This document shows positions 1 through 64,000 of a stretch of DNA of 64,000 nt, one piece after another. Position numbers and translations under genes: made by a program. The stretch is from a candidate division KSB1 bacterium. Its GTDB lineage: Bacteria > Zhuqueibacterota > Zhuqueibacteria > Zhuqueibacterales > Zhuqueibacteraceae. The DNA lies in assembly GCA_034506175.1 (NCBI GenBank), contig JAPDQB010000005.1:1-64000 (forward strand), read 5' to 3'. Numbering within the stretch: position 1 is the stretch's first letter; the number at the start of each line of letters is the position of its first letter. Under the pieces are notes generated by a model. That model was not told the DNA's origin. It searched no databases and saw nothing but the letters and a program-made list of their open reading frames with translations.

Positions 1-116
1 TGAGCATGTTTTCTTTCCATGCTCTTAATATACAAAAATAGAAATATAAATTCAAGATGGACGTTTGTCCTCGGTGTACACATGTCCTCTGTTTTCAAGA
101 ATTTAAGCTAACATTG

Positions 117-257
117 TCAAGCTAATTCTATCTCAAAATAGATATCACCTGCACCATTTTGTATCTTCAACAAAGGTCCGCCACCATGAATTTGTCCTTT
201 TAAATGTCTAATCTCCTCAACGGTCCATTCGAAAGATAACTTTGTTATCGCTTTCAT
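117..257 (-). pseudogene. Small ORF, possible C-terminal remnant of a DUF4097-like protein
   Basis: A 46-codon reading frame runs from an ATG at 257 to a TGA at 117-119. Its C-terminal half, around GGGPLLKIQNGAGDIYFEIE, resembles the last beta-strands of DUF4097-type (adhesin-like, right-handed beta) proteins, where an NGGGP...TGNGDI motif is common. The frame stays open upstream toward 308, without a convincing start or ribosome binding site, so this is more likely a leftover tail than a complete gene. It is divergent from the activator gene at 308. The family match is from memory of the motif only, and the piece could also be chance coding. Nothing else is recognisable in 1-307. Confidence 0.25.
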
Positions 258-307
258 ATGGAATGGCGTGTTAGAAATACAAAAGAGGAAAACGCGGTGT
301 TTGTAAA

Positions 308-1255
308 ATGGAAGCGGGTGGAAAGAAAATCATTATCGAAAGCGAAGAAATGACGGCGGTGATGTCACAGGCGGAAAAAGTAGTGGACAATGATTTCACC
401 GTTCTTCTCTTCGGCGAAAGCGGCGTGGGAAAAGGAGTCGTCGCGCGGTATATTCATGAACGTAGCACAAGGGCGATGGGACGATTTATTGTCGTAAACT
501 GTGGCGCGATTCCGGAAACATTGATCGAAGCTGAGCTCTTTGGCTATGAACGTGGGGCTTTTACCAATGCCTTTTCAGCTCATAAAGGGTATTTTGAACA
601 GGCAAATAATGGTACGATTTTGCTGGATGAGATTTCCGAGCTTCCTTTAATCATGCAAGTGAAGTTGCTTAACATCCTTGAGAGTAAATACGTGGTTCGA
701 ATAGGAAGTGAAAAGGAAATCCCGATTAACGCGCGTGTCATAGCGGCCACGAACCGCGACCTTCAGCCTTTGGTACGAGAAGGAAAATTTCGGTTAGATT
801 TATATTATCGCCTGGCCGTTTACCCGATCTCAATTCCACCATTGCGCCGGAGAAAAGACGACATCAAAGCGCTTGCGTTTCATTTCCTCCGGAAAAACAA
901 TGGAAATGGAAAAATCTTAAGCGATGAGGCATTGAGAAAATTGCATGCTTACGATTGGCCTGGCAATGTGCGTGAATTAGAGTCGTGCATGGTTCGGACG
1001 ATCCTTGCCAGTGACGGTAAAGAGTTGATTAGTGCCGAGGATATACAATTGGAAGGGATACAATGGGAAGGCCATGAAGCTGAGCGCCGAGCGTTGGAAG
1101 AAGCGTTGACTAAAGCCGGCGGAAGTATAAAGCACACGTCTCGGTTGTTAGGCGTACATAGAAATACGGTGTATAACAAAGTGAAAAAGCTGAGTATTAA
1201 TTTAGTCGGGTTCAGAAATTCAAACCTAATTTCTCGGAATGGAGCAAAATTATGA
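308..1255 (+). CDS. Sigma-54-dependent transcriptional activator, AAA+ and Fis-HTH only
   Basis: A 315-residue bacterial enhancer-binding protein. It should use ATP hydrolysis to remodel RNA polymerase-sigma54 at -24/-12 promoters. The AAA+ core starts almost at residue 1: Walker A GESGVGKG (about 37-44), the sigma-54 contact loop GAFTNA (canonical GAFTGA, so the fifth position is Asn), Walker B GTILLDEI and the arginine-finger region RFRLDLYYRL. A C-terminal Fis-type helix-turn-helix (GGSIKHTSRLLGVHRNTVYNKV) binds DNA. There is no receiver, PAS or GAF domain in front, and a TAG at 272-274 closes the frame upstream. A loose purine-rich site (gagga, 285-289) lies 18 nt before the ATG. The stop overlaps the next start (ATGA at 1252-1255), so it is translationally coupled to the ABC-2 permease, which it may control. 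Confidence 0.85.
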   Translation: MEAGGKKIIIESEEMTAVMSQAEKVVDNDFTVLLFGESGVGKGVVARYIHERSTRAMGRFIVVNCGAIPETLIEAELFGYERGAFTNAFSAHKGYFEQANNGTILLDEISELPLIMQVKLLNILESKYVVRIGSEKEIPINARVIAATNRDLQPLVREGKFRLDLYYRLAVYPISIPPLRRRKDDIKALAFHFLRKNNGNGKILSDEALRKLHAYDWPGNVRELESCMVRTILASDGKELISAEDIQLEGIQWEGHEAERRALEEALTKAGGSIKHTSRLLGVHRNTVYNKVKKLSINLVGFRNSNLISRNGAKL

Positions 1256-2472
1256 TTTGGATGATCGCTCAAAAAGAACTGCTTGAGAATTTTTACTCTT
1301 TAAGATTCAGAGTGGTGGCGTTGTTATGTATTTCGGTAATGACTACAGGCAACTTTGTTCTTCTGCATGATTATCAAAAGAGAATGGAAGATTATTTTCT
1401 TAATCTGCCCAAGGCCGGCGAAGCACGCGTCGTGATCAAACCGTCGGTATTGAGCCTGTATGCCGCTGGATTGCAGAAAAATATGGGACGGGGTTACGAC
1501 ATCCGACCTGGCACACTCATCATGCTGCCAAGCGCAACCATATTGAATCCGAATTTCTTTTCATCACGGTTTGCCGTTCCGGATATGGCCTATCTTGTCA
1601 AAGTTTTCCTCAGTCTACTGGCTGTGCTCATCGCCTTTGATGCTATTTGCAATGAAAAAATGCAAGGTACCTTTCGACTTCTCTTATCTAATGGCGTCCC
1701 ACGCACACAAGTAGTGCTTGGAAAAATTCTGGGGAATCTTATCACGATATGGATGCCATTTACTTTCGCATTTATTTTTGGTTTGGCGCTCATCACGCTT
1801 GCTGGGAAAACGACGATTACCACAGAAGATTTGGCAAGAATTGGTTTTTTTTACCTTGGTTCTGTTTTGTATCTGTCAATTTTTGTTCTTCTCGCGGTTA
1901 CAGTCTCGGCCCGTACTAGCATATCCAGTACCAGTTTAGTTATCTGTCTTTTCCTTTGGACAATTTTGACTTTTGGAATACCCAATCTTAGCAGTACTAT
2001 TGCACGAGCGAGCTCTCACCTTCCGTCCGCTCAGGCGTTAGAAGAAGAAAAGCTGCTTACCTATGCGCTTAAGAACGAGTGGCTCTCAGCAGAAGGAAAA
2101 ATGAATAAAACCGAAACGCACCAACGCATCCAACAAATAGAGAACGATTATCGAAATTTGTTGGATCGTTATGTCGAAACAACCAGGAAAGTATCGCGAT
2201 TGTCACCAACATCATCTTATTTATATTTTGCTTCGAGTATCTGCCAGAGTGGATTTGAAGACGAGAGACGGCTTAAGCAATATGTGCTTCGCTACCGTGA
2301 TGCTCTTCTGGAAAACCCTGAAAAGGTTAGTGAAATACAATTTACGTACAGCCCACTTAAACTTCCAGAGAGCCTACAGAACGTTATAATTGAATTACTG
2401 ATGCTATTGATGTTTACAGGTTTCTTCTTTGCCGCCTCTTATACAAGCTTTATCCGATATGATGTACGATGA
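1252..2472 (+). CDS. ABC-2 type transporter permease
   Basis: A 406-residue integral membrane protein with the architecture of ABC-2 permeases. It has an N-terminal MIWMIAQKELLENFYSLRFR amphipathic start plus first membrane helix, a large extracytoplasmic loop, then a cluster of hydrophobic helices from about residue 115 (MAYLVKVFLSLLAVLIAFDA, followed by the typical cytoplasmic NEKMQGTFRLLLSNGVPR coupling segment). A second loop and a last helix precede the C-terminal FIRYDVR. It is paired with a paralogue at 2538 with the same N- and C-terminal signatures, suggesting a heterodimeric exporter. No ATP-binding subunit is visible nearby, so an ATPase must be encoded elsewhere, or was displaced. 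The substrate is unknown. Confidence 0.75.
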   Translation: MIWMIAQKELLENFYSLRFRVVALLCISVMTTGNFVLLHDYQKRMEDYFLNLPKAGEARVVIKPSVLSLYAAGLQKNMGRGYDIRPGTLIMLPSATILNPNFFSSRFAVPDMAYLVKVFLSLLAVLIAFDAICNEKMQGTFRLLLSNGVPRTQVVLGKILGNLITIWMPFTFAFIFGLALITLAGKTTITTEDLARIGFFYLGSVLYLSIFVLLAVTVSARTSISSTSLVICLFLWTILTFGIPNLSSTIARASSHLPSAQALEEEKLLTYALKNEWLSAEGKMNKTETHQRIQQIENDYRNLLDRYVETTRKVSRLSPTSSYLYFASSICQSGFEDERRLKQYVLRYRDALLENPEKVSEIQFTYSPLKLPESLQNVIIELLMLLMFTGFFFAASYTSFIRYDVR

Positions 2473-2537
2473 AATAAGTATTCAGAGAAAAACTCGATTG
2501 AAAAGTGAAAAACCATAACTCACCGGAGGACAAGAAC

Positions 2538-3887
2538 ATGCTTTGGATAATTGCAAAAAAAGAGTTTTTGGAAAATTTACTCAATCAGAGATTTGCAATC
2601 TCGATAGTTCTAGCTGCTCTGATTGCGTGGATGAGTACATTCGCCTTGACCAAAAACTACAATGATGAAGTTGCTGATTATTATCGGCGTGTAAACTTAC
2701 AAAGCGGTATGCTTGATAGCTACTTTCACATGCAGGCTTGGGGTGGTGCTGTTACGAGACCTCCTAAACCCCCGTCAGTTTTGTCATCGCTTGTGCGCGG
2801 AATTCAAAGCGATTGGATAATGCTTGGCTCTTTGGATGAAAATCCTGTTCCGGCACTTTCCCCATTTATGGATATTTTGTTTGTCATTGGCATTATTATG
2901 AGCGTTGCTGCTCTAACCTTATCCTATGACCGTATCTCTGGTGAGAAAGAAATCGGAACATTGAAACTGCTTGTCATTGGTTCTTATGCGCGGGCGAAAA
3001 TCCTACTGGGGAAATGGTTAGGCGGGATCCTTTCAGTCGTGTTAATTCTTTTAATTGCCTTTGTAGGATCAGTGCTTATTGCATATATACTGTCTCAATC
3101 CGCATGGACAGCGACGGAATGGATTACACTTGGTGCTTTGTTCTTTCTTAGCGCGTTATACTGTACATCCTTCTATTCTATTGGTCTTTATATTTCTGCT
3201 AAAACAAAACAGCCGTCGGATTCTGTCATCCTCGCCTTGCTTTTCTGGATATTGTTTACACTCATCATTCCCACTTTACCCCCCTATATTGCCGATACGA
3301 TTTACCCCACACCCTCCGCGTCAAAACTTCAATACGAATTGTTTTTTAAACTGGAACAAGAGAGACGAGATGCTATAAGAGCGCTGCGGGCGCCATACGT
3401 TGCCCAGAGGATTAGTGAAAACGAAATCGCGGAAATCACGAAGGCCGAGACAGACAAGATTAATGCAGAATATAGCAGAAAACGGCATAAAAAAGAACAA
3501 TCAGCCATGGACAAATCTGCGGTCCGGGAACTTATTACAGCACTGTTTCATTTCTTTTCCCCATTTTCAAGTTACGCACTGGCTGGCGCTGAATTGACAG
3601 CAACGGGTGCCTGGAATCAGGTGGATTTTATAAGAAAAGCAAGCAGCTATGAAGTCAACATTACCGAATATTTAAATCGAAAAGAAGAAGAAGCAAAAAA
3701 AACGAATTCGAACTATACTAAAATGACCAAATTGGACGTTCGCGATCGGCCCCGATTTGACTATGCAGAAGAAGATATTTCCCACCGCCTGGCAGCGGCT
3801 GCAATTCATTCAATTTTCGTTATGATTTATGCTATGCTTTTTTTCGTACTGGCTTGGAAAGCATTTTTGCGATATGATGTGAGATGA
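2538..3887 (+). CDS. ABC-2 type transporter permease (paralogue of the preceding gene)
   Basis: A 449-residue permease counted from the ATG at 2538. That start has a clear Shine-Dalgarno GGAGGA at 2525-2530 with 7-nt spacing, whereas an upstream in-frame GTG at 2505 has none. The N-terminus MLWIIAKKEFLENLLNQRF and the C-terminus AFLRYDVR mirror the previous permease. Membrane helices flank a coupling helix region ISGEKEIGTLKLLVIGSYAR, and a long charged loop of about 120 residues precedes the last helix. It lies 65 nt downstream of its paralogue and probably in one transcript with the sigma-54 activator. The remnant IS256 element begins 18 nt after its stop and may have cut the operon. Confidence 0.75.
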   Translation: MLWIIAKKEFLENLLNQRFAISIVLAALIAWMSTFALTKNYNDEVADYYRRVNLQSGMLDSYFHMQAWGGAVTRPPKPPSVLSSLVRGIQSDWIMLGSLDENPVPALSPFMDILFVIGIIMSVAALTLSYDRISGEKEIGTLKLLVIGSYARAKILLGKWLGGILSVVLILLIAFVGSVLIAYILSQSAWTATEWITLGALFFLSALYCTSFYSIGLYISAKTKQPSDSVILALLFWILFTLIIPTLPPYIADTIYPTPSASKLQYELFFKLEQERRDAIRALRAPYVAQRISENEIAEITKAETDKINAEYSRKRHKKEQSAMDKSAVRELITALFHFFSPFSSYALAGAELTATGAWNQVDFIRKASSYEVNITEYLNRKEEEAKKTNSNYTKMTKLDVRDRPRFDYAEEDISHRLAAAAIHSIFVMIYAMLFFVLAWKAFLRYDVR

Positions 3888-3905
3888 TGGCAATTGATTG
3901 ATTCC

Positions 3906-3946
3906 GGGGGATGTCCCATTTTTAGTTGAAATTTTTTTATGGCTCC
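3906..3946 (+). repeat. Left terminal inverted repeat of the IS256-family element
   Basis: Begins GGGGGATGTCCCA and ends with TATGGCTCC. It matches the reverse complement of 5278-5320 with a few mismatches and one or two indels. Confidence 0.75.
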
Positions 3947-3947
3947 C

Positions 3948-3979
3948 CCTGCCCCAGCGCCGTACGGCGCTGGGGCAGG
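3948..3979. repeat. Perfect 32-bp palindrome
   Basis: A self-complementary sequence with 16-nt arms, left arm CCTGCCCCAGCGCCGT. It lies between the left terminal repeat of the IS and the transposase stop. It could act as a strong hairpin or terminator, or be a small inserted palindromic unit. Confidence 0.85.
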
Positions 3980-4836
3980 CCGGTGCTACGATCTGGATAC
4001 CGAACTACTTTGTAACGCACGTTGTAGCATCGGGATATAGCGATACCCCTTGAGTTTTCTCAACTGTGGTTCTATTGCCAAGAGCGCCGACGCTAGCCAA
4101 CGTTGTCGTTGAGAGCTGTTACGCCATGATGTGATTTTGCGTGTCAAGCGCTCGACATGGGAATTCACAGATTCGATGCTGTTGGTGGTTTTGAGACTAA
4201 TGCCGAGCTCTTTGAAAACACCCAAACGATGCAGCGTGAGGGTCTCCTCAAAACCTTCGTCGAGGCTGATTACGGCTGACTGGTTCAAAAGTTTCAGTTC
4301 GCCTCGAAGGCGAAGCAACGCCTGTTTCGCCTTCTCGTAGGTTGGTTGTTCATAGGCGCGCTGGAGCTTTTGTCTCACTTGGGCCTGCTGCGATTTGGGT
4401 AAATAGGCGACAACGTTCTCGCGCTTTTGCCATTGACAACGTTGGACAATGGCTTGGTCGCCAAACACCTCTGCAATCGCTTTGCGTAGCCCTTTGCTGC
4501 CATCCATGACCACCAGCAACCCCTGTTAGTATCGCAGTCCACGGTCGATCAGGCTCTTGAAGAAATCGGCACACACGGCTGTTCTCTGTACCGCTTTCAA
4601 CAAAGCCTAAAATGCGCTTTTCGCCGCTTATCGCGATCCCTAACGCAATGATCATTTGCGCCTCGCCAAAAGTCTTGCCATCCAAGACCAGCGCAACGAA
4701 CTCGTCATGATCGAGGCGCCGCGACAGCAGCGTATCGAGCTTTTTGGCGTTGCTGCGGACAAAGCGACGAGATACGGTGCTTCGCGTAAGGCCAGACGCC
4801 TCGGCGATCAACCTCGACGCATTTTCATACTGCCGG

Positions 4837-4852
4837 CCCCGCCAAGGCGGGG
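4837..4852. repeat. GC-rich inverted repeat at a transposase frameshift
   Basis: Arms CCCCGCC and GGCGGGG flank a 2-nt centre. The transposase reading frame changes close to this point, so an insertion/deletion event involving the palindrome is a plausible cause. Confidence 0.6.
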
Positions 4853-5183
4853 TAAGATTTTGACAAAGAGCTTGGCGTCGTCAGCGTGAGGCTGTTGGAG
4901 TTGCTGATAAACCTTCAACGGAACTTCAAGATTGTGCTTCACATCTCTCACTCTCGGCACCATAAGCCGGACTTTCTGTCCGGCGAGGTAAATCGCGCCA
5001 CGTTGCCTACCCCAGCGCTTATAATCGCGATTTTGATCATCGTGGGCGTATCGAGGGCCGGCCAGCCGAGCCACTTCTTCTTGCAAGATTTCCTCAACAC
5101 GCTCCAGAGCGATCGGGATGAGAGTTTGAACCAGTTCCAGTTTGGGGTTGAGATTTACCAGCGGCTCCGCGGTCGGCGGTGCG

Positions 5184-5211
5184 CTTCCCTTCCGGCATGC
5201 CGGAAGGGAAG
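5184..5211. repeat. Perfect 28-bp palindrome in the transposase N-terminal region
   Basis: Arms of 14 nt (CTTCCCTTCCGGCA and its complement) with no spacer. It sits in the extreme 5' coding part of the transposase, in a region that is otherwise an open frame, and looks like an inserted palindromic unit. Confidence 0.85.
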
Positions 5212-5277
5212 GTTTGTCAAGATCTTCTCATAGGTGACTCCTGTTGTTTGGTTAGTGATACGGTTTTATCCAAGATA

Positions 5278-5320
5278 GGAGCCACCAGCAAAATTTCAAC
5301 TAAATTTGGGACATACCCCC
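5278..5320 (-). repeat. Right terminal inverted repeat of the IS256-family element
   Basis: Read on the minus strand it begins GGGGGTATGTCCCA and ends TGGTGGCTCC, the partner of 3906-3946. Confidence 0.75.
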
Positions 5321-5407
5321 TTAGGCATATGGCATAACTCTTGCAAAATTCATAGATGAACAATTATCGTTTTGCCATACTAATTTTAAGCCATCACCGA
5401 AATTTTA

Positions 5408-6874
5408 ATGAAAAAACTCACTTTTATTTTGGTTATCATCTCGGCGCAATGGGCGCTCGCCCAGCAAATCTTCTACAACCCCAACGACGAGCGCTTCAAG
5501 TCGCTCTATTTGGAAAAAGTCCAGAGCGAGTACAAGCTGCAAAAAGATGAGTTCACGCGGCAGCAGGAACTGCGCAAGAAGGGACTCATTTCCGAAAAGG
5601 AATTCCGCGAATCCGAAGCGCGCTTCAAGAATGCCCAGCTTACCTATCAGCAAGCCATTCTCTCGCTGGCCTTTGAGCAGCCGCACATCACCATCGACAA
5701 GGCGATCAAGTATCAAGCCAAGGATGGAAAGAAGCGGGTCAAACTGACGCTGCGGAATACAACCGGCGGATTGATTGCAGGGAGAAACATCGAAATCGAA
5801 GATTTCGAGGGCATTCGCACCGATCAGATTTCCAATGTCTATGTCTCGCTGCTGAACGATCAAAATGCCATCATCAGCCAGCCGTACGAAGCCAAGATCG
5901 CCACAATGCCGTACAATCAGCCGATTGCGGTCGATTTTCTCTTGCTCCAGGATTTGGACAACGTCATTGTGAAAAGCGTCTACGGCGACAAATCGGAAGA
6001 GAAAAAGATTTTCCTGCAGAAAGATGAAAGCGCCAATCGCGTGCTGATCACCTCGGAGCAATTCTCGCAAGAAGCCGATCTCGGCACGCGCGCGAATTAT
6101 GATTTGACGCTGGAGCTTTTTTCCAGCATGGATAATGTCTACAAGCTCGAAGCGCTGAATCTTCCCCGCCAGATTTCTTACGATTTTCTCGAAGCGCAAA
6201 CCAATGCCCGGCTCTCACAGGTGAAGTTTTCCCAAGACATCAACACCCGCAAGCTGGCGCTGGCGATCTATCTGCCGGATCGCTACGACAGCACTTCTTT
6301 TCTCATCGATCAGCCCATCAGTTTCTTTGCCGCGGCGATTCCACCGGCACAAATAGAGAGTGTTAATCGCGAGAGAAGGTATAGCGCCAACGAATTGGAT
6401 CAAATGAATGTCAGTTACGTGCGGCTGGAATTGGTTCCGCGCGGTGTCGGGCGCATTCAAGTCCGCGCCACGAACTTTTATCAGGAACTGAAGCCGGGGG
6501 AAAAGGTGCAGATGAATCTCACGGCGTACAACGATGGTACTCGGCGTTTGGACAATATCAAAGTCCGCGCGGATGTCCCGTTGAATTGGGTTGCTTTTGT
6601 GGTGCCGGATTTGATTCCCTCCCTCCTGCCGGGCAAAGAAGAAATTATTTCTGTAACCATTACGCCACCAGCGGATGTGAGCGTTGGGGACTACGAGGCG
6701 ACGATCAAAACCGAAGCATTTGCCAGCAATCGCAAAGTCGAATCCGAGGACAAAAAGATTCGCATCCACATTGCGGCGAGCGCCAACATTTGGGGGACAG
6801 CAGTGCTCATTTTCCTACTCGTCGGAGTATTGGTGGGCGTGGTGGTGTTTGGGGTGAGGTTGAGCCGGAGATAG
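5408..6874 (+). CDS. Secreted membrane-anchored protein with C-terminal NEW3-type domain
   Basis: A 488-residue protein of unknown function. It opens with a cleavable signal peptide (MKKLTFILVIISAQWALAQ) and a charged coiled-coil-like stretch (about 35-80, rich in K, E, Q and R). Two beta-rich regions follow. A domain at about 365-460 has the features of the NEW3 / alpha-galactosidase-associated fold: NLTAYNDGTRRLDNIKV, the LPGKEE turn and a VSVGDYEATIKTEA strand. One C-terminal transmembrane helix (about 463-484) ends in LSRR. Such COG1470-like proteins are often found with ABC-2 permeases, and two permeases lie just before the IS, so the IS may have split a single export locus. The Shine-Dalgarno is weak. 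Confidence 0.6.
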   Translation: MKKLTFILVIISAQWALAQQIFYNPNDERFKSLYLEKVQSEYKLQKDEFTRQQELRKKGLISEKEFRESEARFKNAQLTYQQAILSLAFEQPHITIDKAIKYQAKDGKKRVKLTLRNTTGGLIAGRNIEIEDFEGIRTDQISNVYVSLLNDQNAIISQPYEAKIATMPYNQPIAVDFLLLQDLDNVIVKSVYGDKSEEKKIFLQKDESANRVLITSEQFSQEADLGTRANYDLTLELFSSMDNVYKLEALNLPRQISYDFLEAQTNARLSQVKFSQDINTRKLALAIYLPDRYDSTSFLIDQPISFFAAAIPPAQIESVNRERRYSANELDQMNVSYVRLELVPRGVGRIQVRATNFYQELKPGEKVQMNLTAYNDGTRRLDNIKVRADVPLNWVAFVVPDLIPSLLPGKEEIISVTITPPADVSVGDYEATIKTEAFASNRKVESEDKKIRIHIAASANIWGTAVLIFLLVGVLVGVVVFGVRLSRR

Positions 6875-6923
6875 AAATGGATGCTGAAGTGACGGGGTTA
6901 GTTTATTTGGATTGCTGGATTAT

Positions 6924-6973
6924 TGGAGTGATGGAGTATTGGAATTCCATTACTCCAACAATCCATCACTCCA
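6924..6973. terminator. Hairpin between convergent genes
   Basis: The 12-nt arms TGGAGTGATGGA (6924-6935) and its complement (6962-6973) are perfect, with a 26-nt loop that itself contains overlapping partial repeats. It lies between a plus-strand and a minus-strand stop. No strong T-run follows on either strand, so termination is only likely, not certain. Confidence 0.45.
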
Positions 6974-6982
6974 TCAATTCAA

Positions 6983-8551
6983 TTATTTCATCACCGTCCG
7001 GCTCTGCTCGCGCATAAACTGCTGCACATAATACGGGCCGCAGGCGCCTTTGCCGGTGCTGCCGCTGCCTTTCCAGCCGCAGAAGGAGTTTACCCCGGGC
7101 CAGGCGCCGGTGGTGGCGCCGCTGCGGCGATTCGCATACGTGACGCCCGCCTCGATATTATTGAAAAAGTAATCCAGTTCTTTTTGATTTTTGGTGAAGA
7201 TGCCGGCGGTGAGGCCATATTCGGCCTTGTTGGAAAGCTTTACTGCTTCCTCCAATGAATCGACGGCTGCGATCGTGAGAAACGGCAAAAACAGCTCTTC
7301 ATAAAACAAACGATGGTGGCGCGGCAGGTCATCGACAATCGTCGGTTGCACAAAATATCCGTGCGCAAAATATTCGTCTTTTATTTGCTCGCCGCCGGCG
7401 AGAACCGTGCCGCCGTCGTTTTTCGCTTCCTTGACCGCCGCCGCAAATTTATCATAAGCGCCTTGATTGATAACCGGCCCGAGGAAAATATCGCGCCGGC
7501 TGGGATCGCCGATGGTGATCTTCGCGGTCTTTTGCAAAAGCAGCTCGATAAACTCGTCTTTCACTTTTTGATGAACGTAAACGCGCGAACAAGCGCTGCA
7601 TTTTTGGCCTTGCAGACCGAAGGCCGATTTCATCACGCCTTCGGCAGCAACGTCGAGATCGGCGGTTGGCATGACGATCGCGGGATTTTTGCCGCCAAGC
7701 TCGACAATCGTGGGCTTGATAAAATTTTGGCTGAATTCATGAAAAATGTGCAAGCCCACCGGCTTCGAGCCGGTGAAAACAATGCCGTCCAGCTTCGGAT
7801 GTTTCACCAGCTCCTCGCCGATTTGCCGGTCGCCGGCGATGAAATTGAAGACGCCGGCGGGCAGTCCGGCTTGCTGATAAATTTCGGCCAGGCGATAGCC
7901 GATCCACGGCGTGCTGTGTGAGGGTTTGAACACCACGGTATTGCCGGCGATCAGCGCGCCCGCGCTCATGCCGGTTGAGAGCGCCAGCGGAAAATTAAAC
8001 GGCGCGATCACCGCCCACACGCCGTAGGGACGCAACACGCTGCGCGTGTCTTCGTTCGGCGAAAGCTTGCCGAGCGGCATGTTGAAGCCTTTGGCGTCCA
8101 TGATTTGCTGGCAATAATAATCAATCAAATCCGCCGATTCTTCGGCATCGCCCATCGCTTCGAAGCGATTTTTGCCGGCTTCCAGGCTCATGATGGCCGC
8201 CAGCTCGAATTTGTGTTGGCGAATCAGCGCTGCGGCTTTGCGCATAATTTTCACGCGCTGGCGATAATCCGTCTCGCTCCATTTCCGAAACGCCAAACGC
8301 GCCGCTTCAACGGCGGCGTGCATTTCCTCTGCGGTGGCCTGCCGGAAATTAGCCAACACCATCCGCGTATCCGCCGGATTGGTGCTGGCAAAAATTTCGC
8401 CGCGCCCGCGAATCGGGCGGTTGTTGATCACATGCGGGTACGTCTTCCCAATTTTTTTCTTGACTGCCGTCACGGCCTTGTCATACGCGCGATGAAAAGC
8501 ATCCAAATTCGCACCGAGTGTGCTGTAGGTAATTTTGAATTGTTTGGGCAT
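6983..8551 (-). CDS. 1-pyrroline-5-carboxylate dehydrogenase (L-glutamate gamma-semialdehyde dehydrogenase)
   Basis: An aldehyde dehydrogenase superfamily enzyme expected to oxidise glutamate semialdehyde/P5C to glutamate with NAD+, the last step of proline and ornithine/arginine breakdown. The catalytic Glu is in VELGGKNPAIV and the nucleophilic Cys in GQKCSACSR. The NAD-binding loop is FTGSKPVG, and APFNFPLA and PYGVWAVIAPFNFP are typical of the P5CDH group. I prefer the ATG at 8551 (522 residues), which has GGAGA 5 nt upstream. The ATG at 8563 would have its Shine-Dalgarno directly abutting. It lies downstream of a class III aminotransferase on the same strand, so the pair may convert an omega-amino acid such as ornithine to glutamate. 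Substrate choice within ALDHs cannot be proven by reading alone. Confidence 0.85.
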   Translation of the reverse strand: MPKQFKITYSTLGANLDAFHRAYDKAVTAVKKKIGKTYPHVINNRPIRGRGEIFASTNPADTRMVLANFRQATAEEMHAAVEAARLAFRKWSETDYRQRVKIMRKAAALIRQHKFELAAIMSLEAGKNRFEAMGDAEESADLIDYYCQQIMDAKGFNMPLGKLSPNEDTRSVLRPYGVWAVIAPFNFPLALSTGMSAGALIAGNTVVFKPSHSTPWIGYRLAEIYQQAGLPAGVFNFIAGDRQIGEELVKHPKLDGIVFTGSKPVGLHIFHEFSQNFIKPTIVELGGKNPAIVMPTADLDVAAEGVMKSAFGLQGQKCSACSRVYVHQKVKDEFIELLLQKTAKITIGDPSRRDIFLGPVINQGAYDKFAAAVKEAKNDGGTVLAGGEQIKDEYFAHGYFVQPTIVDDLPRHHRLFYEELFLPFLTIAAVDSLEEAVKLSNKAEYGLTAGIFTKNQKELDYFFNNIEAGVTYANRRSGATTGAWPGVNSFCGWKGSGSTGKGACGPYYVQQFMREQSRTVMK

Positions 8552-8580
8552 GAAAGTCTCCATCTCCTATTTTTAACTCT

Positions 8581-8644
8581 TTCTCTTTCTCCTACTCTCA
8601 CTCTTTTGAAAAAGCGAGTAAAAGTAGGAGTGGGAGTAAGAGAA
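8581..8644. repeat. Long imperfect hairpin between aminotransferase and P5C dehydrogenase genes
   Basis: A pyrimidine-rich arm (8581-8603, TTCTCTTTCTCCTACTC) is followed by a purine-rich partly complementary arm (8616-8644, ending GGAGTGGGAGTAAGAGAA). It could be a transcript-processing or attenuation structure in the intergenic part of this two-gene unit. Confidence 0.4.
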
Positions 8645-8678
8645 TATTCTGTGAATTAGAACAAATCACTCATCAGGC

Positions 8679-10061
8679 TCATGCGTGCATCCATCCTCGC
8701 GCATGCTTGATTTCTTCAACGACAATATCCAAAACGCGACCCAGTGTCGTGACGATTTCCTGTACTTGCTCGGCGGTCACGATAAACGGCGGCGCGAGCA
8801 AAATCAGATCGCCGTCCTTGCCGTCGACGTGGCCGACGTTTGGCCACACCACCAGGCCGTGGGCCAGCGCCGTCGCTGCAATCAATTCGACCACCCGCCA
8901 GGCGCGCGGAAACGGCGTTCGGGTGGTTTTGTTCTGCACAAATTCGATGCCGGCCAACAAGCCGCGGCCACGAATATCGCCCACCAGCGGATGCGCCGCG
9001 ATCCTGGCGCGCAGCTCGTGATGCAATGCTTCACCCATTTCTTTGCAGCGCGCGAGCAAGTCGTGCTGCCGCAAAAAGCGCATCGTCGCCAAACCCGCGG
9101 CGCAGGCGAGCGGATGATGCGAAAAAGTTTGCGCGTGCAGAAACTCGCTGCCACTCTCGCGAATGGTCGTAACGATGTCCTCGCGCGTCAACATCGCTGA
9201 AAGCGCGACGTAGCCGCCGGTAAGGCCTTTGCCGGCGAGCAAAACATCCGGCTCGACGCCGTAGCTCGAAATCGCAAACCAATCGCCGGTGCGACCCATG
9301 CCGCAGAGAATTTCGTCGGCGATGAAGAGCACGTCGTATTTTCGGCAAATCTCCAGCACGCGCGGATAATATTGCTCCGGCGGCACCATCGCCCCGCCGG
9401 TGGAGCCGAGCACCGGCTCGGCGATAAAAGCCGCGACAGTTTCGGGATTTTCTTTTTGAATCGCCAGCTCCAATTCCTGGGCGCACTCGTAGTCGCATGC
9501 CGGAAAAGTTTTTCCCCACGGGCAGCGGTAGCAGATCGGCGGCGGAATTTTGGGATGGTCAATGTAAAGCGGCGCGAAAAGGGTGCGGTAATGTTGGCGG
9601 CCGCTGACGCCCATCGCGCCGAGGGTGTTGCCGTGATAGCTCGGCATGCGGCTGATGACTTTGTATTTCGCCGTCTGCCCTTTTGCCATCCAATATTGCC
9701 GCGCCAATTTCATCGCCGCCTCGGTCGCCTCGGTGCCGCCGGAGAGAAAAAACGCCTTGTTCAATCCAGCTGGCGCAATCGCACACAACTCGCGCGCCAA
9801 TTCTTCCACCGGCTCGTGGGTAAATTGAAAGCCGCTGACATACGCCAGTTTCGCCGCCTGCTCGCCAATCGCGCGGGCAATCTCCGCATTACCGTGGCCG
9901 ACGTTCACCACCATCGCACCGCCGGAGGCATCCAGATAACGCCGTTCCTCGTTGTCAAAGAGATAAACGCCCTCGCCGCGAACGATATAGGGAAATTGAT
10001 AACGCAGCTTGCGATAAAGAACGTTGCCATGCGGGTAGGCGAATTTTTTGTTGGAACTCAT
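8679..10061 (-). CDS. Class III aminotransferase (PLP-dependent)
   Basis: A 460-residue fold-type I aminotransferase of the ornithine/omega-amino-acid group. Visible features are the PLP-phosphate loop SGGTEATEAA (107-116), the ring-stacking region SYHGNTLGAMGVSG, Asp249 in IADEILCGMGRTG, the Schiff-base Lys278 in AGKGLTGGY, and FSHHPLACAA. A four-cysteine insertion, C177-x2-C180-x8-C189-x3-C193 (ICYRCPWGKTFPACDYEC), could hold a metal. This cysteine set is typical of one BioA-like 'aspartate aminotransferase family' subgroup. The gene is followed by P5C dehydrogenase, which favours ornithine or a related diamine/omega-amino acid as donor, but the true substrate is not decided by sequence. 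Confidence 0.8.
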   Translation of the reverse strand: MSSNKKFAYPHGNVLYRKLRYQFPYIVRGEGVYLFDNEERRYLDASGGAMVVNVGHGNAEIARAIGEQAAKLAYVSGFQFTHEPVEELARELCAIAPAGLNKAFFLSGGTEATEAAMKLARQYWMAKGQTAKYKVISRMPSYHGNTLGAMGVSGRQHYRTLFAPLYIDHPKIPPPICYRCPWGKTFPACDYECAQELELAIQKENPETVAAFIAEPVLGSTGGAMVPPEQYYPRVLEICRKYDVLFIADEILCGMGRTGDWFAISSYGVEPDVLLAGKGLTGGYVALSAMLTREDIVTTIRESGSEFLHAQTFSHHPLACAAGLATMRFLRQHDLLARCKEMGEALHHELRARIAAHPLVGDIRGRGLLAGIEFVQNKTTRTPFPRAWRVVELIAATALAHGLVVWPNVGHVDGKDGDLILLAPPFIVTAEQVQEIVTTLGRVLDIVVEEIKHARGWMHA

Positions 10062-10109
10062 AGCCGACTCAAAAGGCGAAAACCTATAAACAAGGGACTA
10101 TTCTGTCTA

Positions 10110-10138
10110 TTGACTTTTACAAAAATAAGTTTTAATTT
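10110..10138 (+). promoter_or_regulatory. Possible sigma-70 promoter upstream of the decayed toxin-antitoxin locus
   Basis: TTGACT (10110-10115), a 17-nt spacer, then TAATTT (10133-10138). It points into the antitoxin-like frame. Confidence 0.35.
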
Positions 10139-10140
10139 AG

Positions 10141-10332
10141 TGTCGGTCAAATCAATCGGAGTTTATTAAGGATTTTCTAAGTAAAACCAAAATCGTTCGC
10201 ATCTCTGTTGAAGAAAATGGCAATCTACCCGAAGATCCATGGGACGAAATCATTGGCGTTTTTGCTAATGATGAGACTTTCGATAATTTCCAAAAGCAAA
10301 TAAAAAAATATGGAAAACGCGTGAAACGATGA
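10141..10332 (+). pseudogene. Antitoxin-like fragment without a start codon
   Basis: An open frame with no usable ATG, GTG or TTG encodes a tail containing KIVRISVEENGNLPEDPW and FANDETFDNFQKQIKKY. The acidic 'DDPxFDxFxxxI..YR'-like end is what I would expect of the C-terminal part of a VapB-type antitoxin. Its TGA (10330-10332) overlaps the ATG of the vapC remnant, the usual coupling in such operons. The N-terminal DNA-binding part appears to be missing. The assignment is inference from position and tail shape. Confidence 0.4.
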
Positions 10333-10618
10333 TGGATGATCGGCTTCGTATTCTTGACACGGATATGTTGAGTCTGATTCAACGCGCCGATTCACAAGCA
10401 ACCAGACGTTTAAAGGCTTTACCGCCAAGACAGCGGGGCGTCACCGTCATTACATTGGAAGAGCAGATGCGTGGCCGATTGGCACATTGGATTTGCGCAT
10501 TGCTGCAATCGCTCTTGCACGAAACGCCGTTTTAGTGACTCGCAACCGTGGAGATTTTGCAAAGATTCCAAATCTTGAAATTGAAGATTGGAGCCTTTCC
10601 GAAGAATCTGTTCAGTAA
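10329..10618 (+). pseudogene. vapC: VapC-type PIN-domain toxin with internal deletion
   Basis: The first frame gives a typical VapC N-terminus: [12 protein letters not shown] with the first PIN Asp, then [10 protein letters not shown]. It then runs into nonsense and stops at 10535. In another frame from about 10474 the C-terminal part of the same family follows: [25 protein letters not shown] and the conserved ending LEIEDWS. The segment between, about 40-60 residues including a central acidic residue, is missing, and the junction falls at cgattggcac, where the ends of the two blocks overlap. A working toxin cannot be made. It is coupled to an antitoxin-like fragment just upstream. Confidence 0.8.
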
Positions 10619-10695
10619 ATTCATCCTTCCTCCCGTTCATTTCGCATTCTGACTAAGATAATTCCTTCAGCCACAAAATCAAGTCTTTTGTTCTT

Positions 10696-10740
10696 CAAAA
10701 ATAAAAACGCCATGACTCCGATAGTTCGGGATCATGGCGT
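10696..10740 (-). terminator. Rho-independent terminator of tmRNA
   Basis: A perfect 9-bp outer stem (10707-10715 with 10732-10740, ACGCCATGA) is extended by an inner CTCCGA/TCGGGA stem. On the minus strand it is followed by a T-rich tract. It lies 9 nt past the mature 3' end of tmRNA. Confidence 0.85.
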
Positions 10741-10748
10741 CAAAAATG

Positions 10749-11106
10749 TGGAGACGGCGGGAATCGAACCCGCGTCCGAAGGCCAGTCAAGGAGAACATC
10801 TACATACATAGTCGCTTGATCGTTCTCGCGGCGGCGACCTCACTCGACAAGGGTCGTTCGCCGCCAGCCTGTGAATCTCGCCCCGAGCCTCCAGGCGGTG
10901 CCCGCGGCCAGCCACCAGAACTGACGCTTGTTCCCGCGTGGGTGGCACACTTGGGAGAAGCGGGCTACTTAGGTATTAATTAAGCAGCCATTGCATACGC
11001 ATAATTGTCTGCGTTTAATTTTGTGCCCGGCTGATTAACGAGGGGCCAGACGACCTCGGTATGCCGCTCTCGATGCCTCGACCCCCGTCGAAACCATGTC
11101 GTCCCC
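10749..11106 (-). ncRNA. ssrA: tmRNA (SsrA)
   Basis: A transfer-messenger RNA of about 358 nt that rescues stalled ribosomes. The 5' end GGGGACGACATGG (from 11106) pairs with CGTCTCC near 10750 to form the acceptor stem. The T-arm GGGTTCGATTCCCGCC precedes it, and the last nucleotides do not encode a full CCA. The internal reading frame ends NADNYAYAMAA followed by TAA (10980-10982). If GGC at 11025-11027 is the resume codon the tag is GTKLNADNYAYAMAA. The hydrophobic AA end is the usual ClpXP signal. Confidence 0.93.
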
Positions 11107-11130
11107 GTTTGGCAGATCAACCGCGATAAA

Positions 11131-11159
11131 AATTTACAAAAAATTCTTGGCATTGTCAA
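11131..11159 (-). promoter_or_regulatory. Sigma-70 promoter of tmRNA
   Basis: On the minus strand TTGACA (11154-11159), exactly 17 nt, then TAAATT (11131-11136). The mature 5' end lies 24 nt further on, which fits a precursor trimmed by RNase P. Confidence 0.65.
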
Positions 11160-11257
11160 GCCGTTTTTCCAACTCCCAATGGTAAACGGAACATGCATCG
11201 TATCCCCCTGCTGATCCATGGGAAGACACAGGGAGAAGCTGTACATGCTTGGTGGCA

Positions 11258-11317
11258 GCAGCACCTGAGGTAAGTCCTTGTTCGCTACGCTCACGGCGGA
11301 CTTACCTCATGTGCTGC
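11258..11317. repeat. 20-bp near-perfect inverted repeat
   Basis: The arms 11258-11277 (GCAGCACCTGAGGTAAGTCC) and 11298-11317 match at 19 of 20 positions, with a 20-nt loop. No gene covers it. It may be a mobile palindromic unit or a structured RNA element. Confidence 0.8.
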
Positions 11318-11365
11318 CTGGGCAACCAGCTTTGGCTTTCTTTGACAAACTGAGTACCCGGCGGG

Positions 11366-11432
11366 GAATTTTTCCGGTTGGTTGATCGTTTTTAATCAAT
11401 CGAACTCAGATCACAAAACCGGAAAAAAATTC
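11366..11432. repeat. Second inverted repeat in the same gene-free stretch
   Basis: GAATTTTTCCGGTT (11366-11379) pairs with AACCGG plus seven A and TTC (11417-11432), leaving a 2-nt bulge. The interior holds a smaller TTGAT/ATCAA repeat. Confidence 0.55.
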
Positions 11433-11766
11433 TAGCCCAAGTTCGACAGTTGATGGTGCCAATTTCAAGACTTACAAGAAAAATTTTCAAAAGTTTTCAC
11501 TACAAATTGGGGTTCGGTGTCAATCGCGATGGTGGCTTCAGCTTGAGTTTTTGCAGTAGCCTGAGGATTGCTGGCGGCTTCGCCTTAAAAGTGGGTTCAC
11601 AGAAACGCGCCACGACCAAAATCGAAGCCACCTGCGCCTAAACAGTCGTCAAAAAAATTTTTTGTGTCGAACTTTGGCTGGCCTTCGTTTGCCTGTTAGC
11701 CATTTAACAAACTAACCAGCTAGAAGCCACTAGCGAACCCAACAAGCGTAGCCGATCACACTTCCC

Positions 11767-12831
11767 ATGAAAAAATACGACGTCATCATCGTTGGCGCCG
11801 GGCCGGCCGGCAGTACGACCGCGCGCTACATTGATTCGCGGCGTTCCGGCATTTCCGTGCTGATGCTGGAATCTCGGCGCCAAGTCGGCCTGCCCATTCA
11901 ATGCGGCGAAGCCCTGCCGCATTATCGCGACGTGAAGATGGTTTTTCCGCACTTCGATTGTCCCGAACTGTTTGATCTGCCGCCGCATGTCATCGCTTCG
12001 GAAATACACGGCATCAAATTCGTTTTACCGCGCGGCAAAGAATATTTTGCCGACGTCATCGGCCGCATGTTTTACCGCGACCGCCTGGATCAATATCTTT
12101 TCGCGCAGGCGGTCGCCGCCGGGGCCGAGTATCGTTTGCACACGCGCGCGCATAAAATCGAGGCGCACCGGGTTTTCACCACTGCCGAAGAGTTTGAGGG
12201 CGGTCTCATCATCGGCGCCGACGGGCCGAACTCGACGGTGTCGGCCTCGTTTCCGGCGTTCTCGCCCAATCGCGAGCTGATTCCGTGCGCGTTCGTCATT
12301 GCCGAGGGCGACTTTTATGAAAAGCACATCGAGATTTGGGTGGATGAACGTTTTCCGGGCGGTTACTTTTGGCTCTTTCACAAAAACGGCGAGGCCAATA
12401 TCGGCCTTGGCATGCGTGGCCCCAGAAATGTCCGCGGCGTGTTGAATGAAATGTTGAACGATTTGGCGCGGCAGCGCCAGTTCAAAATCAAAACCGTCGG
12501 CGGCGGGGTGGTGCCGCTGGGGGGCTTGAAAAAGCGCGTGGCGTGGGAACATGTGGCGCTGGTGGGAGACGCCGCCGGCATGGTGTTTCCGAGCAACGGC
12601 GGCGGCACGGCGCAAGCGATGATGGGCGGCTATTTGCTCGGCGAGGTGATTCGCGCCGGTTTGCCGCTCTCAGAATATCAGCGCCAAGTGGATAAAATCA
12701 TGCGGCCGGCGCTCAAAAAATCCTTGCGCGCGCGCCAACTCATCGACTTGACGCGAAAAAACGACAGCTTGTTTCTGGCGCTGATGTGGCTGTACGATCG
12801 CGGTGGCTGGAAGAGTTTTTTGGCCGGTTGA
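11767..12831 (+). CDS. Geranylgeranyl-reductase-family FAD-dependent oxidoreductase
   Basis: A 354-residue flavoprotein. The dinucleotide fold starts at once (KKYDVIIVGAGPAGSTTARY, GAGPAG at 10-15). There is an ELES-type ribose acidic residue after strand beta-2, the middle RDRLDQYL motif, IIGADGPNSTV, and a second FAD contact VALVGDAAGMVFPSNGGGTAQAM. This is the pattern of the GGR/menaquinone-lipid reductase family, which saturates isoprenoid double bonds, or of related flavin monooxygenases. The size fits GGR-like proteins. Which isoprenoid it acts on is unknown. It converges with the minus-strand genes of the sdh region, 6 nt away. Confidence 0.75.
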   Translation: MKKYDVIIVGAGPAGSTTARYIDSRRSGISVLMLESRRQVGLPIQCGEALPHYRDVKMVFPHFDCPELFDLPPHVIASEIHGIKFVLPRGKEYFADVIGRMFYRDRLDQYLFAQAVAAGAEYRLHTRAHKIEAHRVFTTAEEFEGGLIIGADGPNSTVSASFPAFSPNRELIPCAFVIAEGDFYEKHIEIWVDERFPGGYFWLFHKNGEANIGLGMRGPRNVRGVLNEMLNDLARQRQFKIKTVGGGVVPLGGLKKRVAWEHVALVGDAAGMVFPSNGGGTAQAMMGGYLLGEVIRAGLPLSEYQRQVDKIMRPALKKSLRARQLIDLTRKNDSLFLALMWLYDRGGWKSFLAG

Positions 12832-12837
12832 TCGAGG

Positions 12838-13197
12838 CTAATCGTCGCCCAAATTTTGCGGCGGCGCGTAATCGACGTAACGCAGCACCGTGTGGTTTGT
12901 GACGCTTTCGTTCCAACGCTCGCGATATTTCATGCCCTCGCCGCTGAGCAGCCATTGCCGGAATTTCTCGGCCCCCTCCTGGCTTTCCCAAAACGCTTCA
13001 TTGATATATTTAGGGCGATTAGCCACTTTCTTCGCCCGACCATAAGGCTCCTCCATGCCGTCGAGAAAAATCCAGGTTTTGCGCTCGAGGCAGCCGAACT
13101 TTCTCGCTTGCTCGAACAGCGTGGCATCCAACCAGGTCATGAAGTTTTCTTCATTTTGTCCGGGTTTCAGATCGAAGATATGCACGAGTCGAAACAT
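12838..13197 (-). CDS. Small protein, possible dimeric alpha/beta-barrel fold
   Basis: A 119-residue protein starting MFRLVHIFDLKPGQ, with a pattern of strand, helix, strand that resembles ABM/EthD-like ferredoxin-fold barrels (a basic patch RAKKVANRPKYINEAFWES and an aromatic ending). I do not recognise the specific family. It lies 59 nt downstream of sdhB on the same strand and might be co-transcribed. No catalytic residues can be named. Confidence 0.5.
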   Translation of the reverse strand: MFRLVHIFDLKPGQNEENFMTWLDATLFEQARKFGCLERKTWIFLDGMEEPYGRAKKVANRPKYINEAFWESQEGAEKFRQWLLSGEGMKYRERWNESVTNHTVLRYVDYAPPQNLGDD

Positions 13198-13256
13198 GGC
13201 GCGGCCTCCGAAAAGTTTGGTCGGTTAAAAAGTTTGCCGGTTAGCCGGCAGGTCGC

Positions 13257-13997
13257 TTACTTTTTGAGAATTTTGAATAATCTCTTCAGCGGATCATAAA
13301 ACTCATCCACCACCCGCTCTTTCAGCGGAATAATCGCGTTGTCCGTAATCGTGATGCTTTCGGGGCAAACCTTGGTGCAGCATTTGGTGATGTTGCAATA
13401 GCCGATGCCCTGCGTTTTTTTCAATTCTTCCAGGCGATTCTCCACGTCGAGCGGATGCATTTCCAGGCCGGCGAGGTGAACGAAAAAGCGCGGGCCGATG
13501 AACTCCTCGTGCAGGTGATGCTCGCGCAACACATGGCACACGTCCTGGCAGAGAAAACATTCGATGCACTTGCGAAATTCCTGCACGCGGTCGGCGTCTT
13601 CCTGCGCGAAGCGCCAGGTGCCGTCCTCGGCATCCGGCCGGCGCGGCTTGAACTTTTTGATTTTTTTCTTGACGCGAAAGTTCCATGAAACATCCGTGAC
13701 CAAATCTCTGATCAACGGAAAAGTTTTCATCGGCTCGACGGTTACGGGCCGGTCGAGCGGCAGATCGCTGAGGCGGGTCATGCACATCAGCTTGGGCATG
13801 CCGTTCACCTCCGCCGAGCAGGAGCCGCATTTTCCCGCCTTGCAATTCCACCGCACCGCCAGATCGCCGGCGCTCTCGGCCTGAATTTGGTGCATCGCAT
13901 CGAGCACCACCATGCCCTCGGAGATTTCGGTTTGATAATTTTCGAATGTGCCGCCCTTGGCATCGCCGCGCCAGATTCGGAACGTCGCTGTCGCCAT
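13257..13997 (-). CDS. sdhB: Succinate dehydrogenase / fumarate reductase iron-sulfur subunit
   Basis: The electron-transfer subunit of complex II, passing electrons from the FAD of SdhA to quinone. The [2Fe-2S] ligands are in NCKAGKCGSCSAE with a fourth Cys in PKLMCM. The [4Fe-4S]/[3Fe-4S] ligands are in CIECFLCQDVC and KCCTKVCPE. I take the ATG at 13997 (MATATFRIWRG, 246 residues) because GAGGAAA lies about 8 nt upstream. ATGs at 14006 and 14024 are alternatives. It is third in the sdhC-sdhA-sdhB order on the minus strand, separated from sdhA by 256 nt that hold a strong hairpin. Confidence 0.93.
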   Translation of the reverse strand: MATATFRIWRGDAKGGTFENYQTEISEGMVVLDAMHQIQAESAGDLAVRWNCKAGKCGSCSAEVNGMPKLMCMTRLSDLPLDRPVTVEPMKTFPLIRDLVTDVSWNFRVKKKIKKFKPRRPDAEDGTWRFAQEDADRVQEFRKCIECFLCQDVCHVLREHHLHEEFIGPRFFVHLAGLEMHPLDVENRLEELKKTQGIGYCNITKCCTKVCPESITITDNAIIPLKERVVDEFYDPLKRLFKILKK

Positions 13998-14096
13998 CAA
14001 GTTCATTTCCTCATTTGTAACCAAAAATAATGGCCACCGGATAAACTATTTTACTTTTCAGAAAATCACCAAAGAGAATTGAATTTTTCCCCATGC

Positions 14097-14142
14097 ATTG
14101 AAGAATCCCGCGGATCAAGCTTTGCCTGGGGGATTCTTCAAT
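14097..14142. repeat. Perfect 13-bp hairpin in the sdhA-sdhB gap
   Basis: ATTGAAGAATCCC (14097-14109) and its exact complement (14130-14142) enclose 20 nt. Flanking CCCCA (14090-14094) and TGGGG (14146-14150) can extend the stem. There is no T-run on the minus strand, so mRNA processing or stabilisation is as likely as termination. Confidence 0.7.
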
Positions 14143-14253
14143 CCGTGGGGGAATTAAAACAAAAAGTTTTTGGCAAATCCGTTGGCCGCTTTTCCATCCG
14201 TTGGGAACAATTTTCTTTGCCGAAAAAAGATTCTGACAAAATGGCAATCCAAC

Positions 14254-16068
14254 TCACTTCATCTCCTCAATTACCTTCTGCAGTTCCGGCGGCATGGGCG
14301 GCAGCGGCTCACGCGCGATTTGCATGTCGCCGTTTGCGCCCTTCCGAACGACAAGAATGGATTGCCCCCAATTTTTATCTTGCGCCTGAAAATCCTCGCG
14401 AAAGTGCGCGCCGCGGCTTTCTTTGCGCTCGATGGCCGCCAGCGTAATTGCTTCCGCAACCGTGAGCAAATTGAAAAGGTCCAGCGCCGTGTGCCAGCCC
14501 GGATTGTATTCGCGGTTGCCGCTGACGCCGGTTTTTTCCGCACGCGCTTTGAGCCGCTGAATGCCTTCCAACGCCCGCTCCATTTCTTTTTGCGTGCGCA
14601 CGATGCCGACGAGGTCTTGCATCAGGTCTTGCAATTCGTCCTGAATCTTGTAGGGATTTTCTCCATTCTTGTTTCTCTCAAAAGGCGCCAGCGCCCAAGC
14701 CGCGGTTTGCTCGATCTGCTTTTCATCGAGCTTGCCGGCGCCGTGATCCTTGGCAAATTGCGCCGCAAATTCGCCGGCGCGTTTGCCGAACACCAGCAGG
14801 TCGGAAAGCGAGTTGCCGCCGAGCCGGTTCGCTCCATGCAGGCCGGCGGCGCACTCGCCCGCCGCAAACAAACCCGGCACGTTGGACATCTGCGAATCCG
14901 CGTTGACGCGAATGCCGCCCATCATGTAATGCGTCGTCGGCCCCACTTCCATCGGCTCTTTGGTGATGTCGATGCCCGCCAGCGCCATGAACTGATGATA
15001 CATGCTCGGCAATTTCTTCTTGATGTGCTCCGCCGCATGAGGAATTTTTTCTTTGATCCAGGCAATATCCAGAAACACACCGCCATGCGGACTGCCACGG
15101 CCTTCTTTGATCTCGCGCACGATGCAACGCGCCACATGATCGCGCGTGAGCAGCTCCGGCGGCCGGCGCGCATTCTGATCACCCTGCGTGTAGCGCCAGC
15201 CTTCTTCGGGATTGTCCGCGGTTTGATTGCGATACAATTCCGGAATGTCGTCGAACATGAAGCGCCGGCCGTTTTTGTTGAGCAGCACGCCGCCCTCGCC
15301 GCGCACACCTTCGGTGACCAAAATGCCGCGCACGCTCGGCGGCCACACCATGCCAGTCGGATGAAATTGCACAAACTCCATGTCGATCAGCTCGGCGCCG
15401 GCATGATACGCCAGCGCCATGCCGTCGCCGGTATACTCCCAACTGTTGCTGGTGATTCTGTAAGCGCGGCCGATGCCGCCGGTGGCCAGCACCACGGCTT
15501 TGGCGTGAAAAATTTTGAACCGCCCGCGCTCGCGATCATAGCCAAACGCGCCGACGACGCGGTCGCCATCTTTCAAAAGCGTGACAATGGTGCATTCCAT
15601 ATGAACGTCGAGGCCTTGATGAATGCCGTGATCCTGCAGGGTGCGGATCATTTCGAGGCCGGTGCGGTCGCCAACGTGCGCCAGACGCGGATATTTGTGG
15701 CCGCCGAAATTGCGCTGCAAAATGCGGCCGTCTTTGGTGCGGTCGAACAACGCGCCCCAGGCCTCCAGTTCATTCACACGCGCCGGCGCTTCTTTCGCGT
15801 GCAGCTCGGCCATGCGCCAGTTGTTGAGATATTGCCCGCCGCGCATGGTGTCGGCAAAATGCACTTTCCAATTGTCGCGATTGTCCACGTTCGCCAGCGC
15901 CGCCGCGATGCCGCCCTCGGCCATCACCGTGTGCGCCTTGCCCAACAATGATTTGCAAACCAGGCCAACCGAAACGCCTGCTGCTGAAGCTTCAATGGCC
16001 GCACGCAAACCCGCGCCGCCGGCGCCAATGACCAAAACCTCGTGCTCGAATTTTTCATATTGTGACAT
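14254..16068 (-). CDS. sdhA: Succinate dehydrogenase / fumarate reductase flavoprotein subunit
   Basis: The 604-residue catalytic subunit that oxidises succinate to fumarate on the cytoplasmic face. The dinucleotide fold is VLVIGAGGAGLRAAIEA. The covalent-FAD histidine is expected at H46 in KAHTVMAEGG. The substrate-site motif is EFVQFHPTGM, with RRPPELLTRDHVARCIVREI and the C-terminal FAD segment GLHGANRLGGNSLSDLLVFG. It lies 55 nt after sdhC. Length and motifs are normal for the family. Confidence 0.95.
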   Translation of the reverse strand: MSQYEKFEHEVLVIGAGGAGLRAAIEASAAGVSVGLVCKSLLGKAHTVMAEGGIAAALANVDNRDNWKVHFADTMRGGQYLNNWRMAELHAKEAPARVNELEAWGALFDRTKDGRILQRNFGGHKYPRLAHVGDRTGLEMIRTLQDHGIHQGLDVHMECTIVTLLKDGDRVVGAFGYDRERGRFKIFHAKAVVLATGGIGRAYRITSNSWEYTGDGMALAYHAGAELIDMEFVQFHPTGMVWPPSVRGILVTEGVRGEGGVLLNKNGRRFMFDDIPELYRNQTADNPEEGWRYTQGDQNARRPPELLTRDHVARCIVREIKEGRGSPHGGVFLDIAWIKEKIPHAAEHIKKKLPSMYHQFMALAGIDITKEPMEVGPTTHYMMGGIRVNADSQMSNVPGLFAAGECAAGLHGANRLGGNSLSDLLVFGKRAGEFAAQFAKDHGAGKLDEKQIEQTAAWALAPFERNKNGENPYKIQDELQDLMQDLVGIVRTQKEMERALEGIQRLKARAEKTGVSGNREYNPGWHTALDLFNLLTVAEAITLAAIERKESRGAHFREDFQAQDKNWGQSILVVRKGANGDMQIAREPLPPMPPELQKVIEEMK

Positions 16069-16123
16069 TCACAAATTCTCCGATCCTTCAAATTTTGCCT
16101 TCTGCCAGCTGCAACCTGCCCTA

Positions 16124-16927
16124 TCAGATGATCCTCAGATCCGGAATAATTCCCATCGCGCAGAGCCGAACATAAACATCCGAAAAGGCGACCCAGAAGA
16201 GGCTTATCCAAGCCCATAGCATGTGGCGGCGATTGAGGCAGCTCACGCCGTTGTACGCGCGCCGCCGCGTTGGCGATGCCGAAAGCCGATCCATCACGCC
16301 GCCAATCAGGTGGCGCATGGAGTGGCAGCCAAGCGTGTAGCCGCCAAGAAAGATAACGTTGCCGGCGAGCACGAGCGTCCCGATGCCGACGCCAAATGAA
16401 GTTTCGCCGGTACTTGGATTTTCAAACCACAAGGCTTTCCAAACATCATGGGAAAGAATCATGAGAAAAGCGAGTGCCAAATAAAGAAAGTAACGATGCA
16501 CGTTTTGCAGAATGAGCGGAAATGAGTTCTCGCCGCGATAGCTCTGGCGCGGCTCGCCAACCGTGCATGAGGGCGGATCGGCCCAGAACGCTTTATAATA
16601 GGCGCCGCGATAGTAGTAACAGGTGACGCGAAAGCCGCCCGGCATCCAGAGAATCAGAAAGGCCGGCGAGAAGAGCAGCCAATGCGGCCACCAACTTGGC
16701 TTGGGGCCGAACCAGCTATGCGGGGAATCGCCGAAAATTTCGGGAGAATAAAACGGCGAAAGATAAGGGCCGAAAGTATAGTGGGCATTTTGAAAAGCCG
16801 CCCAGGTGGCGTAGATAATGAAAGCAGAAAGCCCGAGAAAAACCGCGAGGGGCTGCATCCACCAAAAATCACGGCGCGAGGTTTCGCCGAAGCCGCGTCG
16901 TTGCATGACGATTTGCGCATTGGCCAT
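16124..16927 (-). CDS. sdhC: Succinate dehydrogenase membrane anchor subunit
   Basis: A 267-residue membrane protein with about five hydrophobic helices. The first is around MQPLAVFLGLSAFIIYATWAAF, and later ones are WPHWLLFSPAFLILWM, HRYFLYLALAFLMILSHDVW, VGIGTLVLAGNVIFLGGYTLGC and MLWAWISLFWVAFSDVYVRL. Several His residues (HRYF, SHDVW, CHSMRH, RRHMLW) are candidate haem b ligands. It stands first in the sdhCAB unit. Its single large anchor subunit matches the type seen in several deep-branching Gram-negative phyla. The identity rests mostly on the position next to sdhA and on topology. Confidence 0.8.
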   Translation of the reverse strand: MANAQIVMQRRGFGETSRRDFWWMQPLAVFLGLSAFIIYATWAAFQNAHYTFGPYLSPFYSPEIFGDSPHSWFGPKPSWWPHWLLFSPAFLILWMPGGFRVTCYYYRGAYYKAFWADPPSCTVGEPRQSYRGENSFPLILQNVHRYFLYLALAFLMILSHDVWKALWFENPSTGETSFGVGIGTLVLAGNVIFLGGYTLGCHSMRHLIGGVMDRLSASPTRRRAYNGVSCLNRRHMLWAWISLFWVAFSDVYVRLCAMGIIPDLRII

Positions 16928-17178
16928 ATCGTGCGCTCCTGCTTGTCGGATGAGTCGGGCCGATACACCAAAATACTTTTTTGATCAACAAAGTTGTCAG
17001 AATACCGACAGGAACTGCGTCGAAGATCAAGAGTGAGGCAATATACACAACTTGATTTGAAAAGTCAAGAGGCGGGTTTGATTGATGTGGGAAAAGTTGT
17101 AGGGCACGCTGGAGTCTGCTTTAGAAAGCCGGTAAACCAAGGACGCTTTTCTCGATCACAAACATTTCAACTTCATTG

Positions 17179-17207
17179 TTGACATTTTAACGAAACGGAA
17201 TTAAATT
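17179..17207 (+). promoter_or_regulatory. Candidate promoter in the 432-bp divergent spacer 16928-17359
   Basis: TTGACA (17179-17184), a 17-nt spacer, then TAAATT (17202-17207), reading toward the outer-membrane protein gene at 17360 with a leader of about 145 nt. The same pair of hexamers serves tmRNA. The rest of the spacer, between this gene and divergent sdhC, shows no gene or RNA that I recognise. Confidence 0.5.
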
Positions 17208-17359
17208 CATTCATTCTGAAACTATAGTTTGGGTCATTTAGCCGCTGATTTTACACTTGGAGGTCACGCTGAGGTTTTTATAATCTCTTTTTTAAACACA
17301 GAGATACCCAATGATGTCACGAACGCGCTTTTTCACTTTTACTTTATCGGGAGCGTAAA

Positions 17360-18652
17360 ATGAAACAGTTGGCTAATTTCTTTTTTCAGATGACAGTGTT
17401 TTGTCTTCTAGCGGTTGCCGGCAGCCATGCCCAAAATCAACCCGACAGCCTCCAAACCGTCGAAAGCCAGGCTCTCAAAATTTTTTTGGATTGCGACGAT
17501 TGCGATGTGGATTATATCCGCACCGAAATTGCTTTCGTGAATTACGTGCGGGATCGCAAGGAAGCGCAGGTGCATGTGCTCATCACCACGCAGGCGACCG
17601 GCAGCGGCGGCACGGAGTATACGATCACCTTGATTGGGCAGCTTCATTTCGCCGGCAGGAACGATACGCTGCAATATGTTTCGCAAAAAACCAGCACACG
17701 CGATGATATTCGCAAAGGGCTGGTGCGCGTTCTCAAAATCGGTTTGTTGCCCTATGTCGCAAAAACGCCCCAAGCCGAACAAATTACTGTGACCTACAAC
17801 AAGCCCGCCGCAGCGAAAGAAGTTGTGGATAAATGGAACTATTGGGTATTCAGCATGAATCTCAACAGCTTTCTGAATGGGCAAAAATCAACCGATTACA
17901 AGTCGCTCAACGGCTCGCTAACCGCCAACCGCGTGACGCAGGCTTGGAAGATCAATCTGCGGCTGAGCATTTCTTACAACGAGAACAATTTCGACATTGG
18001 AACGAGCACGATTTCCAGTATTTCCCGCAGCAAAAATTTTCGAGCTTTAGTCGTCAAGAGTTTGGGGGAACACTGGTCAATTGGCGGGACTGGCGCGGCC
18101 TTTTCTTCAACCTACCAAAATGTTGGCCTGGCCTACGAGGCGAACCCCGCCATTGAGTATGATCTGTTTCCGTATTCGCAATCGACGCGGCGGCAATTGC
18201 GTTTGCTTTACAAGATTGGACCGAGCCGCTATGATTATGAGGAGGAAACAATTTACGGCAAAACTTCCGAAACCTTGCTCAATCATGCGTTGTCGATGAC
18301 GCTGTATTTGCAACAGCCGTGGGGATCGGTGGAAGCGAGCTTGGAAGGCTCGAATTATTTTCACGACTTCAACAAAAACCGTGTCGATTTCTTCAGCTCG
18401 CTCTCTCTGCGTCTCTTTAAGGGTGTCTCGGTCCGCCTTTTTGGCAGTTATTCCAGAATCCACGATCAACTGTCTTTGCCCAGCGGTGGCGCCACACCGG
18501 AAGAAATTTTGCTACAACGCCGCCAGCTCGAGACGCAATACAGCTACTTTGCCTCCATCGGCTTGAGCTACACGTTTGGCGCAATTTATAACAACATCGT
18601 GAACCCACGTTTCGGCTCGGAAGGCGGCGGAAATTTCTTTATTTCCTTTTGA
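17360..18652 (+). CDS. Outer-membrane beta-barrel protein of unknown function
   Basis: A 430-residue protein with a signal peptide (through GSHAQ, about residue 25). Residues 35-150 form a soluble domain with a short cysteine cluster DCDDCDVDYIRTEIAFVNY and alternation typical of beta strands. The rest (about 165-430) has repeated amphipathic strands with aromatic ends and finishes with Phe (GGGNFFISF), as outer-membrane barrels often do. A Shine-Dalgarno-like GGGAG lies 8 nt before the ATG. I recall similar proteins in Bacteroidota/Ignavibacteria genomes but no known role. It is a lone gene with its own candidate promoter. Confidence 0.6.
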   Translation: MKQLANFFFQMTVFCLLAVAGSHAQNQPDSLQTVESQALKIFLDCDDCDVDYIRTEIAFVNYVRDRKEAQVHVLITTQATGSGGTEYTITLIGQLHFAGRNDTLQYVSQKTSTRDDIRKGLVRVLKIGLLPYVAKTPQAEQITVTYNKPAAAKEVVDKWNYWVFSMNLNSFLNGQKSTDYKSLNGSLTANRVTQAWKINLRLSISYNENNFDIGTSTISSISRSKNFRALVVKSLGEHWSIGGTGAAFSSTYQNVGLAYEANPAIEYDLFPYSQSTRRQLRLLYKIGPSRYDYEEETIYGKTSETLLNHALSMTLYLQQPWGSVEASLEGSNYFHDFNKNRVDFFSSLSLRLFKGVSVRLFGSYSRIHDQLSLPSGGATPEEILLQRRQLETQYSYFASIGLSYTFGAIYNNIVNPRFGSEGGGNFFISF

Positions 18653-18890
18653 TCACCCCCCTTTGAAATGGGATGGCTGGAAAAATCCCGGCAAGGAAAT
18701 TCGCGCCCATTCGCGTTACATGGCGGGTAAAAATTTTTGCTGAGACAACTTACTAGGGTGGCTGGCGCAAGATGAGCGGAACGGCTATTTGGAAAAATCA
18801 CCGCGTGGAATATCCGCCGCCAAGCCGGGGTTGTAAGTATCGACTATTTTGTACGACTCAAATAAGATTCGGCTGAAAGGAGCCGTTGCC

Positions 18891-20150
18891 ATGAATCGCT
18901 CAGAACTTAAAAATTTCTATTTTTCCATCCGCAAAACGAGTGAGGAAATTTGCCGTCCGCTGCAAACCGAAGACTACGTCGTGCAGCCCATTGACGACGT
19001 TAGCCCGCCAAAATGGCACCTCGGCCACACCACCTGGTTTTTTGAAACCGTGTTGCTGCAAAAATTTTTGCCGCATTACAAGCCTTTTCACCAGCTTTAC
19101 AATTTTGTTTTCAACTCGTATTACGAAAGCTTCGGTACGCGCGTGGCGCGCCCCAAGCGCGGCAGTTTGTCGCGCCCGACCGTCAAAGAGATTTATGCTT
19201 ACCGCGCCGCGGTGGACGAGCAAATGCACGGTTTGTTTGAATCAATTGACGCAACGCAATGGCCGGAATTTTCGCGTCTCGTGATTTTAGGACTCCATCA
19301 CGAGCAGCAGCACCAAGAGCTGCTGATTTACGACATCAAATACATTTTTGCCAGCAATCCGCTGCGGCCGGTTTATCAGAAAGCGCGCCCTCGCACCACG
19401 CAGAACATTCCTGACTCGGCGTTTATCGAATTTGCAGGAGGCATTGTTGAGATCGGGCATGCCGGGGACGGCTTTGCGTGGGACAATGAAATGCCGGCGC
19501 ATCGCGTTCTCCTCGATGATTACAAGCTGCAAAACCGCCTGGTCACCAACGGCGAGTATTTGCAATTCATCAACGACGGCGGCTACAACGATTTTCGCCA
19601 CTGGCTTTCCGATGGCTGGTTCGCGGTGCAACAACAAGGCTGGCAAAGTCCGTTGTATTGGGAAAAAATCGACGGCCAGTGGTTCATCATGACGCTTTCC
19701 GGCTGGGGCGAGCTTGACCCGCACGAGCCGGTTTGCCACGTGAGTTTTTACGAAGCCGATGCCTTCGCCAAGTGGGCGCAAAAACGCCTGCCCACTGAAG
19801 CCGAGTGGGAACATGCCGCACGCACCGTGAAAGCGAACGCGGCGGAAGGCAATTTTCTCGATGACCAGTATTTTCATCCGATCCCTTGCCGCACCACCGG
19901 CTCCAATGGCTTACACCAAATGCTCGGCGACGTTTGGGTGTGGACGGCCAGCGCCTATTTGGGTTATCCCGGTTATCGCCAGGAAGCCGGCGCGTTGGGT
20001 GAATACAACGGCAAATTCATGAGCAACCAAATGGTGCTGCGCGGCGGCTCGTGCGCCACCCCGCGCAACCACATTCGTCTCACGTATCGCAATTTCTTTC
20101 AGAGCGACAAGCGTTGGCCATTTACCGGCATTCGGCTGGCCGATGACTAA
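18891..20150 (+). CDS. egtB: Ergothioneine biosynthesis sulfoxide synthase EgtB
   Basis: A 419-residue non-haem iron enzyme that joins hercynine and a thiol (gamma-glutamylcysteine or cysteine) with O2 to give the sulfoxide. The N-terminal DinB-like domain carries the expected three-His iron site: His46 in WHLGHTTWFFE, and His137 and His141 in GLHHEQQHQELL. The C-terminal FGE-sulfatase-like domain runs from about 195 (EFAGGIVEIGH) to LRGGSCATPRNHIRLTYRNF. The ATG at 18891 has AAAGGAG 8 nt upstream, so I reject an earlier TTG at 18849. It is followed 42 nt later by egtD. The thiol donor cannot be told from sequence. Confidence 0.92.
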   Translation: MNRSELKNFYFSIRKTSEEICRPLQTEDYVVQPIDDVSPPKWHLGHTTWFFETVLLQKFLPHYKPFHQLYNFVFNSYYESFGTRVARPKRGSLSRPTVKEIYAYRAAVDEQMHGLFESIDATQWPEFSRLVILGLHHEQQHQELLIYDIKYIFASNPLRPVYQKARPRTTQNIPDSAFIEFAGGIVEIGHAGDGFAWDNEMPAHRVLLDDYKLQNRLVTNGEYLQFINDGGYNDFRHWLSDGWFAVQQQGWQSPLYWEKIDGQWFIMTLSGWGELDPHEPVCHVSFYEADAFAKWAQKRLPTEAEWEHAARTVKANAAEGNFLDDQYFHPIPCRTTGSNGLHQMLGDVWVWTASAYLGYPGYRQEAGALGEYNGKFMSNQMVLRGGSCATPRNHIRLTYRNFFQSDKRWPFTGIRLADD

Positions 20151-20192
20151 TTCATCCCTACCCTCTCATCTGCAAACGACGGAGCCACTCCC

Positions 20193-21191
20193 ATGCACTG
20201 CAAAGCGGCGCTCGATGCGCGCCTGCAAATTGAAGTGGAAACGATCACCGAGGCCGCGCCGAGCTTTGCCAAAGACGTGCTCGCCGGCCTTTCCGCCAAG
20301 CCGAAAACCCTCCCGCCGATGTACTTTTATGACGCTGCCGGCTCGAAACTGTTTGAAAAAATCTGCGCCTTGCCCGAATATTATTTGACGCGCACCGAGC
20401 GCGCGATTCTCGAGCGCCATGCGCCGGAAATCGTCGCGCGTGCAAACGGCGAGATGGCCCTGGTCGAACTGGGCAGCGGCAGCTCGACCAAGACGCGGCT
20501 GCTCATCGAGGCGCTCATCGCCCGCCAAAATACTTTGCATTATTTTCCCATTGATATTTCGCCGACGATTCTTGCCCACAGCGCCAAACAACTCTTGCAC
20601 CATTACCCGGAATTGCTCGTCACCGCGTACGTGGCAGATTACAACACCGGCTTTCGCCGCATTGCCGCGGAGCATTTCACCCAGAAACTGGTGGTCTTTC
20701 TCGGCTCCAGCCTCGGCAATTTCGAGCCGCAGCAAGCGAACAGGCTGCTGCGAAACATTCGCCGGCAGCTCAATGAGGATGATTTTTTCTTGCTCGGCAC
20801 GGACCTGCAAAAAGCGCCGCGCCTTTTGCATGCAGCTTACAACGACGCGCAAGGCGTCACCGCCGCGTTCAACCTGAACGTGTTGCGCCGCATCAATCGC
20901 GAGCTGGCCGGCCAATTCAACCTCGATCTTTTCGAGCATGCAGCCTTTTACCACGCCGCACAAAGCCGCGTCGAGATGCATTTGCGCAGCACGGTGGAAC
21001 AGGAGGTTTACATCGGCCGCCTCGACCGTTCGTTTCATTTCGCGAAAGGCGAGACGATTCATACGGAAAATTCCCACAAGTATAATTTGGAACAAATCAA
21101 GAAAATCTGCGCGCACACCGGCTTCCGTCTCGTGCAACGCTGGCAGGATAACCGGGGATATTTCAGCCTGAATTTGCTGGCGCCGGCATGA
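20193..21191 (+). CDS. egtD: L-histidine N-alpha-methyltransferase EgtD
   Basis: A 332-residue SAM-dependent enzyme that trimethylates histidine to hercynine, the first step of ergothioneine synthesis. Family signatures include PPMYFYDAAGSKLFEKICALPEYY..TRTE, the SAM site ALVELGSGSSTKTRLLI, IDISPTIL, FLGSSLGNFEP and the histidine-binding SRVEMHLRS. It lies directly after egtB. Together the two genes reach the sulfoxide intermediate. A C-S lyase is still needed (see the class V PLP enzyme at 22212). Confidence 0.93.
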   Translation: MHCKAALDARLQIEVETITEAAPSFAKDVLAGLSAKPKTLPPMYFYDAAGSKLFEKICALPEYYLTRTERAILERHAPEIVARANGEMALVELGSGSSTKTRLLIEALIARQNTLHYFPIDISPTILAHSAKQLLHHYPELLVTAYVADYNTGFRRIAAEHFTQKLVVFLGSSLGNFEPQQANRLLRNIRRQLNEDDFFLLGTDLQKAPRLLHAAYNDAQGVTAAFNLNVLRRINRELAGQFNLDLFEHAAFYHAAQSRVEMHLRSTVEQEVYIGRLDRSFHFAKGETIHTENSHKYNLEQIKKICAHTGFRLVQRWQDNRGYFSLNLLAPA

Positions 21192-21326
21192 TGGTGGTTT
21201 GCAAAGAATTCTTCTCGAGTCGCTTGGAAATTCTCACAAAGCGTATTATAGTTCTGAAATACAAAATCAGCTCAACGGCGATATGAAAAATCCGGATAAT
21301 TTCCTGCGGCGGGCAACTTCTTTAAA

Positions 21327-22170
21327 CCTGAATTTTGCACCGAATAACGTTCTTTGAAAATTTTCCTTGCAACTATCATGGGGATGCCCTTTTATTTATT
21401 GGCGAAACTGACAATCACCATTTTAGTCACTCAATCTTCGGAGGTCACCCACATGGTACCACATGTTCAGTCGTTGGGTTCCAGCGTATTTTTCATTTCA
21501 CCCATGTCGCTCAGGACCCGATGTGGCTTGGGGTGTTGTCAATCACGCCTCTTCCCGCCGTCTCAACCTTTTGGCGCGGGCTCAAGCACTGCGGAATCGA
21601 GCAAGCGGATTCCAGGGTCAAACTGATGGCGGTCATTCGTGAACGCGTGTGGTGGCAAGTCGGATATGCCTTCCAAACCATTCATGTCGATATCGATACC
21701 ACTGTGGCGACGGTTTACGTTGAGATTGAAGGCGCCCGCAAAGAGAATTATCGGTTCATCATCGCCGTTAAAGTCACCGTCCCACCTTTTGTTTCTGACC
21801 GCTGGTGCAGCGTTCGTGGACGCCCAGGAATCGAGTTCAATGGTTGTGTGTTTAAACCGTCGACATGGGAAAAGGCCTGTCGCTTCGTCGCGATGCGTCA
21901 GGTGAAAACGGAACGCCAAGACGCCGACGGGAAGCAGGCTGATCTCTTCGATGAGGCGGATTACGACTATCGCATCTTCGTCACCGAGATCACCGCACCG
22001 GCCCATCGTGTGATCGACGAATATGATGGCCGCGCGGGCGCCGAACCGTTAATCGGCGCAGCGCAACGCGAAGGGCTTAGCGCCATCCCCTCAAAAGCGT
22101 TTGCTCCCAACATGGTGTTCTTTCCAATGGTCATGTTGGTTTATAACCTGTGGCGTTATTTGCAAGCCTT
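21327..22170 (+). mobile_element. IS1380-family transposase remnant, copy 1
   Basis: Nearly identical to a minus-strand copy at 55640-56303. Both begin CCTGAATTTT. The protein trace includes VHVDIDTTVATVYVEIEGARK-like sequence (first catalytic Asp region), later blocks ending LFDEADYDYRIFVTEITAPAHRVIDEYDGRAGAEPLIG (conserved Glu region), and MVMLVYNLWRYLQA. The N-terminal part is missing. A block expected after GARK, including the second catalytic Asp, is also gone, so the enzyme is dead. The right end is cut after GCAAGCCTT at 22170 and no matching terminal repeat is found. Family assignment is from motifs. Confidence 0.7.
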
Positions 22171-22211
22171 AGGTGGCTGCTTTTACCCCGTTGGTAATTT
22201 TCGATGCCCAT

Positions 22212-23495
22212 TTACACTTTCGCGGCCTCTCTTACTCCTTCCAAAACCCGATTCACCTCATCAAACGAGTTGTAGATATGCCAAGAAACCCGCAGCGCGT
22301 TGAGGCCGGCTTCGCTGACGCTGCGCGTGCGGAGCTTGTACTTTTCAGCGAGAAAGCTTTGCAGTTTTAGACAGTCAATATTTTTCATTTTGAACGTGAT
22401 CATCGCGCCACGTTCGGCTTGATTGAGCGGGGAGAGAAGTTCCACCTTCGCTATTTCCTGTAAGCCATTGAGAAAGGCCGTTGACAGCGCCGCATCTCGC
22501 GCCCACACATTTTGCATTCCTATTTTCATTAAAAAGTCAATCGCCGCACCGAGGCCGACAAACAACGGCGCGCTCACTGTGCCGTACTCGTAGCGTTGCG
22601 CCGTCGGATGAAACGTCAACTCGCCGGTTTGCAGATTGTGACTCAGATCAGAATACGCGCCGACGGTGAGCGGCTGAATGACCTCGAGCATGTCTTTTCG
22701 CACGAAGAGCAAACCCGTTCCCTTCGGCCCCAGCAGCCATTTGTGCCCGCTGGTCGCATACGCCTCGCAGCCGATGTCGCGCAGGCTGAAATTCAACATG
22801 CCGGCGGTTTGCGCGCCGTCGATGAAGAACCACAGGTTTTTGGCTTTGGCCAGTGCGGCGATTTCTTTAACCGGCAGAACCTGTCCGGTGGTGGTCGTGG
22901 CGTGGGGCACGCTGATGACACGCGTGCGCCTGGAAATCAGCCGCGCGATGCGTTCGAGATTTTCCGTCGCGGATTTTGTCGAGGGCTCGAAGAGTTTGAG
23001 CGCGATGCCGTCGCGCTTTTGTCGTGCCAACCACGGCACGGCGTTACCGACGTGCTCGTGCGTCGTGGTGATCACTTCATCGCCGCGCCTTAAGGGCAGA
23101 CCATTGCAAACGATGTTGATGCCTTGCGTGGCGTTGCGGGTGTACGCGATTTCGTCAGCCTCGCAGCCGAGCAGCTTGGCGGCTTTTTGTTTGATGCCCG
23201 ACCATAGCGCTTCGCTGTGTCCGGTTTCGGAAATTTTCTCAAGCTCGTTGAGGCAAGAAACCACGGCGTCGATGACGACATACGGCGATGCGCCCAAGCC
23301 GCCGGTGTTGAGATAAATGCGCTCGCGCGTCAACGGAAATTGTTCGCGCAGAAATGACCAGAACTGCTCGTCGCTGGCCTTTTTACCATGAGTGAAAATT
23401 TCTCCATCCTTTAAATTCGGTTGATAAATCGTGCGGGTGCTGAACACGCCGGCAAACCCTCCGGCTAAACGGCTGATAAATTGACGCCTTTGCAT
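22212..23495 (-). CDS. Class V PLP-dependent aminotransferase-fold enzyme, Tat-like leader (EgtE candidate)
   Basis: A 427-residue enzyme of the isopenicillin N epimerase/cysteine desulfurase group. Motifs are TRNATQGINIV, THEHVGNAVPW, Asp226 in FFIDGAQTAG and the Schiff-base Lys252 in TSGHKWLLGPKGTGLL. The N-terminus MQRRQFISRLAGGFAGVF looks like a twin-arginine leader, so it may act outside the cytoplasm. EgtE, the hercynylcysteine sulfoxide lyase, belongs to this superfamily, and egtB-egtD lie 1 kb away beyond an IS remnant, though on the other strand. That makes EgtE a reasonable guess, weakened by the export-like leader. Otherwise its substrate is unknown. Confidence 0.7.
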   Translation of the reverse strand: MQRRQFISRLAGGFAGVFSTRTIYQPNLKDGEIFTHGKKASDEQFWSFLREQFPLTRERIYLNTGGLGASPYVVIDAVVSCLNELEKISETGHSEALWSGIKQKAAKLLGCEADEIAYTRNATQGINIVCNGLPLRRGDEVITTTHEHVGNAVPWLARQKRDGIALKLFEPSTKSATENLERIARLISRRTRVISVPHATTTTGQVLPVKEIAALAKAKNLWFFIDGAQTAGMLNFSLRDIGCEAYATSGHKWLLGPKGTGLLFVRKDMLEVIQPLTVGAYSDLSHNLQTGELTFHPTAQRYEYGTVSAPLFVGLGAAIDFLMKIGMQNVWARDAALSTAFLNGLQEIAKVELLSPLNQAERGAMITFKMKNIDCLKLQSFLAEKYKLRTRSVSEAGLNALRVSWHIYNSFDEVNRVLEGVREAAKV

Positions 23496-23519
23496 TGAAA
23501 TTTCACTCGCTGGCGCGTA

Positions 23520-23969
23520 TTAGGGTTTGTGATCTGTAGCCGCCCCGGGCTCTTGGCCGCAGCTATTAATTCCAAGTAATTTGTTAACGCCGCAGCGTTT
23601 GGTGACGAGATTTTGTGCAATCCAGGCGAGAACGACGGCGCCGGTCAGCACAGCCATCCAACCACGTTCCCAACTGACCAGCGCCATCATCAGAAGCGCG
23701 GTGAGGATCAACACGATGCCGGCGAAATGTGTTTTTTGCGAAAATACCAGCCCGGCCATGAGCAAAATCGTTCCGCTCATGCTCGCCAGCAGGTCAAGGA
23801 TTTTCAGCGCGCCAGAGCTCAATTTCATCGGGGGCGCACCAGCAATTGTCAGCAACAGAACTACGATCGCGGCAAAATACCGCGCCGGCAGATCGCCGCC
23901 GGCGAATCCGACATTGAGCGGAATATTGAAACGGTCTTGAAAAGAGTTCAATTTGTTGAGCGCTTCCAT
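23520..23969 (-). CDS. Small integral membrane protein
   Basis: A 149-residue protein counted from the ATG at 23969, which follows the upstream stop by one nucleotide and has GGAG 6 nt upstream. Four hydrophobic helices are visible: ARYFAAIVVLLLTIAG, LDLLASMSGTILLMAGLVF, FAGIVLILTALLMMALV and MAVLTGAVVLAWIAQNL. The tail is cysteine-containing and soluble. I do not recognise the family. The coupling to the DUF4956 gene suggests they work together. Confidence 0.55.
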   Translation of the reverse strand: MEALNKLNSFQDRFNIPLNVGFAGGDLPARYFAAIVVLLLTIAGAPPMKLSSGALKILDLLASMSGTILLMAGLVFSQKTHFAGIVLILTALLMMALVSWERGWMAVLTGAVVLAWIAQNLVTKRCGVNKLLGINSCGQEPGAATDHKP

Positions 23970-23970
23970 T

Positions 23971-25026
23971 TTAATCTCCGACATCGACATTATTATGGTT
24001 CGATTTTTTGTCTGAGCTGATGGGGCTTTTTAATCCTTTGAGCGAACGAAATTTGATTTCGATAATCACCGGCGAGCCGCTCTGTTGAATGGCGTCAATA
24101 AGAGCGGCCGGTGTGGTTTCCTTTGGCAGGCGGCCGACATACTCCAGGGTGCTGCGGCCCGGCGTATCCGACGAGATGTTCGCGAGCTGCCATTTGCCGC
24201 CGTAGGCATCCAGCACCTTGTCGACCTGCTCGATGGCCGCGTACGCATCGCTGGATTCGACGATCAACGCCGCATTGGGTTTCTTCTTGCCTTTTTCGTC
24301 ATCCGTCCGCATTTGTGCCCACTGCATGAGCCGCATCTGCTGCCCCAATTCGCGCTCCAGATGTTGCCGTGCCTCGTCCGACGTTTGCGCGTAAAACTTT
24401 TGTACCTCTTTTTTGCCCAGGGCTTTGGCGCTGCGCCGCAGGCTCGTGCCGAATTGGTATTTCCACAAAAGATACATGGTGAGGCTCATGATCACGGAAA
24501 GCCAAACGGTGATGTGATAGACGCGCGTGCCGCAGCCCATGCCAATGGCCACCGCAATGAAAATGTAAACCGCGTCTTTGGTGTCCTGCAGCGTGTTGCG
24601 GAAACGCACCGCCGCCACCACGCCGGCCAGGGCAAAAGCGCGCGCCGTCACATCGCTGATGACCACCATGACGCCGGTGACCACCATCGCCAACACCACA
24701 ACGGTTTGCGCGAGCGAGGAATCGAAGTTTTCTTCGTCTTTGGTCAGCGTGTAAACCCAGGCCACCGGCAAGGTAAAGATAAACGACAGCAGGAGGGAGA
24801 AAAATGTTTCAAACAAAGATTCAAAGGCCATTGAAAAAGTGAAGCCGGTGTCAATAATCTCTTTGATCCGCACGAACTGTTGCAAATCATAATTCGCCCC
24901 CAGCTCGCGCAGCAACATGCTGACCTGAAAAATAAAGAAAAAGAGCAGGAGATAATAGGCGACCAGCCGCCCCGGATGCGGCTGAAGGTCGGTTGGGTTT
25001 TGCTTTTTGCGTTCCGGTTCGCTCAT
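23971..25026 (-). CDS. DUF4956-type membrane protein
   Basis: A 351-residue protein. An N-terminal helix (LVAYYLLLFFFIFQVSMLL) is followed by a core of four to five helices with the DUF4956 pattern (VVVLAMVVTGVMVVISDVTARAFALAGVVAAVRFRNTLQDTKDAVYIF). A soluble C-terminal domain (about 215-345) has a ferredoxin-like strand-helix pattern. DUF4956 proteins are often encoded near polyphosphate-polymerase-like or nucleotidyltransferase-type genes. Here the partner is the nucleotidyltransferase-like protein whose stop overlaps this start (ATGA, 25023-25026). Function unknown. Confidence 0.7.
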   Translation of the reverse strand: MSEPERKKQNPTDLQPHPGRLVAYYLLLFFFIFQVSMLLRELGANYDLQQFVRIKEIIDTGFTFSMAFESLFETFFSLLLSFIFTLPVAWVYTLTKDEENFDSSLAQTVVVLAMVVTGVMVVISDVTARAFALAGVVAAVRFRNTLQDTKDAVYIFIAVAIGMGCGTRVYHITVWLSVIMSLTMYLLWKYQFGTSLRRSAKALGKKEVQKFYAQTSDEARQHLERELGQQMRLMQWAQMRTDDEKGKKKPNAALIVESSDAYAAIEQVDKVLDAYGGKWQLANISSDTPGRSTLEYVGRLPKETTPAALIDAIQQSGSPVIIEIKFRSLKGLKSPISSDKKSNHNNVDVGD

Positions 25027-25601
25027 TTACTCCTCCGCGGTTTTGGAATTTTGAGCACTTCTTCCAATTTTTCCGGCACGTCGCCGCGCTCAACCGCGAT
25101 GAATTCTTTCGCCCGAGCGCGCAAATAACGCACCTCCAGCTTTTTTCGGTTTTTGGGAACAAGCACTTGCAGATCGCCCATGTCTTTCGGGCGAGCCCCG
25201 ACGAGCTTCATGATGATGAGATCTTCAATCGTACAGATGTCGATTTCAACCTTATTGTAAAGCAGACGTTGACCGCGCTTCACCGCCAAACGCTCGAAGC
25301 CGCTCGAGGCGGCAGCAACATCGACTTTGATTCCCGTGGTTTTGTATGGTAATGGAACAAACAAGCAGCGCTGAAAGAACGCCAGAGGGTTGGGTTTGAG
25401 CGCGATATAATCATCGGCAAACACGCGCAGAATTTTCTCAAGGTTATCGATTCCGTCAAGTATCGTCACATCCACGTCGGCCGTGACGCGAAGATAACCA
25501 TGGAGGTTTGCCGCAATGCCGCCGATGATGACATGGGGAATCTGATGCGCGCGACAGCGCCTGTCAATATCCTCCAGAGTTCGGTCAAATCTTCCCGCCA
25601 T
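25023..25601 (-). CDS. Nucleotidyltransferase-like protein (AbiEii/DUF6036-type)
   Basis: A 192-residue protein with the minimal nucleotidyltransferase signature. IIGGIAANLHGYLRVTADVDVTI carries the GG-x-A/S helix start and the metal Asp pair DVDV. A further acidic strand is VEIDICTIEDLIIMKLVGARPKDMGDL. This layout matches AbiEii-like or DUF6036 proteins, some of which are toxins, others of unknown use. It is first in a three-gene overlapping minus-strand unit with DUF4956 and a small membrane protein, which argues for a membrane-linked role rather than a standard toxin-antitoxin pair. Confidence 0.65.
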   Translation of the reverse strand: MAGRFDRTLEDIDRRCRAHQIPHVIIGGIAANLHGYLRVTADVDVTILDGIDNLEKILRVFADDYIALKPNPLAFFQRCLFVPLPYKTTGIKVDVAAASSGFERLAVKRGQRLLYNKVEIDICTIEDLIIMKLVGARPKDMGDLQVLVPKNRKKLEVRYLRARAKEFIAVERGDVPEKLEEVLKIPKPRRSK

Positions 25602-25720
25602 GAACCTTGCGCCATTTTTTAAAAACTTTTTGCATCGCTAATTGTGTGTCAATAAGCTAAAACATTTCCATCCCAAAGTCAACCCCATTTTTAGCTCGAG
25701 GCAGTGCCTGCAAATACAAA

Positions 25721-25742
25721 GGCCAGCTTTATTAAGCTGGCC
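25721..25742 (-). terminator. Rho-independent terminator after the kinase gene
   Basis: A perfect 9-bp stem GGCCAGCTT / AAGCTGGCC with a 4-nt loop, followed on the minus strand by TTTGTATTTG. It lies 26 nt past the kinase-FGE stop and ends the long minus-strand block. Confidence 0.8.
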
Positions 25743-25768
25743 CTTCTTGCCCGTTATTTTTTTCTTGC

Positions 25769-28249
25769 TCACGGCAAACTCGCCGCCACCCGGAATCCCA
25801 AAGTATTGCTGCGAAACGTCGGCGGCGCGTGGCGGCGGTAAGCAATCCGCAGCGTGGCCGGGGTATCGCCCCAGGAACCGCCGCGTATCACCTTCTCGGT
25901 CCCTTGCGGCGGCCCGGTGGGGCGATCCCATTCTTGCCGCTCGTAATAATTTTGTTCATACCAATCACTGCACCATTCCGCCACGTTGCCCGTCATGTCA
26001 AAAATGCCCAACGCGTTGGCGCCGAACTTCTCCACCGGCGCTGTGAAAGTGTAATTGTCGTTATAAGCGCGCCAGATAATCGGCCAATCCGGAAAAACTC
26101 TTTTCAACGCCTCATCGCCAACGTTGCCGCCAAGCGCCAGCGACGGCGCGCCGTTACCCCAACTGTATTTGATCGCCTTGCCGCCGCCGCGCGCCGCCAG
26201 CTCCCATTCGGCTTCGGTTGGCAAGCGATATTTGTACAGACCTTTGAGCGAAAGCCAGGCGCAATACAAGATCGCGTCCTGCCACGAGACGCCGATCACC
26301 GGATGGTCGAGACTGTAAAGCGCCGCGCCGAGTTTTTTATAAAACGGATCGCTGCCGGTTTGATAATGATATTTGCTGTTCGGATTCATCCATTCCGGCA
26401 AGTTGCCCTTTGTCGCGCTAACAAATTCCAAATATTCCCGATTGGTCACCTCGTGTTGGCCGATCAAAAAATCAGCGACGCGAACTCGATGCACCGGTTT
26501 TTCATTGGGATTCCCGTCGCCGAACAGATCACCGCGTTCGAATTCCGTGCCTTTAACCAAAACCATGCCGGCGGGAATTGCCGGCAAGATTTTTGGCACC
26601 GGAAGTTTGGTTTTTTCTTTTGCGGCACTTTTTCCGGCCAAACCCGGCTTGGCGAAAAAATTATTTTTTCCGGGCACCGGCTCTGTGCGGTTAAATTGAT
26701 TATTTTTATTGTTGCCGGCGGACGCGGGATCGGAAACCACGCCACGTGAAGCCAAAGATGGAACAGAGAGCTCCGTCGTAGCTGTCAGCCCTGTGGGAGT
26801 TGCGGCCGCCAGTGTTGGCTCCGATGGCATGGGGCGCGAGGTTTTCGGCGAGGGTTTGTCTGTTGAAGATGAAAGCCGGTTTTCTTTTGGCGGTTTTTCA
26901 TCTGCGATCAAAATTTTGACCTTTGAAGCATATTCCTGTAGCGTACCTAAAAAGCTCGAGGCCTTGGCCGCAACGCCCGGCATTTTCCACGTCAACCAAG
27001 CGGCCAGCAGTAAAATGCTTAAAACCAAAATTGACCACAGCGCGCGCTGTTTTTCGAATTTTCTTTTTTCACTTTTATCAACGGATTGGTGTCCCTCTCT
27101 GGTTTTAAGATTTGAGTTTAAAACGCGCCTGCCGTTTTTGGCGCCGGGTTTCCGATGCGCTGCCTTCGTCTCAAGGTTCAACAAAGGAAAAATAATTGTC
27201 TCGTCCTCCGCCAATGCGCCGACTTCCGATTTGTCCGCCTTGTCGGTCGCGCCATTGGCCGGAAGCGATACGGAAACCGGCAGTTTCATGGACGGCTTTT
27301 GCCCGCGACGCAACATGTGCAGGCATTTGTTGACTTCCGCAGCATGATACGGACGGTTATTCGGATCCTTTTCCAGCAGCCATTGCACCAAATCCGCCAC
27401 GTGGCCGTTTACGTGTTTGATTTTAATGTCGAGGCGCGGCGGCATTTTATGCAAGATGGCCGCGCGCAGCTCGGTCTCGTCGAGGGCGTCGAACGGAACG
27501 TGCCCGGAAAGGCACTCGTATAAAATGATGCCCAAACCATAAAGATCGGTGCGGTGATCGACCGCCAGCCCGAGATACTGCTCCGGCGAGCAATAAACCG
27601 GCGAGCCGATGCGCGCTTGATAACGCGTCAAACGCGGATTCGCTTCGACAATTTTGGCCACGCCAAAATCCACCACCTTCACCATTTCTACGCCTTTGTC
27701 ATCCCGGATCAGCATGATGTTATCCGGCTTGAGGTCGCGATGAATCACATTGTTTTCGTGCATACAATGCAGCGCCTCGCCAATTTGCAAGCCGATTTCG
27801 ATGACCCGGTCGACCGGCAGCGTGCCTTTTTTTTGCAATAATTCGCCGAGCGAGACGCCCTTGAGAAATTCCATGACCAGATAAAGCATTCCATCCGGCG
27901 TTTCGCCGAAATCATAGACCGTCACCACATTCGGGTGTTTGATGCGCGCTGCCGCGCGAGCCTCCTGATAAAAGCGCTCGCGAAACTCCGGGTTGGCGAG
28001 CACTTCCGGCCGCACGAATTTAATCGCCACAAAATCGTCGATCAACAACCGCCGCGCGCGAAAAACGCTGCCCATGCCGCCTTCGCCCAGCTTGCTTTCC
28101 AGCCGGTATTTTTTATCGATGATCATACCGGTGCTCGGCTGCGGCATATCGACACTGGCCGGCGCTGCTTGCGCATTCGAGCAAATGTGCGTCGCAACGG
28201 TATCGTACACCGAGTTGCAGTAGGTGCATGTTTTAATCGTGGTTTTCAC
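25769..28249 (-). CDS. Transmembrane Ser/Thr protein kinase fused to an FGE-sulfatase-type domain
   Basis: An 826-residue protein. A short Cys motif (C8-x2-C11 and C23) precedes a Hanks-type kinase (about 48-312) with GEGGMGSV, Lys77 in AIKF, HRDLKPDN (170-177), DFG (194-196) and the activation-segment SPEQ. A basic linker leads to one transmembrane helix (about 403-421). A low-complexity Pro/Ser/Thr/Lys stretch follows. An extracytoplasmic FGE-like domain runs from about 558 to the end (IPAGMVLVKGTEFERGD, HEVTNREYLEFV, ARGGGKAIKYSWGN, GNVAEWCSDWY, VIRGGSW). All kinase catalytic residues are present. Such FGE domains often act as ligand-binding modules rather than enzymes. Translation starts at a GTG 7 nt after the preceding stop. 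The kinase could phosphorylate partners bound by the FHA proteins encoded upstream. Confidence 0.88.
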   Translation of the reverse strand: MKTTIKTCTYCNSVYDTVATHICSNAQAAPASVDMPQPSTGMIIDKKYRLESKLGEGGMGSVFRARRLLIDDFVAIKFVRPEVLANPEFRERFYQEARAAARIKHPNVVTVYDFGETPDGMLYLVMEFLKGVSLGELLQKKGTLPVDRVIEIGLQIGEALHCMHENNVIHRDLKPDNIMLIRDDKGVEMVKVVDFGVAKIVEANPRLTRYQARIGSPVYCSPEQYLGLAVDHRTDLYGLGIILYECLSGHVPFDALDETELRAAILHKMPPRLDIKIKHVNGHVADLVQWLLEKDPNNRPYHAAEVNKCLHMLRRGQKPSMKLPVSVSLPANGATDKADKSEVGALAEDETIIFPLLNLETKAAHRKPGAKNGRRVLNSNLKTREGHQSVDKSEKRKFEKQRALWSILVLSILLLAAWLTWKMPGVAAKASSFLGTLQEYASKVKILIADEKPPKENRLSSSTDKPSPKTSRPMPSEPTLAAATPTGLTATTELSVPSLASRGVVSDPASAGNNKNNQFNRTEPVPGKNNFFAKPGLAGKSAAKEKTKLPVPKILPAIPAGMVLVKGTEFERGDLFGDGNPNEKPVHRVRVADFLIGQHEVTNREYLEFVSATKGNLPEWMNPNSKYHYQTGSDPFYKKLGAALYSLDHPVIGVSWQDAILYCAWLSLKGLYKYRLPTEAEWELAARGGGKAIKYSWGNGAPSLALGGNVGDEALKRVFPDWPIIWRAYNDNYTFTAPVEKFGANALGIFDMTGNVAEWCSDWYEQNYYERQEWDRPTGPPQGTEKVIRGGSWGDTPATLRIAYRRHAPPTFRSNTLGFRVAASLP

Positions 28250-28255
28250 GAGCGC

Positions 28256-29254
28256 TCAATTTTTTCCAATTCCAATGCTCAATCCGGTTTGCATGGTCAC
28301 GTAGTGAATGGCCGGACCTTTATCCAAAAAAATGTTGTATTCAAAAATTGATCGCAACCAGGCCGCTGGTCCCAGCGGCGTGAGATGTGCCGCGCTGATG
28401 GCAAATCCGAAATGCCGTTCGGAGACCGTGATCGACTGGCGGCCGTTATTGATTGTGACTTGGGGCAGGAAAAGACCGGCGCCCCATCCCAAACGTACTC
28501 TTCGATCAATGCGGCCCTCCAACGCTGCGCTGACCTTCATGACGGACGCTGAAGCTTTCATGCCATAACGCAACAGATCGGCTTCCACCGCGCTTTTGAC
28601 GTTCAAAGGAAGATAACCGTAATTTAAATTAGCCGACAGGCGATTGGATAACGGAATCGTGCAATAACCCTGAAAGCCGAAACTTGTCGTATAGGCGTGC
28701 GTCATGTCGATCATGCGCGTTTTATTATCTGAAGCCCTGACGTGCAGGGAAAAATTCAACCCCAACGATTGCGATGAGTGTTTGAGCGGCCGCGACAAAC
28801 CGCCTGCCAGGCCGAAGATGACTTTTTTGGCGTGGAGTGACGGGCTTGCCCCGTCGTTTAGCGCGGCGGGCTCGATTTTGCCTTGTGGTGTTGAATCATT
28901 TTTTTTGCGGCTCGATGCCGCTTGATTTTTTTTCTCCGACACGCCCGCATCGCGCTGTCGCGATTCGAGCACGTCGCCTGGTTGAAACCTGGCATTTTCG
29001 GCTTGCGCGAGCATCTTGATGCCGGCGACTTTGGATTTCACGACGACCACTTCCACACGCCCGATCCAATACACGAAATCCCCGGCGTAACGATTCACGT
29101 CGAAAATGTCACCAACCCGCAAGCCGGCGTCTTCACCTTTGTCAATGATGCCGGTGTTTTTGTCGAATTGTAAGATTTTAATGATCGGTTGTGCATTCGA
29201 TGAAGAAAGTATCATGAAGGTTAATACAGTAACCGATCTTAACATCCGGGTCAT
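28256..29254 (-). CDS. Secreted/outer-membrane protein with SH3-like N-terminal domain
   Basis: A 332-residue protein with a signal peptide (MTRMLRSVTVLTFMILSSSNAQ). A beta domain at about 25-95 (FDKNTGIIDKGEDAGLRVGDIFDVN, ENARFQPGDVLE) resembles SH3-like or FlgT-C-like modules. A basic, low-complexity linker follows (about 96-145). The rest is a beta-barrel-like region with alternating strands (HAYTTSFGFQGYCTIPL, LSANLNYGYLPLNV, MQTGLSIGIGKN). It is 6 nt upstream of the kinase gene and surely in the same operon, so it may be part of the envelope side of that signalling unit. No known family. Confidence 0.5.
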   Translation of the reverse strand: MTRMLRSVTVLTFMILSSSNAQPIIKILQFDKNTGIIDKGEDAGLRVGDIFDVNRYAGDFVYWIGRVEVVVVKSKVAGIKMLAQAENARFQPGDVLESRQRDAGVSEKKNQAASSRKKNDSTPQGKIEPAALNDGASPSLHAKKVIFGLAGGLSRPLKHSSQSLGLNFSLHVRASDNKTRMIDMTHAYTTSFGFQGYCTIPLSNRLSANLNYGYLPLNVKSAVEADLLRYGMKASASVMKVSAALEGRIDRRVRLGWGAGLFLPQVTINNGRQSITVSERHFGFAISAAHLTPLGPAAWLRSIFEYNIFLDKGPAIHYVTMQTGLSIGIGKN

Positions 29255-29678
29255 ATCTCAAAAAATAACTGAAGTGAAAATTTTCGTATCAAGCTTTGGA
29301 TTATCCGATAATCGCCTGCAAAGATCGTCCCATCTATTTTTTGACTCGCAAGATTTCTTGACGGGCAAAAGCTTTGCCACACAACGCTGAAACGTAATGT
29401 TTTTTCGCCGATTTTGTTATATTTTGCAGCCAAATTTATTCTAAACTTATTCAGGCCGGACTGCCAAGCTCACATTTGGGGCCACGCGCAGATTGGCGTT
29501 TTGAATCGCGTTACAATTTTGGCAGGAGATTCCAATTCCGTAAAACCTTGCGCGGCAACTGGCCGCACGGCACGGGCGCCGCCTTGCAGATATCGCCCAA
29601 TTTGTCAATCGCAAATTAAAACGAATCGACACGACCCGAAAAAATTGGCGCCCCTTCGCGTGAATCAGTGGTTTGTCC
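29255..29678. other. 424-bp spacer between the redox block and the kinase unit
   Basis: No gene or strong hairpin recognised. It must hold either a terminator for the redox genes or a promoter for 28256-29254. I saw no hexamer pair good enough to call. Confidence 0.4.
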
Positions 29679-31280
29679 TCATCGTTTCACCGACAAGCGC
29701 TGAAATTCTTCGACGCTGCCGAGGCGTACCGCACAGCCATGCGGACAGTTGCTCACGCACGCCGGACCATGATTGGTTTTATAGCACAAATCGCATTTGC
29801 TGGCCAATAAACGCGGTTTGCCACGCAGCAACTCCGGAATCATATTCTCCGCCCACGTTTCACCGGTCTCGTGCATGATGATCGCATCATACGGGCAATT
29901 GTTGGCGCAAGCCTGGCAGCCGATGCAGAGATTATCGATGATTTCAACCACGTCACCCACGCTGGCGCGGCGAATCGCACCGGTCGGACATCCCACCAAA
30001 CAAACCGGATCGTGGCAGTGATAGCAGGCTTTGGTGATCAGCAGGTTTTCATGCTTGTCGCCTTCGCGCACGAATCGTGGCCGGCCCTCATGCGTATCGG
30101 CGCAGCCGCGCACGCATTCGTCGCAGCGCGTGCAGACATTCAGATCGATCACCAAAATGCTGTGGCCTTGCACCAGCCCCTTCTCCAAAGCCGTTTGCAT
30201 GAATTGCGAGCGGCTGATATTTTTTTTGTTGTAGCCCGCTTGCTTCAGGCGCGTCACTGCAGTTTCCCAAAGTTGTTTGCCGATGCTGGCATACTTTTGG
30301 GTGAGGGCGAGAAAATCTTCGCGGCTGATCTTGACCAAATCGCTGAATTCAACCGACCTCGCCGTACAAGTCCAGCCGCGCACGCCATCGACCAGAAGCT
30401 CGACTTCGCCCAGCGTCTGGCCTTTGGAAAGATAAGTGACCACCAGCTCGCCTTCGCCCATTTTTTGCGACAGCTTGACAAAACCGGAACGCACCAGATA
30501 AAACGCCTCCACTGGTTCGCCTTCCTGGGCGATCATTTCATTCGGCTCGCAGGAAAGCAATTCCACTTTTTTCGCCAGCGCTTCCAGAAAAGCCTCATCA
30601 CAAGATTGCAATAAAGGTGTCGTTCGCAGCTGTGCCAGCAGCGATCTTTCGCGATAAATTTTATCGAGTCGCTGTTTCAGCGCCGGAGATTTGCGTTTCA
30701 TGCGCCGCAGCGCCGGCACGCGAATTTGCGCCAGCACGCAATCCGCTGCCGCCCGCGCCGTCGCAGATTGCGGCCAGCCATTCATCGCGCCGATCTCGCC
30801 AAAAATCTCACCGGGGCCGAGCCGTAATATGCCGCCGGCCGGCAGATTGAAATCCAGCGCCGAGAGAAAAATGATGGTTTCGCCGTTTTTATTTTGCTTT
30901 TCCAATTGAGCTTGCAAAACGGTTTTACCTGCCTGCCCGGCCCGATCATCCGGCCGGCGAGAGGGGCCGGCCGATTTGTGCAAATAAACTTCCACTTCGC
31001 CTTGCACAATATAAAATGCCATATCGACATACGTCCCCTCCTCGAACAAGATTGCGTGCTTCTTCCATTTCGCCACTGAAATGTCCGCACTGATCGCCTC
31101 GAGAAACTCGTCGTCATAATCGCGAAAGATTTCGAATCGCCGCAAATCATTCGGCGAAAGTTTCTCGGAAATGCCCAAAATGCCCGCGGTCGCGCCGTAT
31201 GAGTTCCAGCGATCTTTGTAAAGCTCGAGCCGCTTGATAACCGTCGGTCTAATCGCGCCGTTTTTAAAATTAGTGGTCAT
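29679..31280 (-). CDS. Two cyclic-nucleotide-binding domains fused to a four-cluster ferredoxin
   Basis: A 533-residue cytoplasmic protein. The first cNMP-binding beta-roll (about 50-200) has AFYIVQGEVEVYL and the phosphate-cassette-like PGEIFGEIGAMNGWPQSATARA. It contains an insertion between strands (about 103-140). The second roll (about 222-330) has AFYLVRSGFVKL and LGEVELLVDGVRGWTCTA. Residues 380-516 hold sixteen cysteines in four DmsB/NrfC-like sets: CTRCDECVRGC, CYHCHDPVCLVGC, CIGCQACANNC and CDLCYKTNHGPACVSNC. Neither roll ends in a DNA-binding domain, so electron flow rather than transcription may be the output. Its start overlaps the stop of the cytochrome gene (31277-31280). Ligand (cAMP, c-di-GMP or none) is unknown. 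Confidence 0.85.
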   Translation of the reverse strand: MTTNFKNGAIRPTVIKRLELYKDRWNSYGATAGILGISEKLSPNDLRRFEIFRDYDDEFLEAISADISVAKWKKHAILFEEGTYVDMAFYIVQGEVEVYLHKSAGPSRRPDDRAGQAGKTVLQAQLEKQNKNGETIIFLSALDFNLPAGGILRLGPGEIFGEIGAMNGWPQSATARAAADCVLAQIRVPALRRMKRKSPALKQRLDKIYRERSLLAQLRTTPLLQSCDEAFLEALAKKVELLSCEPNEMIAQEGEPVEAFYLVRSGFVKLSQKMGEGELVVTYLSKGQTLGEVELLVDGVRGWTCTARSVEFSDLVKISREDFLALTQKYASIGKQLWETAVTRLKQAGYNKKNISRSQFMQTALEKGLVQGHSILVIDLNVCTRCDECVRGCADTHEGRPRFVREGDKHENLLITKACYHCHDPVCLVGCPTGAIRRASVGDVVEIIDNLCIGCQACANNCPYDAIIMHETGETWAENMIPELLRGKPRLLASKCDLCYKTNHGPACVSNCPHGCAVRLGSVEEFQRLSVKR

Positions 31281-32242
31281 GGTGAATTAACCGTATTGCC
31301 GTTGGTTTTCTGATACAACAACTCCAGCCGTTTTTTTACAATCAAAAGAATATCCCGCACCGAAGTTGTGTCGCTGATATTCGGAAACGGCGGCAGATCA
31401 AGCGGCGCGGCATTATCAACCGGCATAATCGCGGCAGTCGGCGTTGGCCGCGATGGGACTGGGTTTTGGGATGGCGCTGCAACGACGGATGCCGTTGGCC
31501 GAGCCGGCTGGCGAGTTTCCGCCGGGCTAATCGCCTCACGTTTCACCGGCGGTCTGGACATCGGCGCAACGGCCGGCTCGACTTTAGCGATTTGCGCCAC
31601 CGGGCCTTTCACGCGCATCGCGTTTTCAAAAGGCACCTTTGTCAAATCTTCGCCAGTTGCTTGGCGTTTCCAATGCCGCGCCACTTTTTTCATGCCGGAA
31701 ATGTAATTGAAATTGGCGCCGTTCGGATGTCCGGCCGCAATCAGCTTTTGATCGGTAATATAATGACAGCGCACACAGGTTTTGGCGCGAGTATCCAAAT
31801 TTTTCAGCTCGACCAAGCCAAGTTTCAGCGCTTTTTCATAACCACCGGGTTTTTCAGAATGCGGGTCTTTATAATCGCTGCCCGGCCCATGACAGCTTTC
31901 GCAGCTCACGCCGTCTTCCACGTCACGCGATTCTTTGCCGGCGATCACCGTGCCGTGACAAGAGGCGCAAATTTGATTTCCTTTCAACATGTTGCCGGTG
32001 CCGACGCCGGCGAGCTGCGCGATTTTTTCGTATGCTGCCGGATCATCGTAAAACGCGTCCACCGTAGCATGATGCGCATCATCTTTCCACCAGTTGTTTT
32101 CATTGGTGTGGCAATTGCTCTGCCCGAGGCCGCAACTGCCGGGCCCAAGGGTTTTGTATTGGGCGAAACACGGAGAAAGAGCCGGACCCAAAGTTGTGAT
32201 GACTGCAAAAACGCCTTTTTGTATAATTTTTTTTTTACGCAT
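31277..32242 (-). CDS. Periplasmic multihaem cytochrome c
   Basis: A protein of about 321 residues from the ATG at 32242 (MRKKKIIQKGVFAVITTLG, a signal peptide). An upstream ATG at 32293 would add 17 residues that hide it. Haem motifs are CASCH, CESCH and CVRCH, plus an N-terminal SCGLGQSNCH where the cysteines are further apart. Distal His candidates include DDAHH and PHSEK. It resembles the cytochrome c554-like fold in part. A Pro/Ala-rich linker follows and the C-terminal helix is short (TTSVRDILLIVKKRLELLYQ). It overlaps the cNMP-ferredoxin gene by 4 nt and is 52 nt downstream of the large decahaem gene. Confidence 0.8.
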   Translation of the reverse strand: MRKKKIIQKGVFAVITTLGPALSPCFAQYKTLGPGSCGLGQSNCHTNENNWWKDDAHHATVDAFYDDPAAYEKIAQLAGVGTGNMLKGNQICASCHGTVIAGKESRDVEDGVSCESCHGPGSDYKDPHSEKPGGYEKALKLGLVELKNLDTRAKTCVRCHYITDQKLIAAGHPNGANFNYISGMKKVARHWKRQATGEDLTKVPFENAMRVKGPVAQIAKVEPAVAPMSRPPVKREAISPAETRQPARPTASVVAAPSQNPVPSRPTPTAAIMPVDNAAPLDLPPFPNISDTTSVRDILLIVKKRLELLYQKTNGNTVNSP

Positions 32243-32294
32243 ATATTTTTTATTCTCGTGGTCGTTTGGCATTCTTGAAAACGAACGCTGCATT

Positions 32295-35200
32295 TCACTT
32301 GTTACTTGACGGTGGCTTTGCCTCGCTGCGCATGGTCTCCAATTGCGTCGTCATTTTCTCATCCGACACCGTCCAGATTTTCCCGTTGCGCAAATAAAGT
32401 TTTTGCTGTTCCACCAGCGTAAATGGCCGTGAGCCCAAGCGCCCAAACACACTCACTTGATTCCCGCTTTCATCCACTGCGCGGTCGCGATCCAGGCCCT
32501 TGGAAATGGCCAGCGCCTCGCCGTGCGTTTTGTGTGTTGCGATCAGCTTTGGCGTCGGCCGCGGGCTGAAACCGAGATAATTCGGATTCTCCGGTGAAGT
32601 GAGCTGAATCACCCGCAAACCATTGCGGCCATCGGCGAGATATGCAAACACGCTGGCATTGGTCGCCGCCACTTTCACATCACGCGCGTCGTTGATTTGA
32701 CTTTTCGCCGTGTAAATTTGCTCGATTTTCAACGCTTCGGGATTTTCGGCGTCGATAATCACCAGACCTTGCGCACCTGCCGCCACATACGCGTAAGTTC
32801 GCGCCACATAAATGTTATTCGCCTCCTTCAACGGCACAAAACTGTTGCTGACGAACTTTGGCTTTTCAGGAAAAGTCACATCGACAACTTTCACCCCTTC
32901 GACGTCACAGACAAACGAATAACGAAACTGCACCGCCACGGCTTTGGGCTTTTTGATTTTTGGCGCGCCAACGCCGCCGACAACACGCGGTTTCAAAGGA
33001 TCAGCGATGCTCACAATCACCAGGCCGGCGTCGCAAGTGATATAAACATAGTTGCCGGCGATGGTCAAGTTTGTCGCGCCATTCAAAATGCCTTTGGGAT
33101 TAAAGGTGACCGCGCGCTGCAAAAAATTGTTGCGCGGATCGTTGTCAACCAGCGTCATCACCTCAACGAGAATCAAGCCCTCATATTTGTCCGTGATGTA
33201 CGCATAACTGTACAGTGGATGAATCGGCCATTGCTCTTGATTCTCCGGGCGATGCACGCGCTTGGTGTCAATTGGCATATTCGTGGGCAGAGCCACTGCC
33301 GTCGCATATTTCGTTTTGACCTGCGTATCCTGCCCCAGCGGCGAAACCGGTGCGGAAATGACGCGCTCTGAAAAACCTTTGTTGTCAACATTGGCGACAT
33401 CGTAAACGCGGAAACCATCTTCGCCGTTCGCCGTGTAAAGATACTCGCCGCGCAACTGCAGGCTTTGAATATTCGTGCCGCCGTGATGATATGCCGTTTT
33501 CAGCTTGCGGCCTCTGAACAGATGTTTCTTGTAATAATCCGGATACGCCAGTTTGTGCAAATAACTTCCAATCACCGCTTGCGGCTCATCCTGCTCGGTC
33601 ACTTGCACCGCTTCAAAGCCATTCCTGCCCGTAGCGACGTAAGCATATTTACCCATGAAATTGACGAAGTTTGTTCCCTGCAAAAGCACTTGCGCCATCC
33701 AGGCGTTGTTGTCGTTCTTGTCCGAAAGATGGCAATCCGTGCAGCTTCGCGTTTCAGTTTTGCGCACCGTATGCGGAAAATGCGGGTTGAACGCCTGGCT
33801 GCTGTAACCCGGCGCCGAAATCGGCGCCTGCTGATTATAAATCTGCTCGCGATTGGCATTGCGCGAGCTGAGCAGCAGCGCGCTCGACGAACGAGCCGGC
33901 GCGACTTTATTGCCTTTCGTTGTGCCATTGACGCACAACATGAAACCGTCATCGCGGAGCACTTGTGGATTGTAGGTTGTCCAATTTCGTGACTTTTCAC
34001 CTTCGTAGTGATTCATTTCCTTTTTCCAATTCGCCTGCTGCGGCAGATGGCAGCCGAAGCAATTCGTCACCCACGACGAGTGACAACTGTAACATTCCAT
34101 TTTTTCAGGGGAATGCGCCAGAAGCGATTTGGCCATCGGCGACGCCCACTCGCCACCGCCTTTTGCGACCAGTTTGGCCGCGCGCGCCTTCGAATTGAAA
34201 TATTTCGAGCTCGGATCGACGATATCCACAACCTGCGGAATTTCCCATTGCAGCGTATCGTTCAACATCGAACGCTGAAAAATGCGATTGCCCTTTTTGG
34301 AGAATTGCTTTTCTTTGAACGGTGTGAAGCGTTCCAATAAATTCGTTCCGCCCTCCGGCGCTGCGAGCCCTGAAGTCCGCAATGTCGCACGCTCGGTTAC
34401 CGTGCCGTGGCAATCGACGCATTGAATCTCAATCGCATTGTGAAACTCCCCGTACAGCTTGCCGTTGCCATGATTGTCCTGCTCATAATGACAATCGACA
34501 CAGTGCATGCCTTTTTCAGCGTGGATGTCCTTCAAATGCACCGCCTTCTGGGCGTTGCGACATGCCTCATCTTCAATGTCACCCTCAGAGCCTTCGAGCG
34601 GCACGACGCCGTGGAATGTATGCGGCGAATCCGGCGAAATGATTTTGCCGTCCTTATCCAACAGATTGCCCTTGCGATCTTTTTTGAACACCGCGCGGAA
34701 AATCCAGCCGTGGCCGTGATAATCCGCAAACTGTGTGCGCTTGAGTTTGGGATTGAGCCTGGTCACCGTGCGTAAAAAATTCGGATCACCCCAGTTGCCG
34801 CGCAACACCGCCTCCTCTGGATTGGCAGCCAGCAACTCAAAGGCTTCGGCAACGGAGGGATATTTTTGTTTTTCCGGATACATCCACTTGCCATCGCTTT
34901 CGTAATCCCACATCTGAAAACCGAAAAACGTGTTGAGAAAACCGTTTGGCTGGTGCATGTGACACACCATGCACTGACTTGACGGAATCGCTTTGGTGAA
35001 TTGATGCATGATCGGATGGCCGGATTCTTTTTTCGGAATGGCCTCGTCGGCGGTCTGGGCGAAACCACGATTGCCGAATTTCGCATACGGCCCGGAATGC
35101 ACCGGTGAGCGATCGTTGGCATAAACGACGTGACACGCCGTGCAGCCGCTCGAACGATAATCGCCGGGATGATCGTTCGTGCCCAGGAAAGAAAGGTTGG

Positions 35201-35999
35201 GATCGTTCAAGCGCGTCTTTTGCAAATTCAAGACCGGCGAGCTGATCAGCAGCTCGGTGCCGAGGCCGCGGGCGCTGAGCTTGTTGTCCGGCCGGCCCGG
35301 TTCATCCAAAATATTCGGAATGCCGATCTCCGAGGGATTGCCGCGCGCAATGCGGCCGCCGCGCTCAAAACTTCTGAAATAATCACCCGGCTGTGAAATT
35401 TCCCAGCGCGGCAGCGGCACAAGAAACGGCAGCACGCCTTTCTTCAAGTCCGCCAAAGTCGGCGGCGGCACGGTGTTGATCATTTGCGGCTCACCGTCGC
35501 GGCTGTAACTTTCGCCCAAAATATAATTTTTTGCCGAGATAATGCCGTTGTTGTAAGCCGCGCCACCCCACAACAACGCCGAGGTGGTCATCATGCTCTT
35601 TTTCACATTCAACACCTCTTGCGCATGGCACGGCGCGCAGGTTTGATCGACCACGCGCAAATCACCGGGATTGACGAAGCGAATAAAATCCGGGGTTTCA
35701 TCATTCAGCAGTGTGTAGGTTCGCGCCGGATTCGCCGCGCTTGGCCAGCGCCTCTCGTGGCGCGGTTTGACATGCGCCTGTCCCCTCGTTCTGGCTTCGG
35801 CATTGCCGCCGTGACAATCCGTGCAACCGAGCTTCACCGCCGGCGATTTGTGCATGCTCTCGATGCCGGTGTGACATTTCATACAACTTTTGCTCTTGCG
35901 GTCAGCTTCTTCCTGCGTTTGGCGGATGAGTTTGTTTTCCTGCGCGACAGAGGTAGAGATAAAGCCTACGAGTAATGGCCAGAGTATACTTAATTTCAT
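32295..35999 (-). CDS. Large decahaem cytochrome c with LVIVD beta-propeller repeats
   Basis: About 1234 residues from the ATG at 35999 (MKLSILWPLLVGFISTSVAQ, a clean signal peptide). A longer frame from 36074 is less likely. The N-terminal two-thirds holds ten CXXCH motifs: CMKCH, CTDCH, CAPCH, CTACH, CMVCH, two CVDCH, CYSCH, CFGCH and CTDCH. The C-terminal third has about six repeats of the LVIVD type, for example YAYVATGRNGFEAVQV, YVYITCDAGLVIVSIADP and YAYVAAGAQGLVIIDAENP, which would fold into a propeller. An exported or outer-surface electron carrier is likely. The combination is unusual and I know no characterised homologue. Confidence 0.85.
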   Translation of the reverse strand: MKLSILWPLLVGFISTSVAQENKLIRQTQEEADRKSKSCMKCHTGIESMHKSPAVKLGCTDCHGGNAEARTRGQAHVKPRHERRWPSAANPARTYTLLNDETPDFIRFVNPGDLRVVDQTCAPCHAQEVLNVKKSMMTTSALLWGGAAYNNGIISAKNYILGESYSRDGEPQMINTVPPPTLADLKKGVLPFLVPLPRWEISQPGDYFRSFERGGRIARGNPSEIGIPNILDEPGRPDNKLSARGLGTELLISSPVLNLQKTRLNDPNLSFLGTNDHPGDYRSSGCTACHVVYANDRSPVHSGPYAKFGNRGFAQTADEAIPKKESGHPIMHQFTKAIPSSQCMVCHMHQPNGFLNTFFGFQMWDYESDGKWMYPEKQKYPSVAEAFELLAANPEEAVLRGNWGDPNFLRTVTRLNPKLKRTQFADYHGHGWIFRAVFKKDRKGNLLDKDGKIISPDSPHTFHGVVPLEGSEGDIEDEACRNAQKAVHLKDIHAEKGMHCVDCHYEQDNHGNGKLYGEFHNAIEIQCVDCHGTVTERATLRTSGLAAPEGGTNLLERFTPFKEKQFSKKGNRIFQRSMLNDTLQWEIPQVVDIVDPSSKYFNSKARAAKLVAKGGGEWASPMAKSLLAHSPEKMECYSCHSSWVTNCFGCHLPQQANWKKEMNHYEGEKSRNWTTYNPQVLRDDGFMLCVNGTTKGNKVAPARSSSALLLSSRNANREQIYNQQAPISAPGYSSQAFNPHFPHTVRKTETRSCTDCHLSDKNDNNAWMAQVLLQGTNFVNFMGKYAYVATGRNGFEAVQVTEQDEPQAVIGSYLHKLAYPDYYKKHLFRGRKLKTAYHHGGTNIQSLQLRGEYLYTANGEDGFRVYDVANVDNKGFSERVISAPVSPLGQDTQVKTKYATAVALPTNMPIDTKRVHRPENQEQWPIHPLYSYAYITDKYEGLILVEVMTLVDNDPRNNFLQRAVTFNPKGILNGATNLTIAGNYVYITCDAGLVIVSIADPLKPRVVGGVGAPKIKKPKAVAVQFRYSFVCDVEGVKVVDVTFPEKPKFVSNSFVPLKEANNIYVARTYAYVAAGAQGLVIIDAENPEALKIEQIYTAKSQINDARDVKVAATNASVFAYLADGRNGLRVIQLTSPENPNYLGFSPRPTPKLIATHKTHGEALAISKGLDRDRAVDESGNQVSVFGRLGSRPFTLVEQQKLYLRNGKIWTVSDEKMTTQLETMRSEAKPPSSNK

Positions 36000-36243
36000 A
36001 AAGATGTTTTCATCATGTTTGATTGGCGAACATTGGCCTCTGACTAAGATTTTGTACATGAGTTTTTTTATCATACAAGTTTCGCTTGATTTTTCGCTTT
36101 AGATGCGTATATTTTTAAAGAAAGATTTAAACTTCATCCTTCCTTAATTGTAGCGAGAGATTCTAATAATGTTAAGAATATCTGCTAAGTACGAAAATAG
36201 TTTTACTTTAAGTTTTTAGCGCACTCTTTTGGGGTCCAACCAT

Positions 36244-37965
36244 TTAATAAGTAAAAACCAACGACGTAAAAACCGAAAACAACATTTGCTTCGACTGATA
36301 AATGCTGCTGAATCCGGCGAGCGGCGTTAAGCCTGTTGCAGAAAATGTGCAGATGGCGTTGTTATTCAAAAAAGGCCGGTAAATCAAACCGATGCCATAA
36401 TCGATGCCGAGATGGTTGCTGATCGCCGGCTGATTCAAAAATTGCTGCAAGGCAATCGTGTTGACAAACCGCAAGTAATTGCCGTTCAACACCGCCTTCA
36501 ATTTCGGCGTCAATTCGGCGTCGAAGGCGACATTGAACAACAGCAGACCCGGATTGACGAAGTTGGGTTGGCCCTCGGCCTTGCTGCTGCGCAAGCTCGG
36601 CAGCAGGCTGGTTTTATTTACGAGGTTGACGCCCATCAGCCTGATGCCTTGCTGATTCCAAAAACTGAACGGCCCGCCAGCGAACGCGGTTTGGTCGATA
36701 ATCGTATCAAAGCCCTGCCCGACGTTGTCCTGCGGATTGGAATCGCCGGAAGCAAAGAAAACCGAGGCGCGGTAACGTTTCCAATCCCGATCGACCGAAA
36801 GCTCCAGCGCCGCCATCTGCGCATTGAGCCGAAGACGGCGATTCGCCAGTTGATTGAACGTGTCGTTGCCGAGAACCTGATAAAACGCATGATTGATGTT
36901 GAGGCTGCCGAAATGGCCGTCGCCGGTCCAGCCCAAATAATACGCATTGATCGTGTGCGGCTGCACGGTGCCGATCAAGGCCGGGCGAATCGGAAAGCCG
37001 TTGCGGTCAACGTAAAAACTCGCGCGATCGTTATTATAATGAAAACTCAATTGGCCAGTGTAACCGAGCGTGAACAAATCCTGCCGGTACAAATTCGCAA
37101 TGTAAACGCGTTGATTGCGATCCAGAAAAACCGTGTTCAGCTCGCTGTTGGTATCCTTCTCCAGCATGTAAAAATAAGCCAGATTATACTGATACCGATT
37201 CGAATGAAAATTGCCGAACAGCCGCCCGCCAAAATTCAAATCGCTGAAAATGAAGCTGCGAAAATCGCTGGCAAAGCGTTGAATGCCGCCTTTGAAAGAA
37301 ATGAAATCATAGCTGTCGCTGAGATCGGCGAGATGTTTTTCCAGCGACAGCTCCTGAAAAGCGATCTGGCGGTCGGTACGCCTGGCGCCACGCCGCACGT
37401 TGATTTTGACGCCGTTATTTTCCCGCAGCGCCACATAATTCCAATTAAAAACCGGCGTCACGCGAATTTCCCAATCGCGCGGCCGAAAAGCCACCTGGCC
37501 GTGATAAAAATCCAGACTCAACCTGAGTGTGTTGAGCGAAATGAAACGCTCACCCTGGCCAAAAAAGTTTTGGCTCTGAACGTTCGCCGTGCTCACCCCG
37601 CTCGGCGTCGGCAAACGCACCCCTTCGAGAAAGTTTTCCGTTGATGCCGTGAGCACTAAAAATGTATTCTGCCCAAGAATGGGATAATCACCCTTCAGCA
37701 GATTTTGGTTGTACGGATCATACCAACGGCCTTTCACATTGCGCTCGTACGGCGGCGTTTTGATGTCGCGCCAACGGTCAGGCAGCGGCACGAAATCTTT
37801 GAGCATGAGTTTGTTGCCGCGCTGTTGCAGTGCTTGCCCGGATTCCAATTTTGCCTTATTCTTATTGACGGCAGACGAGTCACCTGGAGCTTGAGTCCAT
37901 GCGAATCGCGGCGCAGAACAAAGGCAGCAAATCAAAATATAGTGAAGCAAATTTTTTCGCATCAT
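36244..37965 (-). CDS. Outer-membrane beta-barrel protein, putative porin of the redox block
   Basis: About 573 residues starting MMRKNLLHYILICCLCSAPRFAWTQ (signal peptide). After a short periplasmic part (LKDFVPLPDRWRDIKTPPYERN) the protein is a run of amphipathic beta strands with aromatic girdles (WEIRVTPVFNWNYVAL, YQYNLAYFYML, LFTLGYTGQLSFHYN, KRYRASVFFASGDSN). It ends in SVFTSLVFTY, a terminal aromatic as in outer-membrane proteins. Placement directly downstream of the FHA, haem-binding and cytochrome genes suggests it is the barrel through which a decahaem cytochrome could be threaded, as in porin-cytochrome conduits. That role is inference. Confidence 0.7.
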   Translation of the reverse strand: MMRKNLLHYILICCLCSAPRFAWTQAPGDSSAVNKNKAKLESGQALQQRGNKLMLKDFVPLPDRWRDIKTPPYERNVKGRWYDPYNQNLLKGDYPILGQNTFLVLTASTENFLEGVRLPTPSGVSTANVQSQNFFGQGERFISLNTLRLSLDFYHGQVAFRPRDWEIRVTPVFNWNYVALRENNGVKINVRRGARRTDRQIAFQELSLEKHLADLSDSYDFISFKGGIQRFASDFRSFIFSDLNFGGRLFGNFHSNRYQYNLAYFYMLEKDTNSELNTVFLDRNQRVYIANLYRQDLFTLGYTGQLSFHYNNDRASFYVDRNGFPIRPALIGTVQPHTINAYYLGWTGDGHFGSLNINHAFYQVLGNDTFNQLANRRLRLNAQMAALELSVDRDWKRYRASVFFASGDSNPQDNVGQGFDTIIDQTAFAGGPFSFWNQQGIRLMGVNLVNKTSLLPSLRSSKAEGQPNFVNPGLLLFNVAFDAELTPKLKAVLNGNYLRFVNTIALQQFLNQPAISNHLGIDYGIGLIYRPFLNNNAICTFSATGLTPLAGFSSIYQSKQMLFSVFTSLVFTY

Positions 37966-38007
37966 GATTGCTGAGACAAACAAGTTTTACCTTTTACGAT
38001 ATTCTGC

Positions 38008-39627
38008 CTAGTTCAAATCCGGCTGGCGCGGAAATTTAAGGTACGGCAAGCGCGCGTTACGATATGTAATTTGATCAGACCGAATCGCCAGCGGCGCTTC
38101 AAATCCGGTGGCACCCCCCGCCGCAATATAGTCATCCTGATCGACGCCATCGCCGCTGACGCCAATGCCGCCGGCGAGCTGGCTGCGCCCGTCCGGACCG
38201 TTTTTATAAAGTGGAATGCCGCCGGGGAAAATTTGGATGCCGTTTTGAAAGGGTGGACGCGTTGGCAACAAGCGTTGATACTGAAAATCAAATTGACCAT
38301 CGACGTAAATATAGAACGGCCCCATCTCAGGTGGCTGAACGCTTGGCGGTGCACCTTGATTGATGCCCGGCGGATAATAGCGTTGCGCCAAAAATCCAAT
38401 GGCGCGCGTGCTGACCGCCAACGGCTGATTTGCCGACAGGCCGAGAATCGTTCGCAAATTGGCGCCGAGCGGATCACTGGGGTTGCTGAACGCCACCACC
38501 GTTCGCGCCTTTTGCACACACACGTCGTAACTAAATGTGCTGGCATCCGGCGTGCGCCACACACCGAGCACCGTGCCATCGAGATCGGCGACCGCGATGA
38601 ACACCTGCGCCGGCCGTCCCAGCGGCAAACGAACTGCTGCCCGCGTCTTGTTGGCTCGCGTCACCGCCTGCGTGATGATTTGCCGGACCTCGCTGGCTGT
38701 CAACACCGAACCGCCTTTGATGCGATAATCATGAGCGGCGTCATACCTCACTTCGCCTTGCACGGGCATTTTCGGCGAAGGCGTCGGCTGAATCGGATAA
38801 GCTGGATCAACGGCGCCGCGTGTCGCCAAACTGTCGAAAGTGAGCGTGAAATTTCCCGCCGGTGTGGTTGCGTTGGCATAAGGCAGCCGAATGCCATCGA
38901 GATAAATATTGTCGCCACGCAATTGGCTTGGAACTTCATAACCGATGATGGCGCCCAGCGCGATGATTTCGTCCCGGATCACCCCCGTACAATAATTATT
39001 GATGCCGTTGAGTTGGGTAAACGTGTCGGAGCCGCCACTGATGCCCAAACCGCCGGCAAGCGCGCCGCTTTTGTAAATGGGAACGCCGCCGGGAATGTTC
39101 GTCAATCCCGGTTGCGGCGGCGCTGGCGGCTGCTGCGGGCCGAGCGGCGGAAGCGGCCCGCCGTTGGGTTGAATATCGCTGTCGCTGCGGTTCGAAAAAG
39201 GCACGCCAAACAACGGCCCGGCGGCGGTGTTATCCGCGGTGGGAGGAAAATGACTGCGGGTGATGAAACAGGCCGTGAGCGTTGTGAATGCACGCTCATT
39301 GCTGCTGAGAAATGCCGCGGTGCGGGCCTTTGCAATTTCGCCAAACAGGGCCTCGGAAGCCGCGCCGACTCGCGGCGCGCCGTTCATACGAAAAACCCCG
39401 AGCACGTTGCCTTCGCGATCGACGATGGCAACATTGATGGTTTCGTTCAGACGCTGTGCCTGTTCCACCGCTTGCGTCATCAATTTTTGCACGTCCGGCA
39501 CCGTTAACGCTGGCGTCTCAGTCGGCGTCGAGGTCATGGGCGACTTCACCGAGTCACAGCCGCAGAGGCCGAGACTCATCAACCGAACCAGCATCACACT
39601 CAAGATCGCCTTCATCCGGAATCTCAT
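38008..39627 (-). CDS. Lipoprotein with two HbpS/GlcG-like haem-binding domains
   Basis: 539 residues from the ATG at 39627, which has AGGAG 8 nt upstream. The extra upstream frame to 39804 is rejected. The leader MRFRMKAILSVMLVRLMSLGLCGCDS has a lipobox before Cys. Two copies of the HbpS/GlcG-like fold follow. Each has the helix with QAVEQAQRLNETINVAIVDREGNVLGVFRM or QAVTRANKTRAAVRL..VAVADLDGTVLGVW, then KARTAAF/KARTVVAF, and the GGVPIYKSGALAGGLGISG or GGIPLYKNG..AGGIGVSGDG end. HbpS-type proteins bind haem or other small ligands. In this block a haem or flavin sensor/carrier on the envelope is plausible. Confidence 0.78.
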   Translation of the reverse strand: MRFRMKAILSVMLVRLMSLGLCGCDSVKSPMTSTPTETPALTVPDVQKLMTQAVEQAQRLNETINVAIVDREGNVLGVFRMNGAPRVGAASEALFGEIAKARTAAFLSSNERAFTTLTACFITRSHFPPTADNTAAGPLFGVPFSNRSDSDIQPNGGPLPPLGPQQPPAPPQPGLTNIPGGVPIYKSGALAGGLGISGGSDTFTQLNGINNYCTGVIRDEIIALGAIIGYEVPSQLRGDNIYLDGIRLPYANATTPAGNFTLTFDSLATRGAVDPAYPIQPTPSPKMPVQGEVRYDAAHDYRIKGGSVLTASEVRQIITQAVTRANKTRAAVRLPLGRPAQVFIAVADLDGTVLGVWRTPDASTFSYDVCVQKARTVVAFSNPSDPLGANLRTILGLSANQPLAVSTRAIGFLAQRYYPPGINQGAPPSVQPPEMGPFYIYVDGQFDFQYQRLLPTRPPFQNGIQIFPGGIPLYKNGPDGRSQLAGGIGVSGDGVDQDDYIAAGGATGFEAPLAIRSDQITYRNARLPYLKFPRQPDLN

Positions 39628-39682
39628 GAGAATTACTCCTATCGAAAAAATTTTAACACAACAGTGCACGATCACAAAAAAT

Positions 39683-42040
39683 TTATTTTTGCTCCAAAAT
39701 TTCCACCACCACCGGCCCTTTCGGCCTGGCGACGCAAGCCAAACGATATTTTCCCGGCTCGAGCTTGTTGATATCTTCAAGTGTCCCTTGCTCTTCATCA
39801 CCAAGCGGGTTCATGTTTTCGAAACCGGAAATAATTCGAATCGGATCGAGGCCGCAACTGCCGATGCGGCAATCCGCTTTGAGTTTCAAGCCGTTGTTCT
39901 CGGCAATTTCACAAATCGTTTGTCCGGTTTTGAAAGAACAGCTTTTCCCCAAATTTTTAAAGACAACGAACATGCCCTCCAATTTTGCTGCCTGCGGCTT
40001 GGCTTCTTCAATCTTTTGACTTCGCGCTTCCGGCTTTTGATTTCGATCTTCCGTCCTTTGACTTCGCGCTTCGGACTTCGGGCTGCGGACGTTTTTTAAC
40101 TCAGTGTTAAAGACGATCGTCCGCCGCGCCCTTTCTTTTTTCAAATTGAATTTAAAAAGCTGCTGGCCGATGCGAAATTGATCATCGAGCTCCAGCGGCA
40201 CGGAATTTTTGATTTTCAGAAAACTGCCGTTGGCGCTGCCCAAATCTTTCACCCAAATTTTGCGATCCTTGACCGTAACTGACAGATGGTGGCGCGACAG
40301 CGTCATATCGTACTGGTCCAAAGTGACATCGGGCGCCTGGCGGCCGACAACGATGATTTGATTTGACAGCTCGTAACGATTCAGCGGCTTGCCAGCGGCA
40401 TCGATGTGAATGAACGAATAGCCCCCGTTTTCCGTGTCAAACAACAACATTTGCTTGCCGATACGAATGACGTTACCGTGAAAAATTTCCGTTGGCCGCG
40501 CTTCCTTCAGTTTAATGAAGACGCCGTTGGTGCTGCCATCGTCGCGGAGAAAATAGCCTTCCGGCCCATGTGAAATCGAGGCGTGCTGGCCGGACATCAG
40601 CATGTCCTCCGGAAAGTTAATGTCACAATCTTTGCGGCCGATCGTCGTGGTGCCGTTTTGATTGACGGCAAACTCCTCCGCCTCCACATTTCCTGAAATG
40701 AGGTGCACGAGAAAAGCCTGATGCTGTGCGGCGAATCGCGCCGCGCTCAAATTCTTTTGGGGCGAGCCGTCGCTGCCGGCAATCGAAGTTTTGGCGCCGG
40801 CAAATTTGGCCTCGACACGTTCTTCCTCAAAATCAAGATCGATGCGAACCACTTTTTTGCCGGCGAGTTTTTGCGCCACGGCTTCGGCGACGAGAACGCC
40901 GTCGCGCAGCGCTGCTTTGATATTGCCTCGGCGTCTGATTTCCTGAAAGGAATCCGGGTCGGCGTCAAAATTTTCGGTTTCCAAATAGGCCGGGCTTAAA
41001 ATATCACCGATCAAAAAAACATTCGGTTGTTTCGTTTCGAGCAGCGGCGTCACCACGAAACGCGGTTTGTTGCCCGGCCCGGCGGTGATCATCTCTATTC
41101 CAAGTGAACTCAAAAAAGCCGTTGGGATGTCTTCACCGATGCAGGCGATACAATGTTCCTTGGGAAATTCGAGGTGAGAAGTCTCGAGCGGCCGACCCTC
41201 GAGGCGACGGCGATCCGTGCGTAGCGAAAGATATTCTTTTTTGTCCTCGGCAGTAATCACCGCCACTGGTTCGCTGTAGGCATAATGACGAATGTTGCCG
41301 TTGCCCAGATAGGCGTCGAAAAATGCCTCGGCCAGTGCCTTCGAGACCTTCGGCAATTTGTCACCGCGATAGGACCAGTAAACCGCGGTCGAATCATTCG
41401 CCTTGATTTTCGCCTGTGAAATCGCAATCACCGCCTCCGCCGCGGAAGTGCCGCCACCGATCACCAACGCCGGCGCGCCGACGTACAAAGCCGGATCCGA
41501 CAAACGATATGCAATGCCCTCGGTGTTACCGGGAATATCAAAACGGCGCGGCACACCGCGGCCAATGGCGATGATGACATGCTTCGTGAGAAAGGATTGC
41601 TCGGCTTTGGTATGGTGATTATACGCGCGCGCCTGCCAAACGCCGTCGTGGCGCTGCTGCAAGCCGAGAAGCTCGACACCGACTTGCGCGGGAATGTTGT
41701 TCTCGCGATACAAGGTTTTCCACTGCCGGCACATCTCGTCCTTGTCGATGGGGGAAAAGCGCAGCAACGAAATCAAGCCGTCACCTCGCGGAAATGGCAT
41801 GTTGTCCCCACCACCGTAGTCGGGAAGAATCAGCTTGTCCTTGGCATAATCGCGAATGCGTTTCATCACGTCGTCAAAATCGATGACGAGCGCGATCAAG
41901 CCCAATTCCTTGGCGCGAAACGCCGCCGCCGTTCCCGCCGGCCCGCCGCCAACGATCAGCATGTCCAACACCTCTGGCAAGCGCACCGGCTGCTTGAGAG
42001 TAAATGTGCCGTCGGCAAGGATTTCGTGATTTGTGTTCAT
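39683..42040 (-). CDS. FAD/NAD(P) reductase fused to two FHA domains and a [2Fe-2S] domain
   Basis: A 785-residue cytoplasmic fusion. Residues 25-395 are a thioredoxin-reductase/YpdA-like flavoprotein with GGGPAG (31-36) for FAD and GGGTSA (195-200) for NAD(P)H, and VFLIGDI near 341. FHA1 spans about 455-530 (GRK, S483-H486, STNG at 503-506). FHA2 spans about 550-630 (GRQ, SRHH 582-585, SANG 602-605). Then a charged linker contains EARSQ twice. The C-terminal ferredoxin-like domain (about 688-785) has C724-x4-C729-x2-D732 and C769, so the third ligand is Asp as in E. coli SdhB. FHA domains bind phosphothreonine, so redox partners or clients may be recruited by kinase signalling. It overlaps the next FHA gene by 4 nt. 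Confidence 0.88.
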   Translation of the reverse strand: MNTNHEILADGTFTLKQPVRLPEVLDMLIVGGGPAGTAAAFRAKELGLIALVIDFDDVMKRIRDYAKDKLILPDYGGGDNMPFPRGDGLISLLRFSPIDKDEMCRQWKTLYRENNIPAQVGVELLGLQQRHDGVWQARAYNHHTKAEQSFLTKHVIIAIGRGVPRRFDIPGNTEGIAYRLSDPALYVGAPALVIGGGTSAAEAVIAISQAKIKANDSTAVYWSYRGDKLPKVSKALAEAFFDAYLGNGNIRHYAYSEPVAVITAEDKKEYLSLRTDRRRLEGRPLETSHLEFPKEHCIACIGEDIPTAFLSSLGIEMITAGPGNKPRFVVTPLLETKQPNVFLIGDILSPAYLETENFDADPDSFQEIRRRGNIKAALRDGVLVAEAVAQKLAGKKVVRIDLDFEEERVEAKFAGAKTSIAGSDGSPQKNLSAARFAAQHQAFLVHLISGNVEAEEFAVNQNGTTTIGRKDCDINFPEDMLMSGQHASISHGPEGYFLRDDGSTNGVFIKLKEARPTEIFHGNVIRIGKQMLLFDTENGGYSFIHIDAAGKPLNRYELSNQIIVVGRQAPDVTLDQYDMTLSRHHLSVTVKDRKIWVKDLGSANGSFLKIKNSVPLELDDQFRIGQQLFKFNLKKERARRTIVFNTELKNVRSPKSEARSQRTEDRNQKPEARSQKIEEAKPQAAKLEGMFVVFKNLGKSCSFKTGQTICEIAENNGLKLKADCRIGSCGLDPIRIISGFENMNPLGDEEQGTLEDINKLEPGKYRLACVARPKGPVVVEILEQK

Positions 42041-42957
42041 ACCAAATGCCCGATACTCGAGGCTTTACGTTTTTCAAATTCAAATGTCTGAATCAACCGC
42101 GCCTCAACGTTGCCAAAGCGCAGCGGCGTGCCGGGTTGAATTTCAATTTCTGCCATGGCGGTTTGCATGCCGACAAAAGTGTGATTGCGGCTGCCAAGAT
42201 CTTTCACGAACACTTTATTCGCATTGATGGTCAACACGGCGTGGCGTCTCGATATTGAAGGGTCGTCGATTGCGATTTCACATTGCGGCGACCGGCCCAG
42301 AAAATTTTCGCCGTTTTTGAGCCGAATGGTTTTCAAGCGCCGGCCTTGACTGCGCATTTCCAAAAGAAAAACCGGCTGAGGTGTCGACCTGTTGTTGTTC
42401 TCTGCGAAAACCTCGCGCAGTGTTTTGCCGTTGCGACGGAGCGAGGTTTTTTCCTTCGACGCGGCGCGAAACGGCATCGGCGCGGCTTCGAGCATGGTTT
42501 TGCCGTTGGCTTTTCCATTTGCCGGAAACGTCTCGGCGGTTTCATCTTTGGTGAGCAGCGGTGTTACACCGGTCTTTTTTTCCGGCCTTCCCGGGCTCAT
42601 CGCGGCTGTCGTTTCGCTTTGCGCCATTTTCTTTTTCGCCGGCTCGCCCTCATAGTGGTCAATGACTTGAAAAATGAAATCAAACTTTTGCGCAAAGGTG
42701 ATGATGCTCAATGCTTCCAGTTTTTCCTTCTTTTTTACCCGGACTCCATCAACTTGCGTACCGTTGCGGCTGCCAAGATCCTCCAGAATGTAGCTTTGCG
42801 ATTTTTCGTCGAAATAGATGCGCGCATGCCGGCTGGAAACAATCGGCGGCGCCAGCACGATGCTGTTCGCTCTGCTTTTGCCAATGGTGGCTTCTTTCGT
42901 AAATTCGAAATTTGATCCCGCAAAAAATCCGGTGGTGCAGAAAAGTCTGGCTTTCAT
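42037..42957 (-). CDS. Double FHA-domain protein
   Basis: A 306-residue soluble protein with FHA domains at both ends. FHA1 (about 1-100) has GKS, SSRH (41-44) and LGSRNG (62-66). A flexible linker of about 100 residues rich in Lys, Thr and Ala follows. FHA2 (about 205-290) has LGRS (220-223), SRRH (236-239) and LGSRNH, with His in place of the usual last Gly. The phosphopeptide-contact Arg, Ser and His are kept in both. No catalytic domain. Its stop overlaps the start of the reductase-FHA gene (ATGA), so the two are made together and may form a scaffold for redox proteins and the kinase encoded downstream. Confidence 0.9.
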   Translation of the reverse strand: MKARLFCTTGFFAGSNFEFTKEATIGKSRANSIVLAPPIVSSRHARIYFDEKSQSYILEDLGSRNGTQVDGVRVKKKEKLEALSIITFAQKFDFIFQVIDHYEGEPAKKKMAQSETTAAMSPGRPEKKTGVTPLLTKDETAETFPANGKANGKTMLEAAPMPFRAASKEKTSLRRNGKTLREVFAENNNRSTPQPVFLLEMRSQGRRLKTIRLKNGENFLGRSPQCEIAIDDPSISRRHAVLTINANKVFVKDLGSRNHTFVGMQTAMAEIEIQPGTPLRFGNVEARLIQTFEFEKRKASSIGHLV

Positions 42958-43081
42958 TTTTCATTCATAAAATTTCGCAGGCGCGCCTTCAGACGCTGAG
43001 CGTTGCAAATTTAAAATTCCCTGAATTCGCCGATGTTACATTGACTCAAAGCTTTGTGCCTGAAGGCGACTACCACGCAAA

Positions 43082-44695
43082 TCAATCCAAATACAACAGC
43101 AGGTTAGAACGATTGGTTTTGTTCGGATGAAAATAATGGCACGTCACGCAGCGATTGGAAGTTTCCTCGCGGTTGTGACAGGCACGGCAGTTTTCAATAT
43201 CCGGAATATTTTGAATCGCGGCGCGGTCTTGCACGTTCTTGACCGTCGCCGCGGCCTCGTCCCGCTGCGGCGGGATGATCGGAATTTGCGCATGACATTC
43301 CAGGCATCGCCGCTGCACGATGTGTGCGCGATGGTTGAATTCGGCGCGCTGTAAAATTCGCTGATCTTTTTGCACGCGCCAAATCGCAGCGTTTTCGACC
43401 GTATGACACTCGCGGCAGGGGGCGGTCAACGACGCCGCCAAATCATTGAGCCTGGCGATTTGATCGGGATTCAAGCTTGTATTTGCTTTTGCCGCCGGCC
43501 AGACAAATTTCGCCGCGCCGTTCAAAAGCGGCTGGCGTTGAATTTTGTTGCGCGCGGCTTTAAGCAGCGAGTCGATTTTGGCCAGCTCGCTTTGCACCTC
43601 CGGCTCCGGCCTGCCGCGCAAACCGGCCGCCTGCTCTTGCAGGGTTTGAATCGCTTCCAGATAAATTGACTTTTCCGCTGCCGGTTGATTTTGCCCGCCA
43701 GTTCCGCCGGCGGTTTTGAGCAATTCGGCCAAGCCGAGATTGGGATAAAGCATGCGCTGGATCGTTTTCAAATTTTCCAAAACCCACGGGTCTTTATGAC
43801 GAACCGGCGATTTCACCAGGCGATTGCCGGGCTTAATTTGAAACTCATTGGGATTGGTGTTGAACGCCCACATCACGCCGGGGCTGCGCCGGCGGCGAAT
43901 GGCTTCGAGCGTTTCAACACCGGGCTCCGACAAAGCATCGGCAGTTTTCATTTTGAGCGGCGGCGTTGCAACATTGCCGTTCAAATGACAGGCGCTGCAA
44001 TGCCTCTCAAATGCAATTGGCTCAAAGTGTCTGCCGTCAGGCTGCGGGTTATGGCAATACAAGCAGGCTCTCTCGATATCCATCAGTTTTTCGCGTTTGA
44101 CGATTTCCTTGACGTGCTTGATGTGAGTGAATGCCAGGGTCGAGTCATCTGAAAATTTTTTGGCAACAAACTGAAATTGCGGATGATTGTTGTTGAACGA
44201 GCCGTAAACGTGACACGAGGTGCAATAGGCATCCGGCACATTGATGATCAAGGCATTGCGGCCCTGATGTTCCTGGTGGCAGACGGCGCAAGCAGTTTCT
44301 TTGGTGGCAAAATTGGCTGCGGCGGTTTTTAGCCGCTGCATCTCGCCGGAGCGATAAACGTAGTGGCCGGCAAACGTATAGACGCCGAGTTTGTCGCCGG
44401 TTTTCTCGTGGCATGCCGAGCATTTGGCGCTGGTTGCGGCTTTAAAAGGCTCGTGACACGAGACGCAATCTCTTTCAAATTTGGCGTGAGGCGATGAGAG
44501 CGGACCACTGGCGACAATGCTTTTTTTGAGAAAGAAAAAATCAATGACATAATAACCCAAAATGCCAAGACACATCAACCCGCCGGCGACCATCATGGCC
44601 GGTCGGGGATTAGAGTAGATATATCGGCGCGAAACCGAAAGCTTCAACTCGCTGAAAGCGCCTTTGTTCTTTTTGTTATCTTCTTTCGAATTCAA
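43082..44695 (-). CDS. Membrane-anchored decahaem cytochrome c
   Basis: A 537-residue protein. A basic, hydrophilic N-terminus is followed by one transmembrane helix (about 34-57, PAMMVAGGLMCLGILGYYVI) that leaves the rest in the periplasm. Ten CXXCH motifs are visible: CVSCH, CSACH, CAVCH, CTSCH, CLYCH, CSACH, CRECH, CLECH, CRACH and CVTCH. The middle (about 270-390) has a haem-free helical insert. It is encoded next to the b-type membrane protein, so a quinol-to-periplasm electron step through this pair is plausible, in the manner of NrfH/CymA-like systems though unrelated in size. Confidence 0.88.
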   Translation of the reverse strand: MNSKEDNKKNKGAFSELKLSVSRRYIYSNPRPAMMVAGGLMCLGILGYYVIDFFFLKKSIVASGPLSSPHAKFERDCVSCHEPFKAATSAKCSACHEKTGDKLGVYTFAGHYVYRSGEMQRLKTAAANFATKETACAVCHQEHQGRNALIINVPDAYCTSCHVYGSFNNNHPQFQFVAKKFSDDSTLAFTHIKHVKEIVKREKLMDIERACLYCHNPQPDGRHFEPIAFERHCSACHLNGNVATPPLKMKTADALSEPGVETLEAIRRRRSPGVMWAFNTNPNEFQIKPGNRLVKSPVRHKDPWVLENLKTIQRMLYPNLGLAELLKTAGGTGGQNQPAAEKSIYLEAIQTLQEQAAGLRGRPEPEVQSELAKIDSLLKAARNKIQRQPLLNGAAKFVWPAAKANTSLNPDQIARLNDLAASLTAPCRECHTVENAAIWRVQKDQRILQRAEFNHRAHIVQRRCLECHAQIPIIPPQRDEAAATVKNVQDRAAIQNIPDIENCRACHNREETSNRCVTCHYFHPNKTNRSNLLLYLD

Positions 44696-44726
44696 GTTTG
44701 GAAAAAAGCTTTTGATTTCTTGACGC

Positions 44727-44740
44727 GGTACACGTGTAAC
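44727..44740. promoter_or_regulatory. 14-bp palindromic motif between the b-type and decahaem genes
   Basis: GGTACACGTGTAAC, with the perfect core TACACGTGTA (44729-44738), in the 66-nt gap. It might be an operator or simply chance. Confidence 0.3.
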
Positions 44741-44761
44741 GTGCTCACTGTGAAAACTTTT

Positions 44762-45613
44762 TTAGTAATAGAGCACGGCAAACAAATGCAATCCCAGTAA
44801 AACCAGCAGAACGAGCGACGCCGGCACATGCGTGTAGAGCCATAAGCGCAGGAGGCGCTGCAGCGTGTAATGCGCATCGATTTCGAGTTTGGTTTTGTAC
44901 AAGGCTTCCAACTTGTTCAAATTTTCCTTTTCGGCGAGGGGGAGAAATCCACGCAAATATTCAAATTGTTTCAGTCGCGCTTGAATGCCGCCGGTGATAT
45001 CGATGCAATAAATTAAACGTGGCCGCGGCGTGACCAGCGCCATGGCGATTTGCTTTTGATAAAAATCCTTGATCCCGCTTTGCGGGGCGCAGCTTTCCAT
45101 CAAGGCCTCGACCTGTTCGCCGATTTCCTGGATGAGCTCGGGAATACGCTCGTAAACCACTTCGATGGCGAGGCCGGAGGTCAGAAGCTTGGGAATCCAT
45201 TTTTGCAAAATGACGCCGAAAAAACCGCTCGCCGTGACCCAGATGCTGAGAAACCAAAGCCACCAGGTGAGAATGCCATGCGGCTGGCGAAAGCCGGTGT
45301 GCATGAAAGTAAGCAGCAGAAACAGCGCGCCGCCGTAAAGATGAACGTGCAACCAGGTTTGCGCATTGCCGAATCCGGTTTTCAAAGCAAGTTTTGTCAA
45401 GCGGCGCTGCAATCCCAGCAACGCGGCGCCAATCATCAAGATGGCGGCAAGCGTGCCGTACGTCAAGCCCCATAAGTTGGAGGGACGAACGTCGAAGAAA
45501 ACGGCATTCAGCAAAAAGACGGTTCCACAAAGAACAACCGCCGCCGTGAACAAGCGCAAAGCAGATGATCTTGCGTTTCGCTTGATCAAATCAAAAAACA
45601 TTCTGCGAACCAT
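44762..45613 (-). CDS. b-type di-haem membrane protein (ferric-reductase-like H-x13-H)
   Basis: A 283-residue protein with five predicted helices. Helix 3 carries H91 and H105, and helix 5 carries H262 and H276. Both pairs are exactly 14 residues apart, the H-x13-H spacing that binds two stacked b haems in ferric reductase/NOX-like and some b561-type proteins. A hydrophilic insert of about 100 residues separates helices 4 and 5. It has no NAD(P)H domain, so it is more likely to take electrons from quinol and pass them to the neighbouring decahaem cytochrome. It is first in the block. Confidence 0.8.
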   Translation of the reverse strand: MVRRMFFDLIKRNARSSALRLFTAAVVLCGTVFLLNAVFFDVRPSNLWGLTYGTLAAILMIGAALLGLQRRLTKLALKTGFGNAQTWLHVHLYGGALFLLLTFMHTGFRQPHGILTWWLWFLSIWVTASGFFGVILQKWIPKLLTSGLAIEVVYERIPELIQEIGEQVEALMESCAPQSGIKDFYQKQIAMALVTPRPRLIYCIDITGGIQARLKQFEYLRGFLPLAEKENLNKLEALYKTKLEIDAHYTLQRLLRLWLYTHVPASLVLLVLLGLHLFAVLYY

Positions 45614-46010
45614 CGCTCACACAAACCTGTAAGTGAATTTCATATTCGTGCCGCTCCCCTCAGCCTTTTGCCATGGCTGATCAAGGTGATGTGTATAATT
45701 AAGGCATCTCCAAGCAGGCCGTCACATGAATTGGGCAAAATAGGTGCCAGGCTTTTAGGGGTGATTTTAAAAATTTCCGCAACTCACGCCTTATGATGGT
45801 ACATCTATTCAAGTCAACACCTCAAATTTTCTCTCGCGGCTAAGGAAAGGCCGGATTGTTTTATCCTTACACCAACGCTTCGCTTCCCAGGGACAGGGGT
45901 TCAACTCGACAGCCTCGTCATCTCGATACCTCACTGAGGCGTTGGATGCTGCCCAAGGCCACATGATCAATAAGTTTGGTTTCGCGAAAAATTTAAAAAA
46001 GAGGATACAC
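45614..46010. other. Divergent spacer of the redox block and the large secreted protein
   Basis: 397 bp with promoters expected in both directions. A TATAAT-like element lies near 45694 on the plus strand, but with no well-spaced -35. I saw no riboswitch or operator that I could name. AGAGGA at about 46001 is the Shine-Dalgarno for 46011. Confidence 0.4.
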
Positions 46011-49000
46011 ATGTCAACCTTGTCATGGACGCACGCAAGAGTTTCCGTCGCCGGCCACACCCCTATGGGTTTTCGCCAATTCATCAGCAGTGTGATTGGT
46101 TGCATTTTGCTGCTCGGCGTTACGTGGCCGCACGCCAAAGCTTTGGGCCAAACCCAGACGGGCGCAGCGATTGCGAAGATAACACGATCCGGCTTTGCCA
46201 AATCCAACCAGAATAAAGTTTTCTATCACGACGGCAAATGGTGGGCAATTGCCTACAACACCTCCGCTGATAAATGGTATGTTTGGCAATTTAGCAATGG
46301 TGCATGGGACAAAACTGTGGCACTCAACAAAAGCAAGAGTTATAAATATGACGCCGTTGTCAATTCCGCAGCCGGCAAACTTTACGTCATGGGGTCGCAT
46401 ACCAGCAGCTCGGAGTTTTGGCGCTTTTCGTATTCAACCAGCACGGCAACGTGGACGAAGGACGCAGGTTTCAAAGTCAATCCGGACTTCCCGAATGGCG
46501 ACGGCAGCAATCCCGTAAGTTTGATTCAAGCTTCGAATGGTGATTTGTGGATTTTTCGAGTGGCGGGAAATAAGCTGCAGGCCAAACGCTCCACCAATGG
46601 CGGTGCGAGCTGGTCGGCTGTCATTGATGTAAAAACCGGTTTGACGACGGCTTCGGGAACAACGGATGGCGTGGCTTTCACGGCAGGCGGTGGCGCTGCA
46701 GGCGCCATCGGCGTGGCTTATGGCGAAAGCGCTGCTGCCGGCAGCCAATACGGTTTTTTGATTCATCGCGACGGCGACCCGGAGAACGTGTGGGCGGATG
46801 AATCAACGGCATTGACATTTTTCGGCAGCGAACGCGCGGATAATAAGATTGCGGTAACCACTGATCAGTATAACAACGTTTATCTTTTTACGCAAAACGC
46901 CAACGTGAGCGGCGGCGCACCGAATAACACGTTATACAAACGCAGTAGCTCCGGCGTCTGGACGAAATTTGCGGTGAATGACAATACCTCCGGCCTGATT
47001 TGGAAGACGCCGGCCATCGTGGCAGATATTTCCAATGACGTGTTGTATGTAATGGGCGTTAATACTTCCACGCAATTTGCCGAATACAAGAGCTGCGCAA
47101 TCGGCGCGGAAGCAAGTTTGAGCACAGCCGCGGCGGCGACGATCCTGGCTGCAACCGGCGCGTCATTTGATGATTTAAGCGTGCCAACGCCGTTTGTCGA
47201 CGCCGCGAGCGGGCTGATGATTTGCGGCGACAATCTCGCGGCGAGTGATATTTGGTACAATCAAATCGCGTTGGGTTCAACCAGCAGCGGACAGCCTCCG
47301 ATTACCGTCAATGGCCTCAGCGTGGCGCCAAATGAAGCAAATACTGCCGGGAGTTACACCATCCCCTTTACACTCGGCAATCAAGGCGCCCTGACTGCCG
47401 GCAGCGAAACGATCACGATTCAATTTCCCGCCAACACTTCAGTGCCGAGCAGCATCGCGGCGAATCAAATGACCGTGAATGGAACGGCGGTGACGACGGT
47501 TGTTTCCAACAGCAACACGCGCGAAGTGATCATCACGACGCCGATCAATCTTCCCAACAACGCGAATGTGACGCTCGAGTTTGGCGCCGGCGCCAATCTG
47601 CTCAATCCGCCCAACGCTGGAAATTATTCGCTGCAAGCCTGGACGAGCGTGCAAACGTCCCCGGCTAATTCACCGAGTTATGTGATTACAGCAGCAACGA
47701 CGATGGTTTCTGCAGCAACCGTGACGCCGAATCCAACGGCGACGAATGCGGCATCCGCTTACACGATTGCTTTCAACCTAGGCAGCCATGGCCGTTTGGT
47801 TTCCGGCAGCACCATCACTTTGACATTCAACAATGCCACCACCGTAACGAACGGCAATCTCAGCGGCGTGCAAGTGAATGGTGTGAGCGCAACAGCGACT
47901 GGCAACAGCAGCAATAAAACGGTGGTGCTCGAGGTGCCGGCTTCATTGAGTCTCAGCAATGGCGCGGCGGTTACGCTGAGCCTGCCTTCATCGGCGATCA
48001 CGAATCCCTCAAGCCCCAGCAATTATACCCTCACGGTGGCAACAAGTGTGGAAACAACGCCGGTCACCTCCAACGCCTATGCGATTACCTCGTCGCCGCC
48101 ACCGCCGCCGGTGACTGGCGAAGACGAACCGATTTCCGGCACCACCGGCGGTTACGACAAGCCGCATCAAAACCGGCCTTTTTATCACGACGGGAGGTGG
48201 TGGACGGCGGCAAGAAAATCTTCCGACGGCAAATGGTATTTGTGGAAACTCAACGGCGCTTCCTGGTCGGCGGATTTGGAAATCGACAGCCGCAGCAGCA
48301 CACGGCCGGATTGCCATGTCGATTCGCCGGCAAATAAACTTTACATCCTGCTGGCTTCATCATCCAGCACGGGAACGAAAATCTTGCGCTTATCTTATTC
48401 CGGCAGCGCCTGGAGCATTGATGCCGGTTTTCCAGTGGTCTTGAGCAGCTTTACATTTTCGGGTGAATCTGGAAATGTTTTTGTCAAAGCAAAGAACGGC
48501 GAATTGTGGGCGTTTCGTTATTTTAGCGGCAAGGTGGAAGGCAAGCGCTCCAGCGACGACGGCTTGACGTGGTCGTCGACTTTCACGGTGACGAGCAGCC
48601 TGGTGAGCACCGGTTTGTGTGATGCGGTGGCGTTTTCGAGCGGCGGGGAAAATTACGTCGGCGTCGGCTACGCCGAGAACACGGCGACCAGCGGCAAGTT
48701 TGGTTTTCTCCTTCACAAAGACGGCGATGCAGACGGCGATTGGACGAACGAAACGGGCTTGATGCCGCAGTTTAGCAGCGCCCTGAGCGATGATCACCTG
48801 TCAATGGCCGTCAGCCCCAATAATGAAATCTTTTTTGTTTGTAAAACCCATCCCAATTCAAGCTCGGCAGCCGGCATCGGCTTGCTCAAGCGCAGCGCCG
48901 GCGGCAATTGGCAAAATTTTACGGTGCAACAAGGCGGCGGCTGGACAAGACCAGCGATCGTGATTGATGAAACCAACAAAGAGCTGTATGTTTTCGGCAC

Positions 49001-49562
49001 GCAGGAAGCTTCGCCGAAATACGGTCAATATAAGAAATGCGCGATCGGCAATGAAAATTCGTTGAAAAATGCGACGCCGGTGAATATTTTTGACGATAGC
49101 GGCTTCAATAATCTTTCCGTGCCGCAGCATCGCGTGACCGGCGCGACGGAGATGCTGGTGTGTGTCGAAAAAAGTTCGGGCAGCGAGATTTGGTACAACC
49201 TGCTGCCGATTTCAGGCAGCGGCTCATCAACAAAATCGGCGGCTAATTTTGTATCGGATAACGGCGCGGAAGTTGTGGACGACGGCGAGCTGCCGCGAAT
49301 TTTGGCGTATCCAAATCCGTTTAATCCGGCAACGACGATTCGTTTCAAGCTGACCGCGCCGGCGCCGGTCACGCTGCAAATTTTCAATCTGCGCGGCGCA
49401 CTGGTGAGAACGTTGCTTGATCGTGATCTCGACAGCGGCACGCACGAGCAGTTCTGGAATGGCCGCGACAATTTTGGCCGGCAAGTGGCGAGTGGAACAT
49501 ATTTTTATCGCTTGCGCCTGGGCGCGGCAGTTTGGCGGGGACGGTTGGAGATGGTGAAATAA
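46011..49562 (+). CDS. Large secreted protein with two sialidase-like repeats, Ig-like domains and a FlgD/T9SS-type tail
   Basis: 1183 residues from the ATG at 46011 (AGAGGA 6 nt upstream). A longer frame from 45942 is rejected. A signal sequence precedes AKALGQT. Two matching blade-rich regions, about 46190-47280 and 48160-49210, share openings such as FYHDGKWWAIAYN and FYHDGRWWTAARK, and look like BNR/sialidase-type propellers. Between them lie two similar Ig-like repeats (TNAASAYTIAFNLG-type). The end has YPNPFNPATTIRFKL, then LRGALVRTLLDRDLDSGTHE and the FlgD-like GTYFYRLR, which suggests sorting by a type IX-like secretion system. A substrate (glycan or polymer) and enzyme activity cannot be assigned. 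Confidence 0.7.
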   Translation: MSTLSWTHARVSVAGHTPMGFRQFISSVIGCILLLGVTWPHAKALGQTQTGAAIAKITRSGFAKSNQNKVFYHDGKWWAIAYNTSADKWYVWQFSNGAWDKTVALNKSKSYKYDAVVNSAAGKLYVMGSHTSSSEFWRFSYSTSTATWTKDAGFKVNPDFPNGDGSNPVSLIQASNGDLWIFRVAGNKLQAKRSTNGGASWSAVIDVKTGLTTASGTTDGVAFTAGGGAAGAIGVAYGESAAAGSQYGFLIHRDGDPENVWADESTALTFFGSERADNKIAVTTDQYNNVYLFTQNANVSGGAPNNTLYKRSSSGVWTKFAVNDNTSGLIWKTPAIVADISNDVLYVMGVNTSTQFAEYKSCAIGAEASLSTAAAATILAATGASFDDLSVPTPFVDAASGLMICGDNLAASDIWYNQIALGSTSSGQPPITVNGLSVAPNEANTAGSYTIPFTLGNQGALTAGSETITIQFPANTSVPSSIAANQMTVNGTAVTTVVSNSNTREVIITTPINLPNNANVTLEFGAGANLLNPPNAGNYSLQAWTSVQTSPANSPSYVITAATTMVSAATVTPNPTATNAASAYTIAFNLGSHGRLVSGSTITLTFNNATTVTNGNLSGVQVNGVSATATGNSSNKTVVLEVPASLSLSNGAAVTLSLPSSAITNPSSPSNYTLTVATSVETTPVTSNAYAITSSPPPPPVTGEDEPISGTTGGYDKPHQNRPFYHDGRWWTAARKSSDGKWYLWKLNGASWSADLEIDSRSSTRPDCHVDSPANKLYILLASSSSTGTKILRLSYSGSAWSIDAGFPVVLSSFTFSGESGNVFVKAKNGELWAFRYFSGKVEGKRSSDDGLTWSSTFTVTSSLVSTGLCDAVAFSSGGENYVGVGYAENTATSGKFGFLLHKDGDADGDWTNETGLMPQFSSALSDDHLSMAVSPNNEIFFVCKTHPNSSSAAGIGLLKRSAGGNWQNFTVQQGGGWTRPAIVIDETNKELYVFGTQEASPKYGQYKKCAIGNENSLKNATPVNIFDDSGFNNLSVPQHRVTGATEMLVCVEKSSGSEIWYNLLPISGSGSSTKSAANFVSDNGAEVVDDGELPRILAYPNPFNPATTIRFKLTAPAPVTLQIFNLRGALVRTLLDRDLDSGTHEQFWNGRDNFGRQVASGTYFYRLRLGAAVWRGRLEMVK

Positions 49563-49617
49563 GCTGATATTAGAAATTTCACTTGAATTGTATGCTCGAT
49601 ATGCGTATTATTAACTC

Positions 49618-49723
49618 ATGGAATTCGAATGGGACGAAGCTAAACGCGTCGACAATTTAAAAAATCATGGACTTGACTTTGAAGACGCGCGCTTCGTATT
49701 TTGAGAAAGGCGAATCAACGTGA
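49618..49723 (+). pseudogene. brnT: BrnT toxin with internal deletion
   Basis: The start MEFEWDEAKRVDNLKNHGLDF is the conserved N-terminus of BrnT. It stops at a TGA (49702-49704). In the next frame YFEKGEST and a TGA (49721-49723) fit the normal C-terminal end that overlaps the brnA start. About 50-60 residues between (with the catalytic part) are missing, so no toxin is made. Confidence 0.75.
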
Positions 49724-50064
49724 GCAAAACTATTATGCCCAAAAGCGATCTGAAACGAATTGATAAAATGCGAGATCAGGATATTGATTATTCCGATATT
49801 CCTCCTTTAACTGAGGAGCAACTCGCGTCAATGCAGCCATGGCGTGAAGTGCTGTCCGCGCTGGCGCGTGAAAAAACTCGTGTTACCATCAGTTTGGACG
49901 CAGACGTTCTCAAATGGTTTAAAAAGTTGGCTCAAAATAGCGGCGGCAAAAGTTATCAGGCTTTAATGAATGCAGTGCTCCGGCAATATATAGAGCTTCA
50001 CCAAGTTCCTCGCCAGAAAAGCCGGCGGCTGGTGAAGCAGGAAGAATTGCCGGCTGTAGAATAA
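49720..50064 (+). CDS. brnA: BrnA antitoxin
   Basis: A 114-residue protein starting at a GTG (AAAGG 9 nt upstream) that overlaps the end of the toxin remnant. The second half, VTISLDADVLKWFKKLAQNSGGKSYQALMNAVLRQYI, is the ribbon-helix-helix fold of BrnA antitoxins, which bind DNA and the BrnT toxin. The N-terminal half is acidic and would wrap the toxin. The antitoxin frame is intact although its toxin has been lost, so it may now act only as a repressor. Confidence 0.85.
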   Translation: MSKTIMPKSDLKRIDKMRDQDIDYSDIPPLTEEQLASMQPWREVLSALAREKTRVTISLDADVLKWFKKLAQNSGGKSYQALMNAVLRQYIELHQVPRQKSRRLVKQEELPAVE

Positions 50065-50109
50065 CGCCTTGCGCTTTTACGTTACGTTTTACATGCTGTG
50101 GGGCTTGAC

Positions 50110-52185
50110 CTATTTTCCTCCTTCGGCTGATGTTGCTCTCGTCTCCTTCGGCATGAGATATTTGTCGTACCAGCCCAGATAACGCTCCAGCCGATCCCGC
50201 TGATAACTCGGCTTGGTGATGCTGTGAAATTGGCCCGGGTAAATCACGAGCTGCGTGTCGATGCCGAGACTGCGCAAGGCTTGATACATTTGCTCGGAAT
50301 TGAGCAGCGGCACGTTGAAATCATCCTGGCCGCACAAAAAGAGCGTCGGCGTGACGATGCGATCGGCGCGAAAGAAGGGAAAGGAAACCCGCAGCCAAGC
50401 ATTGAGATTTTTCCACGGCACGCCAAGCTCCATTTCATACTCGCGAATATATTGATCGGTGCCGTAGCCGGCAAGAATGTTCGAAATGCTCGAGCCGCTC
50501 ACCGCGGCTTTGAAGCGCGTGTCCTGCGCGATAACGTAATTCGTCAACATGCCGCCGTAACTCCAGCCGCCGACGCCGAGCCGCTCGCGATCCGCCAGGC
50601 CTTGCGCCACCACATAATCAACCGCCGCCAAAACATCCTGCGCATCTTTATTTCCCCAATCCGCATAAATCGCCGTGGCAAATTTTTCGCCGCGGCCGGA
50701 ACTGCCGCGCGGGTTTGCCGCCACCACGACGTAGCCGCGCGCCGCAAAAAGCTGCCAATCGAACATGAACTCGTTGCTGAATTGGTACACCGGCCCGCCG
50801 TGAATGCGCAGAATCGCCGGATATTTTTTGCCTGCTTGGTAGCTCGGCGGTTTCACCACAAAACCGTTGATCGTCATGCCGTCTTTGTTTTTAAAACTGA
50901 TTTCTTCGACCGCGCCGAATTTGAGCCTGGCCAGCCAGTCGTTATTTTTGCGCGCCAGCGGCCGCAGCCATACGGCCGTAGGCGCCTGTTGATCGAGCGC
51001 AAAGACTTCAGGCGGCTCGTGCGGACGGCTCGCGAGCAAAACGATTTTGCCGTCCGGCGCGATATCGAAATCACTGATTTCGCATCGATCTTTCACGAGG
51101 TGCTCGACATTTCCGCCGCTTGCCGGCGCTTTGGCGAGCCACCTGGCACGATCTTCCTCCAGCAAAAAATAAAGCGCCGTGCCATCGCTCGACCATTGCG
51201 GTGCATGCATGTTGCGATCAATCGGCGCCAGCAATTTGGGCTGCCCGCCTGCTGCCGGAATAATGGCGATTTGATAAATGGCATAATAAATCAGCTTCGG
51301 CGGCCCGCCTTGCAGATAAGCAATGAACTTGCCGTCGGGGCTCCAAGCCGGCCGGCTCTCCCAATCCGGATGGCAATCCGCGCCTTCGAATGTCGTGAGT
51401 TGGCGAGCTTTGGCTCCGGCTTTGGCCTCGATAACATATAAATCGTAATTGTCGTGGCGATCCGCCTCCGGCCCGCGTTTGCTCACAAAAACCAGCGACG
51501 AGTTGTCGGGTGACCAGGCTGGAAAATATTCATCATCATTGCCGGGCGTCAGCAAATCCGCTTTGCGCGTCGCCAGATCGAAAATGTAAAGATGCTGGCG
51601 AAAATGACGCAAATAACCGGCCTCGTCTTTTTTGAATTGAAAGCGGTCGAGGACAATCGGCTTCGGTGTTTTCTTCTCATCTTTTTTGAGCGCCACCGCC
51701 TCCGAATCGGGGTCTTGCACGATCAGCGCCAGGCGCTTGCCGTCCGGCGACCAAACGTAATCATTCACCCCGCCTTTGAAGTCGGTGACCTTCTCCGCCT
51801 CGCCGCCCGCGCGATTTATCAGCCAAACCTGATCGGTTTCATCTTCAACATTTCGGCTGGAAAGAAACGCGAGATATTTGCCATCGGGGCTCCAGCGCGG
51901 CGTGTGCTCGTTTTCTTTGCTGAAGGTAAGCTGAATCGTCTTCGCGCCGTCCCAGCTCGTCATCCACAGGTCGCTGTTCTTTTTATCATCTTTCACCTCG
52001 GTGGCGCTGACGGTATAAACCACCCAGCCGCCATCCGGAGAAATTTGCGGGTCGCTAACCTCGCGCAGTGTAAAGAGATCATCGAGGGTGAGCAGGCGTT
52101 TCTCCGGCGTTTGCGCGATCAATGTCGGAGCAATCAACGTGATAAAAAGCAGAGAAACGGAAATGCGTTGAGTTGGTTTGCTCAT
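50110..52185 (-). CDS. S9-family prolyl-oligopeptidase-like peptidase
   Basis: A 691-residue protein from the ATG at 52185 (GGAGA 5 nt upstream). It has a signal peptide ending at PTLIAQ, so it acts in the periplasm or outside. An N-terminal beta-propeller (DPQISPDGGWVVYTVS, RWSPDGKYLAFLSSR and similar WSPDG repeats) gates an alpha/beta-hydrolase domain. The nucleophile is Ser in GGWSYGGM, the Asp is in GQDDFNVP and the His in QFHSI. This matches dipeptidyl/acylaminoacyl peptidases of family S9. Substrate preference is not readable. Confidence 0.9.
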   Translation of the reverse strand: MSKPTQRISVSLLFITLIAPTLIAQTPEKRLLTLDDLFTLREVSDPQISPDGGWVVYTVSATEVKDDKKNSDLWMTSWDGAKTIQLTFSKENEHTPRWSPDGKYLAFLSSRNVEDETDQVWLINRAGGEAEKVTDFKGGVNDYVWSPDGKRLALIVQDPDSEAVALKKDEKKTPKPIVLDRFQFKKDEAGYLRHFRQHLYIFDLATRKADLLTPGNDDEYFPAWSPDNSSLVFVSKRGPEADRHDNYDLYVIEAKAGAKARQLTTFEGADCHPDWESRPAWSPDGKFIAYLQGGPPKLIYYAIYQIAIIPAAGGQPKLLAPIDRNMHAPQWSSDGTALYFLLEEDRARWLAKAPASGGNVEHLVKDRCEISDFDIAPDGKIVLLASRPHEPPEVFALDQQAPTAVWLRPLARKNNDWLARLKFGAVEEISFKNKDGMTINGFVVKPPSYQAGKKYPAILRIHGGPVYQFSNEFMFDWQLFAARGYVVVAANPRGSSGRGEKFATAIYADWGNKDAQDVLAAVDYVVAQGLADRERLGVGGWSYGGMLTNYVIAQDTRFKAAVSGSSISNILAGYGTDQYIREYEMELGVPWKNLNAWLRVSFPFFRADRIVTPTLFLCGQDDFNVPLLNSEQMYQALRSLGIDTQLVIYPGQFHSITKPSYQRDRLERYLGWYDKYLMPKETRATSAEGGK

Positions 52186-52219
52186 GAAGCTCTCCAGGAA
52201 GATTGTTTTGGCAAAATTT

Positions 52220-53194
52220 TCAGTACAGCTCGATCGAGACGATGACTTGCCCATGATCGGACTGCCATATCGGGATCTCCTCGTTGGCTAGTTTTTGGTC
52301 GATCAAATGATCATTGAACACCCGCATGTATTCAAAGAAACCGATCCGATCGGGATTGGTCGGCGAAAATTCTTCGGACAAGAGAATGTGATCGAGCGAC
52401 TCGTGGTGGCCGTCGTGCAGATGCGTGTAATACACATCACGATAGCTTCGTCTGAGCTGAAGATCCGCGGCGCTGTAGAGAAATTGATCCCAGATGATTT
52501 TTCGTTTTTCAAAATCGAGTTTTTTGGAAGGCGGTGAATCGGTAATGATATTTGTGGTCACGCTTTGGCCGGTGTCGTTCAAGTCGCCCAGCACGACAAC
52601 GGGCATTTGATTGTTTTTGAGCTCGTCGATCAAAATGCAGCGCAGCGCCGCAGCCTCCGCCGCCCGCACGATCAGCGACTTGGCTTTGCCGATGGCCTGC
52701 GCTTTTGCATCATGTTTGAGGCTTTGGTCGATAAGCGGACGCTTCGATTTTAAATGAACCACGAAAACAATAACCGGATTTCCATTCGGAAGTCTGATCC
52801 TGGCTTTCAGCAGCGGACAGCGAAATTTGCTGATTGGGACGCAATCATTTTCAAACATGATCAGACTCTCTGGTGGAAAATCGGGAATGCTTTCAAGCAA
52901 AATGACCGGATATCGCGAAACCAGGCCGACCACCGGGGACGTTCCGGTTTCCCCCAAAACGACGGGGGAATGATGGTCACCATAGATGCCGCTTTTTTTG
53001 ACGGCCTTGTCCAAGGCGGCTTTGTGAAAAACCTCTTGAAAGCCCACGATGTCGGCATCCATCGCGATCAATTGCTCGGCGATCCAGCTTGTTTTCTTTT
53101 CATATTCGCCGGTGGAATACATCTTCTTTTCGCGAAGAGCCTGATTGGGCAGGGCGAGATCGAACAAATTGAAGGTTCCGAGTTTGATTTTCAT
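52220..53194 (-). CDS. Endonuclease/exonuclease/phosphatase (EEP) family hydrolase
   Basis: A 324-residue cytoplasmic protein with the EEP/DNase I fold motifs: GFQEVF (metal Glu), VVHLKSKRP, VLGDLNDTG (Asp, Asn), LDHILLS and the final SDHGQVIV (Asp, His pair). Family members include nucleases, sphingomyelinases and inositol-phosphatases. No signal peptide or DNA-specific features decide the substrate. It sits between a peptidase and a ThDP enzyme without clear functional link. Confidence 0.85.
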   Translation of the reverse strand: MKIKLGTFNLFDLALPNQALREKKMYSTGEYEKKTSWIAEQLIAMDADIVGFQEVFHKAALDKAVKKSGIYGDHHSPVVLGETGTSPVVGLVSRYPVILLESIPDFPPESLIMFENDCVPISKFRCPLLKARIRLPNGNPVIVFVVHLKSKRPLIDQSLKHDAKAQAIGKAKSLIVRAAEAAALRCILIDELKNNQMPVVVLGDLNDTGQSVTTNIITDSPPSKKLDFEKRKIIWDQFLYSAADLQLRRSYRDVYYTHLHDGHHESLDHILLSEEFSPTNPDRIGFFEYMRVFNDHLIDQKLANEEIPIWQSDHGQVIVSIELY

Positions 53195-53268
53195 AACCCC
53201 TCCGGGTTGGAATCAGGCGAAAATGAAATTTCAAGAAATTTGTTTTTGTCTTTTCAAGAGCCAAGTTA

Positions 53269-55005
53269 TTACATTGAAACCGAGCCTTTGCGAAATGCGG
53301 TTTTGCCGAGATGGGCATTCACCAGCACCGGGTGGCCTTGCGATGCCGCTTCTCTGGCTTGTTGCAGAATTTCGTAAATGTGTTGCGAGTCTTTGAGCAA
53401 AAAGCCTTTGCCACCGAAGCCCTCGACAACCGCGTGATAATCCGTAAAACGTAAAGCCGTGCCGACATCATCTTTGAGCAGTTCAATTTGCTCGCGCGCG
53501 ATTTGCATCCAGCAGGCATCGTTGCCAACGACAGCGATCACCGGAATTTGATGACGCACGAAGGTATCGAATTCCGATAAGCTGTAGCCCACCGAGCCGT
53601 CGCCAAATAAAATCCACACCTCGGTTTCGGGGCGGCAGAGTTTGGCGCCGAGCGCGAAGCCGGCGCCGACGCCGAGCGTGCCGAAGACGCCGGGATCCAG
53701 CCAGGTGAGCGGCCCGGACGGGCTCACAATATACGAAGCCGTTGCCACAAAATCACCGCCATCGGCAACGATCATGCTGTTGGGCGGCATCACTTTTTCA
53801 ATTTCACGGCAGAGATGGAGGGGGTTCAACAATTCGGTTGGCTCGGCGGCTTGTTGGGAAATTTCTTTCTCACGCGTCTCATCGCGTTGCCGCAATTGTT
53901 CGCGCCACCTCGCCCAGCGTCTTTCCGGCGGCAACTCCTCCGCAAGCCGGCGCAAGAACCAGCCAGGGTCGCCAAGCACACCGAGTTGGGGGCGTCGATT
54001 TTTTTTCAAATCCGTGCGGCTGCGATTGGCGGAAATGAGATACGAGCTGCGCCGAATGTGCCGGCCGTAATCCAACCGAAAATCGCACGGCACACCGGCG
54101 AGGATGACGAGATCAGCTTCTTTGAGCGCCTCGCGGCGTTTGTGCCGCATCAGCAGTGGATGCTGCTTGCCGAGCAGTCCGCGCGCCATGCCGGAGAGAT
54201 AAACCGGAATGCCCAAACGCTCCAACGCCGCAGCGATTTGCGCCGCTTCCGAGGCTTCGAGCAGAGCCTGGCTGCCAACGAGCAGCACCGGGCGTTCAGC
54301 GCGTTGCAATTTCTCTGCAGCCTTGTGAATATCGGCAGAGCTTGGCGATGGTGGCGCAACATTGATCTGCGGGGAAAATTTGATGTCATCGGCTTCAGCG
54401 AAAAGCCGATTGACATGATCATTGAGATACCATTTTAACGCGCGTTCCCCCAGTGAGCGACCACCGGATGATTTCACGCCGTACCATTCGCGCACGACAG
54501 CTTCGTCATAAAGCAAATCGACCGGACATTCGACAAACACCGGGCCCGGCACAGCACCCTTCGAAATTGTAAACGCTTGTTCGAGCACCGGAACCAGGTC
54601 GCGGACTTTACGAACAGACTTCGCCCATTTTACATGCGGCTTGAACAGCGCCATTTGATCGATATCTTGCAAAGCCCCGCGTCCTTGCAGCGCTGTTGCG
54701 GTTGCGCCGCCCAAAATAACAACCGGCGATTGCGCGAGCTGGGCATTTTTGACCGCCGTCATGGTGTTGGTGACGCCCGGCCCGGCTGTCACCGCCGCAA
54801 CCCCGGAAACACCGGTGAGACGCGCCACCGCATCCGCCGCAAACACGGCCGTGGCTTCATGCCGCACGTCAATGACACGAATGCCGCGGTGTTTGCAGCC
54901 GACGAGAATCGGCGAAATGTGCCCGCCGCACAAGGTGAAGAGAAACTTGACGCCCTGGGCTTTGAGAACTTCGGCAACGTAATCGCCGCCGTGCATTTGG
55001 GTCAT
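53269..55005 (-). CDS. Thiamine-diphosphate-dependent enzyme (acetolactate synthase / HACL-like)
   Basis: 578 residues from the ATG at 55005. The earlier TTG at 55017 is not favoured. The Pyr domain has [17 protein letters not shown] and the activating Glu in [14 protein letters not shown]. The PP domain has the ThDP motif [32 protein letters not shown]. The [18 protein letters not shown] stretch and the overall type match the ILVBL/2-hydroxyacyl-CoA lyase-like branch more than biosynthetic IlvB, and no IlvH partner is near. The reaction is unproven. Confidence 0.8.
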
Positions 55006-55034
55006 TGTTGCTTGCAACGAAAAAACTTTACAAT

Positions 55035-55165
55035 TTCACAAACCGGCTTCTTTAGCCAGCTTTAACATTTCGTCTAAGAGTTCTTTAAATCGAGGGCACT
55101 TATTGAAAGAACGCCGGCAAAGCCTTGTGTTCGGCATGCCCTTCAATGAAGCGAATAAACTTCAT
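55035..55165 (-). pseudogene. DUF4276-family protein with internal deletion
   Basis: The ATG at 55165 overlaps the stop of the ATPase remnant. The frame gives MKFIRFIEGHAEHKALPAFF (typical DUF4276 start) and stops at 55100. In another frame KCPRFKELLDEMLKLAKEAGL follows, like the normal end of the family. Roughly 150 residues are missing. DUF4276 genes usually accompany AAA ATPases of OLD/AAA15 type in defence-like pairs. Confidence 0.6.
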
Positions 55166-55581
55166 TCCATTTCCTCCAATTCTCCTGATTTGAAGAGCGC
55201 ACCTAAAGAATATTCTTTCAGCCAATAATCGAGCTGTTCGCCTTCGAGAACCTTGAGTGTTGTTTCACCATTTTCCCATTTTGTCACTGACGTCGTCGGC
55301 TTGGTGTCTGTGAATGCATCCAAAAATTGGGGAGCATGAGTGGTGAAAATCACTTGTGTTCGCGAAGCAGCATCGACGGCGTATTCGGCAATAATTGGCA
55401 AGATTGAAGGATGCAGACCGGTTTCCGGCTCGTCAATTGCTATGAGCGGCGGAGGTGAGGGGCTGGCCAAAATCGTAAGACCTGAATTTTGCACGGGAAT
55501 AATGCGTTGGTTTCTTGATTTTGTATTTATGCGCGTACTTCTACATCGACGATTATTTTGAGTTTCTTTTACGACATTCAA
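55162..55581 (-). pseudogene. AAA15/OLD-type ATPase, C-terminal remnant
   Basis: 139 codons. From about residue 35 the sequence is the C-terminal half of an ABC-like SMC/OLD-type ATPase: LIAIDEPETGLHPSILPIIAEYA (Walker B and D-loop) and TQVIFTTHAPQFLDAF (H-loop), ending GALFKSGELEEME. The Walker A part and signature are missing. The N-terminal 30 codons match nothing. The gene is followed by DUF4276 (ATGA overlap), as in two-gene defence cassettes, and preceded by an IS1380 remnant. Confidence 0.75.
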
Positions 55582-55639
55582 CGACTTGTGTATGAGACGA
55601 TTTTACTGGCAGACTTCTGTTGAAATGTCGATCCGTGGT

Positions 55640-56303
55640 CAAAAAATCGTTATTTTCAGCTCGAAATATTTTTTATGTACTTCGGCAAAGGCTTGCAAAT
55701 AACGCCACAGGTTATAAACCAACATGACCATTGGAAAGAACACCATGTTGGGAGCAAACGCTTTTGAGGGGATGGCGCAAAGCCCTTCGCGTTGCGCTGC
55801 GCCGATTAACGGTTCGGCGCCCGCGCGGCCATCATATTCGTCGATCACACGATGGGCCGGTGCGGTGATCTCGGTGACGAAGATGCGATAGCGGGCGCCT
55901 TCAATCTCAACGTAAACCGTCGCCACAGTGGTATCGATATCGACATGAATGGTTTGGAAGGCATATCCGACTTGCCACCACACGCGTTCACGAATGACCG
56001 CCATCAGTTTGACCCTAGAATCCGCTTGCTCGATTCCGCAGTGCTTGAGCCAGCGCCAAAAGGTTGAGACGGCGGGAAGAGGCGTGATTGACAACACCCC
56101 AAGCCACATCGGGTCCTGAGCGACATGGGTGAAATGAAAAATACGCTGGAACCCAACGACTGAACATGTGGTACCATGTGGGTGACCTCCGAAGATTGAG
56201 TGACTAAAATGGCGATTGTCAGTTTCGCCAATAAATAAAAGGGCATCCCCATGATAGTTGCAAGGAAAATTTTCAAAGAACGTTATTCGGTGTAAAATTC
56301 AGG
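55640..56303 (-). mobile_element. IS1380-family transposase remnant, copy 2
   Basis: Almost the same as copy 1 at 21327-22170, in inverted orientation. It shares the start CCTGAATTTT. It differs in a 228-bp gap corresponding to 21740-21967 of copy 1, which removes exactly 76 codons and keeps the frame (EIEGAR followed by YRIFVTEI). It continues further than copy 1 at the C-terminal end (AFAEVHKKYFELK). Only a few point differences were noticed. It is non-functional without the middle catalytic part. Confidence 0.75.
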
Positions 56304-56313
56304 TCATAAAAAG

Positions 56314-57798
56314 CTACATAACTTTTTCGGAAAGGTCAAGTTTGGTTTTTTGCGATTTCATGCGCTCGGCTCCTTTTTGTTTGACCTGGCCTAATGTTTC
56401 CGCTTCTGGTCTCTCTTTATAATACTCATCCAGCGGATAACATCCCGAAATCAAACCATTGCGCGGCGCGGTGGTGCAGTCGCTGAAGGTACGACAAAGA
56501 AGTTTGTGTTGCAAGGATTTTCCAGCGAGCACGTCGGCGGCCAAATCGGGATATGACAAAACCATGCGACCATAACCAACAAAATCAACCTGTCCGGTGC
56601 GAACAATATTTTGTGCGACATGGGGCAGCCATTCTTGCAAATAGGAGCAGCCGCTGCCGACGTAAATGAGATCGGGACGATAACGTTTGAGTTTGGCAGT
56701 CACATGAATTTGCCGCGCCACACCGACAAGCGGATCCTCGGGCGGTTGATAACCATCCGACGGCGGGAAGAGCGCCGGCCGTTGAATGTGCGGATTGTAA
56801 TAGGGACTTCCCGCTGTGACGCAGACGAGTTGAATCTGCAAATTCGCGAGCAAGTCGAGAAATTGATACGGCTCGGCGAGATCGATGCCAACGCCGGTGC
56901 CGTCGCCGCCGAAGGCGTAGCGATATTTTTCTTCAATTTGCTCTGGTTGCCCGATGCCATCCGGTCCCGGATGAAATGGAACAAAATCAAAAGCGCTGAA
57001 ACGCACGCCGAGGCCGAGACCGGGCACCTTGGTGCGAATGCCGGCGACGACTTCGCGCAAAAAACGCGTACGATTCTCGAAACTGCCGCCGTAACGGCCG
57101 GGGCGATCCACGGCGCTGAGAAATTCATGACCCAAATAACCGTGGCAATGTTTAATATCGACGAAGGCAAAACCGGCGCGGTAGGCGAATGCCGAAGCTT
57201 TGACGAAATCATCGACGAGCAACGCGATGTCATCATCAGAGATCACCGGTGTTTCGGGCGCAAGGCTAAATTTTTTGTCGAGAATCGGATGATGATACAG
57301 AATTTTCGGCTCGCCGCGATGCTGACGATGGGGGTGCGCGAACCGGCCGGAATGTGTGAGTTGCAAGCCGATCAGCAAATCATCGCTGCGGCCATGCACC
57401 GCTTCGTGAGCTTTCACCAATTTTTCGCGCAAGGCGGCTAGATCGCCGAGATTTTTTTCGTTAATGAAAAGTTGACGTGGATTGGCGCGGCCATCTTCAC
57501 GCACGGCTACGGCTTCCCCTCCCCAAATCAATTTTGCCCCGCTTTGACCAAAGCGCTGCCATCGCCGAATAGTCGGCGCGGTCGGTTTGCCGTCGGCCGT
57601 GCCATCCCATCCTTCCATTGGCAGAATCGCGAAGCGGTTGCCGATTTTAAACCCATTGGCCAGTTGACAAGGTTGCGCCAACGGTGAGCTCGGTCCGCTC
57701 TCTAATTTTTCATCAAAAGACAGATCGCTTTGCAACCGCGCGAGGTGATGGCGAAAGTCTTCGGCGGTTTTTAAGCTGGCGATACGTCGGTAATGCAT
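56314..57798 (-). CDS. Old Yellow Enzyme-type NADH:flavin oxidoreductase
   Basis: A 494-residue FMN-dependent (beta/alpha)8-barrel protein. Visible motifs are [13 protein letters not shown], the [17 protein letters not shown] segment, [12 protein letters not shown] (active-site His/substrate region), the catalytic-loop [36 protein letters not shown]-type phosphate region, and [18 protein letters not shown]. The C-terminal cysteines ([18 protein letters not shown]) resemble the Fe-S binding set of the longer 2,4-dienoyl-CoA reductase-like members only in part, and the usual second half is missing. The physiological substrate is unknown. Confidence 0.85.
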
Positions 57799-57863
57799 TT
57801 TCGTTTTGGCGATCCTGATTTAACGAGCTTGAAAGCTGCCAACAGCAAGCACCAATCGCCTTG

Positions 57864-57890
57864 AATAAAAAAGCCGAGAGCAGGCTCGGC
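57864..57890 (-). terminator. Terminator after lon
   Basis: The stem GCCGAG (57873-57878) / CTCGGC (57885-57890), 6-nt loop, is followed on the minus strand by a T-run (complement of 57864-57872). On the plus strand CTTTTC follows, so it may work both ways. Confidence 0.75.
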
Positions 57891-57936
57891 CTTTTCATGC
57901 CAAAAGATTTCTTCGACAATGCGCCAACTCGAAACG

Positions 57937-60375
57937 TTACGCCATCGCCGGTTGCGGCGGTGGCGGCGGTGGCGGCGGCTCGAGGGCGGCGTCTGTCAAT
58001 GGCTTTTTAGGTTTCCGGCTCAACGCCAGCTTGATCACGTCATCCATCTCTTTCACGAAAAAGAACTGCATGGAATCGCGCACGTGCTGGGGAATTTCTT
58101 CGAGGTCTTTTTGGTTTTTCTCCGGCAGGATGACTTTGTTGATGCCGGCGCGTTTTGCGGCCAACACTTTTTCCTTGACGCCACCAATCGGCAGGACAAG
58201 CCCGCGCAAGGTGATCTCTCCGGTCATGGCGACATCGTTGGCCACCGCACGATCAGTGAGCAGTGACATCAGCGCCGTGAACATCGTCACGCCGGCGCTC
58301 GGCCCGTCCTTTGGAATGGCGCCGGCCGGAACGTGAACGTGGAGATCGATTTTATCGAAAACATCTTCATCAATATCGTATTGCTTCGCTTTGCTGCGAA
58401 TATAAGAAAGCGCTGCATGGGCAGATTCCTTCATGACGTCTCCGAGCGAACCGGTGAGCGATAAATTTCCCTTGCCGCGCATCTTGGTCGCTTCGACAAA
58501 AAGGATATCACCGCCGACCGCCGTCCACGCCAGACCGGTCGCCACGCCGGTGCGGCGCGTGCGCTCCTTGACATCGGAAAAATATTTGACGACGCCGAGG
58601 TATTTATGGATATCGTCTTTTGTGATGCTGCGCTCGGCAAACTCGGTCGTGCCATTACTCTTCGCTTCAACGATTTCTTTGGCAACGCCGCGGCAAACAT
58701 TGGCGATTTCACGCTCGAGATTGCGCACGCCGGCTTCGCGCGTATACGAAGAAATAATGTGCTCGAGAGCTTCTTTTTCAAATACAAGCTGCCCCGGTTT
58801 GATGCCGTGCGCTTCCAATTGTTTCGGCACCAAAAATTTTTCGGCGATGCGAATCTTGTCTTCGGCGGTATAACCCGGCAGCTCAATGACCTCCATGCGG
58901 TCTTTCAGCGCCGGATGAATCGGATCTTCCAAATTCGCTGTGGCGATGAACATCACTTTGGAAAGATCGAACGGCACTTCGAGGTAGTGATCGCTGAACG
59001 AAAAATTTTGCTCGGGATCGAGCACTTCCAACAAAGCTGAGGAGGGATCGCCGCGATAATCAGCGCCGACCTTGTCGATCTCGTCGAGCATGAAAATCGG
59101 ATTGTTCGACCCGGCCTTTTTCAAGCCTTGAATGATGCGGCCCGGCAGCGCGCCGATGTACGTGCGGCGATGCCCGCGCACTTCCGCCTCGTCGTGAACA
59201 CCGCCAAGAGAGATGCGCACGAATTTTCGGCCCAGCGCCCGCGCAATCGAGCGTCCGAGCGAAGTTTTGCCGACACCGGGCGGACCGACGAAACACAAAA
59301 TCGGGCCTTTCATGTCCGCCTTCAATTGCCGCACGGCAAGATATTCAAGAATGCGCTTCTTGACTTTTTCCAAATCGTAATGATCTTCGTCGAGCACTTG
59401 CCGCGCAATATTGACGTCGAGGTTGTCATCAGTGCTCTTGCTCCACGGCAATTCGAGCAGCCAATCGATATAGGTGCGGGAAACCGTGTACTCGGCGGCC
59501 GCCGGCGGAATTTTCGTCAAACGTTCCAGTTCTTTTTCCGCCACCTTGCGCGCTTCCTCCGGCAGCTTGGCTTCCTCCAAGCGCTTGCGCAATTCGTTGA
59601 TCTCGCTGCGTTCGTCCTCTTCCTCCCCCAACTCGCGCTTGATCGCTTTCAGCTGCTCGCGCAAATAATATTCGCGCTGATTTTTGGAAATCTCCCCCTG
59701 CACTTCGCTCTGAATCTTGCTGCCTAACTCGAGAATCTGCAATTCCTTGCTCAGGAGCAATGTGATTTTTTCCAGCCGTTGATGCACATCGGTGAGCTCG
59801 AGAATCTCCTGCTTGTCATTCATTTGCAAATTGAGATTCCACGCAATCACATCCGCCAATCGCCCTGGACTGTCGGTGTTCATCACCAGCATCGCATGCT
59901 CGGGCGTCAGATACGGCGCCAGCTCGACCGCACGCTGAAACTGCCCGCGCAAATTCATCACCATCGCATCGACGTCCATGCCCTCCGCAGTTTCCGCCAG
60001 ATACGGTTGCACCGCCACTTTGAGATAAGGCTCGGTCTGCACGTAATCCAGAATGCGGCCGCGGGCGATACCCTGCACCATCGCGCTGTGCGTGCCGTCC
60101 GGCATCTTAAAAATCTTCATGATCAATGAAATGGTTCCCCACGCAAACAAGTCTTCTATTGTCGGATCATCGACACGGCCGTCGCGCTGCGCGACAACCA
60201 GCAGCAGCCGGTTGGAGCGCATGGCATCTTCGATCAGCCGCACCGACTTTTCACGGCCGATGGACAGCGGAAGAATCTGTTGAGGAAAAATCACCGTATT
60301 GCGCAACGGCAACAGCGGCAATATTTGCGGTATGCTCAATTCCATGGTTTCACTTTCGTGTTTTTCACTGCTCAT
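57937..60375 (-). CDS. lon: ATP-dependent Lon protease
   Basis: An 812-residue soluble AAA+ protease that degrades misfolded and regulatory proteins. N-terminal LON substrate domain (about 15-205), coiled-coil (about 205-260), Walker A GPPGVGKT (364-371), Walker B FMLDEIDK (428-435), and the Ser-Lys dyad at Ser693 (KDGPSAGVTM) and Lys736 (GGVKEKVLAAKRAG). The C-terminal end adds eight prolines in a row (EPPPPPPPPQPAMA), which is unusual. The length is normal for LonA. It has its own terminator and a candidate promoter. Confidence 0.96.
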   Translation of the reverse strand: MSSEKHESETMELSIPQILPLLPLRNTVIFPQQILPLSIGREKSVRLIEDAMRSNRLLLVVAQRDGRVDDPTIEDLFAWGTISLIMKIFKMPDGTHSAMVQGIARGRILDYVQTEPYLKVAVQPYLAETAEGMDVDAMVMNLRGQFQRAVELAPYLTPEHAMLVMNTDSPGRLADVIAWNLNLQMNDKQEILELTDVHQRLEKITLLLSKELQILELGSKIQSEVQGEISKNQREYYLREQLKAIKRELGEEEDERSEINELRKRLEEAKLPEEARKVAEKELERLTKIPPAAAEYTVSRTYIDWLLELPWSKSTDDNLDVNIARQVLDEDHYDLEKVKKRILEYLAVRQLKADMKGPILCFVGPPGVGKTSLGRSIARALGRKFVRISLGGVHDEAEVRGHRRTYIGALPGRIIQGLKKAGSNNPIFMLDEIDKVGADYRGDPSSALLEVLDPEQNFSFSDHYLEVPFDLSKVMFIATANLEDPIHPALKDRMEVIELPGYTAEDKIRIAEKFLVPKQLEAHGIKPGQLVFEKEALEHIISSYTREAGVRNLEREIANVCRGVAKEIVEAKSNGTTEFAERSITKDDIHKYLGVVKYFSDVKERTRRTGVATGLAWTAVGGDILFVEATKMRGKGNLSLTGSLGDVMKESAHAALSYIRSKAKQYDIDEDVFDKIDLHVHVPAGAIPKDGPSAGVTMFTALMSLLTDRAVANDVAMTGEITLRGLVLPIGGVKEKVLAAKRAGINKVILPEKNQKDLEEIPQHVRDSMQFFFVKEMDDVIKLALSRKPKKPLTDAALEPPPPPPPPQPAMA

Positions 60376-60479
60376 AGTTTTTCCCCTTGCCTGTTTCAGT
60401 TCGGCAAAGAATCAGTGTGTTAAATATGTTCTCAACACCTGAATGCGGTTTTGATTTAAAAAATGGTTGTTTATAAATA

Positions 60480-60507
60480 TATATAACAAAGCACGTACCA
60501 AAATCAA
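60480..60507 (-). promoter_or_regulatory. Candidate lon promoter in the 363-bp AT-rich gap 60376-60738
   Basis: TTGATT (60502-60507), a 16-nt spacer, then TATATA (60480-60485) on the minus strand, about 105 nt before the start. No CIRCE-like inverted repeat was seen. The remainder of the gap holds no gene. Confidence 0.35.
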
Positions 60508-60738
60508 CACGAATTTATTAGAGAAAATAAATTCAAAAACAAGGCACTTAGAGGTGTGCAAATGTTCCCATCGTTTTTTTATTACAAAGTAAATTTTCAA
60601 ATATGCTAAAATGACAAAAGGCTGCCAAATCTTTTCTCATTGCGCTAAATTGGCAGCAATAAAAACAGCGCTTCATCGGCGCCTCACTCAATTACTAATT
60701 ACGAATCAATGTCCATCGCCGACCAGTCGAATGGTTTC

Positions 60739-61611
60739 TTAAAAATTTACGGCATCTAAAAAATCCGCCAAATCTTTTGCCATCCCTTCGAGCAAATCAC
60801 GATCGGGTGGATAAAACGCCGCCGGCGTGTGACTATCGATATCGATTTCACCGTAGAGGCGCCGTCCCTGAATCGGCACGACGATTTCGGATTTGGTTTC
60901 GAGGCTGCACGCCAGATAGCGCGGATCGGCGTTGACATCCGGCACGATGATGGTCGCCCGTTCCGCCACCGCCGCGCCGCAAATGCCCTGCCCAATCGGA
61001 ATGCGCGTGTGCGGCGTCGGCGCACCGATGTAATTGTGCACGACCAACTCGTCGCCTTCCACCAGATAAATTCCCACCCAATCATATTTTGGAAAGTCGC
61101 GTTTGAGAATTTTCACGCAAGCGCGATAAGCTTCGTCAGCGCTTTTGGTGTTCCGGAGAAATTGCTGCAATTCTTTGCGCCCCAAAAAGCCGAGCACAAT
61201 TTCCAACGCGCGGCGATAGCTCTCCACCCCCAATCCCGAAATTTGCGCCAGACAAACTTCCCGAATCACGGAAACATGACGGAAGGCTTCGCGGCGATGG
61301 ATGTCGGAAAGATGCACTTCGACCGCCGGCAAATTTATCGCCACGATGGCGTCACGCAACGCGTAGCTGTAATGCGTCAGCGCGCCGGGATTGATGATGA
61401 CGCCGGCGGCGTCGCGGCGATGCTGGTGCAGAAAATCAATGAGGCGGCCTTCATGATTCGATTGAAAAAACACCGGCTCGACTTGACATTTTTCCGCCAG
61501 CGCCGTGATCTGTTCGTTAACTTGCTGCAGCGTCAAATGGCCGTAAATCTCCGGTTCGCGTTCGCCGAGCAAATTGAGATTGGGGCCATGGATGAAGAGA
61601 ATTCTTCGCAT
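60739..61611 (-). CDS. aroQ: Type II 3-dehydroquinate dehydratase fused to a GAF domain
   Basis: A 290-residue fusion. Residues 1-145 are AroQ: FIHGPNLNLLGEREPEIYG with catalytic Tyr23, NPGALTHYSYALRDAI with Asn74, EVHLSDIHRREAFRH with His100 and Arg111. This catalyses 3-dehydroquinate to 3-dehydroshikimate. Residues about 150-290 are a GAF domain like free-methionine-R-sulfoxide reductase: DWVGIYLVEGDELVVHNYIG, IPIGQGICGAAV with Cys211, and RYLACSLETKSEIVVPI with Cys235. Two cysteines at expected places suggest it may keep that redox activity. Downstream gene of the aro operon, 12 nt after aroK. Confidence 0.9.
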   Translation of the reverse strand: MRRILFIHGPNLNLLGEREPEIYGHLTLQQVNEQITALAEKCQVEPVFFQSNHEGRLIDFLHQHRRDAAGVIINPGALTHYSYALRDAIVAINLPAVEVHLSDIHRREAFRHVSVIREVCLAQISGLGVESYRRALEIVLGFLGRKELQQFLRNTKSADEAYRACVKILKRDFPKYDWVGIYLVEGDELVVHNYIGAPTPHTRIPIGQGICGAAVAERATIIVPDVNADPRYLACSLETKSEIVVPIQGRRLYGEIDIDSHTPAAFYPPDRDLLEGMAKDLADFLDAVNF

Positions 61612-61623
61612 GTGATTGTTGAT

Positions 61624-62286
61624 TTAAATTGAAGATTTCAAATTTTCAATTTCATTGGTGTTGAGAAGATGATCACGAATCAGATGCGCCACAATGGCGG
61701 CGGTTTCAGCCGGCGGATGCTCGGCAAAGCTGTCAACCGTAAAATCGGCGCGGCTGTAAAATGGCTCGCGCAAAGCGAGCAAATTTTTAATGACCTGCAA
61801 GCGCTCAGTTGCCGGCATGTGCCCCAGCATCGGCCGGTGCGGATCATCTTTCAAGCGACGAAACAGCTCGTCGGGATGGCAACGCAGATAAATGGTCATG
61901 TCTTGTTTCAGAATCGTCCAAGCGGCTTCCTGCGCCGCAGTTCCGCCACCGAGCGCAATGACGACATTGTCGAAGCCGCGCATTTGTTCGAGCAAAGCTA
62001 ATTCCACCTGGCGAAAATATGGCTCGCCGTGCATGGCGAAAATCTGCTCGATGGACATTTGTTGTTGCGCGACGATTTGCTCATCGAGATCGATAAAATT
62101 CCACTTGAGCTGCGCCGCCAGCAACCGGCCAATCGTGCTTTTGCCGCAGCCCATGAAGCCGAGGAGAAAAATTTTATTTGCTGTTCCTGTCAATCCCAAG
62201 GTCCAAAGATAATTCGTAACAAAAAAATCCTCTGTCTTACTTGTTTGATAAACGCCCCCGAATTTCATCCATCGAATCCCCGCCAT
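61624..62286 (-). CDS. aroK: Shikimate kinase
   Basis: Phosphorylates shikimate at O3. The P-loop is GFMGCGKSTIG, then WNFIDLDEQIV, the substrate-binding Gly-rich GGGTAAQE, and LRCHPDELFRRLKDDPHRPMLG (lid Arg). As delimited it has 220 residues and its first 15-17 codons overlap aroC. The core starts only at IFLLGFMGCGKS (about residue 38), so the true start may be further in, but no ATG with a good Shine-Dalgarno is visible there (only TTGs near 62200). Confidence 0.9.
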   Translation of the reverse strand: MAGIRWMKFGGVYQTSKTEDFFVTNYLWTLGLTGTANKIFLLGFMGCGKSTIGRLLAAQLKWNFIDLDEQIVAQQQMSIEQIFAMHGEPYFRQVELALLEQMRGFDNVVIALGGGTAAQEAAWTILKQDMTIYLRCHPDELFRRLKDDPHRPMLGHMPATERLQVIKNLLALREPFYSRADFTVDSFAEHPPAETAAIVAHLIRDHLLNTNEIENLKSSI

Positions 62287-63418
62287 ATTTCTCCAAAACC
62301 GCCTCGGCCAACACCAGCGCCAGCATCGCTTCGCCGATCACGCCGGCAGCAGGTAGCGCGCAAACATCTGAACGCTCGATGTGTGCCGGCGCCGGTTCTT
62401 TCGTGCGAATATTGACCGAATCCAACGGCTGCATCAACGTCGAGATTGGTTTCATCGCCACACGAACGACCACAGCCTGGCCGTTCGTCACGCCGCCTTC
62501 CAATCCGCCGGCGTTGTTGGACAAACGATGATAGTCGGCCGTGGCATCATAATAAATGCGATCATGCACTTGACTGCCCCAGCGCGCCGCGCCGGCAAAA
62601 CCGTCGCCGATTTCCACGCCTTTCATGGCTTGGATGCTCATCATCGCCGCGGCAATGCGCGCATCAAGACGGCGATCCCACTGCACATAACTGCCGAGGC
62701 CAACCGGAACGTTGAACGCCGCGACTTCAAAAATGCCGCCGAGGGTGTCGCGCTTGGTTTTAGCTTCGTCGATGCGGCTGATCATCTGCTTCTCAGCTTC
62801 GGCATCCAGGCACCGCACCGGCGAGGCATCAGCGCGGGCATTGACTTCCCGCGCAGAAAAGTTAAATGCGCCGCCGGGCTTGCCAAAATCGAGCAGCGTG
62901 AAGCGGCTCCGCACCTCGTGCAATTGCAAAACGTGGCTGGCGATGATGACGCCAAATTCTTCGAGAAATTTTCTCGCGATACTTCCCAAGGCGACGCGCA
63001 CGGCGGTTTCGCGTGCACTGGCGCGTTCGAGCACGTTGCGCAGGTCGTCAAAGCCGTATTTGATGGCGCCGGCAAGATCGGCGTGGCCGGGGCGCGGCAC
63101 CTCGACTTTGGCAATATCTTCCGGTCGCGTCAACGGGGCCACGGACATTTTTTCCTGCCAGTTTTTCCAGTCGAGATTTTCAATGACCAGCGTAATCGGG
63201 CTGCCCAGCGTTTTGCCAAAACGCACGCCACTGAAAATTTTGGCGCGGTCTTGTTCAATGCGCATCCGGCCACCCCGACCGTAACCTTGCTGCCGGCGAT
63301 GCAATTGAGCGGCAATGTATTCTTCGTCGATGGCGAGTCCGGCCGGCATGCCTTCTAAAATACCGACAAGCGCCTGGCCGTGCGATTCCCCCGCAGTGAA
63401 ATAACGCAGTTGGCTCAT
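62237..63418 (-). CDS. aroC: Chorismate synthase
   Basis: A 393-residue enzyme that converts EPSP to chorismate with reduced FMN. It has the usual signatures LRYFTAGESHGQALVGILEGMPAGL, RRQQGYGRGGRM, RPGHADLAGAIKYGFDDLRNVLERASARETA, NNAGGLEGGVTNGQ and KPISTLMQPLDSV. Full length. In the order aroE-aroC-aroK-aroQ, with aroC's end overlapping aroK's possible start. Confidence 0.95.
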   Translation of the reverse strand: MSQLRYFTAGESHGQALVGILEGMPAGLAIDEEYIAAQLHRRQQGYGRGGRMRIEQDRAKIFSGVRFGKTLGSPITLVIENLDWKNWQEKMSVAPLTRPEDIAKVEVPRPGHADLAGAIKYGFDDLRNVLERASARETAVRVALGSIARKFLEEFGVIIASHVLQLHEVRSRFTLLDFGKPGGAFNFSAREVNARADASPVRCLDAEAEKQMISRIDEAKTKRDTLGGIFEVAAFNVPVGLGSYVQWDRRLDARIAAAMMSIQAMKGVEIGDGFAGAARWGSQVHDRIYYDATADYHRLSNNAGGLEGGVTNGQAVVVRVAMKPISTLMQPLDSVNIRTKEPAPAHIERSDVCALPAAGVIGEAMLALVLAEAVLEKYGGDSMDEIRGRLSNK

Positions 63419-63450
63419 GTACTTGATGCTGGTTGCTGGTTGCTTGCTGA

Positions 63451-64000
63451 TTATGATGTCTCCAAAACTTGCCGCAACTCATTTTCTAAATTTGCATGAA
63501 TATCGCGAATATCAAATTTCCGCTGGCTCCAAATCTCCAGCGCCGCGACGCCCTGTTCGATCAACATGCCGAGGCCGTTGACTGTCTTGGCGCCGGCCGC
63601 GGCAGCAGCGCGAAGAAAGGCGGTTTCGAGCGGATTATAAATCAGATCAAAGGCAATCATATAAGGAGAGAACGCCGCCGGCGGCAAGGGTGATTCGTCA
63701 AGCTGAGGGTGCATCCCCATGCTGGTGGCGTTGATCGCGACGTCGATTGAATTATTTTGCAACCAGGCCAAGCGCTCCGGCCACTGAACATTTTGCAGAC
63801 GGTTGTCATGTATGAACGCCGTGATCAAGGCGTTAGCGCGTTCAGCGCTGCGGTTGCAGAAAAATATTTTTTTCGCGCCGCTTTTTAACAGCGCGAAGAT
63901 CACGGCGCGCGCCGCGCCGCCAGCGCCGAGCACGAATATGATTTTACCCAACAGTGAAATGCCGGCGGCTTTGAAGCTGCGCAAAAAGCCGGTGACATCG
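63451..64000 (-). CDS. aroE: Shikimate dehydrogenase, C-terminal part (cut by the window end)
   Basis: The frame runs off the right edge, where DVTGFLRSFKAAGISLLGK, the usual lead-in to the NADP domain, is still readable. Then VLGAGGAARAVIFALL (dinucleotide motif), FFCNRSAERANAL, NATSMGMHPQLDESPLP and the C-terminal TVNGLGMLIEQGVAALEIW. It reduces 3-dehydroshikimate to shikimate. It is first of the visible aro operon; the stop is 33 nt before aroC. Confidence 0.93.
   Translation of the reverse strand, partial: DVTGFLRSFKAAGISLLGKIIFVLGAGGAARAVIFALLKSGAKKIFFCNRSAERANALITAFIHDNRLQNVQWPERLAWLQNNSIDVAINATSMGMHPQLDESPLPPAAFSPYMIAFDLIYNPLETAFLRAAAAAGAKTVNGLGMLIEQGVAALEIWSQRKFDIRDIHANLENELRQVLETS

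Follow-up and report, generated by a model that had tools for sequence, protein, structure and literature searches.

Nine adjacent genes of a candidate division KSB1 bacterium, located at positions 29679–45613 of the 64,000-nucleotide stretch of DNA analysed here (the window), appear to encode a trans-envelope electron-transfer system that is fed by cytoplasmic NAD(P)H, a reading to which we assign a probability of roughly 55%. Sequence comparison supports a conserved system with the parts of such a chain, which is characterized by its gene content, synteny, conserved cofactor motifs and gene fusions, with barrel and propeller folds predicted by structure models. It is plausible that the electrons also cross the outer membrane.

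Gene content and distribution

All nine ORFs (P1 to P9) lie on the minus strand, with gaps between neighbours of −4 to 169 nt; an apparent P6/P5 overlap of 122 nt disappears with a later P5 start at about 39627. The ORF list and motif counts bear out the first-pass annotation in the number of genes (nine), in their coordinates and in the 10 + 10 + 3 CXXCH sites, with ten sites in P3, ten in P8 and three in P2 (shuffled expectation, 0.006–0.044). All ten haem sites in each of P3 and P8, the 16 Fe-S cysteines of P1 and the four P9 histidines are kept in 41–54 relatives, so these motifs are not chance occurrences.

At least 80 named genomes, drawn from about ten phyla and not from Calditrichota/KSB1 alone, encode full-length relatives of P3 (51–71% identity); the P3 of the window groups beside Ignavibacteriota/Chlorobiota. 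Of the 75 loci in which P4 was detected, 72 have it immediately upstream of P3; P1, P9, P8, P5 and P2 are mostly within 10 kb, the gene order P1>P9>P8 inside 5 kb was observed in 39 of 42 loci, and P5 is present in 56 of 80. P7 is syntenic in f1 and f7, and the same KSB1 genome carries a second complete copy of the cluster. P3 and P4 occur in the identical 14 of 99 relatives; this co-occurrence and the synteny over many phyla support a conserved gene system, in line with the first-pass annotation. The distances of P3, P4, P8, P1 and P9 correlate (r = 0.75–0.93), much of which the species phylogeny alone may give. Carriers include the isolates Sphingobium herbicidovorans (plasmid pMSHV), Parahaliea maris and Limnobacter alexandrii, as well as Opitutaceae (L118). 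Several of the hosts are usually regarded as aerobic, and solid-phase respiration is unexpected there; such hosts count against the favoured reading.

The inner-membrane module and its probable control

P6 (39683..42040, minus strand) was found by domain search to combine a FAD/NAD(P) reductase, which is YpdA/TrxR-like by profile matches, with two FHA domains and a plant-type [2Fe-2S] domain (Fer2), in whose motif Asp replaces the third Cys in every copy read to its end. This gene is kept in all f1 genomes, even where encoded outside the cluster; in three f7 genomes with good coverage, however, no P6 reached E ≤ 1e-30, which counts against the proposed route. P1 (29679..31280, minus strand) is, by domains and conservation, cytoplasmic and combines a pair of cNMP-binding-type domains with a ferredoxin part that is DmsB-like and whose 16 Cys, assigned to four [4Fe-4S] clusters, are 100% conserved in 41 sequences. 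Its CYHCH motif was rejected as a c-haem site because it belongs to the conserved ferredoxin motif.

Conserved His, transmembrane segments and the positive-inside pattern identify P9 (44762..45613, minus strand) as a probable dihaem b-type membrane protein with five transmembrane helices, the N-terminus in, the C-terminus out and a large cytoplasmic loop (137–262). The four His are 98% conserved in 52 sequences, and their spacing suggests that H91/H105 in TM3 and H262/H276 in TM5 bind two stacked haems. P9 shows weak Pfam similarity to Ni_hydr_CYTB/DUF4405 and no match to PDB sequences, and it could bind quinone. P8 (43082..44695, minus strand) is a decahaem c-type cytochrome of the Cytochrome_C554/c7 domain type with a single predicted N-terminal transmembrane anchor (33–51) that would place its haems in the periplasm; the ten CXXCH sites are 98–100% conserved in 45 sequences, and the only PDB sequence matches are short ones to cytochromes.

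P9 is fused behind P1 in five genomes of one family (L041–L045); Proteobacteria, Nitrospira and relatives have P1 joined to a FAD/NAD(P) reductase domain of the P6 type; and the P1 of Acidobacteria has a NuoG-type domain, with a NuoE-NuoF gene adjacent. Through these fusions and NuoEF neighbours, an NAD(P)H-binding module, its activity being predicted, is linked to the membrane haem protein, and three different NAD(P)H-type inputs attach to one P1-P9-P8 core. P6, by way of FAD and [2Fe-2S], would accept electrons from NAD(P)H for transfer to P1 with its four [4Fe-4S] clusters, presumably docked at the cytoplasmic face of P9, from which the cytoplasmic-side (H91/H262) and periplasmic-side (H105/H276) haems would carry them across the inner membrane to P8.

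P7 (42037..42957, minus strand) consists, according to domain search, of two FHA (phosphothreonine-binding) domains, in which the core R/S/H/N residues are present by reading. In P1, the phosphate-cassette Arg is replaced by Gln in the window's clade; Arg is found in several Acidobacteria/Verrucomicrobia. Nearby, the gene at 25769..28249 (minus strand) joins a Ser/Thr protein kinase to an FGE-sulfatase/SUMF1-type domain; it is syntenic in G001, G004, G005 and G007, and a kinase gene likewise lies behind the second cluster of this genome and behind those of L051 and L052. The kinase is a candidate for writing the marks that the FHA domains recognise. Electron flow is probably gated by the FHA domains of P6 and P7 and by the kinase, together with cNMP domains in those lineages where they are functional.

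The outer module and known conduits

P3 (32295..36074, minus strand; probable start about 35999) is an exported protein of 1259 aa, with a decahaem cytochrome half (residues ~50–790) and a C-terminal LVIVD beta-propeller (~810–1240). The structure model (pLDDT 83.7, pTM 0.87) matched propellers only in the fold search, and PDB sequence matches were limited to short ones with cytochromes. All ten haem sites are conserved among relatives, along with 13 non-motif His in the haem half, enough for bis-His ligation of all ten haems, which suits transfer over catalysis. P4 (36244..37983, minus strand) has a signal peptide, a conserved N-terminal segment (DPYNQNxLKGDxP) and a predicted outer-membrane beta-barrel of 18 long strands (pLDDT 89.7, pTM 0.88), with AlgE as the best PDB fold match (TM 0.62–0.67), AlgE and Occ solute channels as the nearest folds and no MtrB among the 50 matches listed. 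Assignment to a known porin family was rejected, with no Pfam/NCBIfam match for nine members and no PDB sequence match. An apparent P4-P3 gene fusion in L068 (1777-aa ORF) resembles neither protein and was dismissed as an alternative frame in GC-rich DNA.

P5 (38008..39627, minus strand) is exported and contains tandem HbpS/GlcG-like domains (PF03928 twice); the ORF is open from 39804, and the signal peptide MRFRMKAILSVMLVRLMSLGLCGC begins at about 39627. The P5 lipobox, LCGC, is slightly atypical, so that the protein is probably rather than certainly a lipoprotein; of its previous description as a haem-binding lipoprotein, the second word stands at that strength, whereas haem binding is suggested by the family name only. 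P2 (31277..32293, minus strand) is, by domains, motif counts and conservation, an exported c554/c7-kind cytochrome with three CXXCH sites, in which a conserved C-X6-CH (residues 54–62; C-X4-CH in other phyla) may be a fourth haem site. In G037, G064 and G002, the core and P2 are joined to another barrel-like gene and another multihaem gene, as would suit an inner module that supplies electrons; in such alternative clusters (L139–L141), P2 makes up the C-terminal portion of a protein with seven haems. The alternative barrel-like gene, considered as a P4 relative, showed no profile similarity (three sequences on one side). Electrons would probably pass from P8 through the periplasm to P2 and then to P3, which may work paired with P4 and the HbpS-like P5; most likely, they would end on an acceptor reduced at or beyond the outer membrane.

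MtrCAB, MtoAB and PioAB likewise pair an exported barrel with a decahaem cytochrome. However, P4 is modelled as an AlgE-like barrel of 18 strands, unlike MtrB, which has 26, P3 bears a propeller and shows no sequence relation to MtrA/MtrC, a surface lipoprotein cytochrome is missing here, and NAD(P)H input is proposed in place of quinol. The barrel of 18 strands and the lack of a lipid anchor on P3 weaken the case for surface exposure. The comparison with Mtr families suggested in the first-pass annotation returned none above the cut-off for P3 and, for P8, a score of 25 for the MtrC domain PF22113, below the cut-off of 30. The Geobacter Pcc systems (OmbB-OmaB-OmcB, ExtABCD) are similar in joining a barrel to two or more multihaem proteins, and here, too, the barrel gene adjoins exported multihaem genes; ExtB is predicted to have 18 transmembrane segments, like the 18 strands of P4 (PMC6148476). 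However, no sequence relation was detected, haem counts differ, Pcc clusters have no inner-membrane module, and the lipobox typical of a surface lipoprotein cytochrome occurs here in only 2 of 91 P3, 1 of 57 P2 and none of 54 P8 sequences.

A further comparison is with the Geobacter ext cluster extHIJKLMNOPQS (GSU2940-2930), where deletion of the extI porin gene causes a selenite/tellurite reduction defect (PMC5877670). Both sets bring together a porin-like outer-membrane protein, multihaem cytochromes and an inner-membrane b-type cytochrome; the P3 haem half appears weakly, in three collinear partial matches, to be distantly related to ExtM, and the alternative clusters encode a 5-haem protein with remote similarity to ExtKL. 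The P3 score, however, is 105 bits, against the curated NCBIfam cut-off of 800, Pfam/NCBIfam searches with P4 returned no family match and no similarity to ExtI, and domain searches detected neither the ExtO Rieske nor the ExtH rhodanese domain among the nine proteins, whereas the ext cluster has both and lacks propeller, FHA, cNMP, four-cluster ferredoxin and NAD(P)H reductase (PMC5877670). An Ext operon elsewhere in the genome was considered and rejected: the ExtM model matched the two P3 copies only. The Uet pathway of Ca. Tenderia electrophaga and some Gallionella clusters a porin, multihaem cytochromes and NHL propeller-type proteins, but the latter are separate genes, the cytochromes are undecahaem and trihaem, and FHA, cNMP, Fe-S and NAD(P)H parts are not reported (PMC10734462). 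The Verrucomicrobia clusters proposed as a novel porin-cytochrome conduit (He et al. 2017; PMC5615132) contain a porin for which 20 or more strands are predicted, next to an octahaem protein, compared to 18 strands and a decahaem-propeller here. NOX/ferric reductases share the cytoplasmic flavin/NAD(P)H input, the output beyond the inner membrane (predicted here) and a stack of two b-haems for which each of two helices provides a pair of His spaced by 14 residues; they differ in that here an Fe-S relay would lie between flavin and haem and the output to the outer membrane would be multihaem c-type, and no sequence match to this type was found. A published account of LVIVD-haem proteins or of the gene set was not found in the open literature searched. 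Thus, the first-pass statement that the locus has no described counterpart holds for the gene combination in that literature and is qualified by the distant relation of the P3 haem half to ExtM.

Source and direction of electrons

Entry of quinol electrons into P9, as first proposed, with P1 and P6 as sensors or accessory proteins, would agree with the weak resemblance of P9 to prokaryotic cytochrome b561/DUF4405, families with quinone-reactive members, and with CymA, CbcL and ImcH, established inner-membrane entry points that are quinol-oxidising (see PMC6295460). Nevertheless, we consider it very unlikely: P1 is fused to P9 and keeps its 16 invariant cluster Cys, and the separate NAD(P)H-type inputs converge on P1, so that, given the P1-P9 and reductase-P1 fusions and the Nuo-type replacement (NuoEF/NuoG) in Acidobacteria, the route from NAD(P)H through P6, P1 and P9 to P8 is better supported. 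The notion that these are unrelated neighbour genes deserves hardly any credence, being refuted by synteny, fusions and co-occurrence across phyla.

A greater, still minor, share of the probability falls to a periplasmic reductase with its own porin, in which P4 would admit a solute in oxidised form, such as an oxyanion of a metal or metalloid, and P3 would reduce it with electrons from P6-P1-P9-P8-P2 that stay inside the cell. The matches to ExtM and ExtKL, the phenotype of the extI deletion (PMC5877670), the closeness of the P4 fold to solute channels and the missing lipid anchor of P3 are all consistent with this, but the ExtM similarity is weak, the His supply of P3 argues for transfer rather than catalysis, and no substrate-specific gene recurs beside the cluster among the loci compared. 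Electron uptake, with P3/P4 taking electrons from a donor in the periplasm or outside the cell (Fe(II), reduced humics or an electrode) and the chain running inward to NAD(P)+, is unlikely. The chain is reversible on paper, some hosts respire oxygen and one biocathode MAG (L100) is among the carriers; yet electron flow from donors in the mineral range to NAD(P)+ would be uphill, no coupling device is encoded, and the system is spread over many heterotrophic groups.

We give even odds to the broader proposition that outward transfer from NAD(P)H represents an undescribed, ancient class, which would connect the NAD(P)H pool to an outer-membrane decahaem-propeller/barrel without the quinone pool, with exchangeable inputs (P6-type, fused reductase and NuoEFG type) and outer modules, under phospho-threonine and cyclic-nucleotide control, in about ten phyla, some of whose genera are regarded as aerobes. 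The conduits known so far draw on quinol and have mostly been studied in metal-respiring bacteria. If the proposed route is correct, many phyla, including the cultured genera Parahaliea, Limnobacter and Sphingobium, can pass electrons from NAD(P)H to the outer membrane with no need of quinol, and extracellular or periplasmic electron transfer would be worth seeking also in hosts where nobody now looks for it; with isolates carrying the genes, deletions can be attempted. The plug-in layout, with three inputs, two outputs and one core, would show how such chains may evolve.

Gene content of the cluster

The nine minus-strand open reading frames at 29679-45613, encoding P1 to P9, bear out the first-pass description: Pfam confirms the domains, and the 10, 10 and 3 CXXCH haem sites of P3, P8 and P2 each have a chance expectation below 0.05. 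Transcription runs from P9 (44762-45613) to P8 (43082-44695; 10 CXXCH, class III/c7/c554 cytochrome), P7 (42037-42957; FHA-FHA), P6 (39683-42040; FAD/NAD(P) reductase-FHA-FHA-Fer2), P5 (open frame 38008-39804, probable start near 39627; HbpS-like), P4 (36244-37983), P3 (32295-36074; 10 CXXCH, LVIVD), P2 (31277-32293; 3 CXXCH, class III/c7/c554 cytochrome) and, ninth, P1 (29679-31280; cNMP-cNMP-4Fe4S); for P4 and P9, no Pfam family above cut-off was found. Given the corrected P5 start, adjacent genes are separated by −4 to 169 nt.

Residues 54-62 of P2 form a C-X6-CH motif that is conserved in the window's clade, is C-X4-CH in other phyla and occupies the position of the first CXXCH in the c554 family; it may bind an extra c-haem through an unusual motif. 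In all P6 copies read to the end, the C-terminal plant-type [2Fe-2S] motif has Asp for the third Cys (C-X4-C-X2-D...C), which would mean either unusual cluster ligation or cluster loss.

Conservation and modularity

The gene set is a real, conserved electron-transfer system of which the open literature searched gave no description. A further complete set lies elsewhere in the host genome, on a different contig; its order is P5-P4-P3-P2-P1-P9-P8-P7-P6, with a kinase gene after it. Among 99 related genomes, full-length P3 and P4 occur in an identical 14, namely every f1 family member plus six genomes from family f7. P9 is found in these 14 minus one fragmented assembly, plus two further genomes (G037 and G064). 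A scan of named genomes, retaining loci with full-length P3 including the propeller, yielded 80 loci at 51-71% identity, out of at least 430 relatives reported; going by record titles, these 80 belong to Ignavibacteriae, Chlorobi, Nitrospira, Binatia, Acidobacteria, Planctomycetes, Verrucomicrobia and Alpha-, Beta-, Gamma- and Deltaproteobacteria. P4 is present in 75 of the 80 named-genome loci and lies directly upstream of P3 on the same strand in 72, and the order P1>P9>P8 within 5 kb holds in 39 of 42 loci. Of these loci, 40 span 20 kb or more; all 40 contain P4, 37 P5, 32 P8, 31 P1, 30 P9 and 25 P2. No neighbour family beyond the set recurred in as many as seven named-genome loci. In one relative (G001, locus L039, 5860-8613), a single 918-aa reading frame joins P6 and the initial 57 residues of P7, which reflects a gene fusion or else a gap in the assembly.

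The P3 tree branches mostly by phylum, so the system is ancient and did not spread recently. Mobility is also possible for it, given that in three Sphingobium/Sphingopyxis loci (L137, L138 and L154) the cluster, or its P8-like/P5/P4/P3 part, resides on large plasmids, two of them typed as conjugative.

In G037, G064 and another contig of G002 (loci L139, L140 and L141), P1-P9-P8-P7-P6 adjoins a different outer set, and this inner module is thus separable. The alternative set comprises a 5-haem protein distantly similar to ExtKL of the Geobacter selenite/tellurite cluster, an exported protein of about 504 aa without detectable relation to P4, which from its length, signal and position we would guess to be a barrel, and a 7-haem protein with a P2 homologue at its C-terminal end. 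P2 is likely the link between inner and outer modules.

Proposed electron entry and exit

The first-pass annotation let electrons enter from quinol at P9; this is corrected by the following observations. In five f7 genomes, P1 and P9 are joined in one polypeptide of about 825 aa, P1 forming its N-terminal part. The 16 Cys of P1, arranged as in a DmsB-type four-cluster ferredoxin, are kept in 41/41 sequences. P1 is extended at its N-terminus by a fused YpdA/TrxR-like FAD/NAD(P) domain in Proteobacteria, Nitrospira and others; in Acidobacteria, the P1 N-terminus is a NuoG/HoxU-type 2Fe-2S/4Fe-4S region and a NuoE-NuoF fusion gene adjoins the P1 gene. Together with the P6-type arrangement, this makes three putative types of NAD(P)H-oxidising module that meet at P1-P9-P8. 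P6 itself was not found (threshold E ≤ 1e-30) in three f7 genomes that are well covered and have P1 fused to P9. P9 is predicted to cross the membrane five times, and the positive charge of the loops on its N-terminal side places its N-terminus in the cytoplasm and its C-terminus in the periplasm. H91/H105 (TM3) and H262/H276 (TM5), 98% conserved in 52 sequences, would by their position form one pair near each membrane face. A quinone site on P9 is possible, but the fusion and the three input kinds argue for entry through P1. We put at roughly 0.85 the probability that this is a chain moving electrons from the cytoplasm into the periplasm; its cytoplasmic partner, judged from sequence, is probably NAD(P)H.

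Outward flow from there is likely, if somewhat less so. The P4 model (61 sequences; pLDDT 89.7, pTM 0.88) is an 18-strand barrel that in the PDB best matches AlgE, then Occ-type channels, MtrB being absent among the 50 matches listed. This strand number is compatible with a conduit, since ExtB, part of the genetically supported ExtABCD conduit, likewise has 18 predicted segments (PMC6148476). The P3 model (54 sequences; pLDDT 83.7, pTM 0.87) has a C-terminal propeller and a haem half with sparse secondary structure, in which all ten haem sites and 13 other His are conserved. No lipobox was found in P3, P2 or P8. The pairing of P3 with P4 slightly favours electron delivery beyond the outer membrane.

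Possible regulation and relation to known systems

The FHA domains of P6 and P7 appear to keep the phosphothreonine-binding core. Beside the cluster, 25769-28249 encodes a fusion of a Ser/Thr kinase with an FGE-sulfatase (SUMF1-type) domain, which is syntenic in several f1 genomes; kinase genes also occur after the second copy and after L051/L052. Cyclic-nucleotide control is plausible in some lineages but doubtful for the window's own cluster, because the phosphate-binding Arg of the first cNMP domain is replaced by Gln in the window's clade, whereas it is retained in several Acidobacteria/Verrucomicrobia, and in Sphingobium a CpdA-type phosphodiesterase (CpdA/metallophosphoesterase) gene lies beside P8 of the inner module. 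A 332-aa exported protein without a Pfam family (28256-29254) is syntenic with cluster and kinase in several f1 genomes. Divergent from the cluster, a 1206-aa exported protein (45942-49562) with a FlgD-Ig/CHU_C-type C-terminus is a likely type IX secretion substrate; in relatives, too, C-terminal domains of a similar type are encoded close to the cluster.

In line with the first-pass annotation, which named no described counterpart, neither the gene set nor LVIVD-haem proteins were found described in the open literature searched. On the features compared, it does not belong to Ext, Mtr, Pcc or Uet, and it differs from the Verrucomicrobia clusters (PMC5615132) in barrel size and haem number. 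The cytochrome half of P3 matches ExtM of the Geobacter selenite/tellurite cluster in three collinear stretches, far under the family cut-off; this match and the ExtKL-like protein in the alternative set suggest that the cytochromes share a remote origin with those of Ext. By analogy, the system would work like a porin-cytochrome system combined with an NAD(P)H-linked transmembrane reductase.
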